From Calothrix sp. MO_192.B10 (lineage in GTDB: Bacteria > Cyanobacteriota > Cyanobacteriia > Cyanobacteriales > Nostocaceae), in contig JASJDS010000075.1 of assembly GCA_030065055.1 (NCBI GenBank), positions 1 to 64,000 on the forward strand: a DNA stretch of 64,000 bases, given 5' to 3'. The stretch's first letter is position 1, and each line of letters starts with the position of its first letter. Made by a program: the position numbers and the translations under genes. Positions 1 through 64,000 of this stretch are shown here, piece by piece. Under the pieces are notes generated by a model. It did no database searches. It was not told the origin of the DNA and saw nothing but the letters and a program-made list of their open reading frames with translations.

Positions 1-121
1 TCTGTCCCATTAGTTTTGATGGCTAGTTTTATAGTCATATTTATATGACTTTGACTATTAGACTGGGACTTATAGTCCCAGGTGGGTGTGATGGAAACCC
101 CATCATATTTTATGGGACAAA
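1..121. repeat. MITE-like palindromic repeat, copy 1
   Basis: The left end TCTGTCCCATTA and the right end ATGGGACAAA are inverted with respect to each other, and the right side is followed by ACCACTAGGA. A related unit lies at 52612-52731 with the same ends and a similar right flank (GCACTAGGA). The interior contains a small palindrome (gggacttatagtccc, about 65-79). No coding capacity is seen. The left boundary may be cut by the window edge. Confidence 0.45.
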
Positions 122-262
122 CCACTAGGATTGTTCATGTGGGGAAAAATAAAGACTAAATAAAACATGACAATCCATGCAAATTACAGCTAATTGGGGT
201 TAAAGTAGCGAACTGTAATCAGCCACTATGTAATGCGAGTTTATTTACCCAAATTCGGCGGA

Positions 263-316
263 ATGCCCCAACCTCAGCGTTAGCGAAGCCATGCCGAAGG
301 CTATAGCAGGTTGGGG
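263..316. repeat. Palindromic intergenic repeat (CCCCAACC ... GGTTGGGG)
   Basis: The arms CCCCAACCT and AGGTTGGGG enclose the module GCGTTAGCGAAGCCATGCCG. Related fragments recur in the window, for example near 893-919, 57600-57650 and inside the WD40 gene at 28526-28547. This is typical of dispersed cyanobacterial repeats. Confidence 0.5.
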
Positions 317-343
317 ATGGATAGCCGGACGATGAGGATTCTC

Positions 344-385
344 CTCCACTCCCTAATCAACCGTCAGGTTGATTAGGGAGTGGAG
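344..385. terminator. Perfect 19-bp hairpin overlapping a gene end
   Basis: Bases 344-362 and 367-385 are perfect inverted repeats with a 4-base loop (GTCA). The hairpin contains the stop codon of the minus-strand ribbon-helix-helix gene (357-359) and encodes its last residues. No clear U-tract follows, so it may be an mRNA-stabilising hairpin or a repeat, not a classical terminator. Confidence 0.45.
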
Positions 386-536
386 CGGATGAGGAATCGC
401 CAGTTTTTGAGTTTGGCAACCTATCAATCCAATCTTCAATAAGCTGAGTAATTGTTTTTTCTTTATCTATAGCATAAGTCTTGAGTTTCGTCAAGCGTTT
501 TTCAGATATCCTTAAATTCAATCTTCCAGTTTTCAT
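357..536 (-). CDS. Small ribbon-helix-helix (CopG-like) DNA-binding protein
   Basis: A 59-residue protein beginning MKTGRLNLRISEKRLTKL. A short beta strand (RLNLRI) is followed by two helices ending in ITQLIEDWIDRL, the usual shape of CopG/Arc-type repressors and antitoxins. The frame extends upstream to 647, but the added residues look non-coding, so the internal ATG at 534-536 is chosen; no strong Shine-Dalgarno is seen. No toxin gene lies beside it, so it may be an orphan antitoxin or a degraded module. The C-terminus (SAPLPNQPDG) is encoded by a perfect hairpin and was probably recruited from the repeat. Confidence 0.5.
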   Translation of the reverse strand: MKTGRLNLRISEKRLTKLKTYAIDKEKTITQLIEDWIDRLPNSKTGDSSSAPLPNQPDG

Positions 537-932
537 AATACACACACAATGTATGTCTATTATGGTATTATATAAATGGTCGATGACCCACCCGACTGTA
601 TGGAACAGAAAGGCTAACTTCAAAGTAGTAAGACTTGCCGCAGACACATCAGAGATCGGGGAAAACGTAAGTCCTGCTGGTCAGCCATTGCTGTAAATCC
701 AAGATAAACGTACCGTAGAACAATTAAAATCGCCTATGGAAGATGGGCGACTGCCTGTGGACGCTGTGTAAGACCAAATTAAACACGGGTTTGATAAGGC
801 AACGGCGAATGAGACGGGAAACTCCGTTCGCGTAAGCGTCTCCCTTTGGGAGAAGACGAATAAAACCGTCCTTGTGTAGTTGATTTTGGAAGCCCCAACT
901 TCAGCGAAGCAAGTTGGGGTACTTCACCTTCG
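537..932. other. Intergenic region without a recognisable gene
   Basis: About 400 bases between the RHH gene and cysW. It holds an AT-rich, promoter-like stretch (TATATAAT read on the minus strand near 565-572), a dispersed repeat fragment with CGTTCGCGTAAGCGTCTCC near 826-845, and the hairpin at 893-919. Short open frames here have no start signals or recognisable domains. Confidence 0.4.
893..919 (-). terminator. Hairpin downstream of cysW
   Basis: CCCCAACTT (893-901) pairs with AAGTTGGGG (911-919), 14 bases beyond the cysW stop on the minus strand. It lacks a good U-run, so a stabilising or repeat role is equally possible. cysA, the usual ATPase partner, is not found downstream. Confidence 0.35.
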
Positions 933-1808
933 CTATTCCACATTTTTCCTGTGGGTTTTCTTCTCCAAAATCTGCTTTAATACCAAGGTTACCAATGCTA
1001 AAAGCGCTAACAGTACCGCCGCAGAATAGGCAGCTTCACTGTCATAATTCTTGTAAGCATCTTCAATATACAAAGGTATGCTTTGAGTCTTACCAATAAT
1101 ATTTCCCGATACCACCGCTACCGCACCAAATTCACCCAAGGCTCTAGCGCTAGTTAAAATTAAACCATAGAGCAGTCCCCAGCGAATATTGGGGAGGGTA
1201 ACTCGCCAAAATATCTGCCAATTATTTGCACCTAGGGTACTCGCAGCTTCTTCCTGATCGCTCCCTAATTCTTCTAACACGGGAATTACTTCCCGGGCAA
1301 CAAAGGGCATACTGACAAAGGCTGTGGCTAATACCATCCCTGGAAAAGCGAAGATAACATTTAAACCATGGTCTTGCAACCAACCCCCAAACCATCCCCC
1401 TCTTCCATAAAGTAATACCATCATTAAACCTGCAACTACGGGGGAAATGGAAAAGGGTAAATCGATAATACTTAGAAGTAAAGCACGTCCAGGGAATTTG
1501 TGACGGGCAATTGACCAAGCTGCACACAAACCAAATACTGTATTTAATGGTACTGTAACTAAAGCCAATTTCAGTGTCATTCCCGCTGCGTGCAAGAAGT
1601 AAGATTGGGAGAGGTTAGCAAAAAATGGTCCGACTCCGTTTTTAAATGCCTGGAAGAAGACATTAAACGCAGGTATATAGATCACTAAAGCTAAATAGGC
1701 GATCGCAATTCCAATTAAAATTACTGGGGCTAAATTTTTTTGCTTGCTCACCTGGGCTATTTTTGCCTCAGAATCAGTTTGATTCCAACTTCCCTTATGA
1801 TTTGTCAT
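933..1808 (-). CDS. cysW: Sulfate/thiosulfate ABC transporter permease CysW
   Basis: The 291-residue protein is a typical CysW-length inner membrane permease with about six hydrophobic segments. It carries the permease-ATPase contact region around residues 185-235, with EEAASTLGANNWQIFWRVTL and a following ARALGEFGAVAVVSG. In the family it forms a heterodimer with CysT and imports sulfate or thiosulfate delivered by the periplasmic binding protein, powered by CysA. It starts inside the end of cysT (14-base overlap), so the two are probably translationally coupled. No ATPase gene follows in the window, so CysA must be encoded elsewhere or has been separated by rearrangement. Confidence 0.92.
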   Translation of the reverse strand: MTNHKGSWNQTDSEAKIAQVSKQKNLAPVILIGIAIAYLALVIYIPAFNVFFQAFKNGVGPFFANLSQSYFLHAAGMTLKLALVTVPLNTVFGLCAAWSIARHKFPGRALLLSIIDLPFSISPVVAGLMMVLLYGRGGWFGGWLQDHGLNVIFAFPGMVLATAFVSMPFVAREVIPVLEELGSDQEEAASTLGANNWQIFWRVTLPNIRWGLLYGLILTSARALGEFGAVAVVSGNIIGKTQSIPLYIEDAYKNYDSEAAYSAAVLLALLALVTLVLKQILEKKTHRKNVE

Positions 1809-2661
1809 ATCTTCTTCCCCAAGCTTGTAAAAGGTTAATTCCCAACAGCATCAGCAAGGAAATCAGCAGTAATACTGTGCCAATTACCGTTGCACCTGCA
1901 TAGTCATATTGTTCTAAACGCTGGAAAATCAGCACTGGTGCAATCAAGTCTTTAAAAGGAGTGTTGGAAGCAATAATCACCGTGGAACCATATTCTCCCA
2001 CAGCGCGAGAAAAGCCTAGGGCTACCCCGGTTAAAATTGCTGGTAACAATGGTGGTAAAATTACTCTCCAGAAGGTTTGGAATTGGGATGCTCCTAAACT
2101 CCAAGCAGCTTCTTCTATATCTATTTCCATTTCTTGCAGTACGGGTTCCACTGTGCGCACAATGAAGGGCAAGGAAATAAATGTCATGGCTACCGCTACC
2201 CCCAAACGGGTAAAGGAGACTTTAATACCCAATGGTGCAAGTAGGGAACCAATCCAACCATTATCGCTGTAAACTGTGCTGAGTGTTAAACCTGCTACTG
2301 CTGTTGGCAGGGCAAACGGTAAATCTACGGTGGCATCAACTAAGCGTTTCAAAGGGAAATCGTAGCGTACAAAGACCCAGGCGATTAATGTGCCGAAGAA
2401 GCCATTGAACAAAGCTGTTACAAGTGCTGTGATAAAGGTCACGTCATAGGTTGCTAGTGCCACGGGACTGGTTGCAATTGACCAAAATTTTGCCGGACTG
2501 GTGCTAGCTGCTGTCTGAAACATTGCCACCATGGGTAACAATAGCATCAGGGTTAGGTATCCTAGAGTGATACGCCATGTCCAAGGAAGATGAAATAATT
2601 GACTGAGAAAACTCTGTTTATTCCCAGATTTATCCGATGTTAATTGGGAAGATGTGGTCAT
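1795..2661 (-). CDS. cysT: Sulfate ABC transporter permease CysT (CysU)
   Basis: The open frame runs to 2694, but MTTSSQLTSDKS at 2661 is the more likely start, giving 288 residues. About six membrane spans are visible. The EAA-type loop reads IEEAAWSLGASQFQTFWRVI and is followed by GFSRAVGEYGSTVIIAS, which is diagnostic of CysT/ModB permeases. It pairs with CysW to form the transmembrane pore of the sulfate importer. It lies between sbpA and cysW on the same strand; the 266-base gap to sbpA contains a palindromic repeat. No Shine-Dalgarno is evident, so the start is less certain than the function. Confidence 0.9.
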   Translation of the reverse strand: MTTSSQLTSDKSGNKQSFLSQLFHLPWTWRITLGYLTLMLLLPMVAMFQTAASTSPAKFWSIATSPVALATYDVTFITALVTALFNGFFGTLIAWVFVRYDFPLKRLVDATVDLPFALPTAVAGLTLSTVYSDNGWIGSLLAPLGIKVSFTRLGVAVAMTFISLPFIVRTVEPVLQEMEIDIEEAAWSLGASQFQTFWRVILPPLLPAILTGVALGFSRAVGEYGSTVIIASNTPFKDLIAPVLIFQRLEQYDYAGATVIGTVLLLISLLMLLGINLLQAWGRRYDKS

Positions 2662-2840
2662 AAGTATAGCAAAAGTCACGCATTCAAAAGTCAAAAGTCA
2701 AAAGTGAAATACTTGCTGTGAAATTGTTTTGGCGTTTTCGGATGTCCTAAACTATTTGGCTACTGCTATCATTAAAAATTCAAAAAATCGTGGTGTCAGA
2801 AACTGGGTTGTTGTCATTTGCCATTTACCCTTTACAGGTG

Positions 2841-2909
2841 AGAAACCGGGTTTCTTTGGGTAAAAGATGCAAAATTTTCGTATTTCTTCGAGAAGAAACC
2901 CGGTTTCTA
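2841..2909. repeat. GAAACCGGGTTTC inverted repeat in the sbpA-cysT gap
   Basis: AGAAACCGGGTTTCT and AGAAACCCGGTTTCT flank about 40 bases. The same family occurs at 17827-17894, with a single arm near 16338. The position just behind sbpA could let the hairpin attenuate read-through from sbpA into cysTW, but this is inference. Confidence 0.6.
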
Positions 2910-2927
2910 GAAATTACCCATTACCAA

Positions 2928-4034
2928 TTACCGATTTATTTTTGTACGTATTTCGTCAAAGATGGCACCATCAGCAAAGAATTTATTCTGCACTGCATTC
3001 CAGCCACCAAAATCATTGACTTGACCCAAATTATTCACTTTTGGATATTTTTCTGCTAATTCTTTTGTTTGTGCTAATGTCTTATTTATAGGACGAAATC
3101 CTACTTTGGCAAACTCCGCTTGTGCTTCTGGGGTAAATAGATATTTCACAAAAGCTTCTACCACTTCCCGATTACCATGTCTGCTAACATTACTATCAAC
3201 AATGGTAATGGGATTATCGATGGAAATATTCACATCCGGAACAATATACTTTGCCTTCAAACCCTTTTGTTGTGCCAAAATAATTTCGTTTTCATAGTTT
3301 ATTAAAGCATCCCCTTGTTCCTGTTTCAAAAAGGCATCAGTAGCTTCCCGCGCATCTCGACTCAAAATAGGGGCATTTTGATAAGCTTTGGTGACATAAT
3401 CAACAGCTTTTATCTCATCTCCCCCAATTTTCATCCCTGCATTCCACAATGCCAAAAAATTCCAACGGGCAACACCGGATGTTTTGGGGTCAGCTGTAAT
3501 TAACTGTACTCCCTCTTTCGCTAAATCTGCCCAAGTATTAATGTTTTTGGGGTTACCATCTCGCGTCACCAAGGCAACCACCGATTTGGAAACAATACTA
3601 TTATTGGGGAATTCCTTCTCCCATCCCGACTCAATTAATCCCGCTTTCTCTATATTCTTGGTATCTAATGCCATAGACAAATGCACCACATCCGCTGGCA
3701 AACCATCAATAACCGCACGGGTTTGGGCACCGGAACCCCCGTAACTTTGGTTGATGCGGACTGTTTGGTTATGTTCGAGTTTCCACTTTTCGGTAAACTT
3801 AGGAATGATAGCTTTATAGGCGTTTCTGGTGACAATAAAGGAAGCAATGGTTAATTCTACGTCTTTCTTATTGGCAGCCACAAGAGTCGCATTAGGAATA
3901 TTTCCACCAGAATTACTAATATTGTTTCCAGAACAAGCTGCCATTGCCACACTGCAACTTACTCCCACTAAAAATAGGGAAATCACCCTCTTGCGCACCC
4001 CTAGCGCTTTTATGGCTTTTTGCCACCAACTCAT
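2928..4034 (-). CDS. sbpA: Sulfate-binding lipoprotein SbpA/CysP-type
   Basis: A 368-residue periplasmic sulfate-binding protein. The N-terminus has a basic region (KALGVRKR), a hydrophobic stretch and a lipobox-like AMAAC near residue 33, so it is probably membrane-anchored after processing by signal peptidase II. The mature part has family motifs: SYGGSGAQTRAVIDGLPADV, LVTRDGNPKNINTWADL and SGVARWNFLALW. It would capture sulfate and hand it to CysT/CysW encoded next downstream. A purine-rich GGGGGCAATAGA precedes the ATG. It is first in the operon, so the promoter should lie in 4035-4200. Confidence 0.93.
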   Translation of the reverse strand: MSWWQKAIKALGVRKRVISLFLVGVSCSVAMAACSGNNISNSGGNIPNATLVAANKKDVELTIASFIVTRNAYKAIIPKFTEKWKLEHNQTVRINQSYGGSGAQTRAVIDGLPADVVHLSMALDTKNIEKAGLIESGWEKEFPNNSIVSKSVVALVTRDGNPKNINTWADLAKEGVQLITADPKTSGVARWNFLALWNAGMKIGGDEIKAVDYVTKAYQNAPILSRDAREATDAFLKQEQGDALINYENEIILAQQKGLKAKYIVPDVNISIDNPITIVDSNVSRHGNREVVEAFVKYLFTPEAQAEFAKVGFRPINKTLAQTKELAEKYPKVNNLGQVNDFGGWNAVQNKFFADGAIFDEIRTKINR

Positions 4035-4130
4035 TCTATTGCCCCCAGCAATCTACGGTAATTCGGTCGGAATACTGTGTTTACTTAGTAATGCGATCTT
4101 ACAGAAGCTGGTCACAAAAAGCAATCATCG

Positions 4131-4166
4131 TCATTTGTCATTTGTCATTTGTCATTTGTCATTGGT
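4131..4166. repeat. Short tandem repeat (TTTGTCA)n
   Basis: About five consecutive copies of the heptamer TTTGTCA upstream of sbpA, a class of short tandem repeat common in heterocystous cyanobacteria. Confidence 0.75.
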
Positions 4167-4540
4167 AATGGGTGTTTAGAACCTCGACTTCTAGAGGGAT
4201 TTGGGGATATGAAGTTAAGTCCGCCATATAACGGCACAAAAGTGGCGATGTCGTTTGTTCCTAATTCCCTTTGCTAACAACTTGCACCAATGTCGTTTAG
4301 CCAAGCAACCCACCTTGAAATAAATTTCAAGGAACCTATAGACGAAGCACGTTAAAACGCGCTCTCATGCTTTCCCCAGTCTGATTTATCAGACTTTGTA
4401 TATGAGCCTGGGAATTTATTCCTAGGCGATGTAGAATGCTAATCGAGAATGGTGCAAATTATCAGATTTATCAAACTTTGTTTATAGGTTCCTAAGACTT
4501 TAATCCTAGGTGGAAAATATGGCGAATTGAGAATGGTGTA

Positions 4541-4629
4541 ATACCAAGTTGAAAAAAGAATGGGACAGATGGTTGGTTGGTAGGAGCGCGGTTTCCGCGC
4601 TCCTACAATTGGATCTATTGCAAACATTT
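4541..4629. repeat. Element with TTGAAAAAAGAATGGGACAG left end and palindromic core
   Basis: It starts ATACCAAGTTGAAAAAAG and ends near GCAAACATT. The core is a perfect 12-bp stem (4580-4591 with 4595-4606, GTAGGAGCGCGG). A second copy with the same outer ends but a different core lies at 57718-57838, and an end fragment lies near 62155-62178. Confidence 0.55.
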
Positions 4630-4763
4630 TGGGATTTGTTATAAGTTATCACCTTTACAAACCGATTTCCCTGCAAGAGGACACAAACCCAAGTGAAAAA
4701 TTTGTGCGCTATGGCGTACATTTTAAAGAAAAATTTGCCTGCAAAGGTATGAAAACCCTGTAA

Positions 4764-5399
4764 TCAAGGGGATATTACTTCACCAATATGCTTGAGAACT
4801 TGCAAAATTTCATACAATTCTCTCTTGGACGTAAACAGCGCAAACACCCGCGACAGGTTATACTGTGGAGTACCTGTTTGGGTCAATTTAATAAATAAAA
4901 TATCGTCCCCATTAGTTACCATCCCAAATCCAGGTTTATCGGTGTGGGGATTAGCCATCAAATAAGCTAGTGTTTGCGGTACAGCAGACCAAACAGAAAG
5001 AGTGGTTTTTTTAGATTCCAACACCATCACCCAAAACTGATTTTGCAACACTAACACATCTATTCTTCCCCTTAATACCTCCTCTCCATCGTCTAAAACC
5101 AATTCCACCGACGACTCTGCTTTAATCCGAAAGGGAGGGTCATAAAATCCTGCCAGCGCTAACAAAGGTGACACTACCAACAGCATTACTGTCCCCTCTA
5201 ACAAATCACCTCCACCACGGTGATAGAGATATCTACGTCGCAGTACATCCAGAGAGGCTTTTTCAGCTTCCGTAATTTCCGGTAGTCCGTCAAACCATTC
5301 TGTAAAAAACTCTTCATCCTCTATGCGGATTAGACCAAATCGAGTTTCAGCATCGGTTAAGCTGGTAATCGCTTCTGTAATGGCTTCTGTCTTGGTCAT
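4764..5399 (-). CDS. PD-(D/E)XK nuclease-like protein (HsdR-N related)
   Basis: A 211-residue soluble protein. The centre reads LRGRIDVLVL followed by FWVMVLESKKT, matching the D...(D/E)xK core of the PD-(D/E)XK nuclease fold seen in the N-terminal region of type I restriction R subunits. No helicase domain, methylase or specificity subunit is encoded nearby, so it is a stand-alone nuclease-like domain of a type common in cyanobacteria and often mis-named restriction endonuclease subunit R. The N-terminal part (TDAETRFGLIRIEDEEFF) is predicted helical. Its real substrate is unknown. The start ATG at 5399 follows a weak ribosome-binding context. Confidence 0.6.
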   Translation of the reverse strand: MTKTEAITEAITSLTDAETRFGLIRIEDEEFFTEWFDGLPEITEAEKASLDVLRRRYLYHRGGGDLLEGTVMLLVVSPLLALAGFYDPPFRIKAESSVELVLDDGEEVLRGRIDVLVLQNQFWVMVLESKKTTLSVWSAVPQTLAYLMANPHTDKPGFGMVTNGDDILFIKLTQTGTPQYNLSRVFALFTSKRELYEILQVLKHIGEVISP

Positions 5400-5763
5400 A
5401 ACCCGTTCCCATCCACATAGTTTAATTGTAGCCAGGGACTTGAAAGTAGGGGTTAGGTATTAGGAGTTAGGGAATAGCAAAAAATAAATCATCCCATACT
5501 GTGGGGTAGGCATCCCTGCCTGCCCTATCATACAGGCAAGGATGCCTGTACCACTATGACATTTTGGGATATTTTTTATTTGCAAGTTCTCTAAGTGCTA
5601 GGTTACTTGCAAAAAACTCGCTTCGCTATAGTTAAGGGTTTTACCGCTAAAAAACTCGCTTCGCTATAGTTAAGGGTTTTACCTTTGGGGACTGGGGACT
5701 GTCAAACTGCCTCAAGCCGCAATGTTGTAAAATAAGTGAAAGACAAACCCTAACTCTGTACTC
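5400..5763. other. Intergenic region with palindromes and a tandem repeat
   Basis: It contains GGTAGGCATCCCTGCCTG with its partner CAGGCAAGGATGCCTGTACC (about 5505-5553), a palindrome family seen again at 19206-19264, 23216-23243 and 23750-23782, and the 38-base-period tandem repeat at 5611-5683. No gene is seen. Confidence 0.5.
5611..5683. repeat. Two-unit direct tandem repeat
   Basis: Bases 5611-5645 are repeated exactly at 5649-5683 (AAAAAACTCGCTTCGCTATA at the start of each unit), spaced by three bases. Confidence 0.8.
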
Positions 5764-5988
5764 ATGAGTTCCCATCCCCTGTTGAAAGTTGACATTTCTC
5801 AACTCAGTATTGCAGAACGTATCCAACTTGCTGAAGATTTATGGGACAGTATCTTAGAACAGCAAGAGGAACTTCCTTTGAGTGAAGCGCAGCAACAAGA
5901 ATTAAATCGACGATTAGAAAATTACAAGAAAAATCCCGCAAATGGTTCTAGTTGGGAAGAGGTTAAAAAAAGGTTAGGCTTCTGTTGA
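5764..5988 (+). CDS. Antitoxin, addiction module family (TIGR02574/PF09720-like)
   Basis: A 74-residue acidic helical protein. The pattern LSIAERIQLAEDLWDSI, then PLSEAQQQELNRRLENY and the C-terminal SSWEEVKKRLG, is diagnostic of the small addiction-module component family paired with RelE/ParE toxins. It should bind and neutralise the toxin encoded next and probably represses the shared promoter. The stop codon TGA shares its A with the ATG of the toxin gene, so translation is coupled. Confidence 0.85.
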   Translation: MSSHPLLKVDISQLSIAERIQLAEDLWDSILEQQEELPLSEAQQQELNRRLENYKKNPANGSSWEEVKKRLGFC

Positions 5989-6284
5989 TGAACCATAACC
6001 TGATTATCCAACCAGAAGCAGAATATGATATCCAGGATGCTTTTGAATGGTACGAATCCCAAAATCCAGGTTTGGGTTCTGAGTTTGTCCGTGCAGTGGA
6101 TACTTGTTTGTCGGGAATTGGACGAAACCCCCTTGTTTACCAAGTTATCCATAAACAGGTAAGAAGAGCATTAATCCGTCGATTCCCATACATAATTCTC
6201 TACGTTTTTGAGGAAGATACGGTTTTTGTCCTTGCTTGCTTCCATGCAAAACGCGATCCAAAACGGTGGTTGGATAGAACTTAG
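5988..6284 (+). CDS. RelE/ParE-family toxin
   Basis: A 98-residue basic protein beginning MNHNLIIQPEAEYDIQDAFEWY. The conserved order of the RelE/ParE fold is visible: an N-terminal strand, a helical pair (AFEWYESQNPGLGSEFVRAVD), then R-rich strands (VRRALIRRFPYIILYVFEED) and a C-terminal CFHAKRDPKRW. An in-frame TTG lies one codon upstream, but the ATG overlapping the antitoxin stop fits coupled expression better. ParE-like gyrase poisoning and RelE-like mRNA cleavage cannot be separated from sequence alone. Confidence 0.87.
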   Translation: MNHNLIIQPEAEYDIQDAFEWYESQNPGLGSEFVRAVDTCLSGIGRNPLVYQVIHKQVRRALIRRFPYIILYVFEEDTVFVLACFHAKRDPKRWLDRT

Positions 6285-6467
6285 TACAGGACAACATGAC
6301 GCGATCGCACCTCGATCAAGATAGCAGGTTTCACTCGCATTTCTGTACAGATTTTACCTCACCCAGCCCTATCGGGCACCCCTCTCCTACCCTACGGAAA
6401 GCCACTCCGTGTCTATAGTAAGGAGAGGGGAAGGGGGTGAAGTTTCGCTAATTGCAAGTTAATATCT

Positions 6468-7238
6468 TCAAACCAAATCCAAGGGTAAACCATCCTCAAA
6501 CACCAACAATTTCCCCTCAGGAATAATAGTCCACTCTTCGTTATCAGTCAGAGGAGTAGTAGCAATTACCGCTACGCGATCGCTTGGTGTGGTTAACTCA
6601 TTAAAGTCTACAGTTACATCTTGGTCAATTAAATGGGCAGCTGCAAAGGGTGCTTGCCGGATAATATAACAAAGCTTGGTGGAACAGTGGGCAAAGAAAA
6701 GTTCTCCGTCGGACATCAAGTAATTAAAAGTCCCTTTTTCGGAAATTTTATCAGTTATTTCCCGGACAACAGGATAAAGTTCTGCTAATGGTGGCTGTTT
6801 GGGGAACCGTTGTCTTAATGTTTCCAGTATCAAACAAAAAGCCTTTTCGCTGTCAGTGTTACCCACTGGTTGATAAAATTCCATCCCTGTAGGATTAAAA
6901 TCAGGTAAATCCCCATTGTGGGCAAATACCCAATATCTTCCCCACATTTCCCGACGGAAGGGATGACAGTTTTCTAGAATGATTTCTCCTTGGGTGGCTT
7001 TGCGGATGTGAGCAATGACATGGGTAGAATGAATAGGATAGCGTCGCACCACATCTGCTATGGGACAACTAACCGAAGGATTGACATCTACAAAAATTCT
7101 ACAGCCCTTACCTTCAAAAAAAGCAATCCCCCAACCATCTTTATGATCGTCGGTTATTCCTCCCCGTGCGGAAAAGCCTTCAAAGGAAAAGCAAATATCC
7201 GTCGGTACATTACAGTTCATTCCCAGCAGTTGACACAT
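6468..7238 (-). CDS. Class II glutamine amidotransferase (YafJ-like)
   Basis: A 256-residue protein with the catalytic cysteine directly after the initiator methionine (MCQLLGMNC); the upstream GTG in frame is therefore rejected as start. Other N-terminal nucleophile features are present: DGWGIAFFEG, THVIAHIRKAT, and the oxyanion region WVFAHNGDLPDF. The family hydrolyses glutamine or gamma-glutamyl compounds; single-domain members such as YafJ have no settled substrate. It stands alone between a toxin-antitoxin pair and a TauE/SafE permease gene. Confidence 0.85.
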   Translation of the reverse strand: MCQLLGMNCNVPTDICFSFEGFSARGGITDDHKDGWGIAFFEGKGCRIFVDVNPSVSCPIADVVRRYPIHSTHVIAHIRKATQGEIILENCHPFRREMWGRYWVFAHNGDLPDFNPTGMEFYQPVGNTDSEKAFCLILETLRQRFPKQPPLAELYPVVREITDKISEKGTFNYLMSDGELFFAHCSTKLCYIIRQAPFAAAHLIDQDVTVDFNELTTPSDRVAVIATTPLTDNEEWTIIPEGKLLVFEDGLPLDLV

Positions 7239-7321
7239 CACCGTTCAAACCCTGAATCATAAATCAATGGCTTTAGCATCAAGATAATTCACAACTGCTC
7301 TATTTTGCTGGTACTATTGAT

Positions 7322-8143
7322 TCAATGTGGGGATTTTTGTTTGTGAAAGAAGACCCGCACCGCTGAAATAATCAAAATTGTCCCCAGTACTAGTTTCAGC
7401 ATTGATGCGGGTACAATCCCCACCATCAGTCCTCCCAGAAGTGCCCCAATTACAGAACCTATACCCATTGGTATCACGGTATCCTTCACCGGACGACGGT
7501 CAATAAATGCCCCTTTACTAGCATATTTCAAAACCCCCACCAGCACTGTAGGTAAACTGATGAGTAGTGCTGATGTACCAGCTGTCTTAATATCTGCCCC
7601 AAAGGCGAAAATTAAGGTAGGGATAATTACCTCTCCTCCAGCCACACCCAGTAAACTACTGACTAAGCCAATCAGCAGTCCAAATATAATTCCAGCTAAA
7701 ACCCAGATTCCCAAAGCATTTGGTAACAGTGCTGGGATTTGAGTGGGTAGGAAACTTTCAATAATTAAAGCTGTACCAATTATGACTAGTAATCCTAAGA
7801 TAATTCGTTCTAGTTGGTGATTGGATAACTTGCTGGCGATCGCAGCACCGATAAAAGCGGTAATTACAGCCCCCGCAATTAAAGACAAGACAGCGGGTAA
7901 AAATGGCAACACTGGAGTGAAAGATAATGCTCTACCTCGCACAGGAATAGAAGCAGCAATAGTTACCAAACTTACCGCCAAATTTAAGTAAATAGCTTGA
8001 CGAGCAGAATAGCCGAGAGAACCCACCAATACAGGTAAACGATATTCAGCACCTCCTAACCCCATCAAACCACCGAGAACTCCTATGGGGACGGAGTAGA
8101 GAAAAGCTGCACGGCGATGGGTTACCAGTGTTTTTAACTTCAT
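7322..8143 (-). CDS. TauE/SafE-family membrane permease (putative sulfite or sulfonate exporter)
   Basis: A 273-residue integral membrane protein with about eight hydrophobic spans. The duplicated family motif is visible in both halves: GVLGGLMGLGGAEYRLPVL near residue 20 and LVSSLLGVAGGEVIIPTL near residue 160. TauE/SafE proteins move sulfur-containing anions or unrelated organic acids across the membrane. Here it lies six bases downstream of mtnB on the same strand, so it is probably co-transcribed with methionine salvage. A sulfur-compound substrate is therefore plausible but not proven. Confidence 0.85.
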   Translation of the reverse strand: MKLKTLVTHRRAAFLYSVPIGVLGGLMGLGGAEYRLPVLVGSLGYSARQAIYLNLAVSLVTIAASIPVRGRALSFTPVLPFLPAVLSLIAGAVITAFIGAAIASKLSNHQLERIILGLLVIIGTALIIESFLPTQIPALLPNALGIWVLAGIIFGLLIGLVSSLLGVAGGEVIIPTLIFAFGADIKTAGTSALLISLPTVLVGVLKYASKGAFIDRRPVKDTVIPMGIGSVIGALLGGLMVGIVPASMLKLVLGTILIISAVRVFFHKQKSPH

Positions 8144-8149
8144 CCTTCC

Positions 8150-8776
8150 TTAACCCTTGAGATTTCTTGCAGCTACCATGTAGCGGAATATATATTCCAC
8201 CAATTCAATATAATTACGGGCAGTTTCCAAAGAAGGTGCCCAAACGGTAACTCCGTGATTACGGATTAAAAAGGCTGGAATTTGTGGGAGATTACTACTA
8301 AAACGTTCTTTAATTTCCGCTGCAATTTTGGGAACTTGTAAATGATTAGCAAATACTGGCATTACACATTGGGGATTCTCTTTCCAGACTCCTAAACCTT
8401 TAAGCATTTCCAGAGGAGGTAGGGATAATTCATCTCCCTGCGCAAACATAGACACCAAATTTGCTTCCACAGAATGTACATGAAAACAACTCATGGCTTC
8501 TGGAAATAGAGAATAGATGACTTGGTGAATGGAAGTTTCAGCGGAAGGTTTTAACCCAGCAGCACATTCCTCAATTTCTCCATCGGCAGAAATGCGGACA
8601 AAATCGTTCTTCGTCAGCTCTCCTTTAGACTTACCACTGGCTGTAATCCAAAAACTACCATGAGGTAGACGCACCGAGATATTGCCCGCAGTTCCCACCA
8701 TCCAGCCGTTTTGATAAAATTGTCGGGCTATGGCGACTAAATCTATACGGGCATCAATTGTAATTTGACTGTTCAT
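8150..8776 (-). CDS. mtnB: Methylthioribulose-1-phosphate dehydratase MtnB
   Basis: A 208-residue class II aldolase-fold enzyme that dehydrates 5-methylthioribulose-1-phosphate in the methionine salvage pathway. Visible features are the N-terminal FYQNGWMVGTAGNISVRL, a substrate loop (ITASGKSKGELTKNDFV), the zinc-binding FHVHSVEANLV and the C-terminal LIRNHGVTVWAPSLETA. The length fits the family. Its pathway partner mtnD lies 576 bases upstream on the same strand, separated by repeats. No enolase-phosphatase gene (mtnC) is seen in the window. Confidence 0.9.
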   Translation of the reverse strand: MNSQITIDARIDLVAIARQFYQNGWMVGTAGNISVRLPHGSFWITASGKSKGELTKNDFVRISADGEIEECAAGLKPSAETSIHQVIYSLFPEAMSCFHVHSVEANLVSMFAQGDELSLPPLEMLKGLGVWKENPQCVMPVFANHLQVPKIAAEIKERFSSNLPQIPAFLIRNHGVTVWAPSLETARNYIELVEYIFRYMVAARNLKG

Positions 8777-9351
8777 GTCAAGGGGAATTTAGAATTTAGA
8801 ATGAAGAATTTAGAATGGAAGAATTTAGAATTATTACCCATCGATGTAGGTGTAGGGTATCGAGGGGTTTGAAACAATGACAGAACTACTGGTTGACTGA
8901 CAAAAGTCTTGGAAGTGTTGAAATTTCGTAGCCCCTCCACCCAACGCAATCGGTTGCGGTTGTTGGGTTGAAGCATGTAGACGCGGTAGACACGGAGTGG
9001 CTTCTCTTTGAGTGCGGCTTCTCGCAGAGTAACCCAAGCTACATCAAAAAGATTTGTCAGTCAATCAGGACAGAACTGTTTGTTTTTCTCCACCGATAAA
9101 TCCGGAGGCTTGTATCCAGTTTATTTTCCTGTCAACAGAATCACTTCTACAAAGCTAGTAGAATTGGTCATTTTGAGTTCTAGATTTTAAACGATTTTGG
9201 TAATCTTAAGCAAAAGCTTGCGATCACAAATCCCGTTTTTCCGATCAAACAAGTGGGAATATTTTGGATATTTTATACCAATTAAAAAAACAAGCTTAGG
9301 GTGCCTTACTAGCTGTTTCCTATTCCCTATTCCCTATTCCCTATTCCCTAT
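8777..9351. other. Repeat-filled gap between mtnD and mtnB
   Basis: It contains a GAATTTAGAAT array (about 8786-8830), an inverted pair TGGTTGACTGACAAAA / TTTGTCAGTCAATCA (about 8891-8906 and 9051-9066), an inner palindrome around CCCAACGCAATCGGTTGCGG, the dispersed GTAGACACGGAGTGGCTTCTC module (8987-9007) and the heptamer array at 9318-9352. No gene is supported. The inverted arms bounding about 175 bases could mark a decayed small mobile element. Confidence 0.45.
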
Positions 9352-9352
9352 T
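9318..9352. repeat. Short tandem repeat (TATTCCC)n
   Basis: Four to five copies of the heptamer TATTCCC end directly at the mtnD stop codon. The complementary form GGGAATA recurs at 13816-13853. Confidence 0.75.
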
Positions 9353-9900
9353 CAAGCTACAGCCTGACGAAAACGAATTTCTCTACCTGTATACTCAGGA
9401 ACCCAGCCTTCAGTGCCAGTAAAATAACGTACTGCTTTCACCCGGCGTGCAGGTGTTAAATAAAACCAGTGTTCAGTTCCTGCTGGCACATTGATATATT
9501 CTTCTGGTTGCACGGTTAATTCTACCTGACTACCATCAGGACGCACAAAGCCAAAAATGCCTTCTCCATCGACAATGTAACGCACTTCATCATCAGCGTG
9601 GGTATGGATTTTGTCAAATTTTGTCAGCAATCCATCTAGATTTGGTGTCTGGGGATGGAGAACAATTAAATCTCGGGATTGGTAACCTGCTGTTTGCTTA
9701 AGTTGTTCAAAATAGCTATCTAAACCTTGGAGTACTTCTTCTTTTTCGTCATCGTTGAGGCTTTCTTTTCCCAGTAAATTCCGAGTTTCGGGATTATCTA
9801 TAGACCAACGATTAAGTTTAACATTAATAGATGCTAGTTCTTGGGCAATTGAGGGTAAATCGGTACGGAGTGTTCCATCTTCGAGTTTTAAAATCGCCAT
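9352..9900 (-). CDS. mtnD: Acireductone dioxygenase MtnD
   Basis: A 182-residue cupin enzyme that oxidises the acireductone intermediate of methionine salvage to the keto-acid precursor of methionine plus formate (iron form). Metal ligands are clear: the HTHADDEVRYIV stretch gives the HxHx(4)E triad and the fourth ligand His lies in PAGTEHWFYL. The N-terminus MAILKLEDGTL and the FTGTEGWVPEYTG tail are family-typical. Upstream bases AGGAG support the ATG at 9900. It is co-oriented with mtnB. Confidence 0.92.
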   Translation of the reverse strand: MAILKLEDGTLRTDLPSIAQELASINVKLNRWSIDNPETRNLLGKESLNDDEKEEVLQGLDSYFEQLKQTAGYQSRDLIVLHPQTPNLDGLLTKFDKIHTHADDEVRYIVDGEGIFGFVRPDGSQVELTVQPEEYINVPAGTEHWFYLTPARRVKAVRYFTGTEGWVPEYTGREIRFRQAVA

Positions 9901-9982
9901 GACTCTCCTCCCACATGTTTCGGAAAAGTTTTTCTCTCAAATTATACGCTATCTTTACAGATTTAGTTAATTTGTAGATTTT

Positions 9983-10939
9983 TTAAACCTCAATAGTACG
10001 CAAACCTATATCGGGAAAATCGCTAAATACACCATCAATCCCTAAACCGAAAAACAATTCATACTCCCCTTGAGGATTTCCTTGAAAATCCAGAGGTAAA
10101 AAAAAATCTTCATTGCGAAATGTCCAAGCATGAACAAGTAAATTCACTCCATGGGCATCATTAATTAAAGATGTAGGGGAGAGTAATTTATTATTTCTAT
10201 CTCTGGGAACAACTAAATTTTTATTAACACCAATAGCCAGTGCATATTCAGCAATATCTCTTAATCCTGCTACAGTTGCTAAATCTTGGTAACTAAAATT
10301 GACATCGTAAGGTTTACCAGTGTCGTTGAGTAATTGTACTAGCGGTAAATCAGTTTTTTGAGATAATTGCTTCAGGTTATTAACTTCAAACGATTGAATA
10401 AAAATTGGTGCTTTATCTCCCCTATAGCCATTACCATGCAAAACTTCTAGTAACGGTTCTTCTAAAGGTAATCCTATAGACTGGAAATAACTAGGATGTT
10501 TAGTTTCTGGATAAATACCAATAGTTTTACCTTTAACTAAATCTATAATTTCTTGGAAAGTAGGAATATCGAATTTCCCATCATAAACAGCATTTTGAGG
10601 ACGAATTTGAGGAATTCTTTCTTTTGCCCGTAAAGTTTTAATTTCACCAAGGGTAAAGTCTTCAGTAAACCAACCATTCTTTACCTCTCCATCAATTATT
10701 TTTGTAGTTCTGCGATGGGCAAATTCTGGATGATTCACAACATCTGTAGTTTGAGACATTTCATTTTCATGACGTGCAATTAATATCCCATCTTTTGTAG
10801 AAACTAAATCAGGTTCAATAAAATTAGCCCCCATTTCAATTGCTAACTTATAAGCCGCTAATGTGTGTTCGGGACGGTAGCCACTAGCACCTCGGTGGGC
10901 AATCACAATCGGGGGTTGTTGCGTCACAGTTGTAGTCAT
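9983..10939 (-). CDS. Glycerophosphodiester phosphodiesterase (GlpQ-type)
   Basis: A 318-residue TIM-barrel phosphodiesterase releasing glycerol-3-phosphate from deacylated phospholipids. The catalytic signature is complete: IAHRGASGYRPEHTLAAY near the N-terminus, FIEPDLVSTKDG and LIARHEN for metal and acid-base residues, and GIYPETKHPS further in. The frame extends to 11002 but the extra N-terminal residues look non-coding, so the ATG at 10939 is preferred. No signal peptide is evident with this start, suggesting a cytoplasmic enzyme. The gene stands alone beside repeat arrays. Confidence 0.88.
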   Translation of the reverse strand: MTTTVTQQPPIVIAHRGASGYRPEHTLAAYKLAIEMGANFIEPDLVSTKDGILIARHENEMSQTTDVVNHPEFAHRRTTKIIDGEVKNGWFTEDFTLGEIKTLRAKERIPQIRPQNAVYDGKFDIPTFQEIIDLVKGKTIGIYPETKHPSYFQSIGLPLEEPLLEVLHGNGYRGDKAPIFIQSFEVNNLKQLSQKTDLPLVQLLNDTGKPYDVNFSYQDLATVAGLRDIAEYALAIGVNKNLVVPRDRNNKLLSPTSLINDAHGVNLLVHAWTFRNEDFFLPLDFQGNPQGEYELFFGLGIDGVFSDFPDIGLRTIEV

Positions 10940-11154
10940 TACAAGTGATACACCAGTTTGATAGCCAATATTACAGCGATTTTTAGGTAAGAGAATACCC
11001 AAAAATAAATTATCCCAAATACAATATTACATTTGTAGGGGCGCAATGCTTGCGCCCTTAAGCCCTAAAAACCCCAATTTAGCCTATAAACCCTTAAAAA
11101 CCGGGTTTATTCCCCATCTTTATCTGTCAAAGGGAAAGAAGAGGGTTTGAGCAC

Positions 11155-11526
11155 AAGAGGGTTTGAGCGGTTTTATGTTTCTGTTGAAGCTTGCACTCCT
11201 ACCAAACTTTACCCGTCGTAAAAGACGCTTAACTTGAATCCAATTGAGTTGTTAGAAGATTTGTTCAATTTATTGGGCAAAGAAACCATTATTGTTTGCA
11301 TTTGATCAACTTCATTCATTGCTGAGCGAAAATAGTTGAGGTTCACGCTTCTAAACCAACTCATGCGTGCAATTAGAGCGTTGTGTATCAAGTTCTCTGA
11401 AGCTGCCTAAAGCTATTTAAAGAAAACGAAAATACTTATTGTTACTAGTTCGTCCATAACTTTGGGCGATGTTTGAAGTAACTAGCTATATTTTAGTACT
11501 CTTGGTTCTTCCGCTCAAACCCTCTT
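11155..11526. mobile_element. Putative MITE-like element, 372 bp, with 16-bp inverted ends
   Basis: AAGAGGGTTTGAGCGG (11155-11170) is perfectly inverted at 11511-11526. A second direct copy of the left end lies at 11139-11152. Units of the 61-base tandem repeat occur on both sides, so the element seems to have split a repeat array. The interior encodes nothing recognisable. Target duplications could not be assigned. Confidence 0.45.
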
Positions 11527-11557
11527 CCTTCTTCCTTGAAGGTCGAAGACCTTCGAT

Positions 11558-11720
11558 CAAAACCCCAATTTAGCCTATAAACCGTTAAAAACCGGGTTTA
11601 TTCCCCATTTTTATGCCTCAAAACCCCAATTTAGCCTATAAACCGTTAAAAACCGGGTTTATTCCCCATTTTTATGCCTCAAAACCCCAATTTAGCCTAT
11701 AAACCCGGTTTTTCTGTGTA
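11558..11720. repeat. 61-bp direct tandem repeat array
   Basis: Two full units (11558-11618, 11619-11679) are near identical and a third is partial (11680 to about 11720). Each begins CAAAACCCCAATTTAGCC and contains AACCGTTAAAAACCGGGTTT. There are no unique spacers, so this is not a CRISPR array. Confidence 0.85.
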
Positions 11721-11749
11721 TTGACACATTTGGAATTATTTAGTATATT
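11721..11749 (+). promoter_or_regulatory. Candidate sigma-70-type promoter for the VWA gene
   Basis: TTGACA (11721-11726) is separated by 17 bases from TATATT (11744-11749). A start near 11756 would leave a leader of about 180 bases. The promoter sits directly after the tandem array. Confidence 0.5.
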
Positions 11750-11938
11750 TGTACTATAAATACATCAGGCATCTAAATTCGTTCTTAATAAACATTACAT
11801 CTCAGTGTAATTAGGGATAAATCTACGTGTTCAAAAATGATTGAAAATCGTGATTTTACCCTAGTCATTGACTGAGTAGTGGCTAGAATCAAAACATCAA
11901 AAATAGTTTAACAATCTATCAATATTTAGAGGACTTTT

Positions 11939-13000
11939 ATGAACAGCAACATTGAAGTAGTTTTCAGCTTTGACACCACAGGTAGCATGTATCCTTGTCT
12001 TACCCAAGTGAGACGTAAAATCAAAGAAACAGTCACACGATTAATGAATGAAATTCCCTTAATTAAGATAGGAATTATTGCCCACGGTGACTATTGCGAT
12101 GAAAAATCTACTTATGTGACGAAAATATTTGATATTTCCAGTGACGTTGATGCAATTTGTAACTTTGTCCAAAATGTTGAACCAACTTATGGTGGAGATG
12201 CACCAGAATGTTATGAATTAGTATTACATCAAGCTCAATCTTTATCTTGGTCAAAATTAGCCAGTAAATCTTTAGTATTAATTGGGGATGATATTCCCCA
12301 TGCACCAGCACGTAACCCCCAAAAATTGAATTGGCGCAAGGAAATTAAAAAATTATCTGATTTGGAAATAATGGTTTATGGCGTCCAGGCATTAAATCGT
12401 TCCCATGCAACACCATTTTATCAAGAAATAGCAGAACAATCTGGGGGTTTTCATATTAGCTTAGACCAGTTTTCTTACATTACAGACTTATTTTTAGCAG
12501 TCTGTTATCAACAATCCTCCAACGAACAATTACAAGAATATGAAAAAGAAATCATCACCGATGGACGTATGAGTCGGGGGTTAAATAAAATCTTTAACTC
12601 CATGCTGAATCGGGAAGGAGTATCCTATTACCAAGATGCCGATTTACGGGCAGTTTCTCCGGGACGTTTTCAAGTTTTAGAAGTAGATGAAAATATTTCT
12701 ATTAAAGCTTTTGTCTTAGAAAATGGTCTCAATTTTAAAGTTGGTAGGGGCTTTTACGAATTTACCAAAAAAGAAACCATTCAAGGTTACAAAGAAATTA
12801 TTTTAATGGATAGAAAAACCGGAGATTTATTTGAAGGAGAAGCAGCAAGGGAAATGTTAGGAATTCTCGGAGGTGAAACAGTGCGGCTTAAACCCAATAA
12901 CCTAGAAAAATACGTTGTTTTTGTCCAAAGTACCTCTGCAAATCGTAAATTAATTGGTAAGACACGCTTCCTTTATGAAGTAGAAGACTGGCATTCTTAA
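11939..13000 (+). CDS. von Willebrand factor A (VWA) domain protein
   Basis: A 353-residue protein preceded by AGAGGA and a good spacing. The N-terminal VWA domain (about residues 4-200) has the metal-ion-dependent adhesion site start FSFDTTGSM, then GIIAHGDYCD, a YGGDAPECYE segment and LVLIGDD, consistent with a Rossmann-like VWA fold. The C-terminal 150 residues (from about QEYEKEIITDG) are not assigned to a family. There is no signal peptide or membrane segment, so it is probably cytosolic and used for protein assembly. It is a lone gene with its own likely promoter. Its role is unknown. Confidence 0.75.
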   Translation: MNSNIEVVFSFDTTGSMYPCLTQVRRKIKETVTRLMNEIPLIKIGIIAHGDYCDEKSTYVTKIFDISSDVDAICNFVQNVEPTYGGDAPECYELVLHQAQSLSWSKLASKSLVLIGDDIPHAPARNPQKLNWRKEIKKLSDLEIMVYGVQALNRSHATPFYQEIAEQSGGFHISLDQFSYITDLFLAVCYQQSSNEQLQEYEKEIITDGRMSRGLNKIFNSMLNREGVSYYQDADLRAVSPGRFQVLEVDENISIKAFVLENGLNFKVGRGFYEFTKKETIQGYKEIILMDRKTGDLFEGEAAREMLGILGGETVRLKPNNLEKYVVFVQSTSANRKLIGKTRFLYEVEDWHS

Positions 13001-13216
13001 GGAAGAAAAAAGAGAAGATATTATTTAATTGCTGGATGTATAAAGGTGATGGAACTTGTTTGATTGGTACTGCCTTCACCTTTGTTTCTTCATTGTAATC
13101 TTTTACAAATAATTCTTTTGTCTGTTCTGCAAAGGTTTTACAGTAATTGCAACGAGGAACATAGCATATTCACAACAGTTTGACTTTTGCAAATAGACAT
13201 CTGGTGGAAAAGAATG

Positions 13217-13243
13217 TAGAGACGTTGCAATGCAACGTCTCTA
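13217..13243. repeat. Perfect palindrome (TAGAGACGTTGCA)
   Basis: Thirteen-base arms with a one-base centre. A near copy at 47005-47033 has one mismatch in an arm. It belongs to a dispersed palindromic family. Confidence 0.7.
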
Positions 13244-13454
13244 AAAGGGTTTTGGACAATGCATATTTAATTTTCACGCCTATGTCTAATATGTTTGGGG
13301 TATTGTAATTTAATCTTGGTGGATATAATGTTAGTAAACTATGACATTCATTATGTCATCAAATCATGATAAAAAAAATCGCAGGATAAAGCCACGGATA
13401 CCTTAATTATAGCAGAAATTTGTGGCTTGTAAACCCTGAAATATCGTTCGCGGC

Positions 13455-13478
13455 AAAATGATAATGATTCTTATTCCC
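13455..13478. promoter_or_regulatory. Fur-box-like site without an obvious gene
   Basis: AATGATAATGATTCTTATT contains three NAT(A/T)AT-like hexamer steps and matches about 14 of 19 positions of the classical Fur consensus. No iron gene lies within 500 bases on either strand, so it may be a relic of a lost iron-regulated gene or a chance AT-rich match. Confidence 0.3.
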
Positions 13479-13815
13479 ACAATTTTCAGCACAAAAAGCG
13501 CTTTTTGGAAAAATTGATAAAAATTAACAATGAGAGGGTGAGTGAAACTAATGAACTACTCTATACCCAAGTGGTTTAATGACACCTTCACAAAAAGCAG
13601 GAGGTGGCGATCGCCATTATCAGTGACCTGATACCAATTTAGGAAAATCCTTATACATCTAGATTATCTGTGGGGGTTTAGCAATGCTCATTAGTGTCAA
13701 CTTAATTTAAAATCCGCACCCCGCAAGGAAATTAATTTCCACAGCGAGTACACCAAGTCATCTCAAGATGAATAAATAATCTAAACCTCGTCCAAGTCGA
13801 AACCTGGAGTTTGTC

Positions 13816-13853
13816 AAAAGGGAATAGGGAATAGGGAATAGGGAATAGGGAAC
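13816..13853. repeat. Short tandem repeat (GGGAATA)n
   Basis: Five heptamer copies, complementary in type to the TATTCCC array at 9318-9352. Confidence 0.75.
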
Positions 13854-14063
13854 AAAAACCGGTCAATAAAAAACTATGGGTTTCAAAATAGACGTGGTTT
13901 AGTAGGAAAAAATTAAAACCTACAACCATCTATCAAAATCAACTTGAGAGGGTAGTAGGCTTTCTTGAGTCTACTTTAGTAGACTTTATTTATTAGCCCG
14001 GAACTTTAGTTCAGGGTGGGTAGAAAAGGTGACAAATAAGCCTTTAAATTTAATTCAATATAG

Positions 14064-16238
<2,175 letters not shown>

Positions 16239-16771
16239 GAGAGTTGGTAATTGGTAATTGGTAATTGGTAATTGGTAATTGGTAATTGGTAATTGGCAAT
16301 AATTTCATCCTTTACTATTTAACTAACAAATTACACCAATGTCAGAAACCGGGTTTCTTAAGAATATTGACCTATAAAATCCTAATTTTTGGTTTAGAAA
16401 CCCCGACAGTCGCTACCCTGCGGGAAGCCGCACTCCGTGCGTCTATAAGTCGGGGAACCCTTACTTACAGAAGCCGCTCCGCGTCTACGGCAGTTGCACC
16501 CCTGCGGGGAAGCAAGCTACATGGGGGAAACCCCCATAGACGCGGTAGACGAGCGGAGCGAGGCTTCTCGGAGAGTGCGGCTTCTCGAAGAGTAGACCGC
16601 ACTGCCTCACCAACGCGCTGCCTCGCTTTCTCTATGCTGTTGACAATGGTGCAATTTATCAGTTTTAAGGGATTTTCATTGTACTGGTGTCCAGATCCCC
16701 GACTTCTTAAAGAAGTCGGGGATCTATCTAAACGCTAAGATAAAATATAGTTCCTCTTTAGCCGTTACACC
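16239..16771. other. Repeat-only region between ligA and an Uma2 gene
   Basis: It starts with about seven copies of GGTAATT (16246-16297), followed by a lone GAAACCGGGTTTC arm (16338-16352), a dense GC-rich patchwork of dispersed modules (16418-16600, including GTAGACGCGGTAGACGAGCG and GGCTTCTCGAAGAGTAGA) and the hairpin 16694-16724. The 150-codon frame over this region is repeat-derived and is not called. Confidence 0.6.
16694..16724. repeat. GATCCCCGACTTC hairpin, short form
   Basis: GATCCCCGACTTCTT pairs with AAGAAGTCGGGGATC with almost no loop. Other members lie at 34532-34562 (short), 37247-37310 and 52506-52569 (long). It could act as a bidirectional terminator. Confidence 0.7.
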
Positions 16772-17353
16772 ATGACATCAACAATAACAGACCGTCTATA
16801 TTCTTTTGAAGAATATCTCACCTATAACGATGGTAGTGATAACCGCTATGAACTAGTAGACGGGAAATTGGAACTGATGAATCCACCAACTTTTAGACAT
16901 TTGTTAATTGCCAAGTTTATTGAAAATTTCTTGGATGGTGAAATTAATCGTTTGGGTTTACCTTGGCTGTGTTTAAGAGAAGCGGGAATTAGAACCGGAT
17001 GGCGTAAATCTAGGTTATGTGATATATGTGTGGTGGCTGCGGAACAGGTAATGGAATTCTTGGATGAATCTGCTGTTTGTCAGTCTGCACCATTGTTGGT
17101 GGTGGAAGTGGTTAGTCCAGAGTCTGTGAAGCGGGATTATCGCTATAAGCGTTCTGAATATGCAGCTTTGGAAATTCCTGAATATTGGATTGTCGATCCG
17201 ATTGAGTCGAAAGTGACGGTTTTGTTGTGGGAAGAAGGTTTGTACGAGGATAGGGAGTTTGTAGGAAATCAGCAGATAGTTTCTCAGAGGTTTTCGGAGT
17301 TGGTTGTGACGGTGGAGGAAGTTTTAGCTGCGGGGAAGAAGGAAGAGGAATAA
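16772..17353 (+). CDS. Uma2 family protein (DUF820, PD-(D/E)XK-like)
   Basis: A 193-residue member of the Uma2/DUF820 family, highly expanded in cyanobacteria and built on a PD-(D/E)XK nuclease-like fold. Visible are the N-terminal YSFEEYLTYNDGSDNRYELV, a strand with DICVVAAEQV, the core LLVVEVVSPESVKRDY and EYAALEIPEYWIVDP. The family's substrate and role are not settled. Other members in this window are at 18403, 36451 and a deleted remnant at 36141. Confidence 0.85.
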   Translation: MTSTITDRLYSFEEYLTYNDGSDNRYELVDGKLELMNPPTFRHLLIAKFIENFLDGEINRLGLPWLCLREAGIRTGWRKSRLCDICVVAAEQVMEFLDESAVCQSAPLLVVEVVSPESVKRDYRYKRSEYAALEIPEYWIVDPIESKVTVLLWEEGLYEDREFVGNQQIVSQRFSELVVTVEEVLAAGKKEEE

Positions 17354-17400
17354 AACACACAGACACAAAGACACAAAGGAAGAGGAGAGGAAGCAATTAC

Positions 17401-17784
17401 TCAATTTTTTTTATTTAAAAAACGCGCTCCTTTACCACGATTGCAATCTATACAAAGTGTTTGCAAGTTTTCAAGTTGGTTACTACCTTTTTTAGAAAAA
17501 GGTACTATATGGTCAACTTCTAATTGAATTTGTTTTGCATTGCGACCACAGAAAACACATTTGTACCCATCTCTGTGTAACACTGAAACACGAACTGATG
17601 CAGGAATATAACGGGAGCGTTTACTTTTTTCTTGCTTGGATTTAGACTGGGATTTGGTTGCATCAGGTTTTTTAGTCTTTGGCTTTTTCCGTTTTTTTGC
17701 GTTTTGAGTGTTAACTTGATTAATCAAATCCCGAATCGCTCCACGCACTAGTTTTTGTAGTGGGTTAGGAGTTTTTTTTGGCAT
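17401..17784 (-). CDS. HNH endonuclease domain protein
   Basis: A 127-residue basic protein. Residues 1-60 are lysine-rich and low-complexity (AKKRKKPKTKKPDATKSQSK). The C-terminal half is an HNH domain: VLHRDGYKCVFCGRNAKQ, then LEVDHIVPFSKKGSN, NLQTLCIDCNRGKG, with four cysteines for a structural zinc and the DH/N/H catalytic pattern. The basic tail would favour nucleic acid binding. It sits beside Uma2 genes but with opposite orientation to the nearer one. No mobile intron or inteins are visible around it. Confidence 0.85.
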   Translation of the reverse strand: MPKKTPNPLQKLVRGAIRDLINQVNTQNAKKRKKPKTKKPDATKSQSKSKQEKSKRSRYIPASVRVSVLHRDGYKCVFCGRNAKQIQLEVDHIVPFSKKGSNQLENLQTLCIDCNRGKGARFLNKKN

Positions 17785-17826
17785 TTAGGGTTTAGAGGTT
17801 ATTTATAAAGTAAACGTTAAGACCCA

Positions 17827-17894
17827 AGAAACCGGGTTCCTCTGGGTGAAGTATCGAATATTATCGTACTTAGTCTGAGAGAAACCCGGTTTCT
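17827..17894. repeat. GAAACCGGGTTTC inverted repeat, second copy
   Basis: AGAAACCGGGTTCCT and AGAAACCCGGTTTCT flank about 38 bases between the HNH and glycine-zipper genes, as at 2841-2909. Confidence 0.6.
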
Positions 17895-17934
17895 AACCAC
17901 CCATAGACTTAATATTTAGTTTATAAATGGTCTC

Positions 17935-18186
17935 TTAGTCAAGCAACTTCTTCAGACCATAAGCTGCAAGTCCGACTACCGCACCAGCAGCTACAACTGG
18001 TGCTGCACCAATAGCTACAGCAGTTCCACCCACTGCTAAACCCATACCTCCTACTGTTGCAGAGATTCCAGCACCTGCTAATGCTCCACCAGCAGCAAAT
18101 CCAGCTGCTTCTTTTAAATCATCATCTTTGTTAGGTATTATTGTGTTATCTCCCTGTTTTGCAAGTTTTAGAAAAGAACATCTCAA
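17935..18186 (-). CDS. Small glycine-rich hydrophobic protein
   Basis: An open frame of 83 codons. From about residue 22 it is an acidic/basic stretch (KDDDLKEAAG), then a long Gly/Ala/Val region with repeated GxxxG spacing (AAGGALAGAGISATVGGMG), ending LAAYGLKKLLD. It resembles small glycine-zipper membrane peptides. The start is uncertain: only TTG at 18184-18186 fits the frame; the nearby ATG (18179-18181) is in another frame and stops early, so an upstream frameshift or non-standard start is possible. Its function is unknown. Confidence 0.45.
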   Translation of the reverse strand: MRCSFLKLAKQGDNTIIPNKDDDLKEAAGFAAGGALAGAGISATVGGMGLAVGGTAVAIGAAPVVAAGAVVGLAAYGLKKLLD

Positions 18187-18402
18187 ATAAGATAATACTT
18201 TTGTAAAAATAAAATACAGAAAATACCTTACTAGTTGTACTTAAATTATGAATAAACTTTTCGCAAAGCACATCCAGTAGATTTTCCTAGCCATAAACAT
18301 TATAGTAATTATAAACTATTAACCTCTGTGCCTCTGTGCTTCTGCGTGAGATAAATTTATAAAATCACCGGGGATAATCCAATGCCAAAAACACAACACA
18401 TC

Positions 18403-18981
18403 CTATTCTCCAAATTCCACTCCTTCATAAACATCATTAAAGGGAATTTGAAACTCTATCGACTGAAGAAACAATACTGAATCCGCTGACTCATACTCTG
18501 TTAATACCCATTGACCTTGAGAATTTTTAGCAAATTGTTCAACAAAATATTCATACTGATCAATCATAATATACTCTTTTAATTCCGGGATGGAACGGTA
18601 ATATCTAAATTTAGTTGTTCTGTCATAGTTTTCTGTCGATTTAGACAAAACTTCTATAATCATTAGGGGATTTGTAACTATGATATTGCCAGTCCCTTCA
18701 TATTTTGGTTTTCCCTCAATTACCATTTCATCTGGATAAGTATAAATGCGATAACGCGGTATCCACAACTTCACATCACCCATATATATTTTGTAATTTT
18801 TACCCCGCATCTGCAATTTAAAATTGGCGTAAAAATTACCCGCAATTTCATTGTGATTTGTAGTCCCACCTGTCATGGGTACAATTTTTCCATCCCGGTA
18901 TTCATTTTTAAATTCCGATTTTTCTTCTAGTTGTAAATATTCTTCTGGACTGTAGTAATGTTTTGGTGTTTGTGTCTGCAT
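18403..18981 (-). CDS. Uma2 family protein (DUF820)
   Basis: A 192-residue Uma2 member starting MQTQTPKHYYSPEEYLQLEE (an upstream in-frame ATG at 19011 adds ten poor residues). Core signatures are SEFKNEYRDGKIVPM, LMIIEVLSKSTENYDRTTKF and ELKEYIMIDQYEYFVEQF, matching the PD-(D/E)XK-like fold. It diverges from the copy at 16772 and is not a recent duplicate. The substrate is unknown. Confidence 0.85.
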   Translation of the reverse strand: MQTQTPKHYYSPEEYLQLEEKSEFKNEYRDGKIVPMTGGTTNHNEIAGNFYANFKLQMRGKNYKIYMGDVKLWIPRYRIYTYPDEMVIEGKPKYEGTGNIIVTNPLMIIEVLSKSTENYDRTTKFRYYRSIPELKEYIMIDQYEYFVEQFAKNSQGQWVLTEYESADSVLFLQSIEFQIPFNDVYEGVEFGE

Positions 18982-19289
18982 AATAACCATATCAATAATA
19001 TAGCGATTCACTCTTTATCAAATACAATCTAGGACTGACGCATTGTACATAAGTACTATACGAAATTTAGTTATTTCAGCCATTTATAGAACCTAACACA
19101 GCAAAAAAAGCGAGTGAATTAGGGTTATGCAAAGCGCGTGAAACGACTGAATTGCCTGATACATATTATGGCTAATTTGTACAGTGCGTAACTCCTACAA
19201 TCTTGTGTGGGATGGGCATCCCTGCTACAACAAAAGTGGGATGGGCATCCCTGCCCGTCCTATCCCTTTGAAAACCGCTATAATATCAA
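18982..19289. other. Intergenic region with GGGATGGGCATCCCT palindromes
   Basis: No gene is seen. Two adjacent GTGGGATGGGCATCCCTGC modules (19206-19264) belong to the palindrome family also found at about 5505-5553. Confidence 0.5.
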
Positions 19290-22019
19290 TCACCGGGGAT
19301 AATGCTGTGCTAAAAACTGCTTTGCTTCATTACTATCCCTAATTTCTCCATCCAAAGTAGCCGCTAATAAATCATCAAGAATTAGCCGATATTGGGGTCC
19401 TGGTTTATATCCTAACTTCTTTAAATCATTACCATTTAATAATGGTTGAACATCAGACCATACTGTTAAATAATGGTAAATTTGTCTGCGGATAGTTTTC
19501 TGACTGCCTAAAGCAATTAAAATCAACATAGGTAAGTCATACTGTCGCAAAAATCCCACCACCTGACTGGGACGATGGTAAGTCGGTAAAGATTCCTTCA
19601 CCTGTGCTTGTACTTGTGCTAAGTTCCGCAATCTTTCTATACTGCCTTCTTGCAATTGCAGATTTGTGGCTACCTTCCCCCGATATTCTGGTGCGATATG
19701 GGCGATAATCACCTCTAAGCGCATTTGCCAGTGAATCAAACCCTGGTGATGGTCAAAACGCTGTAAACAGTACTCTAAAAGTCTTAACTGTCGCAATAGT
19801 TCCCCATTTAATTGCAGGGTAGGATGGATGCACTGTAATGCCCCTAATTTGCCCAGCAAGCCCAAAGCTAACTTCCAATAGGGTGCCTCTAGAATATGCT
19901 TTAACTCTGCCTTTAAGCGGGTTTGTAGCGCCGGTGCGCGGCTATTTTCTTTGGTGATGCGGTCATATACCCCACTGTTGATGGCATAACGGATATATTC
20001 CTCTGTTTGCGGTTCAATTTGAAAGCCAAACCGCACAGCAAAACGTACACCCCGATAAATGCGGGTGGGGTCTTCAATAAAACTGTTGGGGTGTAAAACC
20101 CGAATTTGCTTTGCTTTTAAGTCTAACAAACCCCCAAAAAAATCCAGTAATTGACCCGCACGGGGAGGAGTCAAACGCAGTGCTAAGGCATTAATGGTAA
20201 AATCCCTACGGTATAAGTCTTGACGAATGGAACTTGCTTCTACTTCCGGGTTAGCCGCTGGGTAGGGATAAAATTCTGTCCTGGCAGTGGCAATATCTAC
20301 CCAGAGGGAGTCTAAATCTTGGTCTTGATGCCACAGTAAGGCTGCGGTTTGAAAAGCACCATGGACCTCTAGCCGTGCCAAAGGATAAATTTGTTGCAGT
20401 GCCTTTGCTAACTCCACACCTGCACCCACATCAGCAGACTTATGAAAACCATCCACCACCAAGTCAATATCTTGAATCATCAAACTACCAGCAGCTTCTT
20501 CCGCTAGGAGTAAATCCCGTACAGCACCCCCCACTAAATATAAATGCCAACCCCTTTGTTTTGCCTGCAAAGAAGCTTTGGTTAACAATTCCCATAAAGC
20601 AGGTGTGAGACGGTTGCGCAATTCTGCCAAAGTAGGTAATACAATATCCTCTTTCCCTTCCTTGTGCTTCTCCCCATCTCCCCATCTCCCTATCTCCCCA
20701 TCTCTTCCCTGGTGCAATTCCCGCAAAACATCAGTGCGAGTAACAATTCCTACTAATCTACCCTGGGATAATACTGGTAAACGCCCGATGTCATAGGTTA
20801 CCATCAAAGACTCTATTTCTGGCAGGGTTGTTTCTGGAGTAATGGTTTTGAGATTAATGGTCATATAACCCTTCACAGGAGCATGACTAAAACCGTGGTG
20901 TAAAGCAATATCTAAATCTCTACGGGAGATAATCCCCACTAGCTTCCCTTGGGCATTAACCACAGATAAACCAGAATGTCCATACCGTAACAAAGTCCGG
21001 TGTGCTTGCTCAATGCTAGTTTCCGGACGAATAGTACGTACAGGGGATGACATTAAATCCCTAGCTATGGGGGGATGGGGAATTTGCGCCTTTAAACCGC
21101 CCAGAATTTGGTTTAATATATTTTCAGTCTTGGCACCCCGCAGATTCAAAGATGCCGCTTGGGAATGACCACCACCACCAATGGGCTGAAATAACTCATT
21201 GAGATTAACCCCCGGAATTTGCGATCGCCCAATTACCGTTAACCGCCAACCTTTCTCAACCCTTTCGGGATATTCATTCGCCAAAATTAAAGCATCGATT
21301 TCCGTTAATTCCACCAATTCTGACGCCAGACTGGATAATCCCGTCACAAAACCATCAGTCCTCAAAGTTACCCAAGCGATAGTATAGCCCCTAATGCATA
21401 AATAGCTTAATTTGTCAATAGCGTCACTTAAGAGTTGTTGTAATTGGGGAGACAAACCAGGTTCCACATATTCCGCCACCACAGATAAACTGGCACCTTG
21501 TTGCATCACCCAAGCCAAAGCCAAGGCATCCCGGGGGGTGGTATGGTCATAGGTGAGGGAGCCAGTATCAACATGAATTCCCAAAGCCATGGCGGTAGCT
21601 TCTGCGGGGGTGAGGGAAATTTGCTGCTTTTGTAATTCCTCAACAATAATGGTTGTTGTAGCACCCACCGGGCAAATATGTAATTGGGTAACAGGAATAT
21701 CACCAGCTTGTTGCAGATGGTGATCGTAAATAATCACTTCCTGGAGGTGGGGTAAATCAAACCATTGGGAGGCTTTTCCCAAGCGATCCCGTTGTTGAGT
21801 ATCAACAACAATCAAAGAGCGGATTTTTTTGGGATTTACCGAGCGTCTTTCAATTAAAGGGTATTCATCCCGGTGCAGAGCCAGAAAGTCCCTTACAGGG
21901 GGATGAGCGCCCCCAGTGAGGACGATTTTACTTCCCGGTAGCAACCGTGTCAATCCTACCGCCGCTCCTAGGGCGTCAAAGTCCGCTGTGGTATGACATA
22001 AAATTAAGTCCATAGTCAT
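19290..22019 (-). CDS. DHH phosphoesterase - CBS pair - tRNA nucleotidyltransferase/poly(A) polymerase fusion
   Basis: A 909-residue fusion. Residues 1-315 form a DHH/DHHA1 phosphoesterase (LILCHTTADFDALGAAVGLT, IYDHHLQQAGD, GGGGHSQAASLN). Residues about 318-430 hold two CBS domains (DLMSSPVRTIRPETSIEQ, MTINLKTITPETTL), which usually bind adenine nucleotides. Residues about 480-900 are a class II nucleotidyltransferase of the CCA-adding/poly(A) polymerase family (LYLVGGAVRDLLLAEE, QDIDLVVDG, RRDFTINALALRL). Cyanobacteria are known to use related CC- and A-adding enzymes; which activity applies here cannot be decided. A low-complexity linker at about residues 435-455 (GEIGRWGDGEKHKEGK) is encoded by a GGGGAGAT-type repeat, apparently inserted in frame. 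Confidence 0.88.
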   Translation of the reverse strand: MTMDLILCHTTADFDALGAAVGLTRLLPGSKIVLTGGAHPPVRDFLALHRDEYPLIERRSVNPKKIRSLIVVDTQQRDRLGKASQWFDLPHLQEVIIYDHHLQQAGDIPVTQLHICPVGATTTIIVEELQKQQISLTPAEATAMALGIHVDTGSLTYDHTTPRDALALAWVMQQGASLSVVAEYVEPGLSPQLQQLLSDAIDKLSYLCIRGYTIAWVTLRTDGFVTGLSSLASELVELTEIDALILANEYPERVEKGWRLTVIGRSQIPGVNLNELFQPIGGGGHSQAASLNLRGAKTENILNQILGGLKAQIPHPPIARDLMSSPVRTIRPETSIEQAHRTLLRYGHSGLSVVNAQGKLVGIISRRDLDIALHHGFSHAPVKGYMTINLKTITPETTLPEIESLMVTYDIGRLPVLSQGRLVGIVTRTDVLRELHQGRDGEIGRWGDGEKHKEGKEDIVLPTLAELRNRLTPALWELLTKASLQAKQRGWHLYLVGGAVRDLLLAEEAAGSLMIQDIDLVVDGFHKSADVGAGVELAKALQQIYPLARLEVHGAFQTAALLWHQDQDLDSLWVDIATARTEFYPYPAANPEVEASSIRQDLYRRDFTINALALRLTPPRAGQLLDFFGGLLDLKAKQIRVLHPNSFIEDPTRIYRGVRFAVRFGFQIEPQTEEYIRYAINSGVYDRITKENSRAPALQTRLKAELKHILEAPYWKLALGLLGKLGALQCIHPTLQLNGELLRQLRLLEYCLQRFDHHQGLIHWQMRLEVIIAHIAPEYRGKVATNLQLQEGSIERLRNLAQVQAQVKESLPTYHRPSQVVGFLRQYDLPMLILIALGSQKTIRRQIYHYLTVWSDVQPLLNGNDLKKLGYKPGPQYRLILDDLLAATLDGEIRDSNEAKQFLAQHYPR

Positions 22020-22176
22020 TTATCATTGGTTATTTGTCTTTGTACTAGGGACGCAACCGACACAGGAGGGGAGATGACAAATTTTCTGATAACTTACAAA
22101 TAAGCAAAATTTGTTAACAGTGGACAGTAAAATATCCTATTTTTAATATATGTAGCCATATTGGGAGAACAATAAG

Positions 22177-22365
22177 ATGTCAATTATATTCCAAATAGCT
22201 TTATTAGGGCTGGTTCTGTTGTCTTTTGTCATGGTAATCGGGGTTCCCGTTGCCTATGCCAGTCCCCAAAATTGGGTTGAATCTAAAAAACTGTTGTGGG
22301 TTGGCTCTATTGCCTGGGTTATTTTAGTGGTTGTGGTTGGAATCTTAAACTTTTTCGTAGTTTAA
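22177..22365 (+). CDS. psbZ: Photosystem II protein PsbZ
   Basis: A 62-residue protein with two membrane spans, the exact size of PsbZ (Ycf9). The sequence [17 protein letters not shown], then [17 protein letters not shown] and VGILNFFVV, is characteristic. PsbZ is a small photosystem II core subunit at the edge with the antenna and stabilises the supercomplex. GGGAGAA lies upstream of the ATG. It is followed by ribH on the same strand. Confidence 0.95.
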
Positions 22366-22412
22366 GCGACTGCTTCAATCTAACCCTAGCAAATAGCATA
22401 GGAGCAGGAACA

Positions 22413-22527
22413 AAAGGATGAAGGATGAAGTATGTTCAGCATAGCCTCTCCCAAAGGCAAAGATAAAGTATGTACATACAGCTTTATCCTTGGAACTTCA
22501 GCCTTCCCAAGAAGGTCTTCATCCTTT
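22413..22527 (+). promoter_or_regulatory. Long-range paired leader upstream of ribH
   Basis: AAAGGATGAAG (22413-22423) pairs with CTTCATCCTTT (22517-22527), enclosing about 90 bases with further local stems, ending 57 bases before the ribH start. It does not match the FMN riboswitch core. It may be a repeat or a structured leader. Confidence 0.3.
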
Positions 22528-22584
22528 ACTTTCTCCAGAAGAAATGTATATTTGCAAGAAGTATAGTTGATAAGTGAAGCAGTC

Positions 22585-23151
22585 ATGGCAGTTTTTGAGG
22601 GCAGTTTTACTCAAGCAGAACCTTTACGGTTTGCCTTGGTTATTGGTCGATTTAATGACCTAGTTACCAACAAGCTTTTAGAAGGGTGTCAAGATTGCTT
22701 AAAACGTCACGGTATAGATATTAATCCCCAAGGTTCTCAAGTAGACTACGTCTGGGTTCCAGGTAGTTTTGAAGTTCCATTAGTGGCTCGACAGTTAGCA
22801 CTTTCCCAGCACTATGATGCCGTAATTTGCCTGGGTGCAGTTATCCGGGGACAAACACCCCATTTTGATTATGTTTCATCTGAAGTTGCCAAGGGAATTG
22901 CTGCTGCTGCCTTTCAAACTGGCGTACCTGTGATATTTGGGGTATTGACAGCAGACACCATGCAGCAAGCTTTAGAAAGGGCTGGCATCAAAAGCAATCA
23001 CGGTTGGGATTATGCCATGAATGCCCTAGAAATGGCTAGCTTAATGCGGAATTTACGCTCTAACTTAGGAGAGGCATACTCTGGGAGTTCTCAGTCTTTA
23101 CCTGCCGCAGCACTCAAAAGCGCAAATGTCGATAATCTTACCCCAGACTAA
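22585..23151 (+). CDS. ribH: 6,7-dimethyl-8-ribityllumazine synthase
   Basis: A 188-residue penultimate enzyme of riboflavin synthesis, which condenses the pyrimidinedione with dihydroxybutanone phosphate and forms icosahedral or pentameric shells. Signatures are [49 protein letters not shown] (active-site His in the H-F-D-Y-V run) and [19 protein letters not shown]. The in-frame GTG/ATA region upstream is rejected in favour of ATG at 22585 (MAVFEGSF). The C-terminal tail after residue 155 ([17 protein letters not shown]) is a low-complexity extension. Confidence 0.95.
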
Positions 23152-23532
23152 GAATAACATCACAAAGGCGTTACACCAATTTATGAACTAAGGGAATACC
23201 AATAAACACATATTTTGGCACAGGCAAGGATGCCTGTGCCACAAAAGTCCTGATTGCGCTATAGTTTTCCATTCCCTGTTCCCCATTTCCTATTCCCTGT
23301 CCCTCGTTACAAAGTTCTACCTTTCCTCGTTTCCTCGTTACAAGGTTCTACCTTGTAATGCATCCATTGGAGGCTCTGCCTTCTATTCACTTGTGGAGGC
23401 AACAGCCCTCCTTAAATGCATTTCCAGGCAGCAGCCCGGAAACGAGTTAGCCTGGAGTTGAGTTATTCCTGCTTTGTTCCTATTCCCTATTCCCTATTCC
23501 CCGTTCCCCAAAGTAAAATTTCCAAAAAACAG
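23152..23532. other. Repeat-rich region between ribH and tRNA-Gly
   Basis: It contains CACAGGCAAGGATGCCTGTG (23220-23239), TTCCCTATTCCC-type heptamers, and a block of alternating modules (GTTACAAGGTTCTACCTTGT, GGAGGCTCTGCC, GGAGGCAACAGCC, about 23305-23455) of the kind dispersed in Nostocales genomes. No gene is seen. Confidence 0.5.
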
Positions 23533-23561
23533 TTGACAAATCACTTTGAATTTGAGATATT
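23533..23561 (+). promoter_or_regulatory. Promoter of tRNA-Gly
   Basis: TTGACA (23533-23538), 17-base spacer, GATATT (23556-23561). The predicted transcription start is about 12 bases before the mature tRNA. Confidence 0.6.
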
Positions 23562-23579
23562 TATATTTAGCACTGCGAT

Positions 23580-23651
23580 GCGGGTATAGCTCAGTGGTAG
23601 AGCGTCACCTTGCCAAGGTGAATGTCGCGCGTTCGAATCGCGTTACCCGCT
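23580..23651 (+). tRNA. tRNA-Gly (anticodon GCC)
   Basis: A 72-nt cloverleaf: acceptor GCGGGTA/TACCCGC, D arm GCTC-AGTGGTA-GAGC, anticodon stem TCACC/GGTGA with loop TTGCCAA (GCC), T arm with TTCGAAT loop, and discriminator T. CCA is not encoded. The acceptor and anticodon stems pair completely. Confidence 0.97.
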
Positions 23652-24162
23652 TTCAATAAAGGCTAGTTGCTTGCTATACAATAGCATATAAGGGACTTGT
23701 AAATAAAAAACATCACAAAATTTGAAGGTGTTACAGTCATCCTTGTCTGTATCAGTGGACAGGCAAGGATGTCTGTAACACAATATGGGATAAATTATTT
23801 ATTGGTATTCCCTAATAGCCAATACCGAGCTTAATCTCAAAAATGGGAGTGGGATTTTCTTTTGTAGAAGGGTGTAGCTGGGCTTTTCTAAGAGTGGGTT
23901 GAGCTTGGATCACAATAATTGGAAATCCCAGATTTTTTTATAATTATATTAAGTTGGGCTAATACTCTTGAATATTTTTTGAACACAAACAGATTTTTGC
24001 TGCCCAATTGAGGGAAAATGTATTTGGAGGCTAAATACTTACCCACACTTATTAATTCTATAAAGGAAATTTATAGGATAATAATTAACCTCCGATGCAT
24101 CTACGAGGGGATGGAATCCTCGCAAGCTGTTAATAGAAACTGCTGAAATTGTTAGAACGCTT
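23652..24162. other. Intergenic region downstream of tRNA-Gly
   Basis: About 500 bases without a gene. A palindrome pair (CATCCTTGTCTGTATC / GGACAGGCAAGGATG, about 23738-23770) belongs to the GGCAAGGATGCC family. The rest is AT-rich with no clear structure. No integrase or attachment duplication of the tRNA end is seen. Confidence 0.45.
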
Positions 24163-24570
24163 GTGCAATCTCAAAAAGCCCAAAAATTAGACTTCCATCG
24201 GGAATATCCTTGTCCTTGTCGTCGTCGGGGACAATTAATTCCCATTACCCTGACAGAAGCATTTGGCTGCGATCGCTGTCAGCAAATATTTGTAGTTGAA
24301 GAAAACGGTTATGTACTAGAACAACTTTCCAGCACCTATCCCTACAAACGAGCTTGGCGTTGGAATGGTTCTAGTTGGCAAGTTGCTCATTCTCGGCTAG
24401 GAGAAAGCTACATGCCAGTAGCGCTGGGGATTATTTTTGTGTTAGTGATTATATGGTTACCATTAGCACTCAGACTGGCAAGTGGTTCCAGTATAATAGC
24501 TTGGGCATTAGTGGCGGTATTATTAGCAATTTTACCAGCACTTATGGTCTGGCTTACTTACAGGCGTTAA
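24163..24570 (+). CDS. Conserved cyanobacterial zinc-ribbon membrane protein (unknown function)
   Basis: A 135-residue protein, probably from GTG at 24163. The N-terminal soluble part has a CPCRRRG ... GCDRCQQ pair of cysteine motifs suggesting a zinc ribbon. It is followed by two hydrophobic segments (VALGIIFVLVIIWLPLAL and IIAWALVAVLLAILPALM) separated by a short loop. The gene stops four bases before proA, so the two are probably co-transcribed. I do not recognise a named family. Confidence 0.65.
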   Translation: MQSQKAQKLDFHREYPCPCRRRGQLIPITLTEAFGCDRCQQIFVVEENGYVLEQLSSTYPYKRAWRWNGSSWQVAHSRLGESYMPVALGIIFVLVIIWLPLALRLASGSSIIAWALVAVLLAILPALMVWLTYRR

Positions 24571-24574
24571 CCAA

Positions 24575-25840
24575 ATGACAGTAGATGCTTTTGATTATAG
24601 TCCGGAAACAATTGCGATCGCCCAACGTGCGGATCAAGCTGCCTTTAAGCTGGGAGTAACAAAGGGAACAGAACGTAGTCGTGCTGTACTGGCAATGGCT
24701 GAAGCGCTCAAATTCTCCTTTGACGATATTCTGGAGGCAAATACCTTGGATCTGGAAGCCAGTCGAGAAATGGCTGTACCAGAATTAATTTTGGATTGGC
24801 TAAAGTTGACTCCCCAAAGATTGGAGTCAACTGTAGAAATTCTCCAGCGCTTAGGGGAGTTATCAGATCCCCTGCGACGAGTCAGAAGTGCTGACTACCA
24901 ATTGCAGGACTCCCAGACTTACTCGCAATTAATGCCTTTGGGAGTGATTGCCTTTGTTTACGAGGCATTTCCGGAATTAGCTGCGATTGCGGCTGGTTTA
25001 TGTATTAAAACAGGTAATAGTCTGATTCTCAAAGGAAGTACGGAAGCTAGCCATTCTAATGCAGCAATTGCCGATGCACTCACCAATGCTGTGATTGAAG
25101 CAGGTTTACCAGTAGGTTGCTTACAATTAATCACAGAAGAACATGGGGGTTCGATTCGAGATTTAGTTACCCAAGACGAGTATTTAAATTTAGTGATTCC
25201 CTACGGACGTTCTAGCTTAGTACAGCAGGTGATGCGACAGTCTACTTGTCCGGTTTTAAAGTCAGCAATGGGTAATTGCTACCTTTATTGGTCTCTAAAT
25301 GGCAGCTTAGAGATGGTGCAATGGATAATTATTGATAGCCATGAAAGCGCACCCGATCCGGTAAATGCCATTGAAAAAGTATTGGTTCATCGACAAGCAA
25401 ATCCCTCTTCCTTAGCAATTTTGTGCAATCATTTGCAGGAGGAAGGATTTGTAATCAAAGGAGATGCCGAACTTCTAGAAGCTTTTCCCCAGTTGCAGCT
25501 AGTCCAGAATGGAGAATGGGAAAGTGCCTATTTAACCAAGACAGTAGCTTTTAAACTGGTGGATAGTTTAGAGGAGGCGATCGACTCGATTAATCGCTAT
25601 AGCAGCGGTCATGCAGACTGTATTGTCACCGATTCTTATCAAGAGAGTCGGCAATTTGCCTTGGGTGTCAACAGTGCTTCTACGTATATTAATGCTTCCC
25701 CGCGTTTTAGTCGCAACCCATCACGGGGTGATTCGATCTTTTTGGGTATGTCTAATCAAAAAGGTCATCGTCGGGGATTAATTAATCTGGAAAGCTTGAC
25801 TACTGTGAAGCATATTGTCCAGGGAAATGGGCGATTTTAG
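24575..25840 (+). CDS. proA: Gamma-glutamyl phosphate reductase
   Basis: A 421-residue enzyme of the aldehyde dehydrogenase superfamily. It reduces gamma-glutamyl phosphate with NADPH to glutamate semialdehyde, the second step of proline synthesis. Family segments are present: LDLEASREMAVPELILDWL, MPLGVIAFVYEAFPELAA, LKGSTEASHSNAAIADAL, VIPYGRSSLVQQVM and the C-terminal SASTYINASPRFS. The usual active-site Cys region appears as STCPVLKSAMGNCYLYW. Some cyanobacteria encode two ProA-like proteins; this one is divergent enough that the alternative paralogue role should be kept in mind. Confidence 0.85.
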   Translation: MTVDAFDYSPETIAIAQRADQAAFKLGVTKGTERSRAVLAMAEALKFSFDDILEANTLDLEASREMAVPELILDWLKLTPQRLESTVEILQRLGELSDPLRRVRSADYQLQDSQTYSQLMPLGVIAFVYEAFPELAAIAAGLCIKTGNSLILKGSTEASHSNAAIADALTNAVIEAGLPVGCLQLITEEHGGSIRDLVTQDEYLNLVIPYGRSSLVQQVMRQSTCPVLKSAMGNCYLYWSLNGSLEMVQWIIIDSHESAPDPVNAIEKVLVHRQANPSSLAILCNHLQEEGFVIKGDAELLEAFPQLQLVQNGEWESAYLTKTVAFKLVDSLEEAIDSINRYSSGHADCIVTDSYQESRQFALGVNSASTYINASPRFSRNPSRGDSIFLGMSNQKGHRRGLINLESLTTVKHIVQGNGRF

Positions 25841-26028
25841 AGATTAAGAAACAAATGATAAGTATTCATAATTTGGGTTAATTAGGGAAAACAATCATTT
25901 GCAATAAATCTTTTCATTAGCTGCGGCAATGAAGTACAATGAGCCTGCACTGTAATTATGCATACTCAATTGTATAAATTCAGATTGCATAGAAATTAGA
26001 TATTCACATTCTTTAATTAACACCTTTC

Positions 26029-27129
26029 ATGGTCAAGACACAAACGAGAGTAACTTTTGCCAAAAGCATTGGTTTTAGGAAAGAGTTAAATAAACGGGTT
26101 GATGCTTATTTCAAATCTGAAAATATTTCTCCCCGAGATAATTTGGCAATGTATTTGAAAACAGCAATTATTTTTGGATGGGTGATTTCTGCTTGGAGTT
26201 TTACTCTCTTTGGTCCACCAATAATATGGATGAAAGTAGTTGGATGCATCATTTTAGGATTTGCCATTGCTGGTGTTGGTTTTAGCGTCGGTCATGATGC
26301 TAACCATGGAGGTTATTCTGGTAAGCAATGGGTAAATTATGTTTTTGGTTTAACTTATGATGTAATTGGTCTATCTAGTTATTTATGGAAGTTTCGCCAT
26401 AATTCTCTACATCATATTTACACTAATATTTTGGAACATGATGTAGAAATCCATGGGGATGGTTTGGTGCGCATGTCTCCATTTATGGAGCATAAATGGT
26501 TTCATCAATTTCAACACATTTTAATTTCTTTTATTTACGCTATAGTACCATTATATTGGTCTGTATCAGATGTACATCTGATTCTCTTCAAACGTAAATA
26601 TCACGAACATTCTATTCCTACTACCAAACCAGTAGAAATGGTGATTTTGCTGGGTGGTAAATTCCTTTGGCTGGCGATATTTTTGTTTATTCCTATGGCA
26701 GTAGGCTATACTCCTGTTGAGGCAATTACGGGATTTTTGATTGTATACATGTCTTATGGAGTGCTAATTTGTAATATCTTCATGTTGGCTCATGTTTTAG
26801 AACCAGCAGAATTCATTGAACCAAATCCCAATTCAAATACTGTTGATGATGAATGGGCAATTGCTCAAGTTAAAACCACAGTTGATTTTGCACCCCACAA
26901 TTGGTTTTTGAATTGGTATATTGGTGGATTAAATTATCAAACTGTGCATCATTTATTTCCCCATGTTTGTCATATTCATTATCCGAAAATAGCGCCAATT
27001 TTAGCAGAAGTATGTGAAGAATTTGGGGTGAAATATAATGTTTATCCAAGCTTTGTAGGAGCATTAGCTGCTAACTATCGTTGGTTGAAAATTATGGGAG
27101 AAAAACCCCAGGAAGTTATTGCATCTTAA
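26029..27129 (+). CDS. desD: Acyl-lipid desaturase, DesD (delta-6)-like
   Basis: A 366-residue integral membrane fatty-acid desaturase without a cytochrome b5 domain. The three histidine boxes that bind the di-iron centre are visible: GHDANHGG, RHNSLHHIYTN and NYQTVHHLFPH (the first box of the last motif begins with Q, as in front-end desaturases). The N-terminus FRKELNKRVDAYF and the segment HDVEIHGDGLVRMSPFMEH closely resemble the DesD delta-6 desaturase remembered from Synechocystis. The enzyme inserts double bonds in membrane glycerolipid acyl chains, often induced by cold. It is followed by a good terminator. Confidence 0.85.
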   Translation: MVKTQTRVTFAKSIGFRKELNKRVDAYFKSENISPRDNLAMYLKTAIIFGWVISAWSFTLFGPPIIWMKVVGCIILGFAIAGVGFSVGHDANHGGYSGKQWVNYVFGLTYDVIGLSSYLWKFRHNSLHHIYTNILEHDVEIHGDGLVRMSPFMEHKWFHQFQHILISFIYAIVPLYWSVSDVHLILFKRKYHEHSIPTTKPVEMVILLGGKFLWLAIFLFIPMAVGYTPVEAITGFLIVYMSYGVLICNIFMLAHVLEPAEFIEPNPNSNTVDDEWAIAQVKTTVDFAPHNWFLNWYIGGLNYQTVHHLFPHVCHIHYPKIAPILAEVCEEFGVKYNVYPSFVGALAANYRWLKIMGEKPQEVIAS

Positions 27130-27148
27130 TTAAGATTGTCTAAATTTT

Positions 27149-27183
27149 AGTAGGGGTTTAGCAATGCTAAACCCCTACTTTTT
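27149..27183 (+). terminator. Rho-independent terminator after desD
   Basis: The 14-bp stem AGTAGGGGTTTAGC / GCTAAACCCCTACT with a 3-base loop is followed by TTTT, 20 bases after the desD stop. A degenerate relative lies at about 27297-27327 at the end of the TIR-WD40 gene. Confidence 0.75.
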
Positions 27184-27313
27184 GCTGTTCCCTTTACACC
27201 AATTTAAATTATTCAGGACTTACGATAGTGTCACAGTAGATAGGGTTTTGGTGCGTTAGACTAAAGTCATAACGCACCCTACAGATACTAAATTTTAGTA
27301 GGGTTTAGAAATG

Positions 27314-30300
27314 CTAACCCCCTACATTTTTACAGAGATCGCGATCGCTTGTTGGGGCGTTATGTTTGAGATAGCCTCCCATTACAGCACAAGCATCCTG
27401 CATTAGCTTGCCGAACTCTAAATCTGCTAAATTCCATAGAATCACCGTTTTGTCCTCACTGGCAGAAGCAAGAGTCTTGCCGTCAGGGCTAAAAGCAACG
27501 CTGTAGACATAATTTTGATGCCGCTTGAGAGTTTTGGGTTGTTTATTTTCAAGGTTCCAGAATTTGATAGTCTTGTCAGTACTGGCAGAAGCAATGGTCT
27601 TGCCGTCATGGCTGAAAGCAACCCCCAAGACCATACTTTCATGCCCCTTGAGAGTTTTCGGTTCTGGTTCTTTACTTTCAAGGTTCCAGAGTTTGATAGT
27701 CTTGTCCCTACTGGCAGAAGCAATAGTTTTGCCATCAGGGCTGAAGGCGATGCTGTTGACCCAATCTTCATGCCCGTTGAGAGTTTTCGGTTCTGTTTCC
27801 TGCCCTTGGAGGTTCCAGAGTTTGATAGTCTTGTCCCTACTGGCAGAAGCAATAGTTTTGCCATCAGGGCTGAAGGCGATGCTGTTGACCCAATCTTTAT
27901 GCCCCTTAATGGTTTTGAGTTCTTGACCTTGGAGGTTCCAGAGTTTGATAGTCTTGTCCTTACTGGCAGAAGCAATAGTTTTGCCATCAGGGCTGAGGGC
28001 GACACTGCTGACCCAATCTTCATGACCCTTAAGGGTTTTGAGTTCTTGACCTTGGAGGTTCCAGAGTTTGATAGTCTTGTCCCTACTGGCAGAAGCAATA
28101 GTTTTGCCATCAGGGCTGAAGACAACGCTGTTGACTACATCTTTATGGCCCTTCCCTAGGGTTGTGAGTACTTGACCTTGGAGGTTCCAGAGTTTGATAG
28201 TATTGTCTCTACTGGCAGAGGCAATGGTCTTGCCATCAGGGCTGAAGGCGACGCTGTTTACCGCATCTTTATGCCTCTTGAGAGTTTTCGCTTCTCTACC
28301 TTGCTTGTTCCAGATTTTGATAGTATTGTCTCTACTGGCAGAAGCAATAGTTTTGCCGTCAGGGCTAAAGGCGACGCTGTTGACTGTATTTTCATGCCCA
28401 AAGAGGGTTGTGAGTACTTGACCTTGGAGGTTCCACAGTTTAATGGTATTGTCCCTACTGGCAGAGGCAATGGTCTTGCCGTCAGGGCTGAAGGCGACGC
28501 TTATGACATCATCTTCATGCCCCTTGTTCGCGTAGCGTTCCGAAGGAAGGGTTTTGAGTACTCGACCTTGGAGGTTCCAGAGTTTGATGGTATTGTCATC
28601 ACTGGCAGAAGCAATGATCTTGCTGTCAGGGCTAAAGGTGATGGTGTTGACCACACTTCTATGCCCAAAGACGGTTCTCCGAAAGTCCGTCTTCAGTTCT
28701 TTACCTTGAAGATTCCAAAGTTTGATGGTATTATCATCACTAGCAGCAGCAATAATCTTGCCGTCAGGGCTGAAGGCGACGCTGTTGACATAATTTTCCT
28801 TCCCCTTGAGGGTTTTGAATTCTTTCCCTTCTTGAAGATTCCAGAATTTGATGGTATTGTCATTACTGACAGAAGCAATTGTCTTGCCATCAGGGGTGAA
28901 GGCGACGCTGGAAACCACATCTGTATGCCCCTTGAGGGTTTTGAGTAGTTGACCTTGGAGGTTCCAGAGTTTGATGGTTTTGTCATTACTGGCAGAAGCA
29001 ATGGTCTTACCGTCAGGGGTGAAGGCGACGCTGGAAACCACATCTTTATGCCCTCTGAGGGTTTTGAGTTCTTTCCCTTCTTGAAGATTCCAGAGTTTGA
29101 TGGTATTGTCATCACTGGCAGAAGCAATGGTCTTACCGTCAGGGCTGAAGGCGATGCTGTTGACCGTACTTTTATGCTTATTCAGCCGATTGTGCTCTCT
29201 AAATCCTTCCCCATCAACTGCCTGATGCAAGACTGTCGAAATTAAATTTTTAGTTTTGGGTGTATCTATCCCAAATTTTTTACGTAGGTTCTCTGCCTTA
29301 ATAGCTTCAAGCAGGGCATCAAACTTGACATTTTCCTGGGAGAGTAGCAATGAAAATTGACTTAAGGAATTAAGTTGAGCTTTTTGAGCATGTTCGGCTT
29401 GTTTCTGAGCATATTCGGCTTGTTTCTGAGCATATTCGGCTTGTTTCTGAGCATATTCGGCTTCTTGAGTCCGCTTTACAGCAACCCCAGCAAAGGCAAC
29501 AGCAGCTACGAATCCTATACTGATAATAACAAGAGAGAACTTTTGTCGCCTAGCATTTTTTTTCTGTTCTGCGAGTCTTGCTTCAGCTTCTTTTGTCTTC
29601 TCCTCCTGTAAACGCAGCATTTGGGCTTGTCGGCGTTTTTCTGATTCTTCTACCATTTTAATGGCATTTTGACTCGCTTCAATAAATGCCTTTTGAAGAG
29701 AAGTTGCGGTAGGTTTTTTCTTTTGTTCTTCCGTTTCCTGTAACCAATTTTGAGCAATTAAAAATTCACTACCCCGCAACAATAAGTCATCACTTTTATC
29801 TTTATACTCCCACTCCAATGCCCGATGCAACCATTTGCTATGACTGCGGACATGTTCTCTATCAGTATCTAAGGTTCTCACCAATTGATTAAAATTGGCA
29901 TTAAAATCCCCTTCATGACCATTAAAATCAATCCATTGCACCTTCGCCAATTCCGGATGCAAATCTGCTGTATTTACTTCCCGATGTAGCACTGTCACAA
30001 AGCGTTTATTCAAAGAAGCAGCATACTCCACCTCATCCTTACAGTAAGGGGAATTTACTGACCTTGGTGAGAGAATAAATAGAAAGTTATCACAGGCATT
30101 AATTCCTTGATAAATCTCCTGCTGAAAATCACTCCCCGATGCAATACTTTCCTGGTCAAACCAAGTCGTTTTTCCCTGTATCTGTAAGCTATCATTTAGC
30201 TTTCTCGCCAAATCCGAGTCAGCGCGAGAATAGGAAATAAACACATCCAACGACTCTAATGGTGGTTGCCGGAGACTTTCATTAATAAATTCTGATTGTA

Positions 30301-31561
30301 ACTGTGTGGGTGGATGCTGTACCCTTTTCTGTGCCAGTTTCAACCAAGTTTCGGCACTCCGTAAATTATACCCCCGCAAGAGAATGGTAGGATTATTTTG
30401 TTGCTGCTGCCACTTCAGCGCTTTAGTCAATAGAATTTTATGCTCGTTGTAATAAGCTGCATCCTGATATAAGATATTCAATAATTGGCTTTCATCGACG
30501 AGATAATCGTCTTCCTTGAGATTGTCCGTAAGGTCGATATAATGCAAACACCGCAGCACTGAGGGCAACTGCATTTCCTGGGTTTCTCGTACCAATATGG
30601 GAATAATCCGCTTATTCAGCGACACAGCTAAATCTAATTCTTGCTGACAGAAAGTAGACTTTACTGAGTCAGGAGAAAGCAAATAAACCAGATTATCCGC
30701 TTGTTCAATTCCTCGGTTAATCGCTGCTGCAAATGCTTCCCCAGTTTGAATATCTGTGGTATTCGTCCAAACCGTAATCCCCTCTCGTCTCAAACTCCTG
30801 CGAATCTTCTCCATCGTCTCCCTATCCTCATCAGCATAGGAGAGGAACACCTGAGTCATCAAGTTATTAGCATTCTTGATACTTTCGGTGATGTATTCGC
30901 AATGCAAATCACTGGGAAAACAAGGTGCTTGTTCATCTTGAAAGCGGATTTTTAACCAAGCTTCTGCTTGTTGTTTCTCTTCCCCAGTTAACAAGTATCT
31001 CGTTTGCTTTTGATTCCTCTCCCATTCTAAGGCTTTGGTTAAAAGATGAGTATGGTTTTCGACATAATCGTCATGATGTTTTAATAATGCAATTAATCCC
31101 GCCAAAGACTTATCAAAATCATCAATTCCCTCTCGAAAATACACCCAATTAATCTTACCAATGGTCGGGTGCATATTTTGAAAAGAGGTATGTTTACCTT
31201 TATTTTTATATCTTTCCCACTCCTGATCCGTCCCATTCGGGTTTCTTTGTTGCCAAGTTTCCCGACTGATTTGCTCAACATGTAATAAAGGAATAATCCG
31301 TTTATTATGCTTAATCGCTAACTCAATTTCTTTGCCACAATAGGGCGAATTTACCGAATGTGGTGCAATGATAAACAGGAAATGACATGCCTTTTCGATA
31401 CCATCATCAATTTGATTCTGAAAATCTACCCCTAGAGGGATGTCATTAAAGTCAAACCACACCCTGAAATCTTGTGCGTGCAAGTGAGCTTGAAGTTTGG
31501 TTGCAAACTCTTTACTGTCAGCTCGTCCATAAGAGATGAAAGCATCGAAAAAGCTAGTCAT
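27314..31561 (-). CDS. Triple TIR - transmembrane - 14-blade WD40 protein
   Basis: A 1415-residue protein, start ATG at 31561 (the TTG one codon earlier is not needed). Three TIR domains (about residues 5-150, 238-375, 438-575) begin DAFISYGRADS, QVFLSYADEDR and DVFISYSRADS. Each has a conserved acidic motif (CGKEIELA, CQQELDLA, CKDEVEYA) where NADase TIRs place the catalytic Glu, and each is followed by a similar helical linker (ALEWE...LLTGEE...AEAWL). Around residue 690 one membrane span (LVIISIGFVAAVAFAGVAV) is followed by four AEYAQKQ-type heptads, then 14 WD40 repeats (about 790-1390), enough for two seven-bladed propellers. Blades are very similar to each other (SPDGKTIASASRDNTIKLWN type). 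The protein probably senses through the propellers and signals or kills through TIR activity; this is inference. Confidence 0.88.
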   Translation of the reverse strand: MTSFFDAFISYGRADSKEFATKLQAHLHAQDFRVWFDFNDIPLGVDFQNQIDDGIEKACHFLFIIAPHSVNSPYCGKEIELAIKHNKRIIPLLHVEQISRETWQQRNPNGTDQEWERYKNKGKHTSFQNMHPTIGKINWVYFREGIDDFDKSLAGLIALLKHHDDYVENHTHLLTKALEWERNQKQTRYLLTGEEKQQAEAWLKIRFQDEQAPCFPSDLHCEYITESIKNANNLMTQVFLSYADEDRETMEKIRRSLRREGITVWTNTTDIQTGEAFAAAINRGIEQADNLVYLLSPDSVKSTFCQQELDLAVSLNKRIIPILVRETQEMQLPSVLRCLHYIDLTDNLKEDDYLVDESQLLNILYQDAAYYNEHKILLTKALKWQQQQNNPTILLRGYNLRSAETWLKLAQKRVQHPPTQLQSEFINESLRQPPLESLDVFISYSRADSDLARKLNDSLQIQGKTTWFDQESIASGSDFQQEIYQGINACDNFLFILSPRSVNSPYCKDEVEYAASLNKRFVTVLHREVNTADLHPELAKVQWIDFNGHEGDFNANFNQLVRTLDTDREHVRSHSKWLHRALEWEYKDKSDDLLLRGSEFLIAQNWLQETEEQKKKPTATSLQKAFIEASQNAIKMVEESEKRRQAQMLRLQEEKTKEAEARLAEQKKNARRQKFSLVIISIGFVAAVAFAGVAVKRTQEAEYAQKQAEYAQKQAEYAQKQAEHAQKAQLNSLSQFSLLLSQENVKFDALLEAIKAENLRKKFGIDTPKTKNLISTVLHQAVDGEGFREHNRLNKHKSTVNSIAFSPDGKTIASASDDNTIKLWNLQEGKELKTLRGHKDVVSSVAFTPDGKTIASASNDKTIKLWNLQGQLLKTLKGHTDVVSSVAFTPDGKTIASVSNDNTIKFWNLQEGKEFKTLKGKENYVNSVAFSPDGKIIAAASDDNTIKLWNLQGKELKTDFRRTVFGHRSVVNTITFSPDSKIIASASDDNTIKLWNLQGRVLKTLPSERYANKGHEDDVISVAFSPDGKTIASASRDNTIKLWNLQGQVLTTLFGHENTVNSVAFSPDGKTIASASRDNTIKIWNKQGREAKTLKRHKDAVNSVAFSPDGKTIASASRDNTIKLWNLQGQVLTTLGKGHKDVVNSVVFSPDGKTIASASRDKTIKLWNLQGQELKTLKGHEDWVSSVALSPDGKTIASASKDKTIKLWNLQGQELKTIKGHKDWVNSIAFSPDGKTIASASRDKTIKLWNLQGQETEPKTLNGHEDWVNSIAFSPDGKTIASASRDKTIKLWNLESKEPEPKTLKGHESMVLGVAFSHDGKTIASASTDKTIKFWNLENKQPKTLKRHQNYVYSVAFSPDGKTLASASEDKTVILWNLADLEFGKLMQDACAVMGGYLKHNAPTSDRDLCKNVGG

Positions 31562-31691
31562 CAACTGCTACCCCGTTCCTAACAAATTAAATTTATGGTT
31601 TATTTGTTAACAAGTAATTATACTGATAATCTTACCTGATAATCGAGTATAAAACATAATTTTTAGGTCAGCGATCGCAAAAATTTCAACC

Positions 31692-32029
31692 CTATTTACT
31701 GTTGATGTCTTTACAGAGGTTGCGATCGCTTTCTGGGGCATTGTGCTTCAGATAATCCTCCACTTGAACACTAGTACAAGTCGGCGGAAATACAGCAACG
31801 GTTTATAAAACGTCAAAGCTAGAGAACACAATACTTTTGACTTTTGACTTTTGACTTTTGACTTCCGCGCAGCGGTACTAGCATCCTGGATTAGCTTGTC
31901 TAATTTTAAATCTGCTAAATTCCATAGAATCACCGTTTTGTCATCACTAGCTGAGGCAAGAGTCTTACCATCAGAGCTAAAACTAACCCTAGTCACCCGT
32001 GCATTGTGACCCCTTCTATTAATTCTCAT
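31692..32029 (-). pseudogene. Truncated WD40 gene tail with internal repeat insertion
   Basis: On the minus strand a WD40 blade (GHNARVTRVSFSSDGKTLAS, then TVILWNLADLKLDKLIQDA) resembles the last blade of the neighbouring gene. It then runs into AAAGTCA heptamer-derived residues (SKVKSQKSKV). Beyond the insertion the old C-terminus continues as VQVEDYLKHNAPESDRNLCK and stops at 31692-31694, matching the neighbour's GGYLKHNAPTSDRDLCK. It is the 3' relic of a second TIR/WD40-type gene. The 5' part is lost at about 32025, where a plus-strand frame begins. Confidence 0.8.
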
Positions 32030-32227
32030 CTAGATGATTTTAGTAGCTTGATAGAACAAATCAGGAATGATAATATTTACACGTTAACTTTAGCACCATC
32101 AAAAATACTGTTCTTAGATCCGGTTAAAAGTGATGATTACCAAAGGAAAGGTATAAAGCTAATGACTTCGTTTGAGGCGTTGCTGATTGAAAGTATGAAA
32201 TGTATAAACTTGTTAACTGAAAAATGA
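32006..32227 (+). CDS. Small ORF coupled to the SLATT-like gene, possibly 5'-truncated
   Basis: A 73-residue frame (GTG at 32006; internal ATG at 32162). The sequence LIEQIRNDNIYTLTLAPSKI and LMTSFEALLIESMKCINLL is not recognised. Its stop overlaps the next ATG (ATGA), so it is probably translated with the SLATT-like gene. Its beginning coincides with the breakpoint of the WD40 relic, so it may be the C-terminal part of a gene whose start was lost. Confidence 0.4.
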   Translation: MTPSINSHLDDFSSLIEQIRNDNIYTLTLAPSKILFLDPVKSDDYQRKGIKLMTSFEALLIESMKCINLLTEK

Positions 32228-33144
32228 TTCAAACTAAATATATTAAGTCTATTAAAAACACAGATTTTCCTGCTCTATTCAACGCCGCAGACCAAGCTTC
32301 TTTATCAGCACAAAAAAAGTACCTACTTCTTGTCAAATCAGATTTAGCAATTCTGGTTGTTAGTGCCATAATGTCTTCTTGGAGTCAGGGTCCTGACTCA
32401 AATAGTCAGGGTCTTGACTATTTAGCTATTCTCGGCGCGTTCTTGGCAACTGTGGGTGTATTTATCACAGCTGAACTTTCTTCATCCAAGCTTGAACGGA
32501 TTTGGTTTAGCGCACGTGCTGTAGCTGAGTCTATCAAAAGTCTTTCATGGCGTTATATGATAGGGTCTGAACCATTTGCTTCTTTTTTAAATGACCAAGA
32601 ATTGGATGAAACATTTATTGAGGAAATCAACAAAGTTTTAAGACAAAAGCAAGACATTGCCTCAGAATTAAGCACCGATGTCTCCACTATGCCGCAAATA
32701 AGTGAAAAAATGAGAGAGATAAGAGCGCTATCTGTCAGTGAACGCCGAAATATCTATCTTGAACATCGGATCAAGAAGCAGCGTAATTGGTATAGTACAA
32801 AAGCTACCTACAACCGCAAAGCAAGAAACAAATGGTTTAACGCCATTATAGTTTGCCAAGCACTTTCAATTATAGCCGCTATTTTACACGCAATACCTCC
32901 CAAACTTCCTGTGAATGGTACTGGCTTTTTTGCCGGTCTAGCTACGGCTTTTTTATCTTGGTTACAGATTAAGCGACACCAAGACCTAAGTCAATCCTAT
33001 GCCCTTGCTGCTCAGGAGTTAGGGTTTATTGAAAGTTTAGGTGATCATATTACGTTAGATGAGAAATTATCAAATTTTGTTGCCCAAGCTGAAAAAGCTA
33101 TATCTAGAGAACACACCCTCTGGATAGTTAAACGTAATGACTGA
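32224..33144 (+). CDS. DUF4231/SLATT-like membrane protein (predicted pore-type effector)
   Basis: A 306-residue protein with two hydrophobic hairpins: about residues 38-85 (LAILVVSAIMSSW ... LAILGAFLATVGVFITAEL) and about 213-258 (WFNAIIVCQALSIIAAILHA ... FFAGLATAFLSWLQ), separated by a charged helical region (EHRIKKQRNWYSTKATYN). This arrangement fits DUF4231 and the wider SLATT group (SMODS- and SLOG-associating 2TM effectors), which are predicted to form membrane pores triggered by nucleotide signals. A SLOG-domain gene lies immediately beyond on the opposite strand. The family name is by pattern, not by search. Confidence 0.7.
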   Translation: MIQTKYIKSIKNTDFPALFNAADQASLSAQKKYLLLVKSDLAILVVSAIMSSWSQGPDSNSQGLDYLAILGAFLATVGVFITAELSSSKLERIWFSARAVAESIKSLSWRYMIGSEPFASFLNDQELDETFIEEINKVLRQKQDIASELSTDVSTMPQISEKMREIRALSVSERRNIYLEHRIKKQRNWYSTKATYNRKARNKWFNAIIVCQALSIIAAILHAIPPKLPVNGTGFFAGLATAFLSWLQIKRHQDLSQSYALAAQELGFIESLGDHITLDEKLSNFVAQAEKAISREHTLWIVKRND

Positions 33145-33205
33145 GGATAGGTTATGAGTTCATCGGGTGACCAACCTTTCTTAAGATTTTTATTTTTAAC
33201 TAATA

Positions 33206-33463
33206 GTTACGCGATGTGCAGGTGAAACTGTCAAGAAATCATTGTCAGTTAGGACGTATATTTGTAGATGTGGATGTACTTCACAAAGAGATCACAATGC
33301 AGCATTGAACATTTTAAATCTTGCACGGCAAGCTACCTTCAACGCAGAGGCGAAGTAATGCTTCAGGAGTAGCAGTCACTACTCTACTTGGGGCAACCCT
33401 AGTAGAGCAAACTGCTAGGATGATTGAAGAATCTGCGCGGCTTTAGCCCGCAGAGTGTCAATT
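33206..33463 (+). mobile_element. IS200/IS605-family remnant: tnpB 3' fragment and right end
   Basis: Bases 33211-33358 encode the C-terminal zinc ribbon of TnpB, partly decayed (RCAGETVKKSLSVRTYICRC, then GCTSQRDHNAALNILNLARQ, stop at 33356). Downstream at about 33430-33462 is the typical right-end hairpin of these elements (CTGCGCGGCTTTAGCCCGCAG) followed by GTGTCAA. The rest of tnpB and tnpA are missing. It lies between the SLATT-like and SLOG genes. Confidence 0.85.
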
Positions 33464-33464
33464 C

Positions 33465-34226
33465 CTAGATAAGTTCCAAGAGCGTTAACTTTTGAGCAGA
33501 AAGCATCTCTTTAATCAATTGAGTTAGGATATCAAAACTCTCCTTGAGGTCAATTGCTTGCACCAGCCCAGAAGCAACTAACTCCTTTGCTTGGTGATCG
33601 CTAGCTTCCCCACGCAGTGCCGCTGTCAGTGTATCAGCAAATCGTCCAGTCCCAGCAACAGCAAGTACTGGTCGATTCGCTTTTAGATTCTCTGACACAT
33701 CCTTCTTGGAAATCTCCCCACCGTTAACTAGCACTGCGACCGATGGCGCACCGTTTGCCAGTACAGTTGTGACATCAGCCAACCAAGGCGATTCATCACC
33801 CCAGTTAGAGCCAGGAATTAGCACAAAATGACTGTGATGCGGCTCCAATGCTGCAACCTCTTCAGGGGGGATTTGATTGGGAAGAGCTACCTTTCCAACT
33901 GGAGTTACACCAATCAAGGGAAATGTGGCTGATATCTCGGCACGAGCTTGACCCATCATCTGCATCACACCAAAATCAGTGCCGCCATCCACAACAGACG
34001 CACCTAGTTCTTCAGCCACCGGAGCCAGCACTTTTACAAATAACGAGCGCAGACGGCTTAAATCAGCCTCGCTCATCTTACCTGCACCACCTACAACTAC
34101 TAGGACGGGACGCGGACTGTGAAGTTCTAGTTTGCCCATAGCAGTGGACAACTCCTTTGGGGACTTAACTCGAATAGCAGATGCCGTTAGTCCGTTTGAA
34201 GTGGCAATTTTAAAGGGTTTTTCCAT
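33465..34226 (-). CDS. SLOG-domain protein, TRPM-type (LSDAT_prok)
   Basis: A 253-residue soluble protein with a Rossmann-like SLOG fold. Nucleotide-binding signatures are PVLVVVGGAGKMSEADL at about residue 40, GASVVDGGTDFGVMQMMGQA at about residue 78 and PHHSHFVLIPGSNWGDESPW at about residue 128, matching prokaryotic relatives of the TRPM channel N-terminal domain. Later motifs are PSVAVLVNGGEISKKDV and PVLAVAGTGRFADTL. SLOG domains bind or process NAD- and ADP-ribose-derived nucleotides and are predicted sensors for SLATT effectors. It converges with the SLATT-like gene, separated by an IS605 relic. Confidence 0.78.
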   Translation of the reverse strand: MEKPFKIATSNGLTASAIRVKSPKELSTAMGKLELHSPRPVLVVVGGAGKMSEADLSRLRSLFVKVLAPVAEELGASVVDGGTDFGVMQMMGQARAEISATFPLIGVTPVGKVALPNQIPPEEVAALEPHHSHFVLIPGSNWGDESPWLADVTTVLANGAPSVAVLVNGGEISKKDVSENLKANRPVLAVAGTGRFADTLTAALRGEASDHQAKELVASGLVQAIDLKESFDILTQLIKEMLSAQKLTLLELI

Positions 34227-34612
34227 TTAGTTAAATATGTTACTATTCAGTTAATTTATTTACCTGGAAGGTATTTGGAGAGAGGAGAAGGAAAAATCAC
34301 ATATTCAAGTCAATAAACATTATGATGGCTACTTTTATATATATCTACTATATACATCTACCATCAGTGATATTCCTTAAAGATAAGTAGGTGGGCGTTA
34401 AAAAATCAATCTATGTAACAAAATGTACAATCAACGAACAGCTTAGAAATAGGTTATAGGGTTTCCGGATTTAGAAATATGCTAACGTATATGCGTAGTG
34501 CTATATTTTGCGTTGTATTTGTAAATACGCAGATCCCCGACTTTTTGGAAAAGTCGGGGATCTTGTTGATCACAAATGGTTTAAGATTGGTACAGGAAGC
34601 GATCGCTCATTA
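34227..34612. other. Intergenic region with terminator-like hairpin
   Basis: AT-rich; it contains the probable promoter of the SLOG gene and, at 34532-34562, the GATCCCCGACTTTTT hairpin that lies 50 bases after the sigma factor stop. No gene is seen. Confidence 0.45.
34532..34562. repeat. GATCCCCGACTTT hairpin, short form
   Basis: GATCCCCGACTTTTT pairs with AAAAGTCGGGGATC, same family as 16694-16724. Its place after the sigma factor gene suits a terminator role. Confidence 0.65.
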
Positions 34613-35569
34613 CTAACTAGCCAAATATTCATTCATACTAGACTGGGTTCTCCGCAGCTTTTTTAAGGCTTCTCGCTCAATTTGTCGCACGCGCTCCCGG
34701 CTAATATTGAGAATTTCACCTATTTTTGCCAGGGTTAGGGGTTGTCCATCACTCAAACCATAGCGCAGAGATAAAACTTCTTTCTGTTGGGGTGTCAGCT
34801 TATCCATTAAGCGTTCTACTTCATTAGATAAGGACGACTGGATGGCGAAGTCTTCAGGGGAAGAGTTGGGATCTTCTAACATTTCCCCTAACTCGGTGTC
34901 ATAATTATCTCCCAGCCTCAAGTCTAAGGATAATGGAACCCTGGACTTCTCCAAATACTCCCTCACTTGCTGGGGAGTCAATGATAATTCTGTTGCTAAC
35001 TCAGCCATACTGGGAGCGCGCCCCAAATTCTGGGACATTTGACGTTGGGCTTTTTTGATTTTGTTTAATTTCTCGGTAATATGAATTGGTAGGCGAATGG
35101 TTCTACCTTTTTCTGCGATCGCTCTAGTAATAGCTTGACGTATCCACCAGTAAGCGTAGGTAGAAAATCGATAGCCTTTGCTGGGGTCAAATTTTTCCAC
35201 ACCCCGCTGCATACCAATACTACCTTCCTGAATTAAATCCAGCAAATCGACGTTACGCTTGATGTATTTTTTCGCCACTGATACCACTAGCCGCAAATTG
35301 GCTTCTACCATTTTACGCTTGGCTATTTCACCATCAGCGATCGCTCGTTTTAATTCCGTTACTTCTAATTTAGCCGCTTGTGACCATTCTTCCCAACTTG
35401 GTTCATGTCCCAACTCATTGGCAAGAGATTCCTTGGTTTCATACAATGCAGTTGCCTTTTGCACCTGCTTACCATATTGAATTTCTTCCTCATGGGTTAA
35501 AAGTGGTACTCGACCTATCTCACGCAGATAAGTCCGCACGAGGTCTGTAGGTGTATTCACGGTCTTCAT
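34613..35569 (-). CDS. Group 2 sigma-70 factor (SigB/SigD-type)
   Basis: A 318-residue sigma factor that directs RNA polymerase core to promoters. Region 1.2 ([20 protein letters not shown]), region 2 ([36 protein letters not shown], the -10 recognition and melting helix), region 3 (INITEKL-like [19 protein letters not shown]) and region 4 ([20 protein letters not shown], -35 recognition) are all present. The short N-terminus without region 1.1 places it in group 2, the non-essential stress and nutrient sigmas of cyanobacteria. The exact letter name cannot be assigned. Confidence 0.9.
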
Positions 35570-36140
35570 AGTGCGACTCTTGGAATAATGATAAGTTTAG
35601 CGATCGGGTATTTCATCTAAGGAGGCTGCTATTGGTTAATCACCAATCTAGGGAGCAATCCTGTTTGTAATTAGTCATCTTTATGGATATCCAGTTTGCC
35701 AGTGAATGATAATCAAATTAGATTTTTAATTGATAAAAAATAGAATTTATAGTTATTTGACTGGTTTTGCAAGTATCCTGAGTTAGATATCAAAGGATAA
35801 TATTCAAATTTCTTATGTAAATATTTAATAATTGTAACATTTATGATTTTTGTCTGCCTACTAATCTAGAGATAGATTTTTGAGAATTTCCCTCATGTAG
35901 AAGGGATTATGGTCATTATAGAGAGGACTATATTGTCATGACTGGCAAGTTGCTTTTTCTCAGTTTTGTTTACATAACTCAATCATAAATGTAATTTCGT
36001 TGGGATTTGTCAGGCTTTATTTTTTCTTTCGAGTGTTTTGGGAGGAAAGAGTGAGGGAGATGTGGGAGTGATGAAGTAGGGGGTGGGGTTTCCCTACCCT
36101 ATAGGAGGTTATAATAAAATCTTTGTTCCAACCTGGGGGA
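35570..36140. other. Intergenic region upstream of the sigma gene
   Basis: AT-rich with no clear gene. A short repeat (GAGTGAGGGAGATGTGGGAGTG, with AGGGGGTGGGGTTTCCCTACCC, about 36047-36101) is a degenerate member of the GGAGTGA / GGGGTTTCCCC family. Sigma gene control elements are probably in 35570-35750 but are not obvious. Confidence 0.4.
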
Positions 36141-36398
36141 TTAGTGGCAATGTTTTGATGTATTATTTTTAATGCTTGTTTTGTATAAATCATGCGATCG
36201 CAAATATTTTATTACAAAGCCGATTAAATTGAGTTGGGGTAAGCTAGGAGAAACGATTAAGTTATTACCAGTAAATGGGATCAATAGCAATGCTACGTCT
36301 CTACCAGGGTATGTGTTGCGATCATTTATTAAATCAGTATTAGGATACCACTTGACAAATTCTTCGTAAGTTATAGATTTAGGTAAAGCATGAGTCAT
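36141..36398 (-). pseudogene. Internally deleted Uma2 gene remnant
   Basis: The 85-codon frame starts like Uma2 proteins (MTHALPKSITYEEFVKWYPN) but jumps to what looks like the family's C-terminal stretch (FTGNNLIVSPSLPQLNLIG). The middle, including the PD-(D/E)XK core, is missing. The tail after that is unrelated. It is best seen as a relic with a deletion of roughly 350-400 bases, next to an intact Uma2 gene. Confidence 0.6.
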
Positions 36399-36450
36399 TT
36401 AAGTTACCATTAGCTTGGTGGATTGTGCAACCAAACAGTTGTCCGGCTGT

Positions 36451-37110
36451 TCAAATTTCCTCTGGATCGATATTTAATTCTCGCAACTTAGCAGCTAATT
36501 TTTCTGCAACTTCTTCTGGTGTGGGAACTAACTTACCTTCTGGTGTAAAAAATCGCAATAAACCATCGTAAATTCCCAGATATAATCCTAGCTGTTGACT
36601 CCACAAATGCCCTTGATTATTAGGTTCTAAAGGCTGATATTGACCATCTACCAAATGAAATCCAGCAAATTCTAAGCTATAGGGGTCAAACCAAAAATAA
36701 TCAGGGGTACGAAAAGTATCTTGGTAAATTTTTTTCTTTAATTCTCTATCTGTATTAGCTGTTGATTCTGAAAGAATTTCTAAAATTAAGTTGGGATATT
36801 TACCATTTTCTTCCCAAACTACCCAACTTTTACGAACTTTGCGTTCGGTGTCTAGTACCACAAAAAAATCTGGTCCCCGGAAATCTGATGATTTGCTTTG
36901 ATGGGGGCTATAATAAATAGTTAAATTACCAGCAGCATAGAAATCATTTCTGTCTCGCCACAACCATTTTAGACATTTAAGTAAGAGCATTATTTGCTCT
37001 AGATGTAGTTCCGTTTCCAAGGGAGGCTCATCACTATATAAATCACCAGGAGGAAATATAACATCTGGGGTGATGTCTTGGGAAACGTCTAATTCTTTGG
37101 CTAGGGACAT
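36451..37110 (-). CDS. Uma2 family protein (DUF820)
   Basis: A 219-residue Uma2 member. Residues about 20-60 carry DVIFPPGDLYSDEPPLETEL, followed by GPDFFVVLDTERKVRKSWVV, NLILEILSESTANTDRELKK (core acidic residues) and TPDYFWFDPYSLEFAGFHL. The C-terminal helix EEVAEKLAAKLRELNID is typical of the long cyanobacterial subgroup. It may be co-transcribed with the remnant downstream. The biological role is unknown. Confidence 0.85.
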   Translation of the reverse strand: MSLAKELDVSQDITPDVIFPPGDLYSDEPPLETELHLEQIMLLLKCLKWLWRDRNDFYAAGNLTIYYSPHQSKSSDFRGPDFFVVLDTERKVRKSWVVWEENGKYPNLILEILSESTANTDRELKKKIYQDTFRTPDYFWFDPYSLEFAGFHLVDGQYQPLEPNNQGHLWSQQLGLYLGIYDGLLRFFTPEGKLVPTPEEVAEKLAAKLRELNIDPEEI

Positions 37111-37246
37111 GGCTGGGAATTAAGATGGTTATCTACATAGCATTTATTCTAACGTTGGCAATGGGGTAAGCGAAGCTATTCAGTCAGAAGGAAATCGCTT
37201 TACTAGTGGTGCGCTGCATTAATTTTTACGAGTCGTAGGTGTGAGC

Positions 37247-37310
37247 GATCCCCGACTTCTATCCTAGGAATCGCTACCATGTGCGGATATTTCTTCAGAA
37301 GTCGGGGATC
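37247..37310. repeat. 64-bp GATCCCCGACTTC element, long form copy 1
   Basis: It begins GATCCCCGACTTCTATCC and ends GAAGTCGGGGATC, with about 40 bases between the arms. Only two or so bases differ from 52506-52569, so the two copies are recent. It lies 44 bases beyond the carB stop and may terminate carB transcripts. Confidence 0.8.
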
Positions 37311-37353
37311 TGTTAGAACTAATGAAACTTATTTACAATCAGTAAATTTACTT

Positions 37354-40300
37354 TTAAACCATACAATACTCCTGAATAATTTTGACATCCAAGGTGGTGT
37401 TTTGCAGGGAACGAATAGCAGCAACGGTGGCTTTTGCTCCGGCGATGGTGGTAATAATGGGGATTTTGTATGTCAAGGCTGTGCGACGAATTAGCCGAGC
37501 ATCGGTTTGAGCTTCCTCCCCAGATGGAGTATTGACAATTAACTGAATTTTACGATTCTTGATTGCATCCAATACATGGGGACGACCCTCATGTAATTTC
37601 AGCACGAGTTCAACTTCTAATCCATTTTCCTGAAGGACGCGACGGGTTCCATCGGTAGCCATGACGGTAAAACCAAGAGCGATAAATTCCTTGACTACGG
37701 GTACAGCAGCTTGTTTATCCCGCTCGTTCATGGAGACAAATACCGTACCTGTTAATGGTAATTGCTCTCCTGCTCCCATTTCCGCTTTGGCAAAGGCACG
37801 ACCAAAATCCCTGTCTATCCCCATTACTTCCCCTGTAGAACGCATTTCTGGGCCGAGGATGGTATCTGTTCCGGGGAATTTATTGAAGGGTAGTACGGCT
37901 TCTTTAACGGCAATGTGGGATGGAATTACTTCCTGGGTAAAACCAAGTTCTTCTAAGGTTTTACCGGACATGATTAGGGAGGCTAATTTAGCGAGGGGGA
38001 CTCCTGTGGCTTTAGATACAAAGGGTACTGTGCGAGAAGCGCGGGGATTGGCTTCTAATATATAGACTTGAGGAGTATAGCTTTGGGCATTGGCAACGGC
38101 GAATTGGATGTTCATTAAACCGATGACATTTAAGGCTTTTGCCAAATCTGTTGTCCATTGACGAATTTGCTCAAGGATGGCTTGCGACAAAGAAATGGAA
38201 GGTAGGGAACAAGCTGAGTCACCTGAGTGGATTCCCGCTTGCTCAATGTGTTCCATAATGCCACCAATCACTACTTGCCCTGTGGCATCCGCGATCGCAT
38301 CTACATCTACTTCAATGGCATTCTCTAAAAATTTATCAATGAGAATGGGATGATCGGGTTCTACCTGTACGGCAAAGGTCATGTAACGTTCTAACTCAGT
38401 GTCTGAGTAGACGATCTCCATTGCCCTACCCCCTAATACGTAGCTAGGACGTACCACCACGGGATAACCAATGCGTCGCGCCACAATTAAGGCATCTTCA
38501 TAGGTACGGGCAATACCATTGGGGGGTTGAGCTATATTCAGTTCTTCGAGAATCTTCTCAAATCTTTCCCGATCTTCGGCGGTATCAATGGAGTCGGGGG
38601 TGGTTCCCCAAATCTTAGTAATAATACCTGTGTGGGCAGCTGTCTTTTGCAGATATTCCTGCAATGGTACTGCCAACTTTAAGGGGGTTTGTCCGCCAAA
38701 CTGGACTATAATACCTACGGGGTTTTCTGCCTCAATGATGTTGAGTACATCTTCCTTGGTGAGGGGTTCAAAATAGAGGCGATCGCTAGTATCGTAGTCT
38801 GTGGAAACTGTCTCTGGGTTAGAATTGACCATAATTGTCTCGTAACCCCCATCCTTCAAGGCATAGGAGGCATGACAACAGCAATAATCAAACTCAATCC
38901 CCTGTCCTATGCGGTTGGGTCCTCCCCCCAAAATCATCACCTTGGGTTTCTCGCTGGGAAGAATCTCCGTTTCCTCTTCATAGGTGGAGTAATAATAGGG
39001 GGTAAACGCCTCAAACTCCGCCGCGCAGGTATCCACTGTCTTGTAAACCGGGATGACTCCTAATTGCTGGCGATAAGCCCTCACTTCATCCTCGGTAGTT
39101 TTCGTGGCATAAGCAATTTGGCGATCGCTAAATCCTTCCCTTTTTACACCATACATCCGCTCTTTTGTCAACTGCTCTAAGGGAGTACGTTTGAGCAACT
39201 TTTCCACTTCTAGCAGTTGTTCCATTTTATCCAGGAACCAGGGGTCAATGGCGGTTAATTCATAAATTTCTGCCTGACTAATTCCCAGTTTCATGGCATG
39301 ACGGACAGCGAAAATCCTGTCTGGGTTTGGTGTCCGCAGTTGGGCGCGGATTTGCTCCCCACTGGGTAACTTTTCCTTCATGTCGCATCCCCAACCGGCT
39401 CTGCCTGTTTCCAAGGAACGCATGGCTTTTTGAAAAGACTCATTAAATGTCCGTCCAATGGCCATGGCTTCCCCCACAGATTTCATTTGGGTAGTTAAGC
39501 CAGATTCGGAACCGGGGAACTTCTCAAAGGCGAACCGGGGAATTTTGGTAACTACATAATCAATGGTTGGCTCAAAGGAAGCGGGGGTTTTCTTAGTAAT
39601 ATCATTCTTAATTTCATCCAGGGTATAACCCACCGCCAATTTTGCCGCCATTTTCGCAATGGGGAAACCAGTGGCTTTGGATGCTAAAGCAGAACTACGG
39701 GAAACCCTGGGGTTCATCTCAATTACAACCACATCCCCATTCACCGGATTCACCGCAAACTGAATATTAGAACCCCCAGTTTCCACCCCAATTTCGCGGA
39801 TAATCTTAATTGCCATATCTCGCAGCCGTTGGTATTCCTTATCGGTGAGGGTTTGGGCAGGAGCCACGGTAATGGAGTCCCCGGTATGGATACCCATCGG
39901 GTCTAAATTTTCAATGGAGCAGATAATTACCACATTATCCGCCAAATCTCGCATTACCTCTAATTCATACTCCTTCCAACCTAGCAAAGATTGGTCAATC
40001 AGAATTTGGGATACGGGAGAAGCATCAATCCCTGCTTGTGCCATTGACGCAAATTCTTCTTCATTGTAAGCAATACCCCCACCGGTACCACCCATAGTAA
40101 AAGCCGGACGGATAATCAGAGGATAAGTACCAATATTATCAGCGATCGCTCTTGCTTCTTGCAAGGATGAAGCCGTACCACTGGGACACACCTTCACCCC
40201 TATTTTGTCCATCGCTTCGTTAAATAGTTTTCGGTCTTCAGCTTTCTCAATAGCTGGCAACTTAGCACCAATTAACTCAACTCCATACTTAGTTAGTGTG

Positions 40301-40617
40301 CCATTTTTTGCCAATGCCACAGCAATATTCAATGCCGTTTGTCCTCCCATGGTAGGAAGTAAGGCATCAGGACGTTCCTTTTCCACCACCTTGGCTACCA
40401 ATTCTGGGGTCAATGGTTCAATATAAGTGCGGTTGGCGGTTTCCGGATCCGTCATAATTGTCGCCGGATTGGAATTAACTAAAACTACCTCATAACCCTC
40501 TTCCCTGAGGGCTTTACAAGCTTGGGTTCCCGAATAGTCAAATTCGCAGGCTTGTCCAATGATAATTGGACCAGAACCCAGGAGGAGAATTTTTTTGATA
40601 TCATCACGACGAGGCAT
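37354..40617 (-). CDS. carB: Carbamoyl-phosphate synthase large subunit
   Basis: A 1087-residue enzyme, normal length for CarB. It makes carbamoyl phosphate from bicarbonate, ammonia (from CarA) and two ATP, for arginine and pyrimidine synthesis. Two homologous ATP-grasp halves are visible: [20 protein letters not shown] at the start and [20 protein letters not shown] at about residue 575. An oligomerisation region lies between, and the C-terminal MGS-like allosteric domain (about 945-1080: [28 protein letters not shown]) follows. It ends with the unusual short tail IQEYCMV. carA is not in the window. Confidence 0.97.
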
Positions 40618-41344
40618 ATGCGTTGCTTTGCAGTAGAGAAATAGCAGTCCTGATTATTGTGACATCCTCCCACACCAAATTAAAGATTATGGTGTAAGTC
40701 CGTGTATTCCACCGCCAAATAAGAGCGATTATGGCGGGGGACTTACTGCTCCCCAGACCCCACGTTAATTAAGATTCTTTCACCACTTCTTAGGCGATTT
40801 GCGATCGACTTCTCTCAATTTACTGGTTTGTGAACTGCCAATCTTTTCTGTAAATATGCAAGTAAAATCTGTGAAATTTAGTTTATTTTATTACCTTGTT
40901 ATCTAGTAATTTACTGGTATTAAGATTTATTTTTAGGGATTTTAACGCAATAAATTATCCCAATAAATAAACCGCAGAGAACACAGAGAACACAGAGAGA
41001 TGAGAAAGAGGGAGGAATCTCAATACTATTCGGTTAAGCTCGAAAACGCACGTTCAGGAGGAATTTATAATTTATAATTTATAATTATTTCGTAACCCAC
41101 CTACAGCCCACTTTACCATTATTGAGAAGGTACAAGATATGTATTTAGTAAAAAATAGGATTGTAATTTTATATAAAAAAGGCAGAGAGTATTAGAACAA
41201 CTCATCTCTGCCTTTTTCCAATTTTGATGTAGAAGAGGTATGCAAAAATTACCTTAATTTGACGGTATAACCCTTATCAATTTCACCTTAGTCACTATAA
41301 TTCATAATTACGAATTACGAATTACGAATTATTTGACCACACTA
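40618..41344. other. Intergenic region between dps and carB
   Basis: No gene is found. It holds a strong terminator (41176-41217), short TTTATAATTTATAA repeats (about 41060-41085) and ATTACGAATTACGA repeats (about 41305-41330). The carB promoter should lie within 40640-40900. Confidence 0.5.
41176..41217 (-). terminator. Strong bidirectional terminator after dps
   Basis: AAAAAGGCAGAGA and TCTCTGCCTTTTT form a 13-bp stem with about 16-base loop, flanked by A and T runs on either side. It lies 128 bases beyond the dps stop on the minus strand. Confidence 0.8.
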
Positions 41345-41899
41345 CTAATTATGAGCAGGTTGTACAAAACCTAAAGTTAGACTGTCTTTCGCTAAGAAGT
41401 GATGTAAATGGTAAGCTCTCTCCTCAGTTTTTAACAGAATCTGTTCATATAAATAGCGCGTACCTCTGTCACCTAAACTTTCTGCTTGGGAAGCTTGACG
41501 ACGGATGACATTGATAATTGCTTGTTCTGCTTTCAGGTCATTTTCTACCATCTGACGGCAGGAATAAACACCATCAGGTTCCTGTTCAAAGCAACATAAC
41601 TCGGCTAACTTAGCAAAACTCGCAACTGGTACACCCCCTAATCCATTTAACCGTTCTCCGATTTCATGGATATGATCCTGCACATCTTGACAACTTTCAT
41701 TAAAAAAGTCATGCAGGGAGGTAAATTCTGCACCTTCAACCACAAAGTGGTGTTTTTGGTATTGTAAGTACAGTGCCTGGAAACTAGCTAATACGATGTT
41801 AAATCCTTCACACACAGGCGCAGTTACACTGCGATCCAATAAGATTGGATTGTCATAAACTTCACCAAAATTGTGTATTAAAGTTTGTACTTCAGACAT
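41345..41899 (-). CDS. dps: Dps-family ferritin-like protein
   Basis: A 184-residue protein starting [18 protein letters not shown] (an upstream frame start at 41917 is less likely). The Dps four-helix features are seen: [20 protein letters not shown] with the His of the ferroxidase site, [26 protein letters not shown] with further ligands, and the final helix [14 protein letters not shown]. Such proteins form dodecamers that oxidise and store iron and protect DNA from peroxide. The N-terminal extension (about 20 residues) fits the cyanobacterial DpsA type. Its own terminator lies downstream. Confidence 0.88.
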
Positions 41900-42833
41900 A
41901 TCTGTTATCCCTCTCAATTAAGACCATTAGCTATTAACTATTTGGCTTTTATATCTTAGCACCTGAAAAAATTAAAAATCTATCCTTGTTAATCGGGTTC
42001 GGAGTATAATTTTGACATTTTCTCGCAAGTAAAAACTGAATCATCTCGGTTATTTTGCCCAGCTTATTGAGAAAATAAGGCATTTACTTGAAAGTAAGTA
42101 TAATAAATCATACTCAAATCAAGGCAATGTGATCAAATACTTGTGGTGAAAAACTTATATTTTCTTAATGATTTAGTTGATGAATCATCTTTATCAAATC
42201 AATTTAATGGCATTAAAATACCAAGCAAAAAAATATTTATAAAAGTTCCCACTATAGGAGGAAGATAACCTTATTCCTCATAATTAATTATATGTTTTTT
42301 CTTTTTTTAATTGGTATAATTTTTATCTATTTTTTTGATTCTAAGAAGCCCCGGTACAAAGCACAGACTTGGTTTGTGTAGCAATAACCTGTCAAGGAAT
42401 TGGGGAAAAATTGGGATGCTGCCAAAGTTATTGTTTGTCAATATGCAAAAATATTTGCGAATAAAGTGTTACCAGACAACTGGGATTTTTTCACTATAAC
42501 TACTTCATAAAAATTCATGTATATTATTCTTTCGCAATAATTTATCGTTGTTGCCAAAAAAGGGAAGGAGTGAGGGAGTGAAGGAGTGAAGGAGTGAGGG
42601 AGTGAGGGAGTGAGGGAGTGAGGGAGTAGGGGCGGGGTTTCCCTGCCCAGAGTGAGGGAGTGATGAATTAAAGACTGTCAGCTGTCAACCATCAACTAAC
42701 AACTAACAACTAACAACTAACAACTAACAACTAACAACCATCACCCGGATAGAAAGATGGATTTAGCTGAGTCAGATGTGAAGGAAATTTATTTTTTTTT
42801 CAAATTTTGTTGAGAAAAGTTTGCACTTAATGT
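41900..42833. other. Long gene-free region with short tandem repeats
   Basis: The first 600 bases are AT-rich without visible genes. From about 42561 a GGAGTGA-type array leads into a GGGGCGGGGTTTCCC palindrome (to 42664), then AACTAAC heptamers (about 42692-42738). A possible Shine-Dalgarno for the next gene is not evident. Confidence 0.5.
42561..42664. repeat. (GGAGTGA)-type array with GGGGCGGGG palindrome
   Basis: Tandem units GTGAGGGA / GTGAAGGA flank AGGGGCGGGGTTTCCCTGCCC. Close relatives are at 48505-48720, 49348-49480, 52405-52500, 58433-58555 and 60901-60965. Confidence 0.75.
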
Positions 42834-43163
42834 ATGCTAGTAGAAAGAAAAACTTATCATCTAACACCCTATAATCCGGGAAAAATTCTTTTGTTACTGC
42901 GATTTTATTGCACTTTGGAGGTAAATCTGGAACAAGTAGAGGGACAGCAAGTAGTTAATGTAGGTTGGTTGGATCGTTGGACTGTTTATCAACGGTTGCA
43001 GGAACTGGAAATTCCTTGTTTCTGTAGCACAAATCAACCATTAACGGTGGAGATTAGTAATCCGATGGCGTTAGTGCAACTATGGAGTGTAATTAGACAC
43101 GTTAGTGCTTCTCGCCAAGAAATGGTTGCGGTGCTAGAAAAATGCTGGTGCTGCGATTTTTAA
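42834..43163 (+). CDS. Asr1405/Asl0597 family protein (unknown function)
   Basis: A 109-residue member of a small cyanobacteria-specific family, recognised from VEGQQVVNVGWLDRWTVYQR and LQELEIPCFCSTNQPLTVEI, with the C-terminal ALVQLWSVIRHVSASRQEMV. It contains three cysteines near the end (CWCCDF). No known catalytic motif is present. It precedes the 2Fe-2S protein gene by 21 bases on the same strand, suggesting a common transcript. Confidence 0.65.
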   Translation: MLVERKTYHLTPYNPGKILLLLRFYCTLEVNLEQVEGQQVVNVGWLDRWTVYQRLQELEIPCFCSTNQPLTVEISNPMALVQLWSVIRHVSASRQEMVAVLEKCWCCDF

Positions 43164-43184
43164 GAACTTATATGAGTAGAAAAT

Positions 43185-43898
43185 ATGTCTAAATTCATGA
43201 GTGATTCCCGCAGCTCCGAAGTATCAGCATTTATTGTGGAAGGGCGTTTAATTGATTTTGCGATCAAGGATGGCTACAAATTAAAAGGGTTGCGAATAGC
43301 AACTGTTGAAGGGGAGATATATGTAAAGTTAGACAAACATTTACGAATAAACTTTAACTGGTTCTTACCAACAGGCACTCCTTTAAAAATCTATGGTCAG
43401 AAAAAATTGAATTACAAAACTGGGGAGTGGAAATTCAAAGCTCAACGGGTGACGCTCCCAGAGTCAGCTAGTCATGACAATGTATGGGAAAGGGTGTCTC
43501 CTTCTTCTCGTCTTCCTGTTCGCTTCTCCTCAGCGAATGAAGTCAAGCCCAAACCAGCAAAGGCGAAGGCGACGATTTTGGTGTGTCAAAAGTCTGATTG
43601 TATGAAGCGGGGGGGTAAACAAGTCTGTCAGGCTTTGCAAGCAACAATTAGCGATCGCGGTTTAGAGGATAATGTGATAATTAAGGGTACTGGTTGCATG
43701 AAAAGCTGCAAGGCTGGACCAAACCTAGTTATGCCAGATAAAACTCGTTACAAACGCATTCAAGCACAAGAAATTCCTGCCCTAGTAGATAAGCATTTTG
43801 ATACCCAAGATAGTAACTCCCAGCAACACTCGGTTGAGGAAGTTACCATAGCGAATCAAACAGTTAATACAACTGGTGTGAGTGAATTTGTTTGGTAA
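43185..43898 (+). CDS. Thioredoxin-like (2Fe-2S) ferredoxin-domain protein
   Basis: A 237-residue protein with two parts. Residues 10-100 are an OB-like conserved cyanobacterial domain (FIVEGRLIDFAIKDGYKLKG, YGQKKLNYKTGEWKFKAQRV). Residues about 128-205 are a thioredoxin-fold [2Fe-2S] ferredoxin: ILVCQKSDCMKRGGKQVC gives the first two ligands and GTGCMKSCKAGPNLVM the other two. The C-terminal 30 residues are disordered. The role is electron transfer or sensing. The AUG start MSKF is preferred. Confidence 0.8.
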   Translation: MSKFMSDSRSSEVSAFIVEGRLIDFAIKDGYKLKGLRIATVEGEIYVKLDKHLRINFNWFLPTGTPLKIYGQKKLNYKTGEWKFKAQRVTLPESASHDNVWERVSPSSRLPVRFSSANEVKPKPAKAKATILVCQKSDCMKRGGKQVCQALQATISDRGLEDNVIIKGTGCMKSCKAGPNLVMPDKTRYKRIQAQEIPALVDKHFDTQDSNSQQHSVEEVTIANQTVNTTGVSEFVW

Positions 43899-44003
43899 TT
43901 CAAGGCAACGGACAAAAATCTTCACCGTTGCCTGTTCCCTGTTGCCTGTTCCCTGTTCCCTCTTCCCTACCCCCACAATCATGACTTTTGCAGCAAGCCC
44001 TAA

Positions 44004-44393
44004 TTAAATTACAGCGATACAATCAATTTCCACTAACACATCTTTAGGTAAACGGGATACCTGTACGCAAGCGCGAGCGGGTGCTGTGTCTTCGTTAAAA
44101 TATTGGGCGTAAATGCCATTCACGGCGGCGAAATCATTCATATCCGCCAGAAAAACCGTAGTCCTGACTACTTGGTCAAAACTAGCTCCCGCAGCCGTCA
44201 GGATTGCCTGTAAATTTGTCATTACTTGTTGAGTTTGCTTGGTGACATCTCCCTCGCCAACAATAGTTCCCGTACTGGCATCTAGGGCAATTTGTCCGGC
44301 TACAAAAACCATTGTACCAGTAGCTGCGATCGCTTGATTGTAAGGACCTACTGGTGCGGGTGCATTATCTGTGCGAATAATTTGTTTCTCCAT
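44004..44393 (-). CDS. ridA: RidA family enamine/imine deaminase
   Basis: A 129-residue protein of the YjgF/YER057c/UK114 family, forming trimers that hydrolyse reactive enamine/imine intermediates such as 2-aminoacrylate to keto acids. Visible signature residues are PVGPYNQAIAATGTMVFVAG, VVRTTVFLADMNDFAAVN and TAPARACVQVSRLPKDVLVE, with the Arg of the archetype in the last motif. It lies ten bases downstream of the Nudix gene, probably in one operon. Confidence 0.92.
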   Translation of the reverse strand: MEKQIIRTDNAPAPVGPYNQAIAATGTMVFVAGQIALDASTGTIVGEGDVTKQTQQVMTNLQAILTAAGASFDQVVRTTVFLADMNDFAAVNGIYAQYFNEDTAPARACVQVSRLPKDVLVEIDCIAVI

Positions 44394-44403
44394 ATTTCCC
44401 CTT

Positions 44404-44892
44404 CTAACCTAACCTGGGACGAATCCCATAATGGCGATATTGCCAATAATCCCGCAAAATCCGGTCATGGTCAAAACATAAATTAGTCGGTACGCGCCAA
44501 GGTTCAAAAATACCTACATCCTTCGCATCATCTCCCGCCACAGGTTCCCTAGTGGCTGTAGCTAGAAACACCATACTGATGGTGTGCTGACGTGCATCCC
44601 GCTTGGGGTCAGAATATACCAAAAATTGTTCAATTAGTTCTATCTGTAAGCCAGTTTCTTCCAAGGCTTCTCGTTTTGCTGCTGTCTCTATGGATTCCCC
44701 ATAATCTACGAAACCACCGGGAATCGCCCAACCCAAGGGTTCATAATGGCGTTCAATTAAAATAATCGGTCGATAGGGGCGATCGATTAGTTCAATAATG
44801 ATATCAACAGTGGGGGCAGGATTTCTATTAACCATCACCAATACTTCACTTACTTGACGTACTCTGAGTATTGTAGTTTGGGTATGGTGCAT
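44404..44892 (-). CDS. Nudix hydrolase
   Basis: A 162-residue protein (an internal ATG at 44835 would give 143). The Nudix box is complete: GGFVDYGESIETAAKREALE followed by ETGLQI, with the preceding PLGWAIPGG. Nudix enzymes hydrolyse nucleoside diphosphates linked to another moiety, such as ADP-ribose, NADH or oxidised dNTPs. The segment HYEPLGWAIPGGFVDYGE is often found in cyanobacterial ADP-ribose-type members, but the substrate is uncertain. Co-directional with ridA. Confidence 0.85.
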   Translation of the reverse strand: MHHTQTTILRVRQVSEVLVMVNRNPAPTVDIIIELIDRPYRPIILIERHYEPLGWAIPGGFVDYGESIETAAKREALEETGLQIELIEQFLVYSDPKRDARQHTISMVFLATATREPVAGDDAKDVGIFEPWRVPTNLCFDHDRILRDYWQYRHYGIRPRLG

Positions 44893-44942
44893 CTACTGGA
44901 ATGATGTACTCGGAGATTAAAGAACAAGCATTAACACCAGAC

Positions 44943-45119
44943 TTACGAGAGCTTGATCCAATCTTTACGTTCACCTAGAGCAAAGTTCCAGACTTGACGA
45001 CACACATCTAATGTATGTTCAATCAGGTTAATCTGCTCTTGAGTAGGCTTGGCTTTGTATTCGTAAGTTAAAGTTAACACCGTTCATTACCTCCTACAAA
45101 ATCATACTACATTTTGTAG
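44943..45119 (-). mobile_element. IS200/IS605-family remnant: tnpB 5' fragment and left-end hairpin
   Basis: On the minus strand, GTG at 45078-45080 opens a 45-residue frame (MLTLTYEYKAKPTQEQINLI ... CRQVWNFALGERKDWIK) that is the N-terminus of TnpB, ending at a TAA at 44943-44945. The 9-bp stem CTACAAAAT / ATTTTGTAG (45094-45119) upstream looks like the element's left-end hairpin, and GGAGG precedes the start. Everything else has been lost. It is unlikely to be the other half of the fragment at 33206. Confidence 0.85.
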
Positions 45120-45391
45120 TAATGGTAGATTTAAGAAAAACAAAGGGATAAACCTCAATGCGAACGGGTTTCATCCCCTGTTTAGCAACTCAGGGGTTCT
45201 CACCCTCCCATGTTATTTTTGATAGATTTACAAAAATTAGGCAACAGATAATATATTGCAACAATTTAAACTATATCTACACACATATTCATCATATTAA
45301 ATAATCTAAGATCTAAAATCTAAAATCCAAAATTGTTTGACTATTCCATGCTAAATTCGATGGGAAATTACTACTATAGTTCAGGTTAACT

Positions 45392-46909
45392 ATGCCTTCT
45401 ACTAGAGCCAGTGGTATTTTATTACATCCCACCAGTTTTCCCAGTCGCTTTGGCATTGGAGATTTGGGAGCGAATGCCTACCAATTTATAGATTTTCTCA
45501 AGGAAAGTTACCAACAATTTTGGCAAGTATTACCATTAGGACCAACGGGTTTCGGTAATTCCCCCTATATGTGTTACTCAGCGATGGCAGGTAATCCCTT
45601 GCTGATTAGCCCAGAAAAGCTGCAAGATGAGGGCTTGTTAACAGAGGCGGATTTTGCTAATTTACCAGAATTTCCTGGGGATAAGGTAGATTACGAGCTA
45701 GTTGTCAAGACAAAAATGCCCCTGCTACAAAAAGCTTGTGATTACTTTAGAAGGGAGGCTACACCGGAACAACAACAGGCATTTGCAGAATTTTGTCAGA
45801 GTAAAGCTTATTGGTTGGATGATTATGCCTTGTTTATGACACTCAAGGATCATCAGCACAGTGCTAGTTGGCATCAGTGGGAACCAGAATTAGCACAACG
45901 CCAACCCCAAGCCATAGAAGCAGCAAAGTTGCAGCGAGTCAAGGAACTGTTTTACCATAAGTTTCTCCAGTACGAGTTTTTCCGTCAATGGTCAGAATTA
46001 AAAGAATATGCCAATGAATCTGGGGTTCATATTATTGGTGATATTCCCATTTACGTAGCCCATGATAGTGCTGATGTTTGGGCGCATCCAGATATATTTT
46101 GCTTGGATGAAGAAACCGGAGAAGTTTCCCTCATGGCAGGAGTACCGCCAGATTATTTTAGTGCCACTGGTCAACTATGGGGAAATCCTGTGTACGATTG
46201 GGAAGAGTTGCAAAAACGGGATTTCCAATGGTGGATACAACGCTTTGAGGCAATGCTGGACTATGTAGATATTATTCGTATCGATCATTTCCGGGGTTTT
46301 GAGGCTTATTGGGCTATACCCCAAGGGGAAGAAACAGCAATTAATGGTGAGTGGATTCAAGCACCAGGGGAGCAGCTGTTTGAAACTATTAAACACAAGT
46401 TGGGTAAGTTACCTGTATTAGCAGAAGATTTAGGTATTATTACGCCGGAAGTAGAGGCACTGAGGGACAAGTTTGAATTTCCGGGGATGAAGGTGTTACA
46501 CTTTGCCTTTGGTTCCGATCCTGGCAATCCTTTTTTACCGTTTAATTTGCCTCGCAATTGTGTCATTTATACTGGAACCCATGACAATGATACAACTGTG
46601 GGTTGGTTTAGTGAGGCTTCTGATTATGAACGAGATAACCTGTTAATGTATTTAGGTTGCATCAGTCCCGATGGCATTCATTGGGATTTAATTCGCCTAG
46701 CTTTAACTTCCGTGGCTAATCTAACTATCATTCCTTTACAGGATATTTTTGGCTTGGGTTCTGAAGCGCGGATGAATTTTCCCAGTATAGCTGAAGGTAA
46801 TTGGGAGTGGCGTTATCAGGCGAATATGTTAGTGCCACAAATTAGTGAAAAATTGCAGAATCTGACTAAATTGTGCGGGCGTGCCCCCCAATTAGAGCCT
46901 GATGAATAG
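45392..46909 (+). CDS. malQ: 4-alpha-glucanotransferase
   Basis: A 505-residue amylomaltase (GH77). It disproportionates alpha-1,4-glucans and takes part in glycogen/maltodextrin turnover. Visible are STRASGILLHPTSFPSRFGI and PLGPTGFGNSPYMCYSAMAG at the N-terminus, GDIPIYVAHDSADVWAHPDI in the centre, the catalytic nucleophile stretch DIIRIDHFRGFEAYWAIP, the acid/base region LPVLAEDLGIITPEV and YTGTHDNDTTVGWF. Length and motifs are normal. Confidence 0.95.
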   Translation: MPSTRASGILLHPTSFPSRFGIGDLGANAYQFIDFLKESYQQFWQVLPLGPTGFGNSPYMCYSAMAGNPLLISPEKLQDEGLLTEADFANLPEFPGDKVDYELVVKTKMPLLQKACDYFRREATPEQQQAFAEFCQSKAYWLDDYALFMTLKDHQHSASWHQWEPELAQRQPQAIEAAKLQRVKELFYHKFLQYEFFRQWSELKEYANESGVHIIGDIPIYVAHDSADVWAHPDIFCLDEETGEVSLMAGVPPDYFSATGQLWGNPVYDWEELQKRDFQWWIQRFEAMLDYVDIIRIDHFRGFEAYWAIPQGEETAINGEWIQAPGEQLFETIKHKLGKLPVLAEDLGIITPEVEALRDKFEFPGMKVLHFAFGSDPGNPFLPFNLPRNCVIYTGTHDNDTTVGWFSEASDYERDNLLMYLGCISPDGIHWDLIRLALTSVANLTIIPLQDIFGLGSEARMNFPSIAEGNWEWRYQANMLVPQISEKLQNLTKLCGRAPQLEPDE

Positions 46910-47510
46910 TTTTAAAACTCTTATCTTGTAAGCACCTCAGGCTATTTTTGTTGAAAAAAGTGCAAGAGAATAGGGGCATAAGGCTTAAAAACCTTATATT
47001 GATTGTAGAGACATTGCAGTGCAACGTCTCTACGAAATCTATTTGGCGCAACTTTACATGGAATTAGTATCAGAAGATATCAGCCAAGAAAGCATGGGAA
47101 AGCTGGTGACAGAATCCGGGTGAATGCAGTTTAATCTACTGTTGTAGAAAGAAACTTCCAATCTCTCAAAACTTCCAGGGATGCGATCGCTTCTATTTCT
47201 TAACCATATCGGTTATCTAGGAAATATCACTAGACAATCGCCATAAATCGCAATAAATATTTATTTAGTATCTGACGAGTGTCACTTAATTCGTATCCCT
47301 TCCCCTAGTACAGCATGGCAGAAATAACTATCCAGTTAAAAAGGGCTAAAAAGCTGATGCAGTAATCTTTATTTCCTTCTACCTTCAGCTCTCGCTACCT
47401 TCTGCCTTCTTGCATTAGTTCCATCTCTTGTTATGGGAAGTTTCTTGACTTAAAAATATGCAGCAAATAATTATGTCTACCAGCTACAACCTTAATTTGT
47501 AGTTACAGAT
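46910..47510. other. Gene-free region after malQ
   Basis: It contains a palindrome (47005-47033, GTAGAGACATTGCA / TGCAACGTCTCTAC, of the type at 13217-13243) and scattered AT-rich sequence. No gene, terminator or promoter is clear enough to call. Confidence 0.45.
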
Positions 47511-47711
47511 TTATTTGAGTATTCTTGTGACCCTAGCATCCAGTTCTGTAGCTTGGGGGTGTTCGGTTCTAGCCTGATTAACAGCCATACCGTCAGCTTT
47601 CTCTATAGACTCTGCGTTTATTTCGTACCTTGTTGTGCCTCGCTCAAAGTGATTACTCGTGGGATTGTCAAATTCGACAATATCTACAAATACCTCGTAT
47701 GTGTGAAACAT
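47511..47711 (-). CDS. Small conserved cyanobacterial protein (unknown function)
   Basis: A 66-residue protein starting MFHTYEVFVDIVEFDN; GAGGTGCC lies in good position upstream of ATG at 47711, and the longer frame to 47843 is rejected. The sequence RGTTRYEINAESIEKADGMA, then NQARTEHPQATELDARVTRI is mixed alpha/beta with many acidic residues. No known motif is seen. It is transcribed in the same direction as the methyltransferase gene 115 bases upstream. Confidence 0.55.
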   Translation of the reverse strand: MFHTYEVFVDIVEFDNPTSNHFERGTTRYEINAESIEKADGMAVNQARTEHPQATELDARVTRILK

Positions 47712-47826
47712 TTTGGCACCTCCTCGTGCATGATGCAGACGATGGGAATAGTATCTAGTATATGAACTTGGAGATATGTCAATCTCTAAATGCATACAAT
47801 TCTTTATTGAACTTGAAATTTCCTCA

Positions 47827-48447
47827 TTATTTGCTAAAAACACTCAACAAAACTGGACCTAATAAACTGTAATCAGCCACCCATTGTAGATGAGCAGAAT
47901 TACCTAATTCTTGGCGAGATTCTGGACTATAAAGTCTAATAGAAGTAGAGTTCGATGTTTTGTGTAAAATCTGCAAGTAAGGTTCTACATATTTGGGACA
48001 GGTAATATCTACCAAATAGAAACGTCCATCTTGTTTCAACACCCGTGCAACTTCCCCTATGACTCGTTCGGGTTCCAGATAGTGCAAGAAACTAATGGTA
48101 CTGAAAACAGCGTCAAACTGAGCCTCCGCAAATGGCAGGGAATCAGCCTGACCCTGGATGTAAATTAGTCGAGGATGATGACAATTGTTATACCTAGCTA
48201 TACGCAGCATCTGTGGCGATAAATCCAATCCTGTACCGCGCAAATCTGGAAACTGGGCAGCAAGGCGATTTAGTAAACGCCCAGTACCACAGCCCATATC
48301 CAATACATTGGACTTTGGGGGTAAATTCACATACTCTAACAGCCGTTGGTGGATGGCTTGGTAAATCACTGAGGGAAAAAGCCAATCGTAACTGGGCGCC
48401 CAACGGTCAAAAAGTTTCTGTTTGTTCTTGACAAAGTTGTTAGTCAT
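47827..48447 (-). CDS. Class I SAM-dependent methyltransferase
   Basis: A 206-residue protein from ATG at 48447. The SAM-binding motif I is VLDMGCGTGRLLNRLA, followed by GTGLDLSPQMLRIARYNN (motif II), the LPFAEAQFDAVFSTISFLHY segment and EVARVLKQDGRFYLVDI, as in the UbiE/COQ5-like group. It is somewhat short for UbiE and lacks its C-terminal motifs, so the substrate is unknown. The upstream 60 bases contain the repeat region at 48505-48720. Confidence 0.85.
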   Translation of the reverse strand: MTNNFVKNKQKLFDRWAPSYDWLFPSVIYQAIHQRLLEYVNLPPKSNVLDMGCGTGRLLNRLAAQFPDLRGTGLDLSPQMLRIARYNNCHHPRLIYIQGQADSLPFAEAQFDAVFSTISFLHYLEPERVIGEVARVLKQDGRFYLVDITCPKYVEPYLQILHKTSNSTSIRLYSPESRQELGNSAHLQWVADYSLLGPVLLSVFSK

Positions 48448-48504
48448 TCGATTTTGGATTTTGGATTTTGGATGTTGGATTACTCTGCTTAGGTACTTTA
48501 CCTT

Positions 48505-48720
48505 CACTCCGGGCGGGGAAACCCCGCCCCTACTCCTTCACTCCCTCACTCCGGGCGGGGAAACCCCGCCCCTACTCCTTCCCTCCCTCACTCCCTCACT
48601 CCGGGCGGGGAAACCCCGCCCCTACTCCCTCACTCCCTCACTCCGGGCGGGGAAACCCCGCCCCTACTCCCTCACTCCCTCACTCCGGGCGGGGAAACCC
48701 CGCCCCTACTCCTTCACTCC
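48505..48720. repeat. Five-unit array of GGGCGGGGAAACCCCGCCC palindromes
   Basis: CCGGGCGGGGAAACCCCGCC units separated by TCCCTCACTC / TCCTTCACTC heptamer runs. It is the complement-oriented form of the array at 42561. Plus-strand frames here encode repeating TPSLRAGKPRPYS peptides that have no translation signals. Confidence 0.9.
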
Positions 48721-48765
48721 TTTTTAACAATTTTTTCTTCCCCTTAGTCTGATTTAGAGTTATAA

Positions 48766-48785
48766 TATAACTAACGTTCGATATA
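48766..48785. promoter_or_regulatory. Candidate TetR operator, site 1 (upstream of TetR gene)
   Basis: TATAACTAACGTTCGATATA is a near palindrome ending six bases before the TetR gene start. Very similar 20-mers occur at 50847-50866 and 51202-51221. Confidence 0.55.
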
Positions 48786-48790
48786 AAATC

Positions 48791-49366
48791 ATGCCAAAAA
48801 TTGTCGATCGCGAACAATATCGCAAGGAGTTATTGTGGAAGTGCTTTGATTTATTTGCCCAGAAAGGCTATTCTGCGATCGCCATGCGGGAGATAGCCAA
48901 GGACATAGGGGTTTCCACGGGGACTCTGTATCATTATTTTCCGAGTAAGGAAGCTTTATTTTTGCAGTTAGTGGAGGAGCAGACACAGGAGGATATTCTT
49001 TCCTTTCTCGCTGAAGCTGGTAGCCCGGAAACATTACCAGAGAAAGTCAAAGCTTTAATGGATTTTGTTGCTAAATACGAAGAATACTTTATTAAGCAAC
49101 TTCTACTCTGGTTTGATTTTTACCAGCAGCAAGAACGAACTGAGTTATTAAAGAATCAAACTCTGAAAAAAGCTTGGGAACAAACCAAACAGTTAATCTC
49201 ACACTACTTGCAAATTGAGGATGAAGCCACTGTTGTTTTTGTATGTAATATGCTACAGGGCTTGATCGTTGGGCGCATATTTGAGGGAGAAACCGCTTCC
49301 TATGGCGAACAGGGGGAGTTGTTAACCAAGATGTTGATGAGCTTGGGTGAGGGAGTGAAGGAGTGA
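48791..49366 (+). CDS. TetR-family transcriptional regulator
   Basis: A 191-residue repressor. The N-terminal helix-turn-helix is typical: LFAQKGYSAIAMREIAKDIG followed by STGTLYHYFPSKEALFLQLV. The remaining ligand-binding region has no known effector match (YFIKQLLLWFDFYQQQERT). It precedes the devB-DUF2834-devC-devA genes on the same strand and probably controls them through the repeated palindrome. The last residues GEGVKE and the stop are written in GGAGTGAAGGAGTGA repeats, so the original end has been replaced by the array. Confidence 0.88.
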   Translation: MPKIVDREQYRKELLWKCFDLFAQKGYSAIAMREIAKDIGVSTGTLYHYFPSKEALFLQLVEEQTQEDILSFLAEAGSPETLPEKVKALMDFVAKYEEYFIKQLLLWFDFYQQQERTELLKNQTLKKAWEQTKQLISHYLQIEDEATVVFVCNMLQGLIVGRIFEGETASYGEQGELLTKMLMSLGEGVKE

Positions 49367-49480
49367 AGGAGTGAGGGAGTTCAGGAGTGTAGACACGCAG
49401 TGGCTTCTCGAAGAGTAGAGTAGGAGTGAAGGAGTGAGGGAGTGAGGGAGTGAAGGAGTAGGGGCGGGGTTTCCCCGCCC
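49348..49480. repeat. (GGAGTGA) array with GTAGACACG and GGGGCGGGG modules
   Basis: It begins inside the TetR stop region and continues as tandem GAGTGAAGGA units with the dispersed GTAGACACGCAGTGGCTTCT module (49390-49409) and GGGGCGGGGTTTCCCCGCCC (49462-49481). Confidence 0.75.
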
Positions 49481-49541
49481 ATAAAGGTGAAGTGCCTAAG
49501 CAGAGTAATCCAAAATCTAAAATCTAAAATCCAAAATTGAA

Positions 49542-50828
49542 ATGACTGTGCAATTATTTTCTAAACAGATTAATCCCTGGTTGTTGGGCTTGGTGGTGGC
49601 TGCTGTGGGAGTCACGGGGACAATCGCTGTTTACGGAGTCTCCCAATATGGTTTACTGGCTCAGTCTCCATCCACACCTGTAGAAAGCCTACCAGAAGTT
49701 AAAAAAGTAACTGCCCTTGGTAGATTAGAACCAGCAGGGGAAGTTATTAGCCTCTCCGCACCTCTGGCTTTGGATGGCGATCGCATTGCCAAATTATTGG
49801 TCACCGAAGGTGATAAAATTAAGAGTGGGCAAATAGTAGCAATTTTAGACTCTCACCAACGCCTACAAGACGCTTTAGCACAGGCAAAAGAACAGGTGAG
49901 GATGGCTCAGGCAAAACTCTCCCAGGTCAAGGCTGGGGCAAAATTGGGGGCAATTCAAGCACAGCAAGCAACCATTGCCCGTCTAGCGGTGGAAAAAACT
50001 ACGGAGATAGAAGCACAAAAAGCTGCGATCGCTCGTTTGCAAGTTGAACAAAATACGGAAATTGCTGCCCAAACAGCTAATATAGGACGTTTACAAGCAG
50101 AATTGGGCAATGCCAATATAGAATATCAACGCCATGAAAGGCTGTTTGCTGAGGGAGCCATCTCTGCATCTCTGCGGGATAGCAAACGCTTGGCTTTTCA
50201 AACAGCAGCACAACAAGTTCAGTCAGCCCAAGCAAACCTGAAGCGTATCCAATCGTCAAAACAACAACAAATTGCTCAAGCCAAAGCCAACCTGAAGCGC
50301 ATCCAGTCATCCGGAACTGAACAACTGAATGTAGCAAAAGCTACTCTCAACCAAATTGCTGAAGTCCGTCCCGTGGATGTGCAAGCGGCACAAACTGAGG
50401 TAGATAATGCCATCGCTAGGGTGAAACAGGCTAAAACGAATTTAGAACAAGCTTACATCCGCGCACCAATTCCAGGACAAATCCTCAAGATTCACTCCCG
50501 AGCAGGGGAAAAAATCGCGGATGGGGGTATTGCTGAAATTGGACAAACTCAACAGATGGTTGTGGTGGCAGAGGTTTATCAAACTGATATTGGTAAAGTG
50601 AAGCTAGGACAACAAGCAGTAATTACCGGCCAAGCATTCTCCGGAAAAATACGGGGAAAAGTGCAACATATTGGTTTACAAGTTAACCGGCAAAATGTGT
50701 TCAGCAACCAACCGGGAGAAAATTTGGATCAGCGGGTAATTGAGGTCAAAATCGCCATTAACCCAGAAGATTGTCCGCGAGTGGCTGGTTTGACTAACCT
50801 GCAAGTACAAACTGCGATCACATTGTAA
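49542..50828 (+). CDS. devB: DevB/HlyD-family membrane fusion protein
   Basis: A 428-residue membrane fusion protein of the DevB type. One membrane anchor (PWLLGLVVAAVGVTGTIAVY) at residues 10-30 is followed by VTALGRLEPAGEVISLSAPL, long coiled-coil hairpin helices with repeating QAKANLKRIQSS-type units (residues about 110-290), a lipoyl-like half motif (YIRAPIPGQILKIHSRAGEK) and a beta-barrel region (VAEVYQTDIGKVKLGQQAVI). It bridges DevCA to an outer-membrane TolC-like channel. DevBCA exporters release envelope glycolipids in heterocysts; many paralogues exist, so the substrate is not fixed. Confidence 0.9.
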   Translation: MTVQLFSKQINPWLLGLVVAAVGVTGTIAVYGVSQYGLLAQSPSTPVESLPEVKKVTALGRLEPAGEVISLSAPLALDGDRIAKLLVTEGDKIKSGQIVAILDSHQRLQDALAQAKEQVRMAQAKLSQVKAGAKLGAIQAQQATIARLAVEKTTEIEAQKAAIARLQVEQNTEIAAQTANIGRLQAELGNANIEYQRHERLFAEGAISASLRDSKRLAFQTAAQQVQSAQANLKRIQSSKQQQIAQAKANLKRIQSSGTEQLNVAKATLNQIAEVRPVDVQAAQTEVDNAIARVKQAKTNLEQAYIRAPIPGQILKIHSRAGEKIADGGIAEIGQTQQMVVVAEVYQTDIGKVKLGQQAVITGQAFSGKIRGKVQHIGLQVNRQNVFSNQPGENLDQRVIEVKIAINPEDCPRVAGLTNLQVQTAITL

Positions 50829-50846
50829 TTTTTGTTACTCTTATTT

Positions 50847-50866
50847 TATAACGAATGTCTGATATA
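50847..50866. promoter_or_regulatory. Candidate TetR operator, site 2
   Basis: TATAACGAATGTCTGATATA, next to the AAAGGAG ribosome-binding site of the DUF2834 gene; same core as sites 1 and 3. Confidence 0.5.
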
Positions 50867-50881
50867 AAAGGAGTTTTACCA

Positions 50882-51199
50882 ATGGTTTCAGGAATCTATT
50901 TACTACTTTGCATTCTCGGCTTTGCCCTACCATATTCCCAATTTGTTCCTTTCCTGTGGGAACATGGTTTAAACGTGCAATTGTTTGTGGAACAGCTATT
51001 TGTGAACCGTATTTCCGCCTTCTTTGCTATGGATGTAGCTGTTTCTTCCTTGGTTTTGTGGGCATTTGTATTTTGGGAAGGAACCCGCCTAAAGATGAGA
51101 TTTCTCTGGGTGTATGTGGTTAGCAATCTTTTGCTTGGCGTTTCCTTTGCACTACCCTTATTTCTCCTCATGCGACAGCGCCAATTAGAGTTGGATTAA
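50882..51199 (+). CDS. DUF2834 small membrane protein
   Basis: A 105-residue protein starting MVSGIYLLLCILGFALPYSQ, with AAAGGAG nine bases upstream; the earlier ATG at 50855 overlaps the operator-like site and is rejected. Three membrane spans are visible, with conserved FVEQLFVNRISAFFAMDVAV and LLLGVSFALPLFLLMRQRQ, typical of DUF2834. Its position between devB and devC suggests an accessory role in export, but the family has no known function. Confidence 0.8.
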   Translation: MVSGIYLLLCILGFALPYSQFVPFLWEHGLNVQLFVEQLFVNRISAFFAMDVAVSSLVLWAFVFWEGTRLKMRFLWVYVVSNLLLGVSFALPLFLLMRQRQLELD

Positions 51200-51201
51200 T
51201 T

Positions 51202-51221
51202 TATAACGAACATTCGATTAA
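51202..51221. promoter_or_regulatory. Candidate TetR operator, site 3
   Basis: TATAACGAACATTCGATTAA, 22 bases before the devC start; it matches sites 1 and 2 at most positions. Confidence 0.5.
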
Positions 51222-51242
51222 TTTTATGCCAGGAGTGCCAAA

Positions 51243-52406
51243 ATGCTTCGCAAACTGTTTCGTCGAACCCCCTTAGCATGGTTGCAACTAAACAAGGAAA
51301 AAATGCGGTTAGTGGTGGCGTTAGCGGGAATTGCCTTTGCTGATATGTTGATGTTTGTGCAGTTGGGACTTTTAGATTCATTATTTGATAGTGCTACCCA
51401 AGCCCACCAAAACTTGCAAGCAGATTTAGTTTTAATTAATCCCAAATTTCAAACCCTGTTCTATGTCAAAAGCTTTCCCAGGGAGAGATTACATCAGACT
51501 TCGGCATATGAGGGTGTCAAATCTGTGCGTCCTCTGTACATAGATATTGCTCAGTGGCGCAATCCCAAAAACCGTCTCAGTCGGGGAATTTTGGTATGGG
51601 GAATCGATCCGGCGAATCCACCATTTGATTTACCAGAAGTTAATCAAAAGCTGGATGAATTGAAGCTACTCAACAGAGTAATTTTTGACCGTGCATCTCG
51701 TCCGGAATACGGACAAATACCCCAGTTATTCAAGCAACAGGGAATGGTAGAAGCCGAAGTAAATAGGCAAAATATCCGCACAGTAGGTTTGTTTACATTG
51801 GGAGCTTCCTTTGGTGCCGATGGCAACATTATTACCAGTGATTCTACGTTTTTAACCATATTTCCCAATCGCCAACCGAATCAGATAGAAGTCGGTTTGA
51901 TTAAGCTCCAACCCGATGCTAACGTAGAAGCCGTGCGATCGCAATTGCAAGCCAACTTACCCAATGACGTGAAAGTATTGACCCCCAAGGAATTTGCCCA
52001 AATTGAAACTGATTACTGGGGTAATCAAGGCATCGGATTTATCTTTGGTTTGGGGGTAGCAGTGGGATTTATTGTCGGCATTGTGATTGTGTATCAGATT
52101 TTGTATGCCGACGTGTCCGAGCACCTGCCAGAATACGCCACCCTCAAAGCCATGGGATATAGCGATCGCTATTTAATGATGATGCTGATGCAAGAAAGTC
52201 TTTTATTAGCAGCGTTAGGGTTTATACCTGGTGTAGCCCTGTCCATAGGATTATATCAGATTACCTATGCAGCAACATTATTACCCATTGCCATGAAACT
52301 CAATCGGGCAATATTTGTATTGTTTTTAACCATTACCATGTGTAGTATTTCGGGAGTAATCGCCATGCGGAAACTTCGTAGGGCTGACCCCGCAGATATG
52401 TTTTAG
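51243..52406 (+). CDS. devC: DevC-type ABC exporter permease
   Basis: A 387-residue permease of the DevC family (MacB/FtsX-like fold). The first membrane span is in RLVVALAGIAFADMLMFVQL, and a large periplasmic domain (about residues 45-265) follows. Three spans close the C-terminal half (IGFIFGLGVAVGFIVGIVIV, LLAALGFIPGVALSIGLY, AIFVLFLTITMCSISGVIAM). Start MLRKLFRRTPLAWLQL is typical. It works with DevA and DevB. About 395 bases of repeats separate it from devA. Confidence 0.93.
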   Translation: MLRKLFRRTPLAWLQLNKEKMRLVVALAGIAFADMLMFVQLGLLDSLFDSATQAHQNLQADLVLINPKFQTLFYVKSFPRERLHQTSAYEGVKSVRPLYIDIAQWRNPKNRLSRGILVWGIDPANPPFDLPEVNQKLDELKLLNRVIFDRASRPEYGQIPQLFKQQGMVEAEVNRQNIRTVGLFTLGASFGADGNIITSDSTFLTIFPNRQPNQIEVGLIKLQPDANVEAVRSQLQANLPNDVKVLTPKEFAQIETDYWGNQGIGFIFGLGVAVGFIVGIVIVYQILYADVSEHLPEYATLKAMGYSDRYLMMMLMQESLLLAALGFIPGVALSIGLYQITYAATLLPIAMKLNRAIFVLFLTITMCSISGVIAMRKLRRADPADMF

Positions 52407-52500
52407 GAGTGAAGGAGGGAAGGAGTGAAGGAGTGAAGGAGGGAAGGAGTGAAGGAGGGAAGGAGTAGGGGCGGGGTTTCCCCGCCCGGAGTGAAGGAGT
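52405..52500. repeat. (GGAGTGA)-type array with GGGGCGGGG palindrome after devC
   Basis: It starts at the devC stop and continues as alternating GGAGTGAAGGA and GGAGGGAAGGA units with GGGGCGGGGTTTCCCCGCCC (52467-52486). Confidence 0.8.
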
Positions 52501-52505
52501 GTTTA

Positions 52506-52569
52506 GATCCCCGACTTCTATCCTAGGAATCGCTACGATGTGCGGATATTTATTCAGAAGTCGGGGATC
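52506..52569. repeat. 64-bp GATCCCCGACTTC element, long form copy 2
   Basis: Nearly identical to 37247-37310 including the 40-base core (TAGGAATCGCTACGATGTGC). It lies in the devC-devA gap. Confidence 0.8.
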
Positions 52570-52611
52570 TTTTACCTAGCCCTGAGAATTAATGTGGTGA
52601 AGTATTAGGAG

Positions 52612-52731
52612 TCTGTCCTATTAATTTTGAGAGATGGAGGAAAAAACCGCAGAGGCGCAGAGAGCGCAGAGAAAGAGAAAGAGAGGATAAGTCGCTTAAG
52701 TTGGTTAACGCAGCAAAATTAATGGGACAAA
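52612..52731. mobile_element. MITE-like element, 120 bp, with 18-bp inverted ends
   Basis: TCTGTCCTATTAATTTTG (52612-52629) is inverted at 52714-52731 with two differences. TAGGAG occurs just outside each end (52606-52611 and 52736-52741), which could be a displaced target duplication. It has no coding capacity and resembles the element at 1-121. Confidence 0.55.
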
Positions 52732-52801
52732 GCACTAGGAGTGATGAGGTGATGAGGAAAAATTTTAATTACCAATCTAAAATCCAAAATCTAAAATTCT
52801 T

Positions 52802-53494
52802 ATGAACACGGTTATATCTATCAAAAATCTCAACCACTGTTTTGGTACAGGACAACTGCGTAAACAAGTTTTATTTGACATTAACTTGGAGATTAACGCA
52901 GGAGAAATTGTCATCTTAACAGGTCCTTCTGGCTCAGGGAAAACGACCCTATTAACTCTCATGGGTGGTTTGCGTTCGGCTCAGTCAGGGAGCTTACGGA
53001 TTTTAGACCAAGAAATGTGTGGTGCAAAAAAGCGACAATTAACAGAGATTCGCAAACAAATTGGCTATATTTTCCAAGCCCATAACCTGATGGCATTTTT
53101 AACAGCCAAGCAAAATGTACGTATGTCCCTAGAATTACATGACCAGATGTTAGCAGGAGATTTGGATGGTAAAGCTACCGCTATTTTAGAACAAGTTGGT
53201 TTGGGCGATCGCGTCGATTATTATCCAGAGAAGCTTTCCGGGGGACAAAGACAAAGGGTAGCAATTGCTCGGGCTTTGGTGAGTCGTCCCAAAATTGTCC
53301 TAGCAGATGAACCCACCGCTGCACTGGATAGAAAGTCGGGTAGGTATGTGGTGGAGTTAATGTATAAACTGGCAAAAGAGCAAGGTTGCACCATCTTATT
53401 AGTTACCCATGATAACCGGATCTTAGATATAGGCGATCGCATTATTTATATGGAAGATGGTTGTCTTAAATCTCCGGTGGCGGCAATGAATTAG
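52802..53494 (+). CDS. devA: DevA-type ABC exporter ATPase
   Basis: A 230-residue ATPase. Walker A is LTGPSGSGKTTLLTLMGGL, the signature motif is EKLSGGQRQRVAIARALVSR, Walker B is KIVLADEPTAALDRKSG, and the switch His lies in LLVTHDNRILDIGDRI. It powers the DevBC exporter. The 3' end sits 10 bases from the end of a convergent NB-ARC gene, and a second, diverged copy of its 3' end lies at 57862-57937. Confidence 0.93.
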   Translation: MNTVISIKNLNHCFGTGQLRKQVLFDINLEINAGEIVILTGPSGSGKTTLLTLMGGLRSAQSGSLRILDQEMCGAKKRQLTEIRKQIGYIFQAHNLMAFLTAKQNVRMSLELHDQMLAGDLDGKATAILEQVGLGDRVDYYPEKLSGGQRQRVAIARALVSRPKIVLADEPTAALDRKSGRYVVELMYKLAKEQGCTILLVTHDNRILDIGDRIIYMEDGCLKSPVAAMN

Positions 53495-53504
53495 CCAGAT
53501 TCCA

Positions 53505-55715
53505 TTAGGAACTCACTCGCTGCTGTAACCTCTCCACCAACCCCCGCGAATACGCGACATTCCCATCCCTCAGCCGTTCCCGAATCTGGAGTGCCTGCTG
53601 CGCCAACTCCAGCGCCTCACTGTACCGCCCCTCCGCCTCCAGCACCTGTGCTAACCCTGCCTGGGCATAAGCCACTTTGTCTTGCCGTCCCACCTCCTGC
53701 GCCAGGGTAAGTTCTCGCTCGTACCAGAGACGGGCTTCTTGGGGGCGATCGCGATCGAGGGCGAGCCGACCCAGGCTGCTGGATATGTAAGCCTGAGGCT
53801 CTTTAAGGTCTAATTTCTCGGCGATTGCCAATGCCTGCTGATAGTAAGTCTCGGCGCGATCGTACTGTTGCTGCTGATGGGCAACCACTCCCAGCCAGTT
53901 GAGGGTGTTTGCCTCACCTTCTTCCTCCCCCAATTCCCGGTAAGCCGCCAACGCGTCTTGATGCCACCGCTCTGCCTCTGCCCAATCCCTGCGTTGCTGG
54001 GCAACATTTCCCTGCATCTGAGCTGCTGTGGCGCGATCATAACGGCTGCCTCCCCGTTCCATTGCTGCCGTCATTCGATCCGCCCAGATTGCTGCCTGGT
54101 CTGTCTCTGCTCTATGGTAGTGAGTCATGGCAGCATGGAAAGCACCCCACCCGGCATCGCTCCACTTGCCCAGCCCTTTTCCTGCCTGGTAACGCCACTC
54201 CCCTAAACGAATGTATTCATCCCAGTAGCCACGAAACCAGAGAAATTGTATCAGCGCATTTTCCAAATCAATCAGCATCTGTGCCGCTTCCCGATCCTGA
54301 AGAGTGCCGGGGATGCCGGACAATTCCCGCAGGGTGTTGGCGATACCCTCCAGGTTTTGCCACTCCGCCTCCAGCTTGTCGTAGGTCTTGTAGGCATCTT
54401 TGCCACTCCCGCCATATTTTTGGGCATAGTCCACCCAGTAGCGTAGGGCTTTGCGTTGGGCATTGGCATCTAGTTGAGTGGCACTGGTTGGGGTTGCTGT
54501 TCCTGCTGGGGTTCCCCCCAATGCCACTGTCACATAGTTGCGGGTGAGGGGATGCAAGCCATAGCGCTCTCCTTCCAGGTCATTCACCAGGGATAAAGTA
54601 ACCAGTCGGTCTAGTCCACTACGGATTTCTGTCGGGGACAGTCCCGTCACATCCCCCAGTGCTGCCACCGTGGCTGGGGTGAAAAACACCACAAACACTG
54701 ACAGCAGGGTGCGATCTGTGGCAGCCAAGTCCCGCACCGCATCAGCAAACAAAAAGCCATATAAATCACTAGAAAATGCCGCATTCCGCAACAGCTTCAG
54801 AGCCGTATTGAAGCTATAACCCTTTTGGGCAATTAATCCCAACGTCCAATCCAGTGCTAAGGGGTTCCCTCCGGCGACATCGTAGAGTTCCTGCTGCCCT
54901 TTTACCCCCGCCTGCTGGAGTGCCCGCTCCACCCTGAACTGCCGTTGCCCCAACTGTCTCATCATGTCAGCAGCTTCCTCCCAGGAGAGTTGATCCAAGC
55001 GAATAGTTAGGGCACTTTCCCCGGTGCGACGGCGACTAGTGATGATGGCTTTGTTGGGGGTGGGTAGCTTGCGGAGAAACTCGGCAATTTGGTTGCGTTC
55101 TTCTTTCGTCAGGGTTTCCAGATTATCCCAAATCAGTAGCACCCGTCGTCCCCGCAGAGCATCCAACAAAGCGCGACGACGTTCCCTAGCATCGCTCATC
55201 CGCACAATCTCATCTTGCCCCAGAATACGGGCAAATTCCCGACAAAAGGCATCCAGGGAGGAAAGAGCTAGGGTTTCCTGTCGCACCCCCTCTGGTGATA
55301 GCCAGGTGGTCTTAGCAGAAGCAAACAGATAGGCATCAAACATTGCCTGCTCGCGGGCAAGATACGCCACTTCTAGCGCCAATGCAGTTTTACCCATGCC
55401 GCCAATACCATCAATGGCAACCCCCCAACCCCGTTCTTCCGGTGCTAGTGCCTCCAGACATTGCTCAATCTCCCTCTTACGCCCAACAAATACACTACTG
55501 TAGCGGGGTAAATTGTCAGGCACAGAATTTGATGTTCCCCCCTGCAACTGTGCTAATCGTGCCTCCAGGCTGGCGACTTCCTTTTGCTTTTCCTCAAATT
55601 CAATCTGCAAATCAACCGGAATGCGAATGCCATACCCGACTTTTTCCTCTTCTAAAATTTGCAGAGCGCGACGGGCACGCCTTAGGGTTCGTTGCAAGGA
55701 TTCTGCATTGTCCAC
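53505..55715 (-). CDS. NB-ARC STAND ATPase with N-terminal adaptor and TPR repeats
   Basis: A 736-residue protein, GTG start at 55715 with GGGAG upstream. Residues 10-55 form a helical adaptor (ARRALQILEEEKVGYGIRIP, VDLQIEFEEKQKEVASLEAR) also found at the end of the caspase-like protein encoded upstream. Then comes an NB-ARC/STAND ATPase: Walker A IDGIGGMGKTALALEV, Walker B RRVLLIWDNLETL, sensor IITSRRRTGES, and a winged-helix part (about residues 330-400). The C-terminal half (about 530-720) has TPR-like helix pairs (AAYRELGEEEGEANTLNWLG, RAETYYQQALAIAEKLDLKE). It is built like an NLR sensor; a role in defence or regulated death is inferred. Confidence 0.88.
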   Translation of the reverse strand: MDNAESLQRTLRRARRALQILEEEKVGYGIRIPVDLQIEFEEKQKEVASLEARLAQLQGGTSNSVPDNLPRYSSVFVGRKREIEQCLEALAPEERGWGVAIDGIGGMGKTALALEVAYLAREQAMFDAYLFASAKTTWLSPEGVRQETLALSSLDAFCREFARILGQDEIVRMSDARERRRALLDALRGRRVLLIWDNLETLTKEERNQIAEFLRKLPTPNKAIITSRRRTGESALTIRLDQLSWEEAADMMRQLGQRQFRVERALQQAGVKGQQELYDVAGGNPLALDWTLGLIAQKGYSFNTALKLLRNAAFSSDLYGFLFADAVRDLAATDRTLLSVFVVFFTPATVAALGDVTGLSPTEIRSGLDRLVTLSLVNDLEGERYGLHPLTRNYVTVALGGTPAGTATPTSATQLDANAQRKALRYWVDYAQKYGGSGKDAYKTYDKLEAEWQNLEGIANTLRELSGIPGTLQDREAAQMLIDLENALIQFLWFRGYWDEYIRLGEWRYQAGKGLGKWSDAGWGAFHAAMTHYHRAETDQAAIWADRMTAAMERGGSRYDRATAAQMQGNVAQQRRDWAEAERWHQDALAAYRELGEEEGEANTLNWLGVVAHQQQQYDRAETYYQQALAIAEKLDLKEPQAYISSSLGRLALDRDRPQEARLWYERELTLAQEVGRQDKVAYAQAGLAQVLEAEGRYSEALELAQQALQIRERLRDGNVAYSRGLVERLQQRVSS

Positions 55716-56247
55716 AGGTACACTCCCTTCTTTCTACTCCACCACATTAATTTTGCCGGGTAAATGAATATCTCTATTTCTCTGGGAGCATCCCAAATAT
55801 TAAAGATTGTAGTGCGGGCATCCTGCCCGCATCAGATAAGTTAATACGCAGCTAAATTGTATAAAGTAAAAAATCAGGTGATTGTAGTGCGGGCATCCTG
55901 CCCGCTTAATATATACAATTTAGACCCTTAATATATACAATTTAGACCCTTAACATATACAATTTAGACCCTTAACAGCTTATCAAGGGAGCAAGATGCT
56001 CCCACTACGTAATATTTTGAAAAATTGGGATGCTGCCATTTCTCTTCTTTCTCTCTTCCTTTGCGTACTTTGCGCCTAAAGCCCTACGGGCATGGCTTCG
56101 CTAATGCGGTTTTTTAATCTTACTCCCTTCCTGAAGATTACCTATAACGTAGGTTGGGTTGAACGAAGAGTAACCCAACGATATGCTGGGTTTCGTTCCT
56201 CAACCCAGCCTACAATTTTTCTGCGCCTTTGCGGTTTTTTAATCTTA
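55716..56247. other. Repeat region between the caspase and NB-ARC genes
   Basis: It has two GTGCGGGCATCCTGCCCGC palindromes (55812-55831 and 55887-55906), three near-identical 22-base units TTAATATATACAATTTAGAC.. (about 55907-55975), and repeats with CGTAGGTTGGGTTGAACGAA (about 56148-56220). No gene is seen. The two genes may still be co-transcribed across it. Confidence 0.55.
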
Positions 56248-57267
56248 TTAACCATTATCCAACAACCGAGCCTCCAACTCAGCCACTTGACGGCGCTTTT
56301 CCTCCAGTTCAATTTGCAAATCCACAGGTATGCGAATTCCATAAGAGGCGGCTTGCTCTTCCAAAAATGCCAAGGCTCGCTTTGCCCGTGCCAATGCTGG
56401 AGTAACCATCTCCTGATTCGTCATCACCCTGGGCTGTTCTGGATTCTCGTCTCCCTTGGGCAATCCCTTACCTCCCCGCAACAAAGCCACAGGAAAATCC
56501 TCCATTGCCGTATCAAAAAATGGAGTTTGCTCCGCCTGACAGAGGGTGCGGGCACTTTCTGGCACTGCTTTCCCTAAATGGTTCATCACATGGGAAATTT
56601 TCACCAAGCGATCGCCTGCTTGATTAGCAGCCCCTTTCAATGCTTCAATTAAGTGATAAGTATAAAGGCTGAGGTTACCATCTGGACGTACCCAGGAAGT
56701 CTGACTACCCCGTGATGAAGTGAAAACTGCCCTTCCTTCTCCCTGCTTGAGGGCACTTACCACCCCTTTCGGTAGCGCTGTGGGTAAAAAGTCGGCGGGT
56801 AGTTCATCCTTAGCAGTTGCCATCCCCTCAGCATGGCAACTATCAATAATCACCCATAGGCGTTTAGCATGAATCTGGCGTAACTTCTCCGTCAAAATTG
56901 TGGCAGAGAGGGCAGTTTCGGCAATGGATTTGGGTTCAAAATCATGCTGTAGTAGATAGTAGGCTTGTTCAGCCAAGTCAAACATACCATGGCCGGAATA
57001 GTAAATCACAACCGTAGCATCTGGGTCTGCCCCTGCTTTCTCCTTCAGCCATTCCAGACCATCCAGGATAGCACTACGGGTTGCCCCCTGGTCATGCAAT
57101 AATCGTATATGCTCCGGACTATCAGCATAGCCACAGAGATTCCCATCAGTAAGGACAGCTTTGAGTGCTTGGGCATCCTTAACCGTCACAGGTAAAGACC
57201 ACCGGGGATTTGCCGTTGTACCGACTCCAATCAACAGCGCGTAACCGTGGGTAAATCTATCAGACAT
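56248..57267 (-). CDS. Caspase-like (orthocaspase) protease with C-terminal adaptor
   Basis: A protein of about 339 residues. The caspase p20 fold is clear: FTHGYALLIGVGTT, the catalytic His in VVIYYSGHGMFD (about residue 93) and the catalytic Cys in LWVIIDSCHAEGMA (about residue 144), followed by GRAVFTSSRGSQTSW and YTYHLIEALKGAA. After a linker, residues about 289-334 are the adaptor ARAKRALAFLEEQAASYGIR, IPVDLQIELEEKRRQVAELE, strongly similar to the N-terminus of the NB-ARC protein. It is probably the effector of that ATPase. The gene lies 532 bases upstream of it on the same strand. Confidence 0.88.
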   Translation of the reverse strand: MSDRFTHGYALLIGVGTTANPRWSLPVTVKDAQALKAVLTDGNLCGYADSPEHIRLLHDQGATRSAILDGLEWLKEKAGADPDATVVIYYSGHGMFDLAEQAYYLLQHDFEPKSIAETALSATILTEKLRQIHAKRLWVIIDSCHAEGMATAKDELPADFLPTALPKGVVSALKQGEGRAVFTSSRGSQTSWVRPDGNLSLYTYHLIEALKGAANQAGDRLVKISHVMNHLGKAVPESARTLCQAEQTPFFDTAMEDFPVALLRGGKGLPKGDENPEQPRVMTNQEMVTPALARAKRALAFLEEQAASYGIRIPVDLQIELEEKRRQVAELEARLLDNG

Positions 57268-57717
57268 CTCAGAAAACTCCAGCAGGACAACAGCTGCAAT
57301 CCCTCAACTGGGGGCAAGAAAATAGCTACTAAACCCAGTATAAAGCTAAACATTTATGACTATGGGAACATTCCACATATTAATACTTGAAGAAGGTAGA
57401 AGACTTGTATGAGCAAGGGTTTTAGTTATTAGCTTATACCAAATAGATATACAATTTAAATGTGTAATATCATGTCTGGTTAAACACTGATAATTAAATG
57501 TAGGTTGGGTAGAACGAAGTGAAACCCAAAGAAAGTCTGATTGTGTTGGGTTACTCTTCGAGAAGCCCCTGAGTCGCTTTCGCGACACGCTGCGCGGTAA
57601 GCGTTCGCGTTAGCGTGCGCCTTGCGCTTAGCTATGCCGTAGGCTTTACGGGTCTAAGTCCCTCAACCCAACCTACAACTTAATTAGTAAGCCATGATAA
57701 CCGCATCTGATAGCATT

Positions 57718-57838
57718 TTGAAAAAAGAATGGGACAGATGGATGCACGGGTAGGGGCACGGCATCAGAGTGATAGTTTTATACACGAAAAGATTGTGGAT
57801 GCCGTGCCCTGACGAATCATGTATGTGTCGCAAACATT
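57718..57838. mobile_element. Repeat element enclosing a 57-bp palindrome (copy 2)
   Basis: The outer ends (TTGAAAAAAGAATGGGACAG ... GCAAACATT) match 4541-4629. The core 57753-57809 has the GGGCACGGCATC ends and a TTTTATACAC interior matching the 57-bp element after ligA. It appears to be one repeat inside another. Confidence 0.6.
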
Positions 57839-57861
57839 ATTTTAATTGGTATAAAATATAA

Positions 57862-57937
57862 GCGATCGCATTATTTATATCGCATTATCTATATGGAAGA
57901 TGGTTGTCTCAAATCCCCAATACCAACTCTTAATTAG
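57862..57937 (+). pseudogene. Second, diverged copy of the devA 3' end
   Basis: GCGATCGCATTATTTATAT followed by a short duplication, GGAAGATGGTTGTCTCAAAT and a closing AATTAG match the last 60 bases of devA (53433-53494). No other part of a devA gene is present upstream. The caspase/NB-ARC cassette lies between the two copies. Confidence 0.8.
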
Positions 57938-58092
57938 TCGATTTAGGATTTAAGATGAAATAAAATACAAAATCTCACCCTGTCAAGAGTACACAATCCC
58001 TCTCCTTAATAAGGAGAGGGAAAGATTTTTACGCAGTAAAAAGCGAGGGTGAGGTTCAATTATAGATGTGCATATTATTTAATCTACCTTCC

Positions 58093-58308
58093 TTAGTTCT
58101 CGATCAAATCGCAATAAATTTGTCCTTCATAGTCGTATACAAGCCACTCCCTAGTTTTTTCCAAAACACGCAAGGTTACAAACCACTCATTGGGTTCAGG
58201 CTCGTAACGAGCCTCAATTAGTTGTATATCTTCTTCTTGGCAACCATATTCCTTTTGTGCATTCTCTTTAGCCGCAGCAACCAACTTTTCCTCATAGCTA
58301 TTAGACAT
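58093..58308 (-). CDS. Small conserved acidic protein (unknown function)
   Basis: A 71-residue protein starting MSNSYEEKLVAAAKENAQKE; GAGGGG lies upstream and the longer frame to 58386 is rejected. It continues YGCQEEDIQLIEARYEPEPN and WFVTLRVLEKTREWLVYDYE, ending GQIYCDLIEN: an alpha helix followed by a beta sheet. The family is seen in cyanobacteria, but I do not know a function. Confidence 0.6.
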   Translation of the reverse strand: MSNSYEEKLVAAAKENAQKEYGCQEEDIQLIEARYEPEPNEWFVTLRVLEKTREWLVYDYEGQIYCDLIEN

Positions 58309-58669
58309 ACCCCAGAATCCCCTCAATAAATTGCAATTAAGCCCCGAACCATTAAGAAATAACTCCAGTGCCGGGAATAAATACAATAACTACAATATCG
58401 AAATAAGCAACACCCAAGCAACTAGGGGACGGGTGAAGGAGTGAAGGAGTGAAGGAGGGAAGGAGTGTAGACACGAAGTGGCTTCTCGTAGACACGCAGT
58501 GGCTTCCCGAAGGGTAGAGTAGGAGGGAAGGAGTGAAGGAGGGAAAGAATTAAGCTGTCAACTAACAACTAACAACTAACAACTAACAACTATCAACCAC
58601 CAACCACCATCCTTCTCCATAACTCGGCTATCTTAATGACATGGGCTTTAACTAGGTAGTATCACCAAT
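58309..58669. other. Repeats upstream of the antiporter gene
   Basis: It holds GGAGTGAAGGAGTG arrays with GTAGACACGAAGTGGCTTCTC (about 58433-58545), then AACTAAC heptamers (58556-58600). A promoter is not evident. Confidence 0.5.
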
Positions 58670-60910
58670 ATGGCAGCAGGAACAGCTTTTATTCTCAACC
58701 TGACAACGGTTTTGGGGACTTCGGCACTGGGGGGTTATGTCGCTAATCGATTGCGTCAACCTGTTTTATTAGGTTATTTAGTCAGTGGTTTACTCATTGG
58801 ACCGTTTGGTTTTAAACTCCTGGCAGATGTGGAACAAATCAAGCCTTTTGCAGAGATTGGGGTGGCGTTTCTCCTATTTTCTCTGGGTGTGGAGTTTTCT
58901 TTAGCGGAACTGAAACGGGTAAAAGAAATTGCGATTCAAGGAAGTTTACTACAAATAGGTTTAACCATCGCAGTCACGGCTTTTTTGGCTACTTTCATGG
59001 GATGGGTAACAACTCCAACACAAGGGATATTTTTGGGTGGGGTACTTTCCTTATCTTCTACTGCGGTTGTCCTCAAAACCCTCACAGAACGGGGTGAAAC
59101 TAATACTATCCATGGTCAAGCAATGTTGGCAATTCTAATTGCCCAAGATTTGGCTTTGGGATTGATGTTAGCTGTTTTACCTGCCCTTAATAACCCTGCC
59201 AACCTGGGAGCAGCTTTGGCTACTGCTCTATTCAAGGTGATAGTATTTGCAGCGGTGGCGGTGGCTGTAGGTAAATGGATTGTGCCTCGAACTATCATGC
59301 AAGTGGCGGAGACGGAAAGTAGTGAGTTATTTCTGTTGGTAGTAATTGCCCTGTGCTTGGGAGTAGCTATAGTGACATCAAAGCTAGGACTCTCGATAGA
59401 GATGGGGGCTTTTGTTGCTGGGTTGATGATTTCCGAAATTGATTATGCTGACCAAGCCCTAGCTAAGATTTTACCTTTACGGGATACCTTTGCTAGTATG
59501 TTTTTTGCCTCCATTGGCATGTTAATTGACCCCAATATTTTGCTCCAGAATTTTGGCATAATTTTGGGTTTGGTGATGGTGGTGATGGTGGGGAAGGCTT
59601 TAATTATCCTACCGGTGGTCATGGCATTTGGCTATTCGTTCAAAACTGCCGTAATCACTAGCTTGGGGTTAAATCAAATTGGGGAATTTTCCTTTGTCTT
59701 GGCTCTGGTAGGGTGGCAACAGGGATTTATTTCCCAGGAGAAATATCTGTTACTATTGGGAACCACCGCCATTACTTTATTACTAACCCCTGTATGGCTG
59801 AAATTTTCTCCTATTTTAGCCGATCGCATTGCCAGTTTACCATTGCTATCAGGCTATCTGCGTCAATTCCGAGATACTAAAGATATTTCACTCCCAGAAG
59901 GCTTGCGGGATTATGTGGTGGTTGCAGGCTATGGCAGGGTAGGACAAATGATTGTTAGTATCCTGCAAAACCAAGGACATCAAGTATTGGTAATTGAAAA
60001 TAGTGAAGCTGCTATTAAACGGTTGAGACAAGAGAAAATCCCTTACGTTTTTGGCGATGCTGATTCAGAATTAGTGTTAGAAAAAGCACATTTACATAAA
60101 GCTACAGCCTTAGCGATCGCTCTCCCCGATCCTGCCAGTACCCGCTTATTATTAAAAAGGGCTTTGGAGTTAGTCCCAGAAATAGATATCGTCGCCCGTT
60201 CCCACCAAAATACAGAAATTGACATCTTAACCCAGTTAGGGGCGAAAGAGGTGGTACAGCCGGAGTTTGAAGCCGCTTTAGAAATGGGTGCCCACGTTCT
60301 TGCCGCTCTGGGCACATCCTTACCGAATATTCACTCAGTTATTGATACCATGCGCCGCGATCGCTACCAAAATTTACGCCCGGAATGGGGGAACCGCCAA
60401 CTCCAAGTAGCGATCGGTAATACTACCCCAGAACTAAAGCGGGAGTGGGTGACTTTAGATGCCAATTCACCGTTAGTAGGGATGACATTAGCTACTGCTG
60501 ATATCCGTAATTTAACGGGGATAACAATTATGGCAATCCAACATGGTAATGATGTGCTTTATTATCCCACCCCCCAAACCATGTTAAATAGCCAAGATTG
60601 TTTGTTAGCTGTAGGGGAACCGGATGAGTTGGCAGCATTTCATACCTTAATGATGGGTAGGGGAACCATTGCTGGGGGATATCATCATTGGGTAACTGTG
60701 GCGGCAAATTCCTCTTTCATCGGTAAAACAGTGGGAGACTTAGATATTGAATATGGGATTAATGTGCAAGCATTACGCAGACAAGGCAAACTCAAGTATG
60801 GCATTGATGCCACTATGCCCTTAGAACCAGAAGATTGTATTTTGTTACAAGGAGAGAGCGATCGCATTTTGTCAGTGGCAAAATTGATTATGGGTAATGG
60901 GAAGGAGTGA
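58670..60910 (+). CDS. KefB-type monovalent cation:proton antiporter with RCK domains
   Basis: A 746-residue antiporter. Residues about 1-385 are a CPA2-type membrane domain of about 12 spans (YLVSGLLIGPFGFKLLADVE, FLLFSLGVEFSLAELKRV). Residues about 415-560 form a TrkA-N/RCK nucleotide-binding domain with GYGRVGQMIVSILQNQGHQV and VFGDADSELVLEKAHLHKA. Two TrkA-C domains follow (DVLYYPTPQTMLNSQDCLLA; VQALRRQGKLKYGIDATMPL). Such proteins exchange K+ or Na+ for protons under nucleotide control. The C-terminal GNGKE and stop lie in GGAGTGA repeats. Confidence 0.9.
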   Translation: MAAGTAFILNLTTVLGTSALGGYVANRLRQPVLLGYLVSGLLIGPFGFKLLADVEQIKPFAEIGVAFLLFSLGVEFSLAELKRVKEIAIQGSLLQIGLTIAVTAFLATFMGWVTTPTQGIFLGGVLSLSSTAVVLKTLTERGETNTIHGQAMLAILIAQDLALGLMLAVLPALNNPANLGAALATALFKVIVFAAVAVAVGKWIVPRTIMQVAETESSELFLLVVIALCLGVAIVTSKLGLSIEMGAFVAGLMISEIDYADQALAKILPLRDTFASMFFASIGMLIDPNILLQNFGIILGLVMVVMVGKALIILPVVMAFGYSFKTAVITSLGLNQIGEFSFVLALVGWQQGFISQEKYLLLLGTTAITLLLTPVWLKFSPILADRIASLPLLSGYLRQFRDTKDISLPEGLRDYVVVAGYGRVGQMIVSILQNQGHQVLVIENSEAAIKRLRQEKIPYVFGDADSELVLEKAHLHKATALAIALPDPASTRLLLKRALELVPEIDIVARSHQNTEIDILTQLGAKEVVQPEFEAALEMGAHVLAALGTSLPNIHSVIDTMRRDRYQNLRPEWGNRQLQVAIGNTTPELKREWVTLDANSPLVGMTLATADIRNLTGITIMAIQHGNDVLYYPTPQTMLNSQDCLLAVGEPDELAAFHTLMMGRGTIAGGYHHWVTVAANSSFIGKTVGDLDIEYGINVQALRRQGKLKYGIDATMPLEPEDCILLQGESDRILSVAKLIMGNGKE

Positions 60911-61067
60911 AGGAGTGAAGGAGTGATGGAGTGATGGGGTGATGGAGTGATGGGGTGATGGGGTGAAAGATAAAAAATATTAACTCCCAACTATCAACCA
61001 TCAACTGTCAACTGTCAACTGTCAACTGTCAACTAACAACTAACAACCACCAACTATCAACTAACAA
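60901..61067. repeat. (GGAGTGA)/(GTGATGG) and (AACTGTC) arrays
   Basis: GGAGTGAAGGAGTGAAGG, then GTGATGGAGTGATGGGGTGA units at 60901-60965, then CAACTGTCAACTGTCAACT and CTAACAA units (60990-61067) up to the stop of the next gene. Confidence 0.75.
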
Positions 61068-61967
61068 CTAAGGAAGCGCTCCACCGCCTTGTTTGCTCAC
61101 CAATAGTCGCACAATTGACAAACCCAAAATCAGTAAAAACAATACCAAGCCAATGGTGCAAGCATAACTGTATTCCAAATTGGGAAATACTTGCTCGTAT
61201 AAATAGTAAACAATGGTTTTAGAACTATTGAGGGGTTGTCCCTGAGTCATAACTTGCACCTCATCAAACACCTTGGTGGCGGAGATAGCTGAGATAATAG
61301 CTACTAGGGCGATATAAGGTTTCATCAATGGCACAGTAATATCCCAATGTTTGCGAATCCCATCCGAACCATCAATGGCTGCGGCTTCATACACATCTGC
61401 GGGTATGGATTGCAAACCGGCTAAATAAATCACCATATAATAACCCAATCCCTTCCATACAGTTACAGCCATGACGCTGAATAGGGCTAAATTGGGACTA
61501 GTTAACCAAGGAATCCCCTCTTTAGAAAGATGAAAATATTGAAGTAACTGATTGAGTAACCCATTTTCTGCATACAACCATCGCCAAGCAATCCCTGCTA
61601 CAACCGTAGATATGACAACAGGTGTATAGTAAGCGGCTCGAAACCAATTGATTACCCGTAGTTTTTGATTGACTAAAATCGCTAATCCTAGGGGCACAAT
61701 CGCCAAAACTGGTACTACGCCAACCAGGTAAATTAAAGTATTGCCTAAAGTTTTCCAGAACACACTATCATTTTGCAACTTCTGGAAATTATCTAAACCA
61801 ACCCACTGGGGTGGCTGACTAAAAGTAATATCTTCTATACGATGAAAACTCAAATAGAAAGCTTGTAGGGCAGGCCAAAATACCGTTAATACTAAGATAA
61901 ATAGTGCCGGCAATAAAAACAAGTAAGGAGTTAGCCTTTGTGGAATCCAATTCCTATTTACGGACAT
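61068..61967 (-). CDS. ABC sugar transporter permease (MalF/UgpA type)
   Basis: A 299-residue membrane permease with about six spans, first in TPYLFLLPALFILVLTVFWP. The EAA-type contact loop is YEAAAIDGSDGIRKHWDITV followed by PLMKPYIALVAII. It resembles MalF/UgpA subunits of carbohydrate ABC importers. Its binding protein, partner permease and ATPase are not in the window, so the substrate is unknown. The last residues (GGGALP) are followed by repeats. In cyanobacteria such single permeases often belong to the glucosylglycerol/trehalose uptake group, which is only a possibility here. Confidence 0.88.
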   Translation of the reverse strand: MSVNRNWIPQRLTPYLFLLPALFILVLTVFWPALQAFYLSFHRIEDITFSQPPQWVGLDNFQKLQNDSVFWKTLGNTLIYLVGVVPVLAIVPLGLAILVNQKLRVINWFRAAYYTPVVISTVVAGIAWRWLYAENGLLNQLLQYFHLSKEGIPWLTSPNLALFSVMAVTVWKGLGYYMVIYLAGLQSIPADVYEAAAIDGSDGIRKHWDITVPLMKPYIALVAIISAISATKVFDEVQVMTQGQPLNSSKTIVYYLYEQVFPNLEYSYACTIGLVLFLLILGLSIVRLLVSKQGGGALP

Positions 61968-62543
61968 TAATCTATCCCTCTGTTGTGACTTTGAGGAGAA
62001 AAAATATTATACCTAACCTAAATCTCTGATATCCAGATGCCGAGAGCTATTCCCAGGATTTACCAACACCCTCTCATAGAAGATGGGGCTATAGCAACAC
62101 ATACCATTGGTAAAGACGTAGCAATGTTACGTCACCGAACAAGAATCTATTTGTCACATTCTTTTTTGAAATTGGTATAACTGTGATAATTAGTACCTGA
62201 TTTAGATAATGCTACTTTTCAGGCACTAACCATCATTTATCTATAGCCAAGTAGTAAGTAAATACACTACTGGTAATGTAACCTGAGTTGATACGGCCTC
62301 ACTTGGGGAGTATTTTTCTCTCTTTGTCATCTACATTAGATAATTCTGCAAACACCTATTCATACTAAGTTGCATTCAAAGATAGTACCCAGTCATTGCG
62401 ACGTAAGGAAGCAATCTCATTGACTCGAACTACTTTGATAGAACGCAACTTGGTATCATATAGTTATTTGAGATATTTATCTCCTCAAAGTGACAACAAA
62501 GGGATGGATAACTAACTATGTTGATGCCTACATATTGGTGAGT
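61968..62543. other. Gene-free region upstream of the sugar permease
   Basis: It contains a fragment related to the TTGAAAAAAGAATGTGACA repeat (62155-62178, minus orientation) and a loosely inverted stretch (AAGTTGCATTC ... GAACGCAACTT, about 62368-62453) enclosing AGTCATTGCGACGTAAGGAA. No gene is seen. Confidence 0.4.
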
Positions 62544-62795
62544 CTATGGATACATTAACTCAACAAACCAGGTATGTGGCTGGTCGTGATTTCTATATTG
62601 ACGTACTACTCTAATTAATCCTTTTTCTACTAATAATTGCAACACGGTTTTTTGCCTAAACTCACTCAATCGAGCATATCCACCCCGATCTTTGAGATAT
62701 TGCAAAACCATTTTTTCTCCATCTGCACCCATGATCATAACTCCGTATATTTTAAGTGCCAATTCTGGCTTTTCACGCCCTGCAATTCTATGCAA
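62544..62795 (-). CDS. Small conserved protein, possible winged helix (unknown function)
   Basis: Up to 83 residues if the TTG at 62793-62795 is used; a later ATG (MIMGADGEKMVLQYLKD, about 62738) would give 64. The segment KMVLQYLKDRGGYARLSEFR, then QKTVLQLLVEKGLIRVVRQY and WFVELMYP is predicted helix-helix-helix followed by a strand pair, as in small winged-helix proteins. Family name and role unknown. Confidence 0.45.
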   Translation of the reverse strand: MHRIAGREKPELALKIYGVMIMGADGEKMVLQYLKDRGGYARLSEFRQKTVLQLLVEKGLIRVVRQYRNHDQPHTWFVELMYP

Positions 62796-63401
62796 GGAAT
62801 GGAGTAACCGCCACGGTGCTTAACCCCTGAGTGGTTTTACCCCACAAAAAGATTATGCGATCGCTCGAAATGCAGAGCAGTAGGGGTGTAGGGAAAGTAA
62901 AGTGGGTGGTTCGAGTCTAGGAATTGAATCATTTATTTTTTGGCGTTCTTTAAAAGCTAGCTGCTAGCTTGAAAATGTTTGTTAGTTGTTAGTTGTTAGT
63001 TGATGGTTGACAGCTTAGGTGTGGGAGCCGCACTTGAGATATTTTCAGATCCGCAGGTTGTGGGATTTTCCCGTGGGGGACTAGCTTGAAAATAGTTAAT
63101 CAGTGCGGAGCTTGTAGGGGCGCATTGCGTGCGCCCTTGAGGAGTTAGTCACAAAGCATTTTCAGATACGCAGGTTGTGTACAAACGTTTATGTAGACGC
63201 GCCAAGCGCGGCTTGGAGCAGAGTGGGGCTAAAACTAAAAAATACTAAATGCGATCGCTCCACTGACTCAGACCATAACACAACAAATCAGTATTATCCA
63301 CAAAAATAATGTAATAAAAAATATTTGTATACTTAAAAATAATGAGTTTCCCAAATTACTAAATGTAGCTAATATAAACTTTTGATAATCGACAATTCAA
63401 A
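62796..63401. other. Intergenic region with dispersed repeats
   Basis: It contains GTTAGTTGTTAGTTGTTAGTT (62981-63001), two direct copies of ATTTTCAGAT.CGCAGGTTGTG (about 63042-63061 and 63160-63180), the palindrome TAGGGGCGCATTGCGTGCGC (about 63115-63134) and AT-rich sequence near the next start. No gene is seen. Confidence 0.45.
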
Positions 63402-64000
63402 ATGGTCAATAATTTAATATATTCCTGTCGCCATCTGAACTTAGTCACAATCGCCAAAATTATCCGAGCAGTTGGGAAGCGGCGTTTACCTGGTTTAGCG
63501 GCGGAAATGGCTTATAACAACCTGTTAGCTTTGTTTCCTGCTATTTTTGCTATTTTGACAGCAATTGGAAGTCTAAATATCTCTGAAGAGAAAGTAGGAT
63601 TTTTAACACAGCAAATGAGCTTAATAGTTCCATCAGAAGCTTGGGGTTTAATCCGAAGTTTTACAGATAATGTCATCCTTCCAGAGGGACAAGGACTATT
63701 TTCCGTTAGTTTTGCGATCGCTTTATGGATTGCTTCTGGTGCTTTAAGTACAGCTATGGGTGCGATGGACTACATTTACCAAATACCGCCAGAAAGACAA
63801 AGACCATTTTGGAAAGCAAAGTTAATTTCTTTAGGTTTAACCATTGGTAGCATCAGTTTAGTGCTGATGGCATCATTTATAGTCTTTATCAGCGACTTTA
63901 TATTTAATCTTATATTAAAAAATTTAAACCTCTTTCAGTCAGAATTATTATATGTATGGGGTTTATTACGCTGGCCAGCAGTATTGACTATTCTCTGTTG
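63402..64000 (+). CDS. YihY/BrkB-family membrane protein (5' part, cut by window end)
   Basis: The frame starts at ATG 63402 (MVNNLIYSCRHLNLVTIAKI) and is open to the window end, giving about 199 residues. Family signatures are LPGLAAEMAYNNLLALFPAI near residue 30, SFAIALWIASGALSTAMGAM near residue 105 and DYIYQIPPERQRPFWKAKLI. Several membrane spans are visible. YihY proteins are integral membrane proteins of unresolved function, often annotated as ribonuclease BN in error. Confidence 0.85.
   Translation, partial: MVNNLIYSCRHLNLVTIAKIIRAVGKRRLPGLAAEMAYNNLLALFPAIFAILTAIGSLNISEEKVGFLTQQMSLIVPSEAWGLIRSFTDNVILPEGQGLFSVSFAIALWIASGALSTAMGAMDYIYQIPPERQRPFWKAKLISLGLTIGSISLVLMASFIVFISDFIFNLILKNLNLFQSELLYVWGLLRWPAVLTILC

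What the first reader, a model, noticed from the sequence alone, without database searches (positions are those of the whole stretch)
27314..29200. Fourteen almost identical WD40 blades suggest concerted evolution of a recognition propeller
Blades 6-12 share nearly whole cores ([20 protein letters not shown]) with differences confined to a few positions. High internal identity is known in fungal HET-D/HET-E incompatibility NLR proteins, where blades reshuffle to vary recognition. Fourteen blades would give exactly two propellers.
Basis: partly seen in the sequence, partly recalled or inferred. Interest (0 to 1): 0.65.

Follow-up and report, generated by a model that had tools for sequence, protein, structure and literature searches.

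The report
Membrane TIR receptor with twin propellers
A cyanobacterial gene encodes three TIR signalling domains joined through a membrane segment to fourteen similar WD40 blades, which probably form two propellers that sense something outside the cell; relatives usually keep fourteen blades while the binding surface, and sometimes the whole array, changes fast.

Summary
Fourteen WD40 blades are there (27422-29203), but they are 42% of a 1415-aa ORF (27314-31561, minus): three TIR domains, a TM helix, a heptad stalk, 14 blades, a Cys-pair tail. "Almost identical" is too strong: core identity is 48-91%, median 73%. HET-like evolution is partly borne out. Against it: 14 blades in 56 of 68 related proteins, and blades kept in order between this gene's closest relatives, apart from local homogenisation. 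For it: in some relatives the whole array has turned over beside a conserved TIR part, with blade number changed in a few; and the four codons selected in HET-D/E show excess amino-acid change in 8 of 13 alignable close pairs. Neighbours include a TRPM-type SLOG gene and SLATT or patatin genes. I read it as a membrane TIR receptor with outward propellers (charge bias 57:2, blades nearly Cys-free, conserved Cys pair, CHASE2 in the same slot elsewhere), probably signalling through an NAD-derived molecule to SLOG-gated effectors. Topology and function are inferred. Caveat: the contig looks chimeric near 31-33 kb; an intact gene with identical blades exists in MAG MO_167.B47.

The parts
27314..31561 (-). 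TIR x3 - TM - stalk - WD40 x14 gene, 1415 aa, ATG start (the listed ORF begins 3 nt earlier at TTG)
31274..31540 (-). TIR domain 1 (Pfam TIR_2 match); putative catalytic Glu E78 invariant in 22 aligned sequences
30509..30850 (-). TIR domain 2; putative catalytic Glu E308 invariant in 22 aligned sequences
29879..30244 (-). TIR domain 3; putative catalytic Glu E510 in at least 90% of 22 aligned sequences
29477..29539 (-). predicted transmembrane helix, basic on the TIR side
   Evidence: hydropathy and charge; placed by hand on the sequence
29381..29464 (-). stalk with 7-aa (21-nt) tandem repeats between TM and propellers; the alignment shows a 21-aa gap here in C138 and G033B
27422..29203 (-). 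fourteen WD40 blades, predicted two 7-bladed propellers
27314..27421 (-). C-terminal tail with conserved Cys pair (C-x14-24-C)
31690..32029 (-). relic of the 3' end of another TIR-WD40 gene (last blade plus tail), split by about 102 bp at ~31775-31876 that G033 lacks
32224..33144 (+). SLATT_3 + SLATT_1 protein (predicted 2TM effector), on the opposite strand
   Evidence: Pfam
33465..34226 (-). SLOG protein of the TRPM (LSDAT_prok) type
   Evidence: Pfam
31128..31184 (.). likely position of a chimeric assembly join inside the TIR1 end of the gene (a join near 33178 is not excluded)

Best explanation
A membrane-anchored TIR receptor. SHOWN by computation: three TIR domains that keep the putative catalytic glutamate, one hydrophobic segment, a heptad stalk, 14 blades with propeller fold, a family norm of 14 blades with a fast-changing propeller surface in many close pairs and whole-array turnover in some, and recurrent linkage to a SLOG gene of the TRPM type and to SLATT or patatin genes. 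INFERRED: the TIR domains are cytoplasmic and the propellers extracytoplasmic. Ligand binding to the propeller top faces, for example by a phage or a neighbouring cell, would cluster the TIR domains. They would hydrolyse NAD+ and make an ADP-ribose-type signal, the SLOG protein would bind it, and the SLATT or patatin partner would damage the membrane and stop the infected or foreign-contacted cell. Folding favours two closed 7-blade rings. Specificity changes by substitution at d-a loop and b-c turn codons, including those selected in fungal HET-D/E, and in some lineages by re-amplification or replacement of the array.
For: Architecture. Topology: strong hydrophobic segment in 64 of 68 proteins, net charge more positive on the TIR side in 57 of those and less in 2; blade Cys 0.10% of residues against 1.20% in the TIR part, tail Cys pair in 57 of 68. 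In the same genome, of 16 WD40 ORFs without TIR-x3 that I examined, 6 have 0-1 blade Cys (two with a signal-like N-terminus, four with a Cys-pair tail), 8 have 14-18 and 2 have 3-4. A CHASE2-type region replaces WD40 in 20 of 78 loci by a profile made from one protein, which is itself a Pfam CHASE2 hit; that CHASE2 is an extracytoplasmic sensor is recalled (a title so naming such domains is in the reference list shown). Partners: SLOG, patatin, TIR in that order on one strand in G000:C138, G033:C110, G068 and L102, L106, L110 (the L102 SLOG ORF is a 130-aa piece); SLOG, SLATT, TIR in G129:C112, G092 and L172. Of 149 genomes 18 have SLOG, 23 the TIR match, 15 both (hypergeometric 2e-12, not corrected for kinship); 10 of 19 SLOG places lie within 12 kb of a TIR match. 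Selection and number.
Against: No experiment shows export, NADase activity or defence. Charge downstream of the TM is often positive too. In one search the tail pattern also matched L021 (4 blade Cys) and L022 (16), and L018 has only a weak hydrophobic segment (1.29). G129a and G129b lack the tail pair; three of the 68 proteins have 6-7 blade Cys. Among 78 TIR loci SLOG is in 16, SLATT in 17, patatin in 5 (many loci end at contig ends). In the window SLATT lies on the opposite strand. Three of 18 SLOG genomes lack the TIR match, and 8 of 23 TIR genomes lack SLOG. Five of 13 pairs show no excess at the four codons, among them C138/G033B from this species pair; pooled, change at those codons stays below the synonymous rate (256.5/1689 against 95.5/426), and columns 2, 5 and 6 vary as much. 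The 13 pairs were chosen among alignable arrays. No PADLOC model fits the SLOG or SLATT proteins. The TIR profile finds no PDB chain by sequence at 1e-10.
Confidence: 0.5

Rival explanations
1. Cytosolic NLR-like sensor: the hydrophobic segment only tethers the protein, the propellers stay in the cytoplasm and detect phage products there, as WD40 domains of NLR proteins are thought to do.
For: Eight of the 16 WD40 ORFs examined have no TM next to the blades and 14-18 blade Cys; the two scanned carry NACHT or NB-ARC. WD40 domains are usually cytoplasmic (general knowledge).
Against: The TIR proteins have nearly Cys-free blades and a tail pair; charge bias 57 to 2; CHASE2-type regions occupy the same slot.
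Confidence: 0.25
2. HET-D/E-like concerted evolution: blades are repeatedly re-amplified and exchanged within and between genes to vary recognition.
For: Dolichospermum L168 vs L171: N-terminal dS 0.18, every blade examined nearest within its own array, array periods 42 and 41 aa, 13 against at least 11 blades. Symploca L112 vs L114 alike. Twelve of 33 pairs with N-terminal dS below 0.7 have blade dS above 1.2 or saturated, including window vs C138. The four arrays of highest internal identity (L109, L168, L171, L112) are counted at 10-13 blades (L109 holds a masked stretch and L168 may be under-counted). Inner blades of window and C152 are locally homogenised.
Against: 14 blades in 56 of 68; positional orthology in C138/G033B and the outer blades of window/C152; 12 of the 13 chosen pairs have equal counts. 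Draft assemblies can collapse near-identical repeats.
Confidence: 0.3
3. Leftover of recent blade amplification: blades look alike because the array was amplified not long ago and is drifting apart, with no diversifying selection in the window gene; the role could be development or stress signalling rather than defence.
For: Highly repetitive WD40 proteins are common in cyanobacteria (PMC5587647, PMC9218822; passages read). Internal identity is a continuum of 31-88%. C138/G033B shows no excess at surface codons.
Against: Window vs C152: four-codon dN 0.301 against 0.087 elsewhere at similar dS (Fisher 6.7e-8). Linkage to SLOG, SLATT and patatin, which are conflict-type partners.
Confidence: 0.15
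4. The window ORF itself is an assembly artefact: a contaminant contig joined to the host contig, probably inside TIR1.
For: Window 1-9000, 19290-27129 and 23848-31184 match G033 at ~100%, while G000 has its own copies of the tested core block at 76-79% on C287 and C253 and window 33179-39500 is closest to G002, 92-97% in its main matches. C152 starts at codon 135, next to where the window departs from G033 at codon 126.
Against: G033 carries an uninterrupted copy with identical blades, so the gene and its blades are real; only codons 1-126 and the upstream context are in doubt. A real transfer of the block is not excluded.
Confidence: 0.8

Closest known systems
Highly repetitive cyanobacterial WD40 proteins (WRAP / Npun_R6612, PDB 2YMU)
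   Same: 14 blades; best sequence hit among solved structures (E 2.8e-231) and best fold hit
   Different: According to PMC9218822 WRAP is attached to a STAND ATPase domain; here three TIR domains and a TM segment precede the blades
Fungal HET-D/HET-E (NWD) incompatibility NLR proteins
   Same: Internally similar WD40 blades; change at codons 7, 9, 25 and 27 (PMC1805685, passages read); array turnover in some relatives
   Different: No HET-NACHT arrangement; number and order conserved in the window gene's closest relatives; a TM segment is present
Thoeris (TIR plus SLOG-bearing effector) and TIR/SLOG/SLATT systems predicted by Aravind and colleagues
   Same: TIR protein linked to a SLOG gene and a membrane effector (PMC9503650 and PMC7159879, passages read; the original 2015 paper was not held)
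   Different: SLOG is a separate TRPM-type (LSDAT) gene, the effector slot holds SLATT or patatin, and the TIR protein itself carries a large sensor behind a TM
nSTAND1-WD40 proteins of the same genome
   Same: WD40 blades with 0-1 Cys and a Cys-pair tail after a hydrophobic segment (L014, L015, L018, L023; segment weak in L018)
   Different: STAND NTPase (with CHAT or TPR matches) in place of three TIR domains
Animal Toll-like receptors (analogy only)
   Same: Repeat ectodomain, one TM, TIR inside, if the inferred topology is right
   Different: Reversed order, propellers instead of LRRs, putatively enzymatic TIRs; no claim of descent

Membership tests
Highly repetitive 14-blade WD40 (HR-WD40/WRAP-like) | 14 WD40 blades | tested here: met
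Highly repetitive 14-blade WD40 (HR-WD40/WRAP-like) | median internal blade identity above 60% (cut-off of PMC9218822) | tested here: met
   median 73% in the 33-column core
HET-D/E (NWD) NLR | HET and NACHT domains before the WD40 repeats | tested here: not met
   residues 1-640 are three TIR domains; of 65 Pfam families that matched, only the best 25 were shown
HET-D/E (NWD) NLR | polymorphic blade number | tested here: inconclusive
   14 in 56 of 68 and equal in 12 of 13 chosen pairs, but 12 vs 14 and 13 vs 11 counted in L112/L114 and L171/L168; no strain panel was available
HET-D/E (NWD) NLR | selection at codons 7, 9, 25 and 27 | tested here: inconclusive
   excess in 8 of 13 pairs including window vs C152, absent in 5; dN above dS at these codons in few pairs
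HET-D/E (NWD) NLR | concerted evolution of blades within and between genes | tested here: inconclusive
   local in the window gene, whole-array in L168/L171 and L112/L114, absent in C138/G033B; exchange between genes not tested
Thoeris | TIR protein | tested here: met
   TIR_2 x3; PADLOC ThsB models hit; ThsB_TIR Pfam hit in relatives
Thoeris | ThsA effector (as recalled, an effector fused to a SLOG or Macro sensor) | tested here: not met
   the SLOG gene is stand-alone LSDAT; no PADLOC hit for the SLOG or SLATT proteins
Thoeris | signal made on infection, anti-phage activity | not testable with these tools
   needs experiment
Type II membrane receptor topology | ectodomain outside, N-terminus inside | tested here: inconclusive
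   indirect only: charge bias, Cys depletion, Cys pair, CHASE2 slot

The most novel reading that the evidence does not exclude
A bacterial cell-surface TIR receptor class in cyanobacteria: extracytoplasmic twin WD40 propellers, usually of fixed size, whose binding face is diversified at the codons that fungi use for allorecognition and whose whole array can be replaced; a single TM; three NADase TIR domains inside; and a TRPM-type SLOG protein as the receiver that switches SLATT pores or patatin phospholipase. In layout it would be a bacterial counterpart of Toll-like receptor signalling, with an exchangeable sensor (WD40 or CHASE2).
Probability: 0.35. Interest if true: 0.85.

Novelty: new variant of a known kind. 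Interest (0 to 1): 0.6.

Why it matters
Bacterial TIR defence is known mostly with intracellular sensors (recalled). A transmembrane TIR protein with a changing ectodomain would let surface recognition in bacteria be studied directly, and the family offers a natural test of how a repeat receptor diversifies: by surface substitution in a frame of constant size in some lineages, by array turnover in others. The partner genes give a testable signal path from TIR to SLOG to a membrane effector. The Cys contrast between WD40 classes in one genome could be a simple marker for sorting unassigned cyanobacterial WD40 proteins by compartment.

Tried and rejected
Rejected: an exact two-fold duplication of a 7-blade unit (identity falls smoothly with lag; lag 7 is 75.3%, no peak). 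Not tested: a diversity-generating retroelement (no search was run); exchange of blades between genes.

How samples were chosen: the genome scan confirmed 258 stretches and kept the best 80, giving 78 loci, so counts of 78 concern the nearest relatives. The 68 proteins are those of the 78 loci with enough WD40 hits plus 11 from the first set; they are not independent (for example window and L097, G146 genes and L158/L163). Direct blade counts give 48 of 68 with 14, spacing-corrected 56 of 68. The 13 pairs were picked by hand from the 70 pairs processed (of 75 candidates), keeping arrays that align; 12 of the 33 pairs with N-terminal dS below 0.7 have blade dS above 1.2 or saturated and were left out. 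L109 holds a masked stretch that reads X, so the strong L112/L109 result is less secure. Window/C152 and C138/G033B are treated as orthologue pairs between G033 and G000, inferred from matching dS (0.28, 0.26) and the contig break. The 16 WD40 ORFs come from 16 of the 18 regions (the other two hold the TIR genes) and are only part of this genome's WD40 genes (one search scored 150 of 379 candidates).

Corrections: the ORF caller had a bug that misplaced some ORFs; one search replaces it. The Pfam calls for neighbours used only proteins that translated without stops.

Literature: passages only were read of PMC2873952, PMC1805685, PMC4986451, PMC5587647, PMC9218822, PMC9503650, PMC7159879, PMC8195603 and PMC10907252; other papers were seen as search listings. 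The 2015 paper that I recall as defining SLOG/SLATT was not held. That I know of no paper on this TIR-SLOG-patatin/SLATT receptor rests, in an open-access library only.

Full report
WHAT IS THERE. The minus-strand ORF 27314-31561 encodes 1415 aa. Pfam finds three TIR_2 stretches and 14 WD40 stretches. Residues 1-640 model with pLDDT 88.7 and pTM 0.82; the nearest solved structures are TIR domains of a Toll-related receptor, MyD88, SARM1 and SPARTA, although a sequence profile of this region finds no PDB chain at 1e-10. The glutamate of the C-x-x-E motif in each TIR is invariant (E78, E308) or at least 90% conserved (E510) in 22 aligned sequences; that it is the catalytic residue is recalled from SARM1 (an E642A entry appears). 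A hydrophobic helix, a stalk with 7-aa repeats and 14 blades follow. The blade region models at pLDDT 91.8 with 55 strands; the best PDB match by sequence and by fold is 2YMU, a 14-blade cyanobacterial protein (PMC5587647, passages), with the mutual orientation of the two rings left open (rmsd 16.4 over the whole length).

IS IT THE HOST'S GENE? In the stretches tested (1-9000, 19290-27129, 23848-31184) the window matches genome G033 (MAG MO_167.B47) at ~100%. G000 holds its own 76-79% identical copies of the tested core block elsewhere, and window 33179-39500 is closest to G002 (92-97% in its main matches). The contig is therefore probably a chimera, though a real transfer is not excluded. 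Between 31185 and 33178 the window is about 98% identical to G033, so the join lies near 31.2 kb or near 33.2 kb. The truncated gene on C152 begins at codon 135, next to where the window departs from G033 (codon 126), which suggests that C152 is the rest of G000's own gene. The blades are unaffected: G033 has an uninterrupted gene with identical blades.

BLADE EVOLUTION. The window gene, C152, C138 and G033B each have 14 blades in the same order. C138 vs G033B: 13 of 14 and 14 of 14 blades are nearest to their positional partner. Window vs C152: 6 of 14 window blades (1, 4, 5, 6, 13, 14) are nearest to their partner; 2, 3, 7 and 9-12 are nearest within their own array, 8 to C152 blade 6; pooled dS for blades 9-12 is 0.17 and 0.23 within arrays, 0.29 between partners. 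Among 68 TIR-WD40 proteins 48 have 14 blades by direct count and 56 after spacing correction, while median internal identity runs from 31 to 88%. This norm fits a need for two closed seven-blade rings. It has exceptions, and they matter: the four arrays of highest internal identity (L109, L168, L171, L112) are counted at 10, 11, 13 and 12. In Dolichospermum L168 vs L171 the TIR parts are close (dS 0.18) but all blades examined (10 and 13) are nearest within their own array, 32-40% of bases away from the other array; in Symploca L112 vs L114 all 10 L112 blades examined are nearest within their own array. Of 33 pairs with N-terminal dS below 0.7, 12 have blade dS above 1.2 or saturated. So whole-array turnover does occur in the family. 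It is not seen in the window gene's nearest relatives. Repeat collapse in draft assemblies could explain part of the number differences, not the turnover.

SURFACE CHANGE. Paoletti and co-workers (PMC1805685, passages) report selection at codons 7, 9, 25 and 27 of the HET-D/E repeat. I mapped these to the window blades by their conserved neighbours (codons 8 and 26); in the model 7, 25 and 27 fall in loops and 9 near the start of strand a in all 14 blades. In 13 alignable close pairs nonsynonymous change at the four codons is 256.5/1689 against 702/11900 elsewhere, with similar synonymous change (95.5/426 and 690/3454). Only 63 of 40920 four-column sets do as well. Eight pairs show the excess at p < 0.05 and five do not. 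The clearest is Planktothricoides L163 vs G146d (dN 0.187, dS 0.016 at the four codons; 0.028 and 0.071 elsewhere; p 1e-9). Window vs C152 has 0.301 and 0.383 against 0.087 and 0.300 (p 7e-8). Against this: pooled change at the four codons stays below the synonymous rate; columns 2, 5 and 6 of the d-a loop change as much; C138/G033B shows nothing.

WHERE ARE THE PROPELLERS? Of 68 proteins 64 have a strong hydrophobic segment between TIR3 and blade 1; among those, charge is more positive on the TIR side in 57 and less in 2. Blades have 0.10% Cys against 1.20% in the TIR part, and 57 of 68 tails carry C-x14-24-C. In the same genome I examined 16 other WD40 ORFs. Six have 0-1 blade Cys: two with a signal-like N-terminus, four with a Cys-pair tail behind a hydrophobic segment (weak in L018). 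Eight have 14-18 and two have 3-4. The tail pattern also matched L021 and L022, which are not Cys-poor. The two Cys-rich ones scanned are NACHT and NB-ARC proteins, the four Cys-tail ones nSTAND1 proteins. In 20 of the 78 loci a CHASE2-type region replaces the WD40 part (Pfam-confirmed for one protein). All this points to propellers outside and TIRs inside, but it is indirect.

NEIGHBOURS. In C138, G033:C110 and G068 the gene is third in a same-strand row SLOG (LSDAT_prok), patatin, TIR; L102, L106 and L110 repeat it. In G129:C112, G092 and L172 SLATT-type proteins take the patatin position. In the window the SLOG gene lies at 33465-34226, a double-SLATT gene at 32224-33144 on the other strand, and a relic of another TIR-WD40 gene at 31690-32029. 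SLOG occurs in 18 of 149 related genomes and the TIR match in 23 (some of them single-TIR matches); 15 have both (genomes are related, so the p-value is only a guide). Of 19 SLOG places 10 lie within 12 kb of a TIR match. In the 78 loci (1.26 Mb) SLOG is present in 16, SLATT in 17, patatin in 5; from 19 places in 149 genomes of several Mb each one would expect, roughly, one SLOG per 50 Mb. The patatin matches PADLOC phospholipase effector models.

MECHANISM. The best reading is a ligand-gated TIR receptor whose product is received by the SLOG protein, which turns on a membrane effector. The TIR-SLOG-SLATT logic exists in the literature as prediction (PMC9503650, PMC7159879, passages). What I add is the receptor architecture, its probable topology, the norm of 14 blades, the HET-like surface change and the array turnover in some relatives. 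None of the functional steps was tested.

VERDICT. I file it as a new variant of a known kind.

Noticed in passing
window 1-33178: In the stretches tested the left part of the contig matches another MAG (MO_167.B47) at ~98-100%, while the genome has its own diverged copies of the tested core genes; probable chimeric contig or contamination.
   Followed up: partly
L163 10001-14908 and L067 1898-6811: Planktothricoides pair whose 14-blade arrays differ mainly at codons 7, 9, 25 and 27: the cleanest diversifying-selection case seen.
   Followed up: yes
L168 9998-14125 and L171 3900-7850: Dolichospermum pair with close TIR parts but wholly different WD40 arrays (periods 42 and 41 aa): array replacement or re-amplification.
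   Followed up: partly
L117, L122, L131, L135, L145, L148 and others (20 of 78 loci): Same triple-TIR N-terminus with a CHASE2-type region in place of WD40.
   Followed up: partly
L014, L015, L018, L023 versus L012, L013, L016, L017, L020, L022, L024, L025: Two WD40 classes in one genome: blades almost without Cys plus a tail Cys pair (nSTAND1), and blades with 14-18 Cys (two scanned: NACHT, NB-ARC).
   Followed up: partly
L021 2547-5537: ORF with WD40 blades near its start and TIR match(es) towards its other end, the reverse order of the gene studied here.
   Followed up: no
window 31690-32029: Relic 3' end of a second TIR-WD40 gene, closer to the C138/G033B/C152 tails than to the window gene's own, interrupted by about 102 bp absent from G033.
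   Followed up: partly
L077 226-1407 and L057 9639-10820: IS605 OrfB/TnpB-type gene (Pfam-scanned in L077; clustered with it in L057) beside the SLOG gene in G002 and beyond SLATT in G033, near where synteny breaks.
   Followed up: no
L080 6632-8827: DUF4231/SLATT protein with Peptidase_C39-like and GH19-like matches, upstream of a TIR-WD40 gene.
   Followed up: no
L092 5165-6979: Lipase_3 gene directly upstream of a TIR-WD40 gene, possibly another effector in the patatin/SLATT slot.
   Followed up: no
L101, L105, L107, L158: Tandem TIR-WD40 genes (two or three in a row).
   Followed up: partly
window ~23300-23450, ~23690-23816 and ~20670-20705: Short interspersed repeats with many copies in related genomes.
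   Followed up: no
window 1-128: 128-bp repeat listed at more than 30 places in G033, several at contig ends.
   Followed up: no
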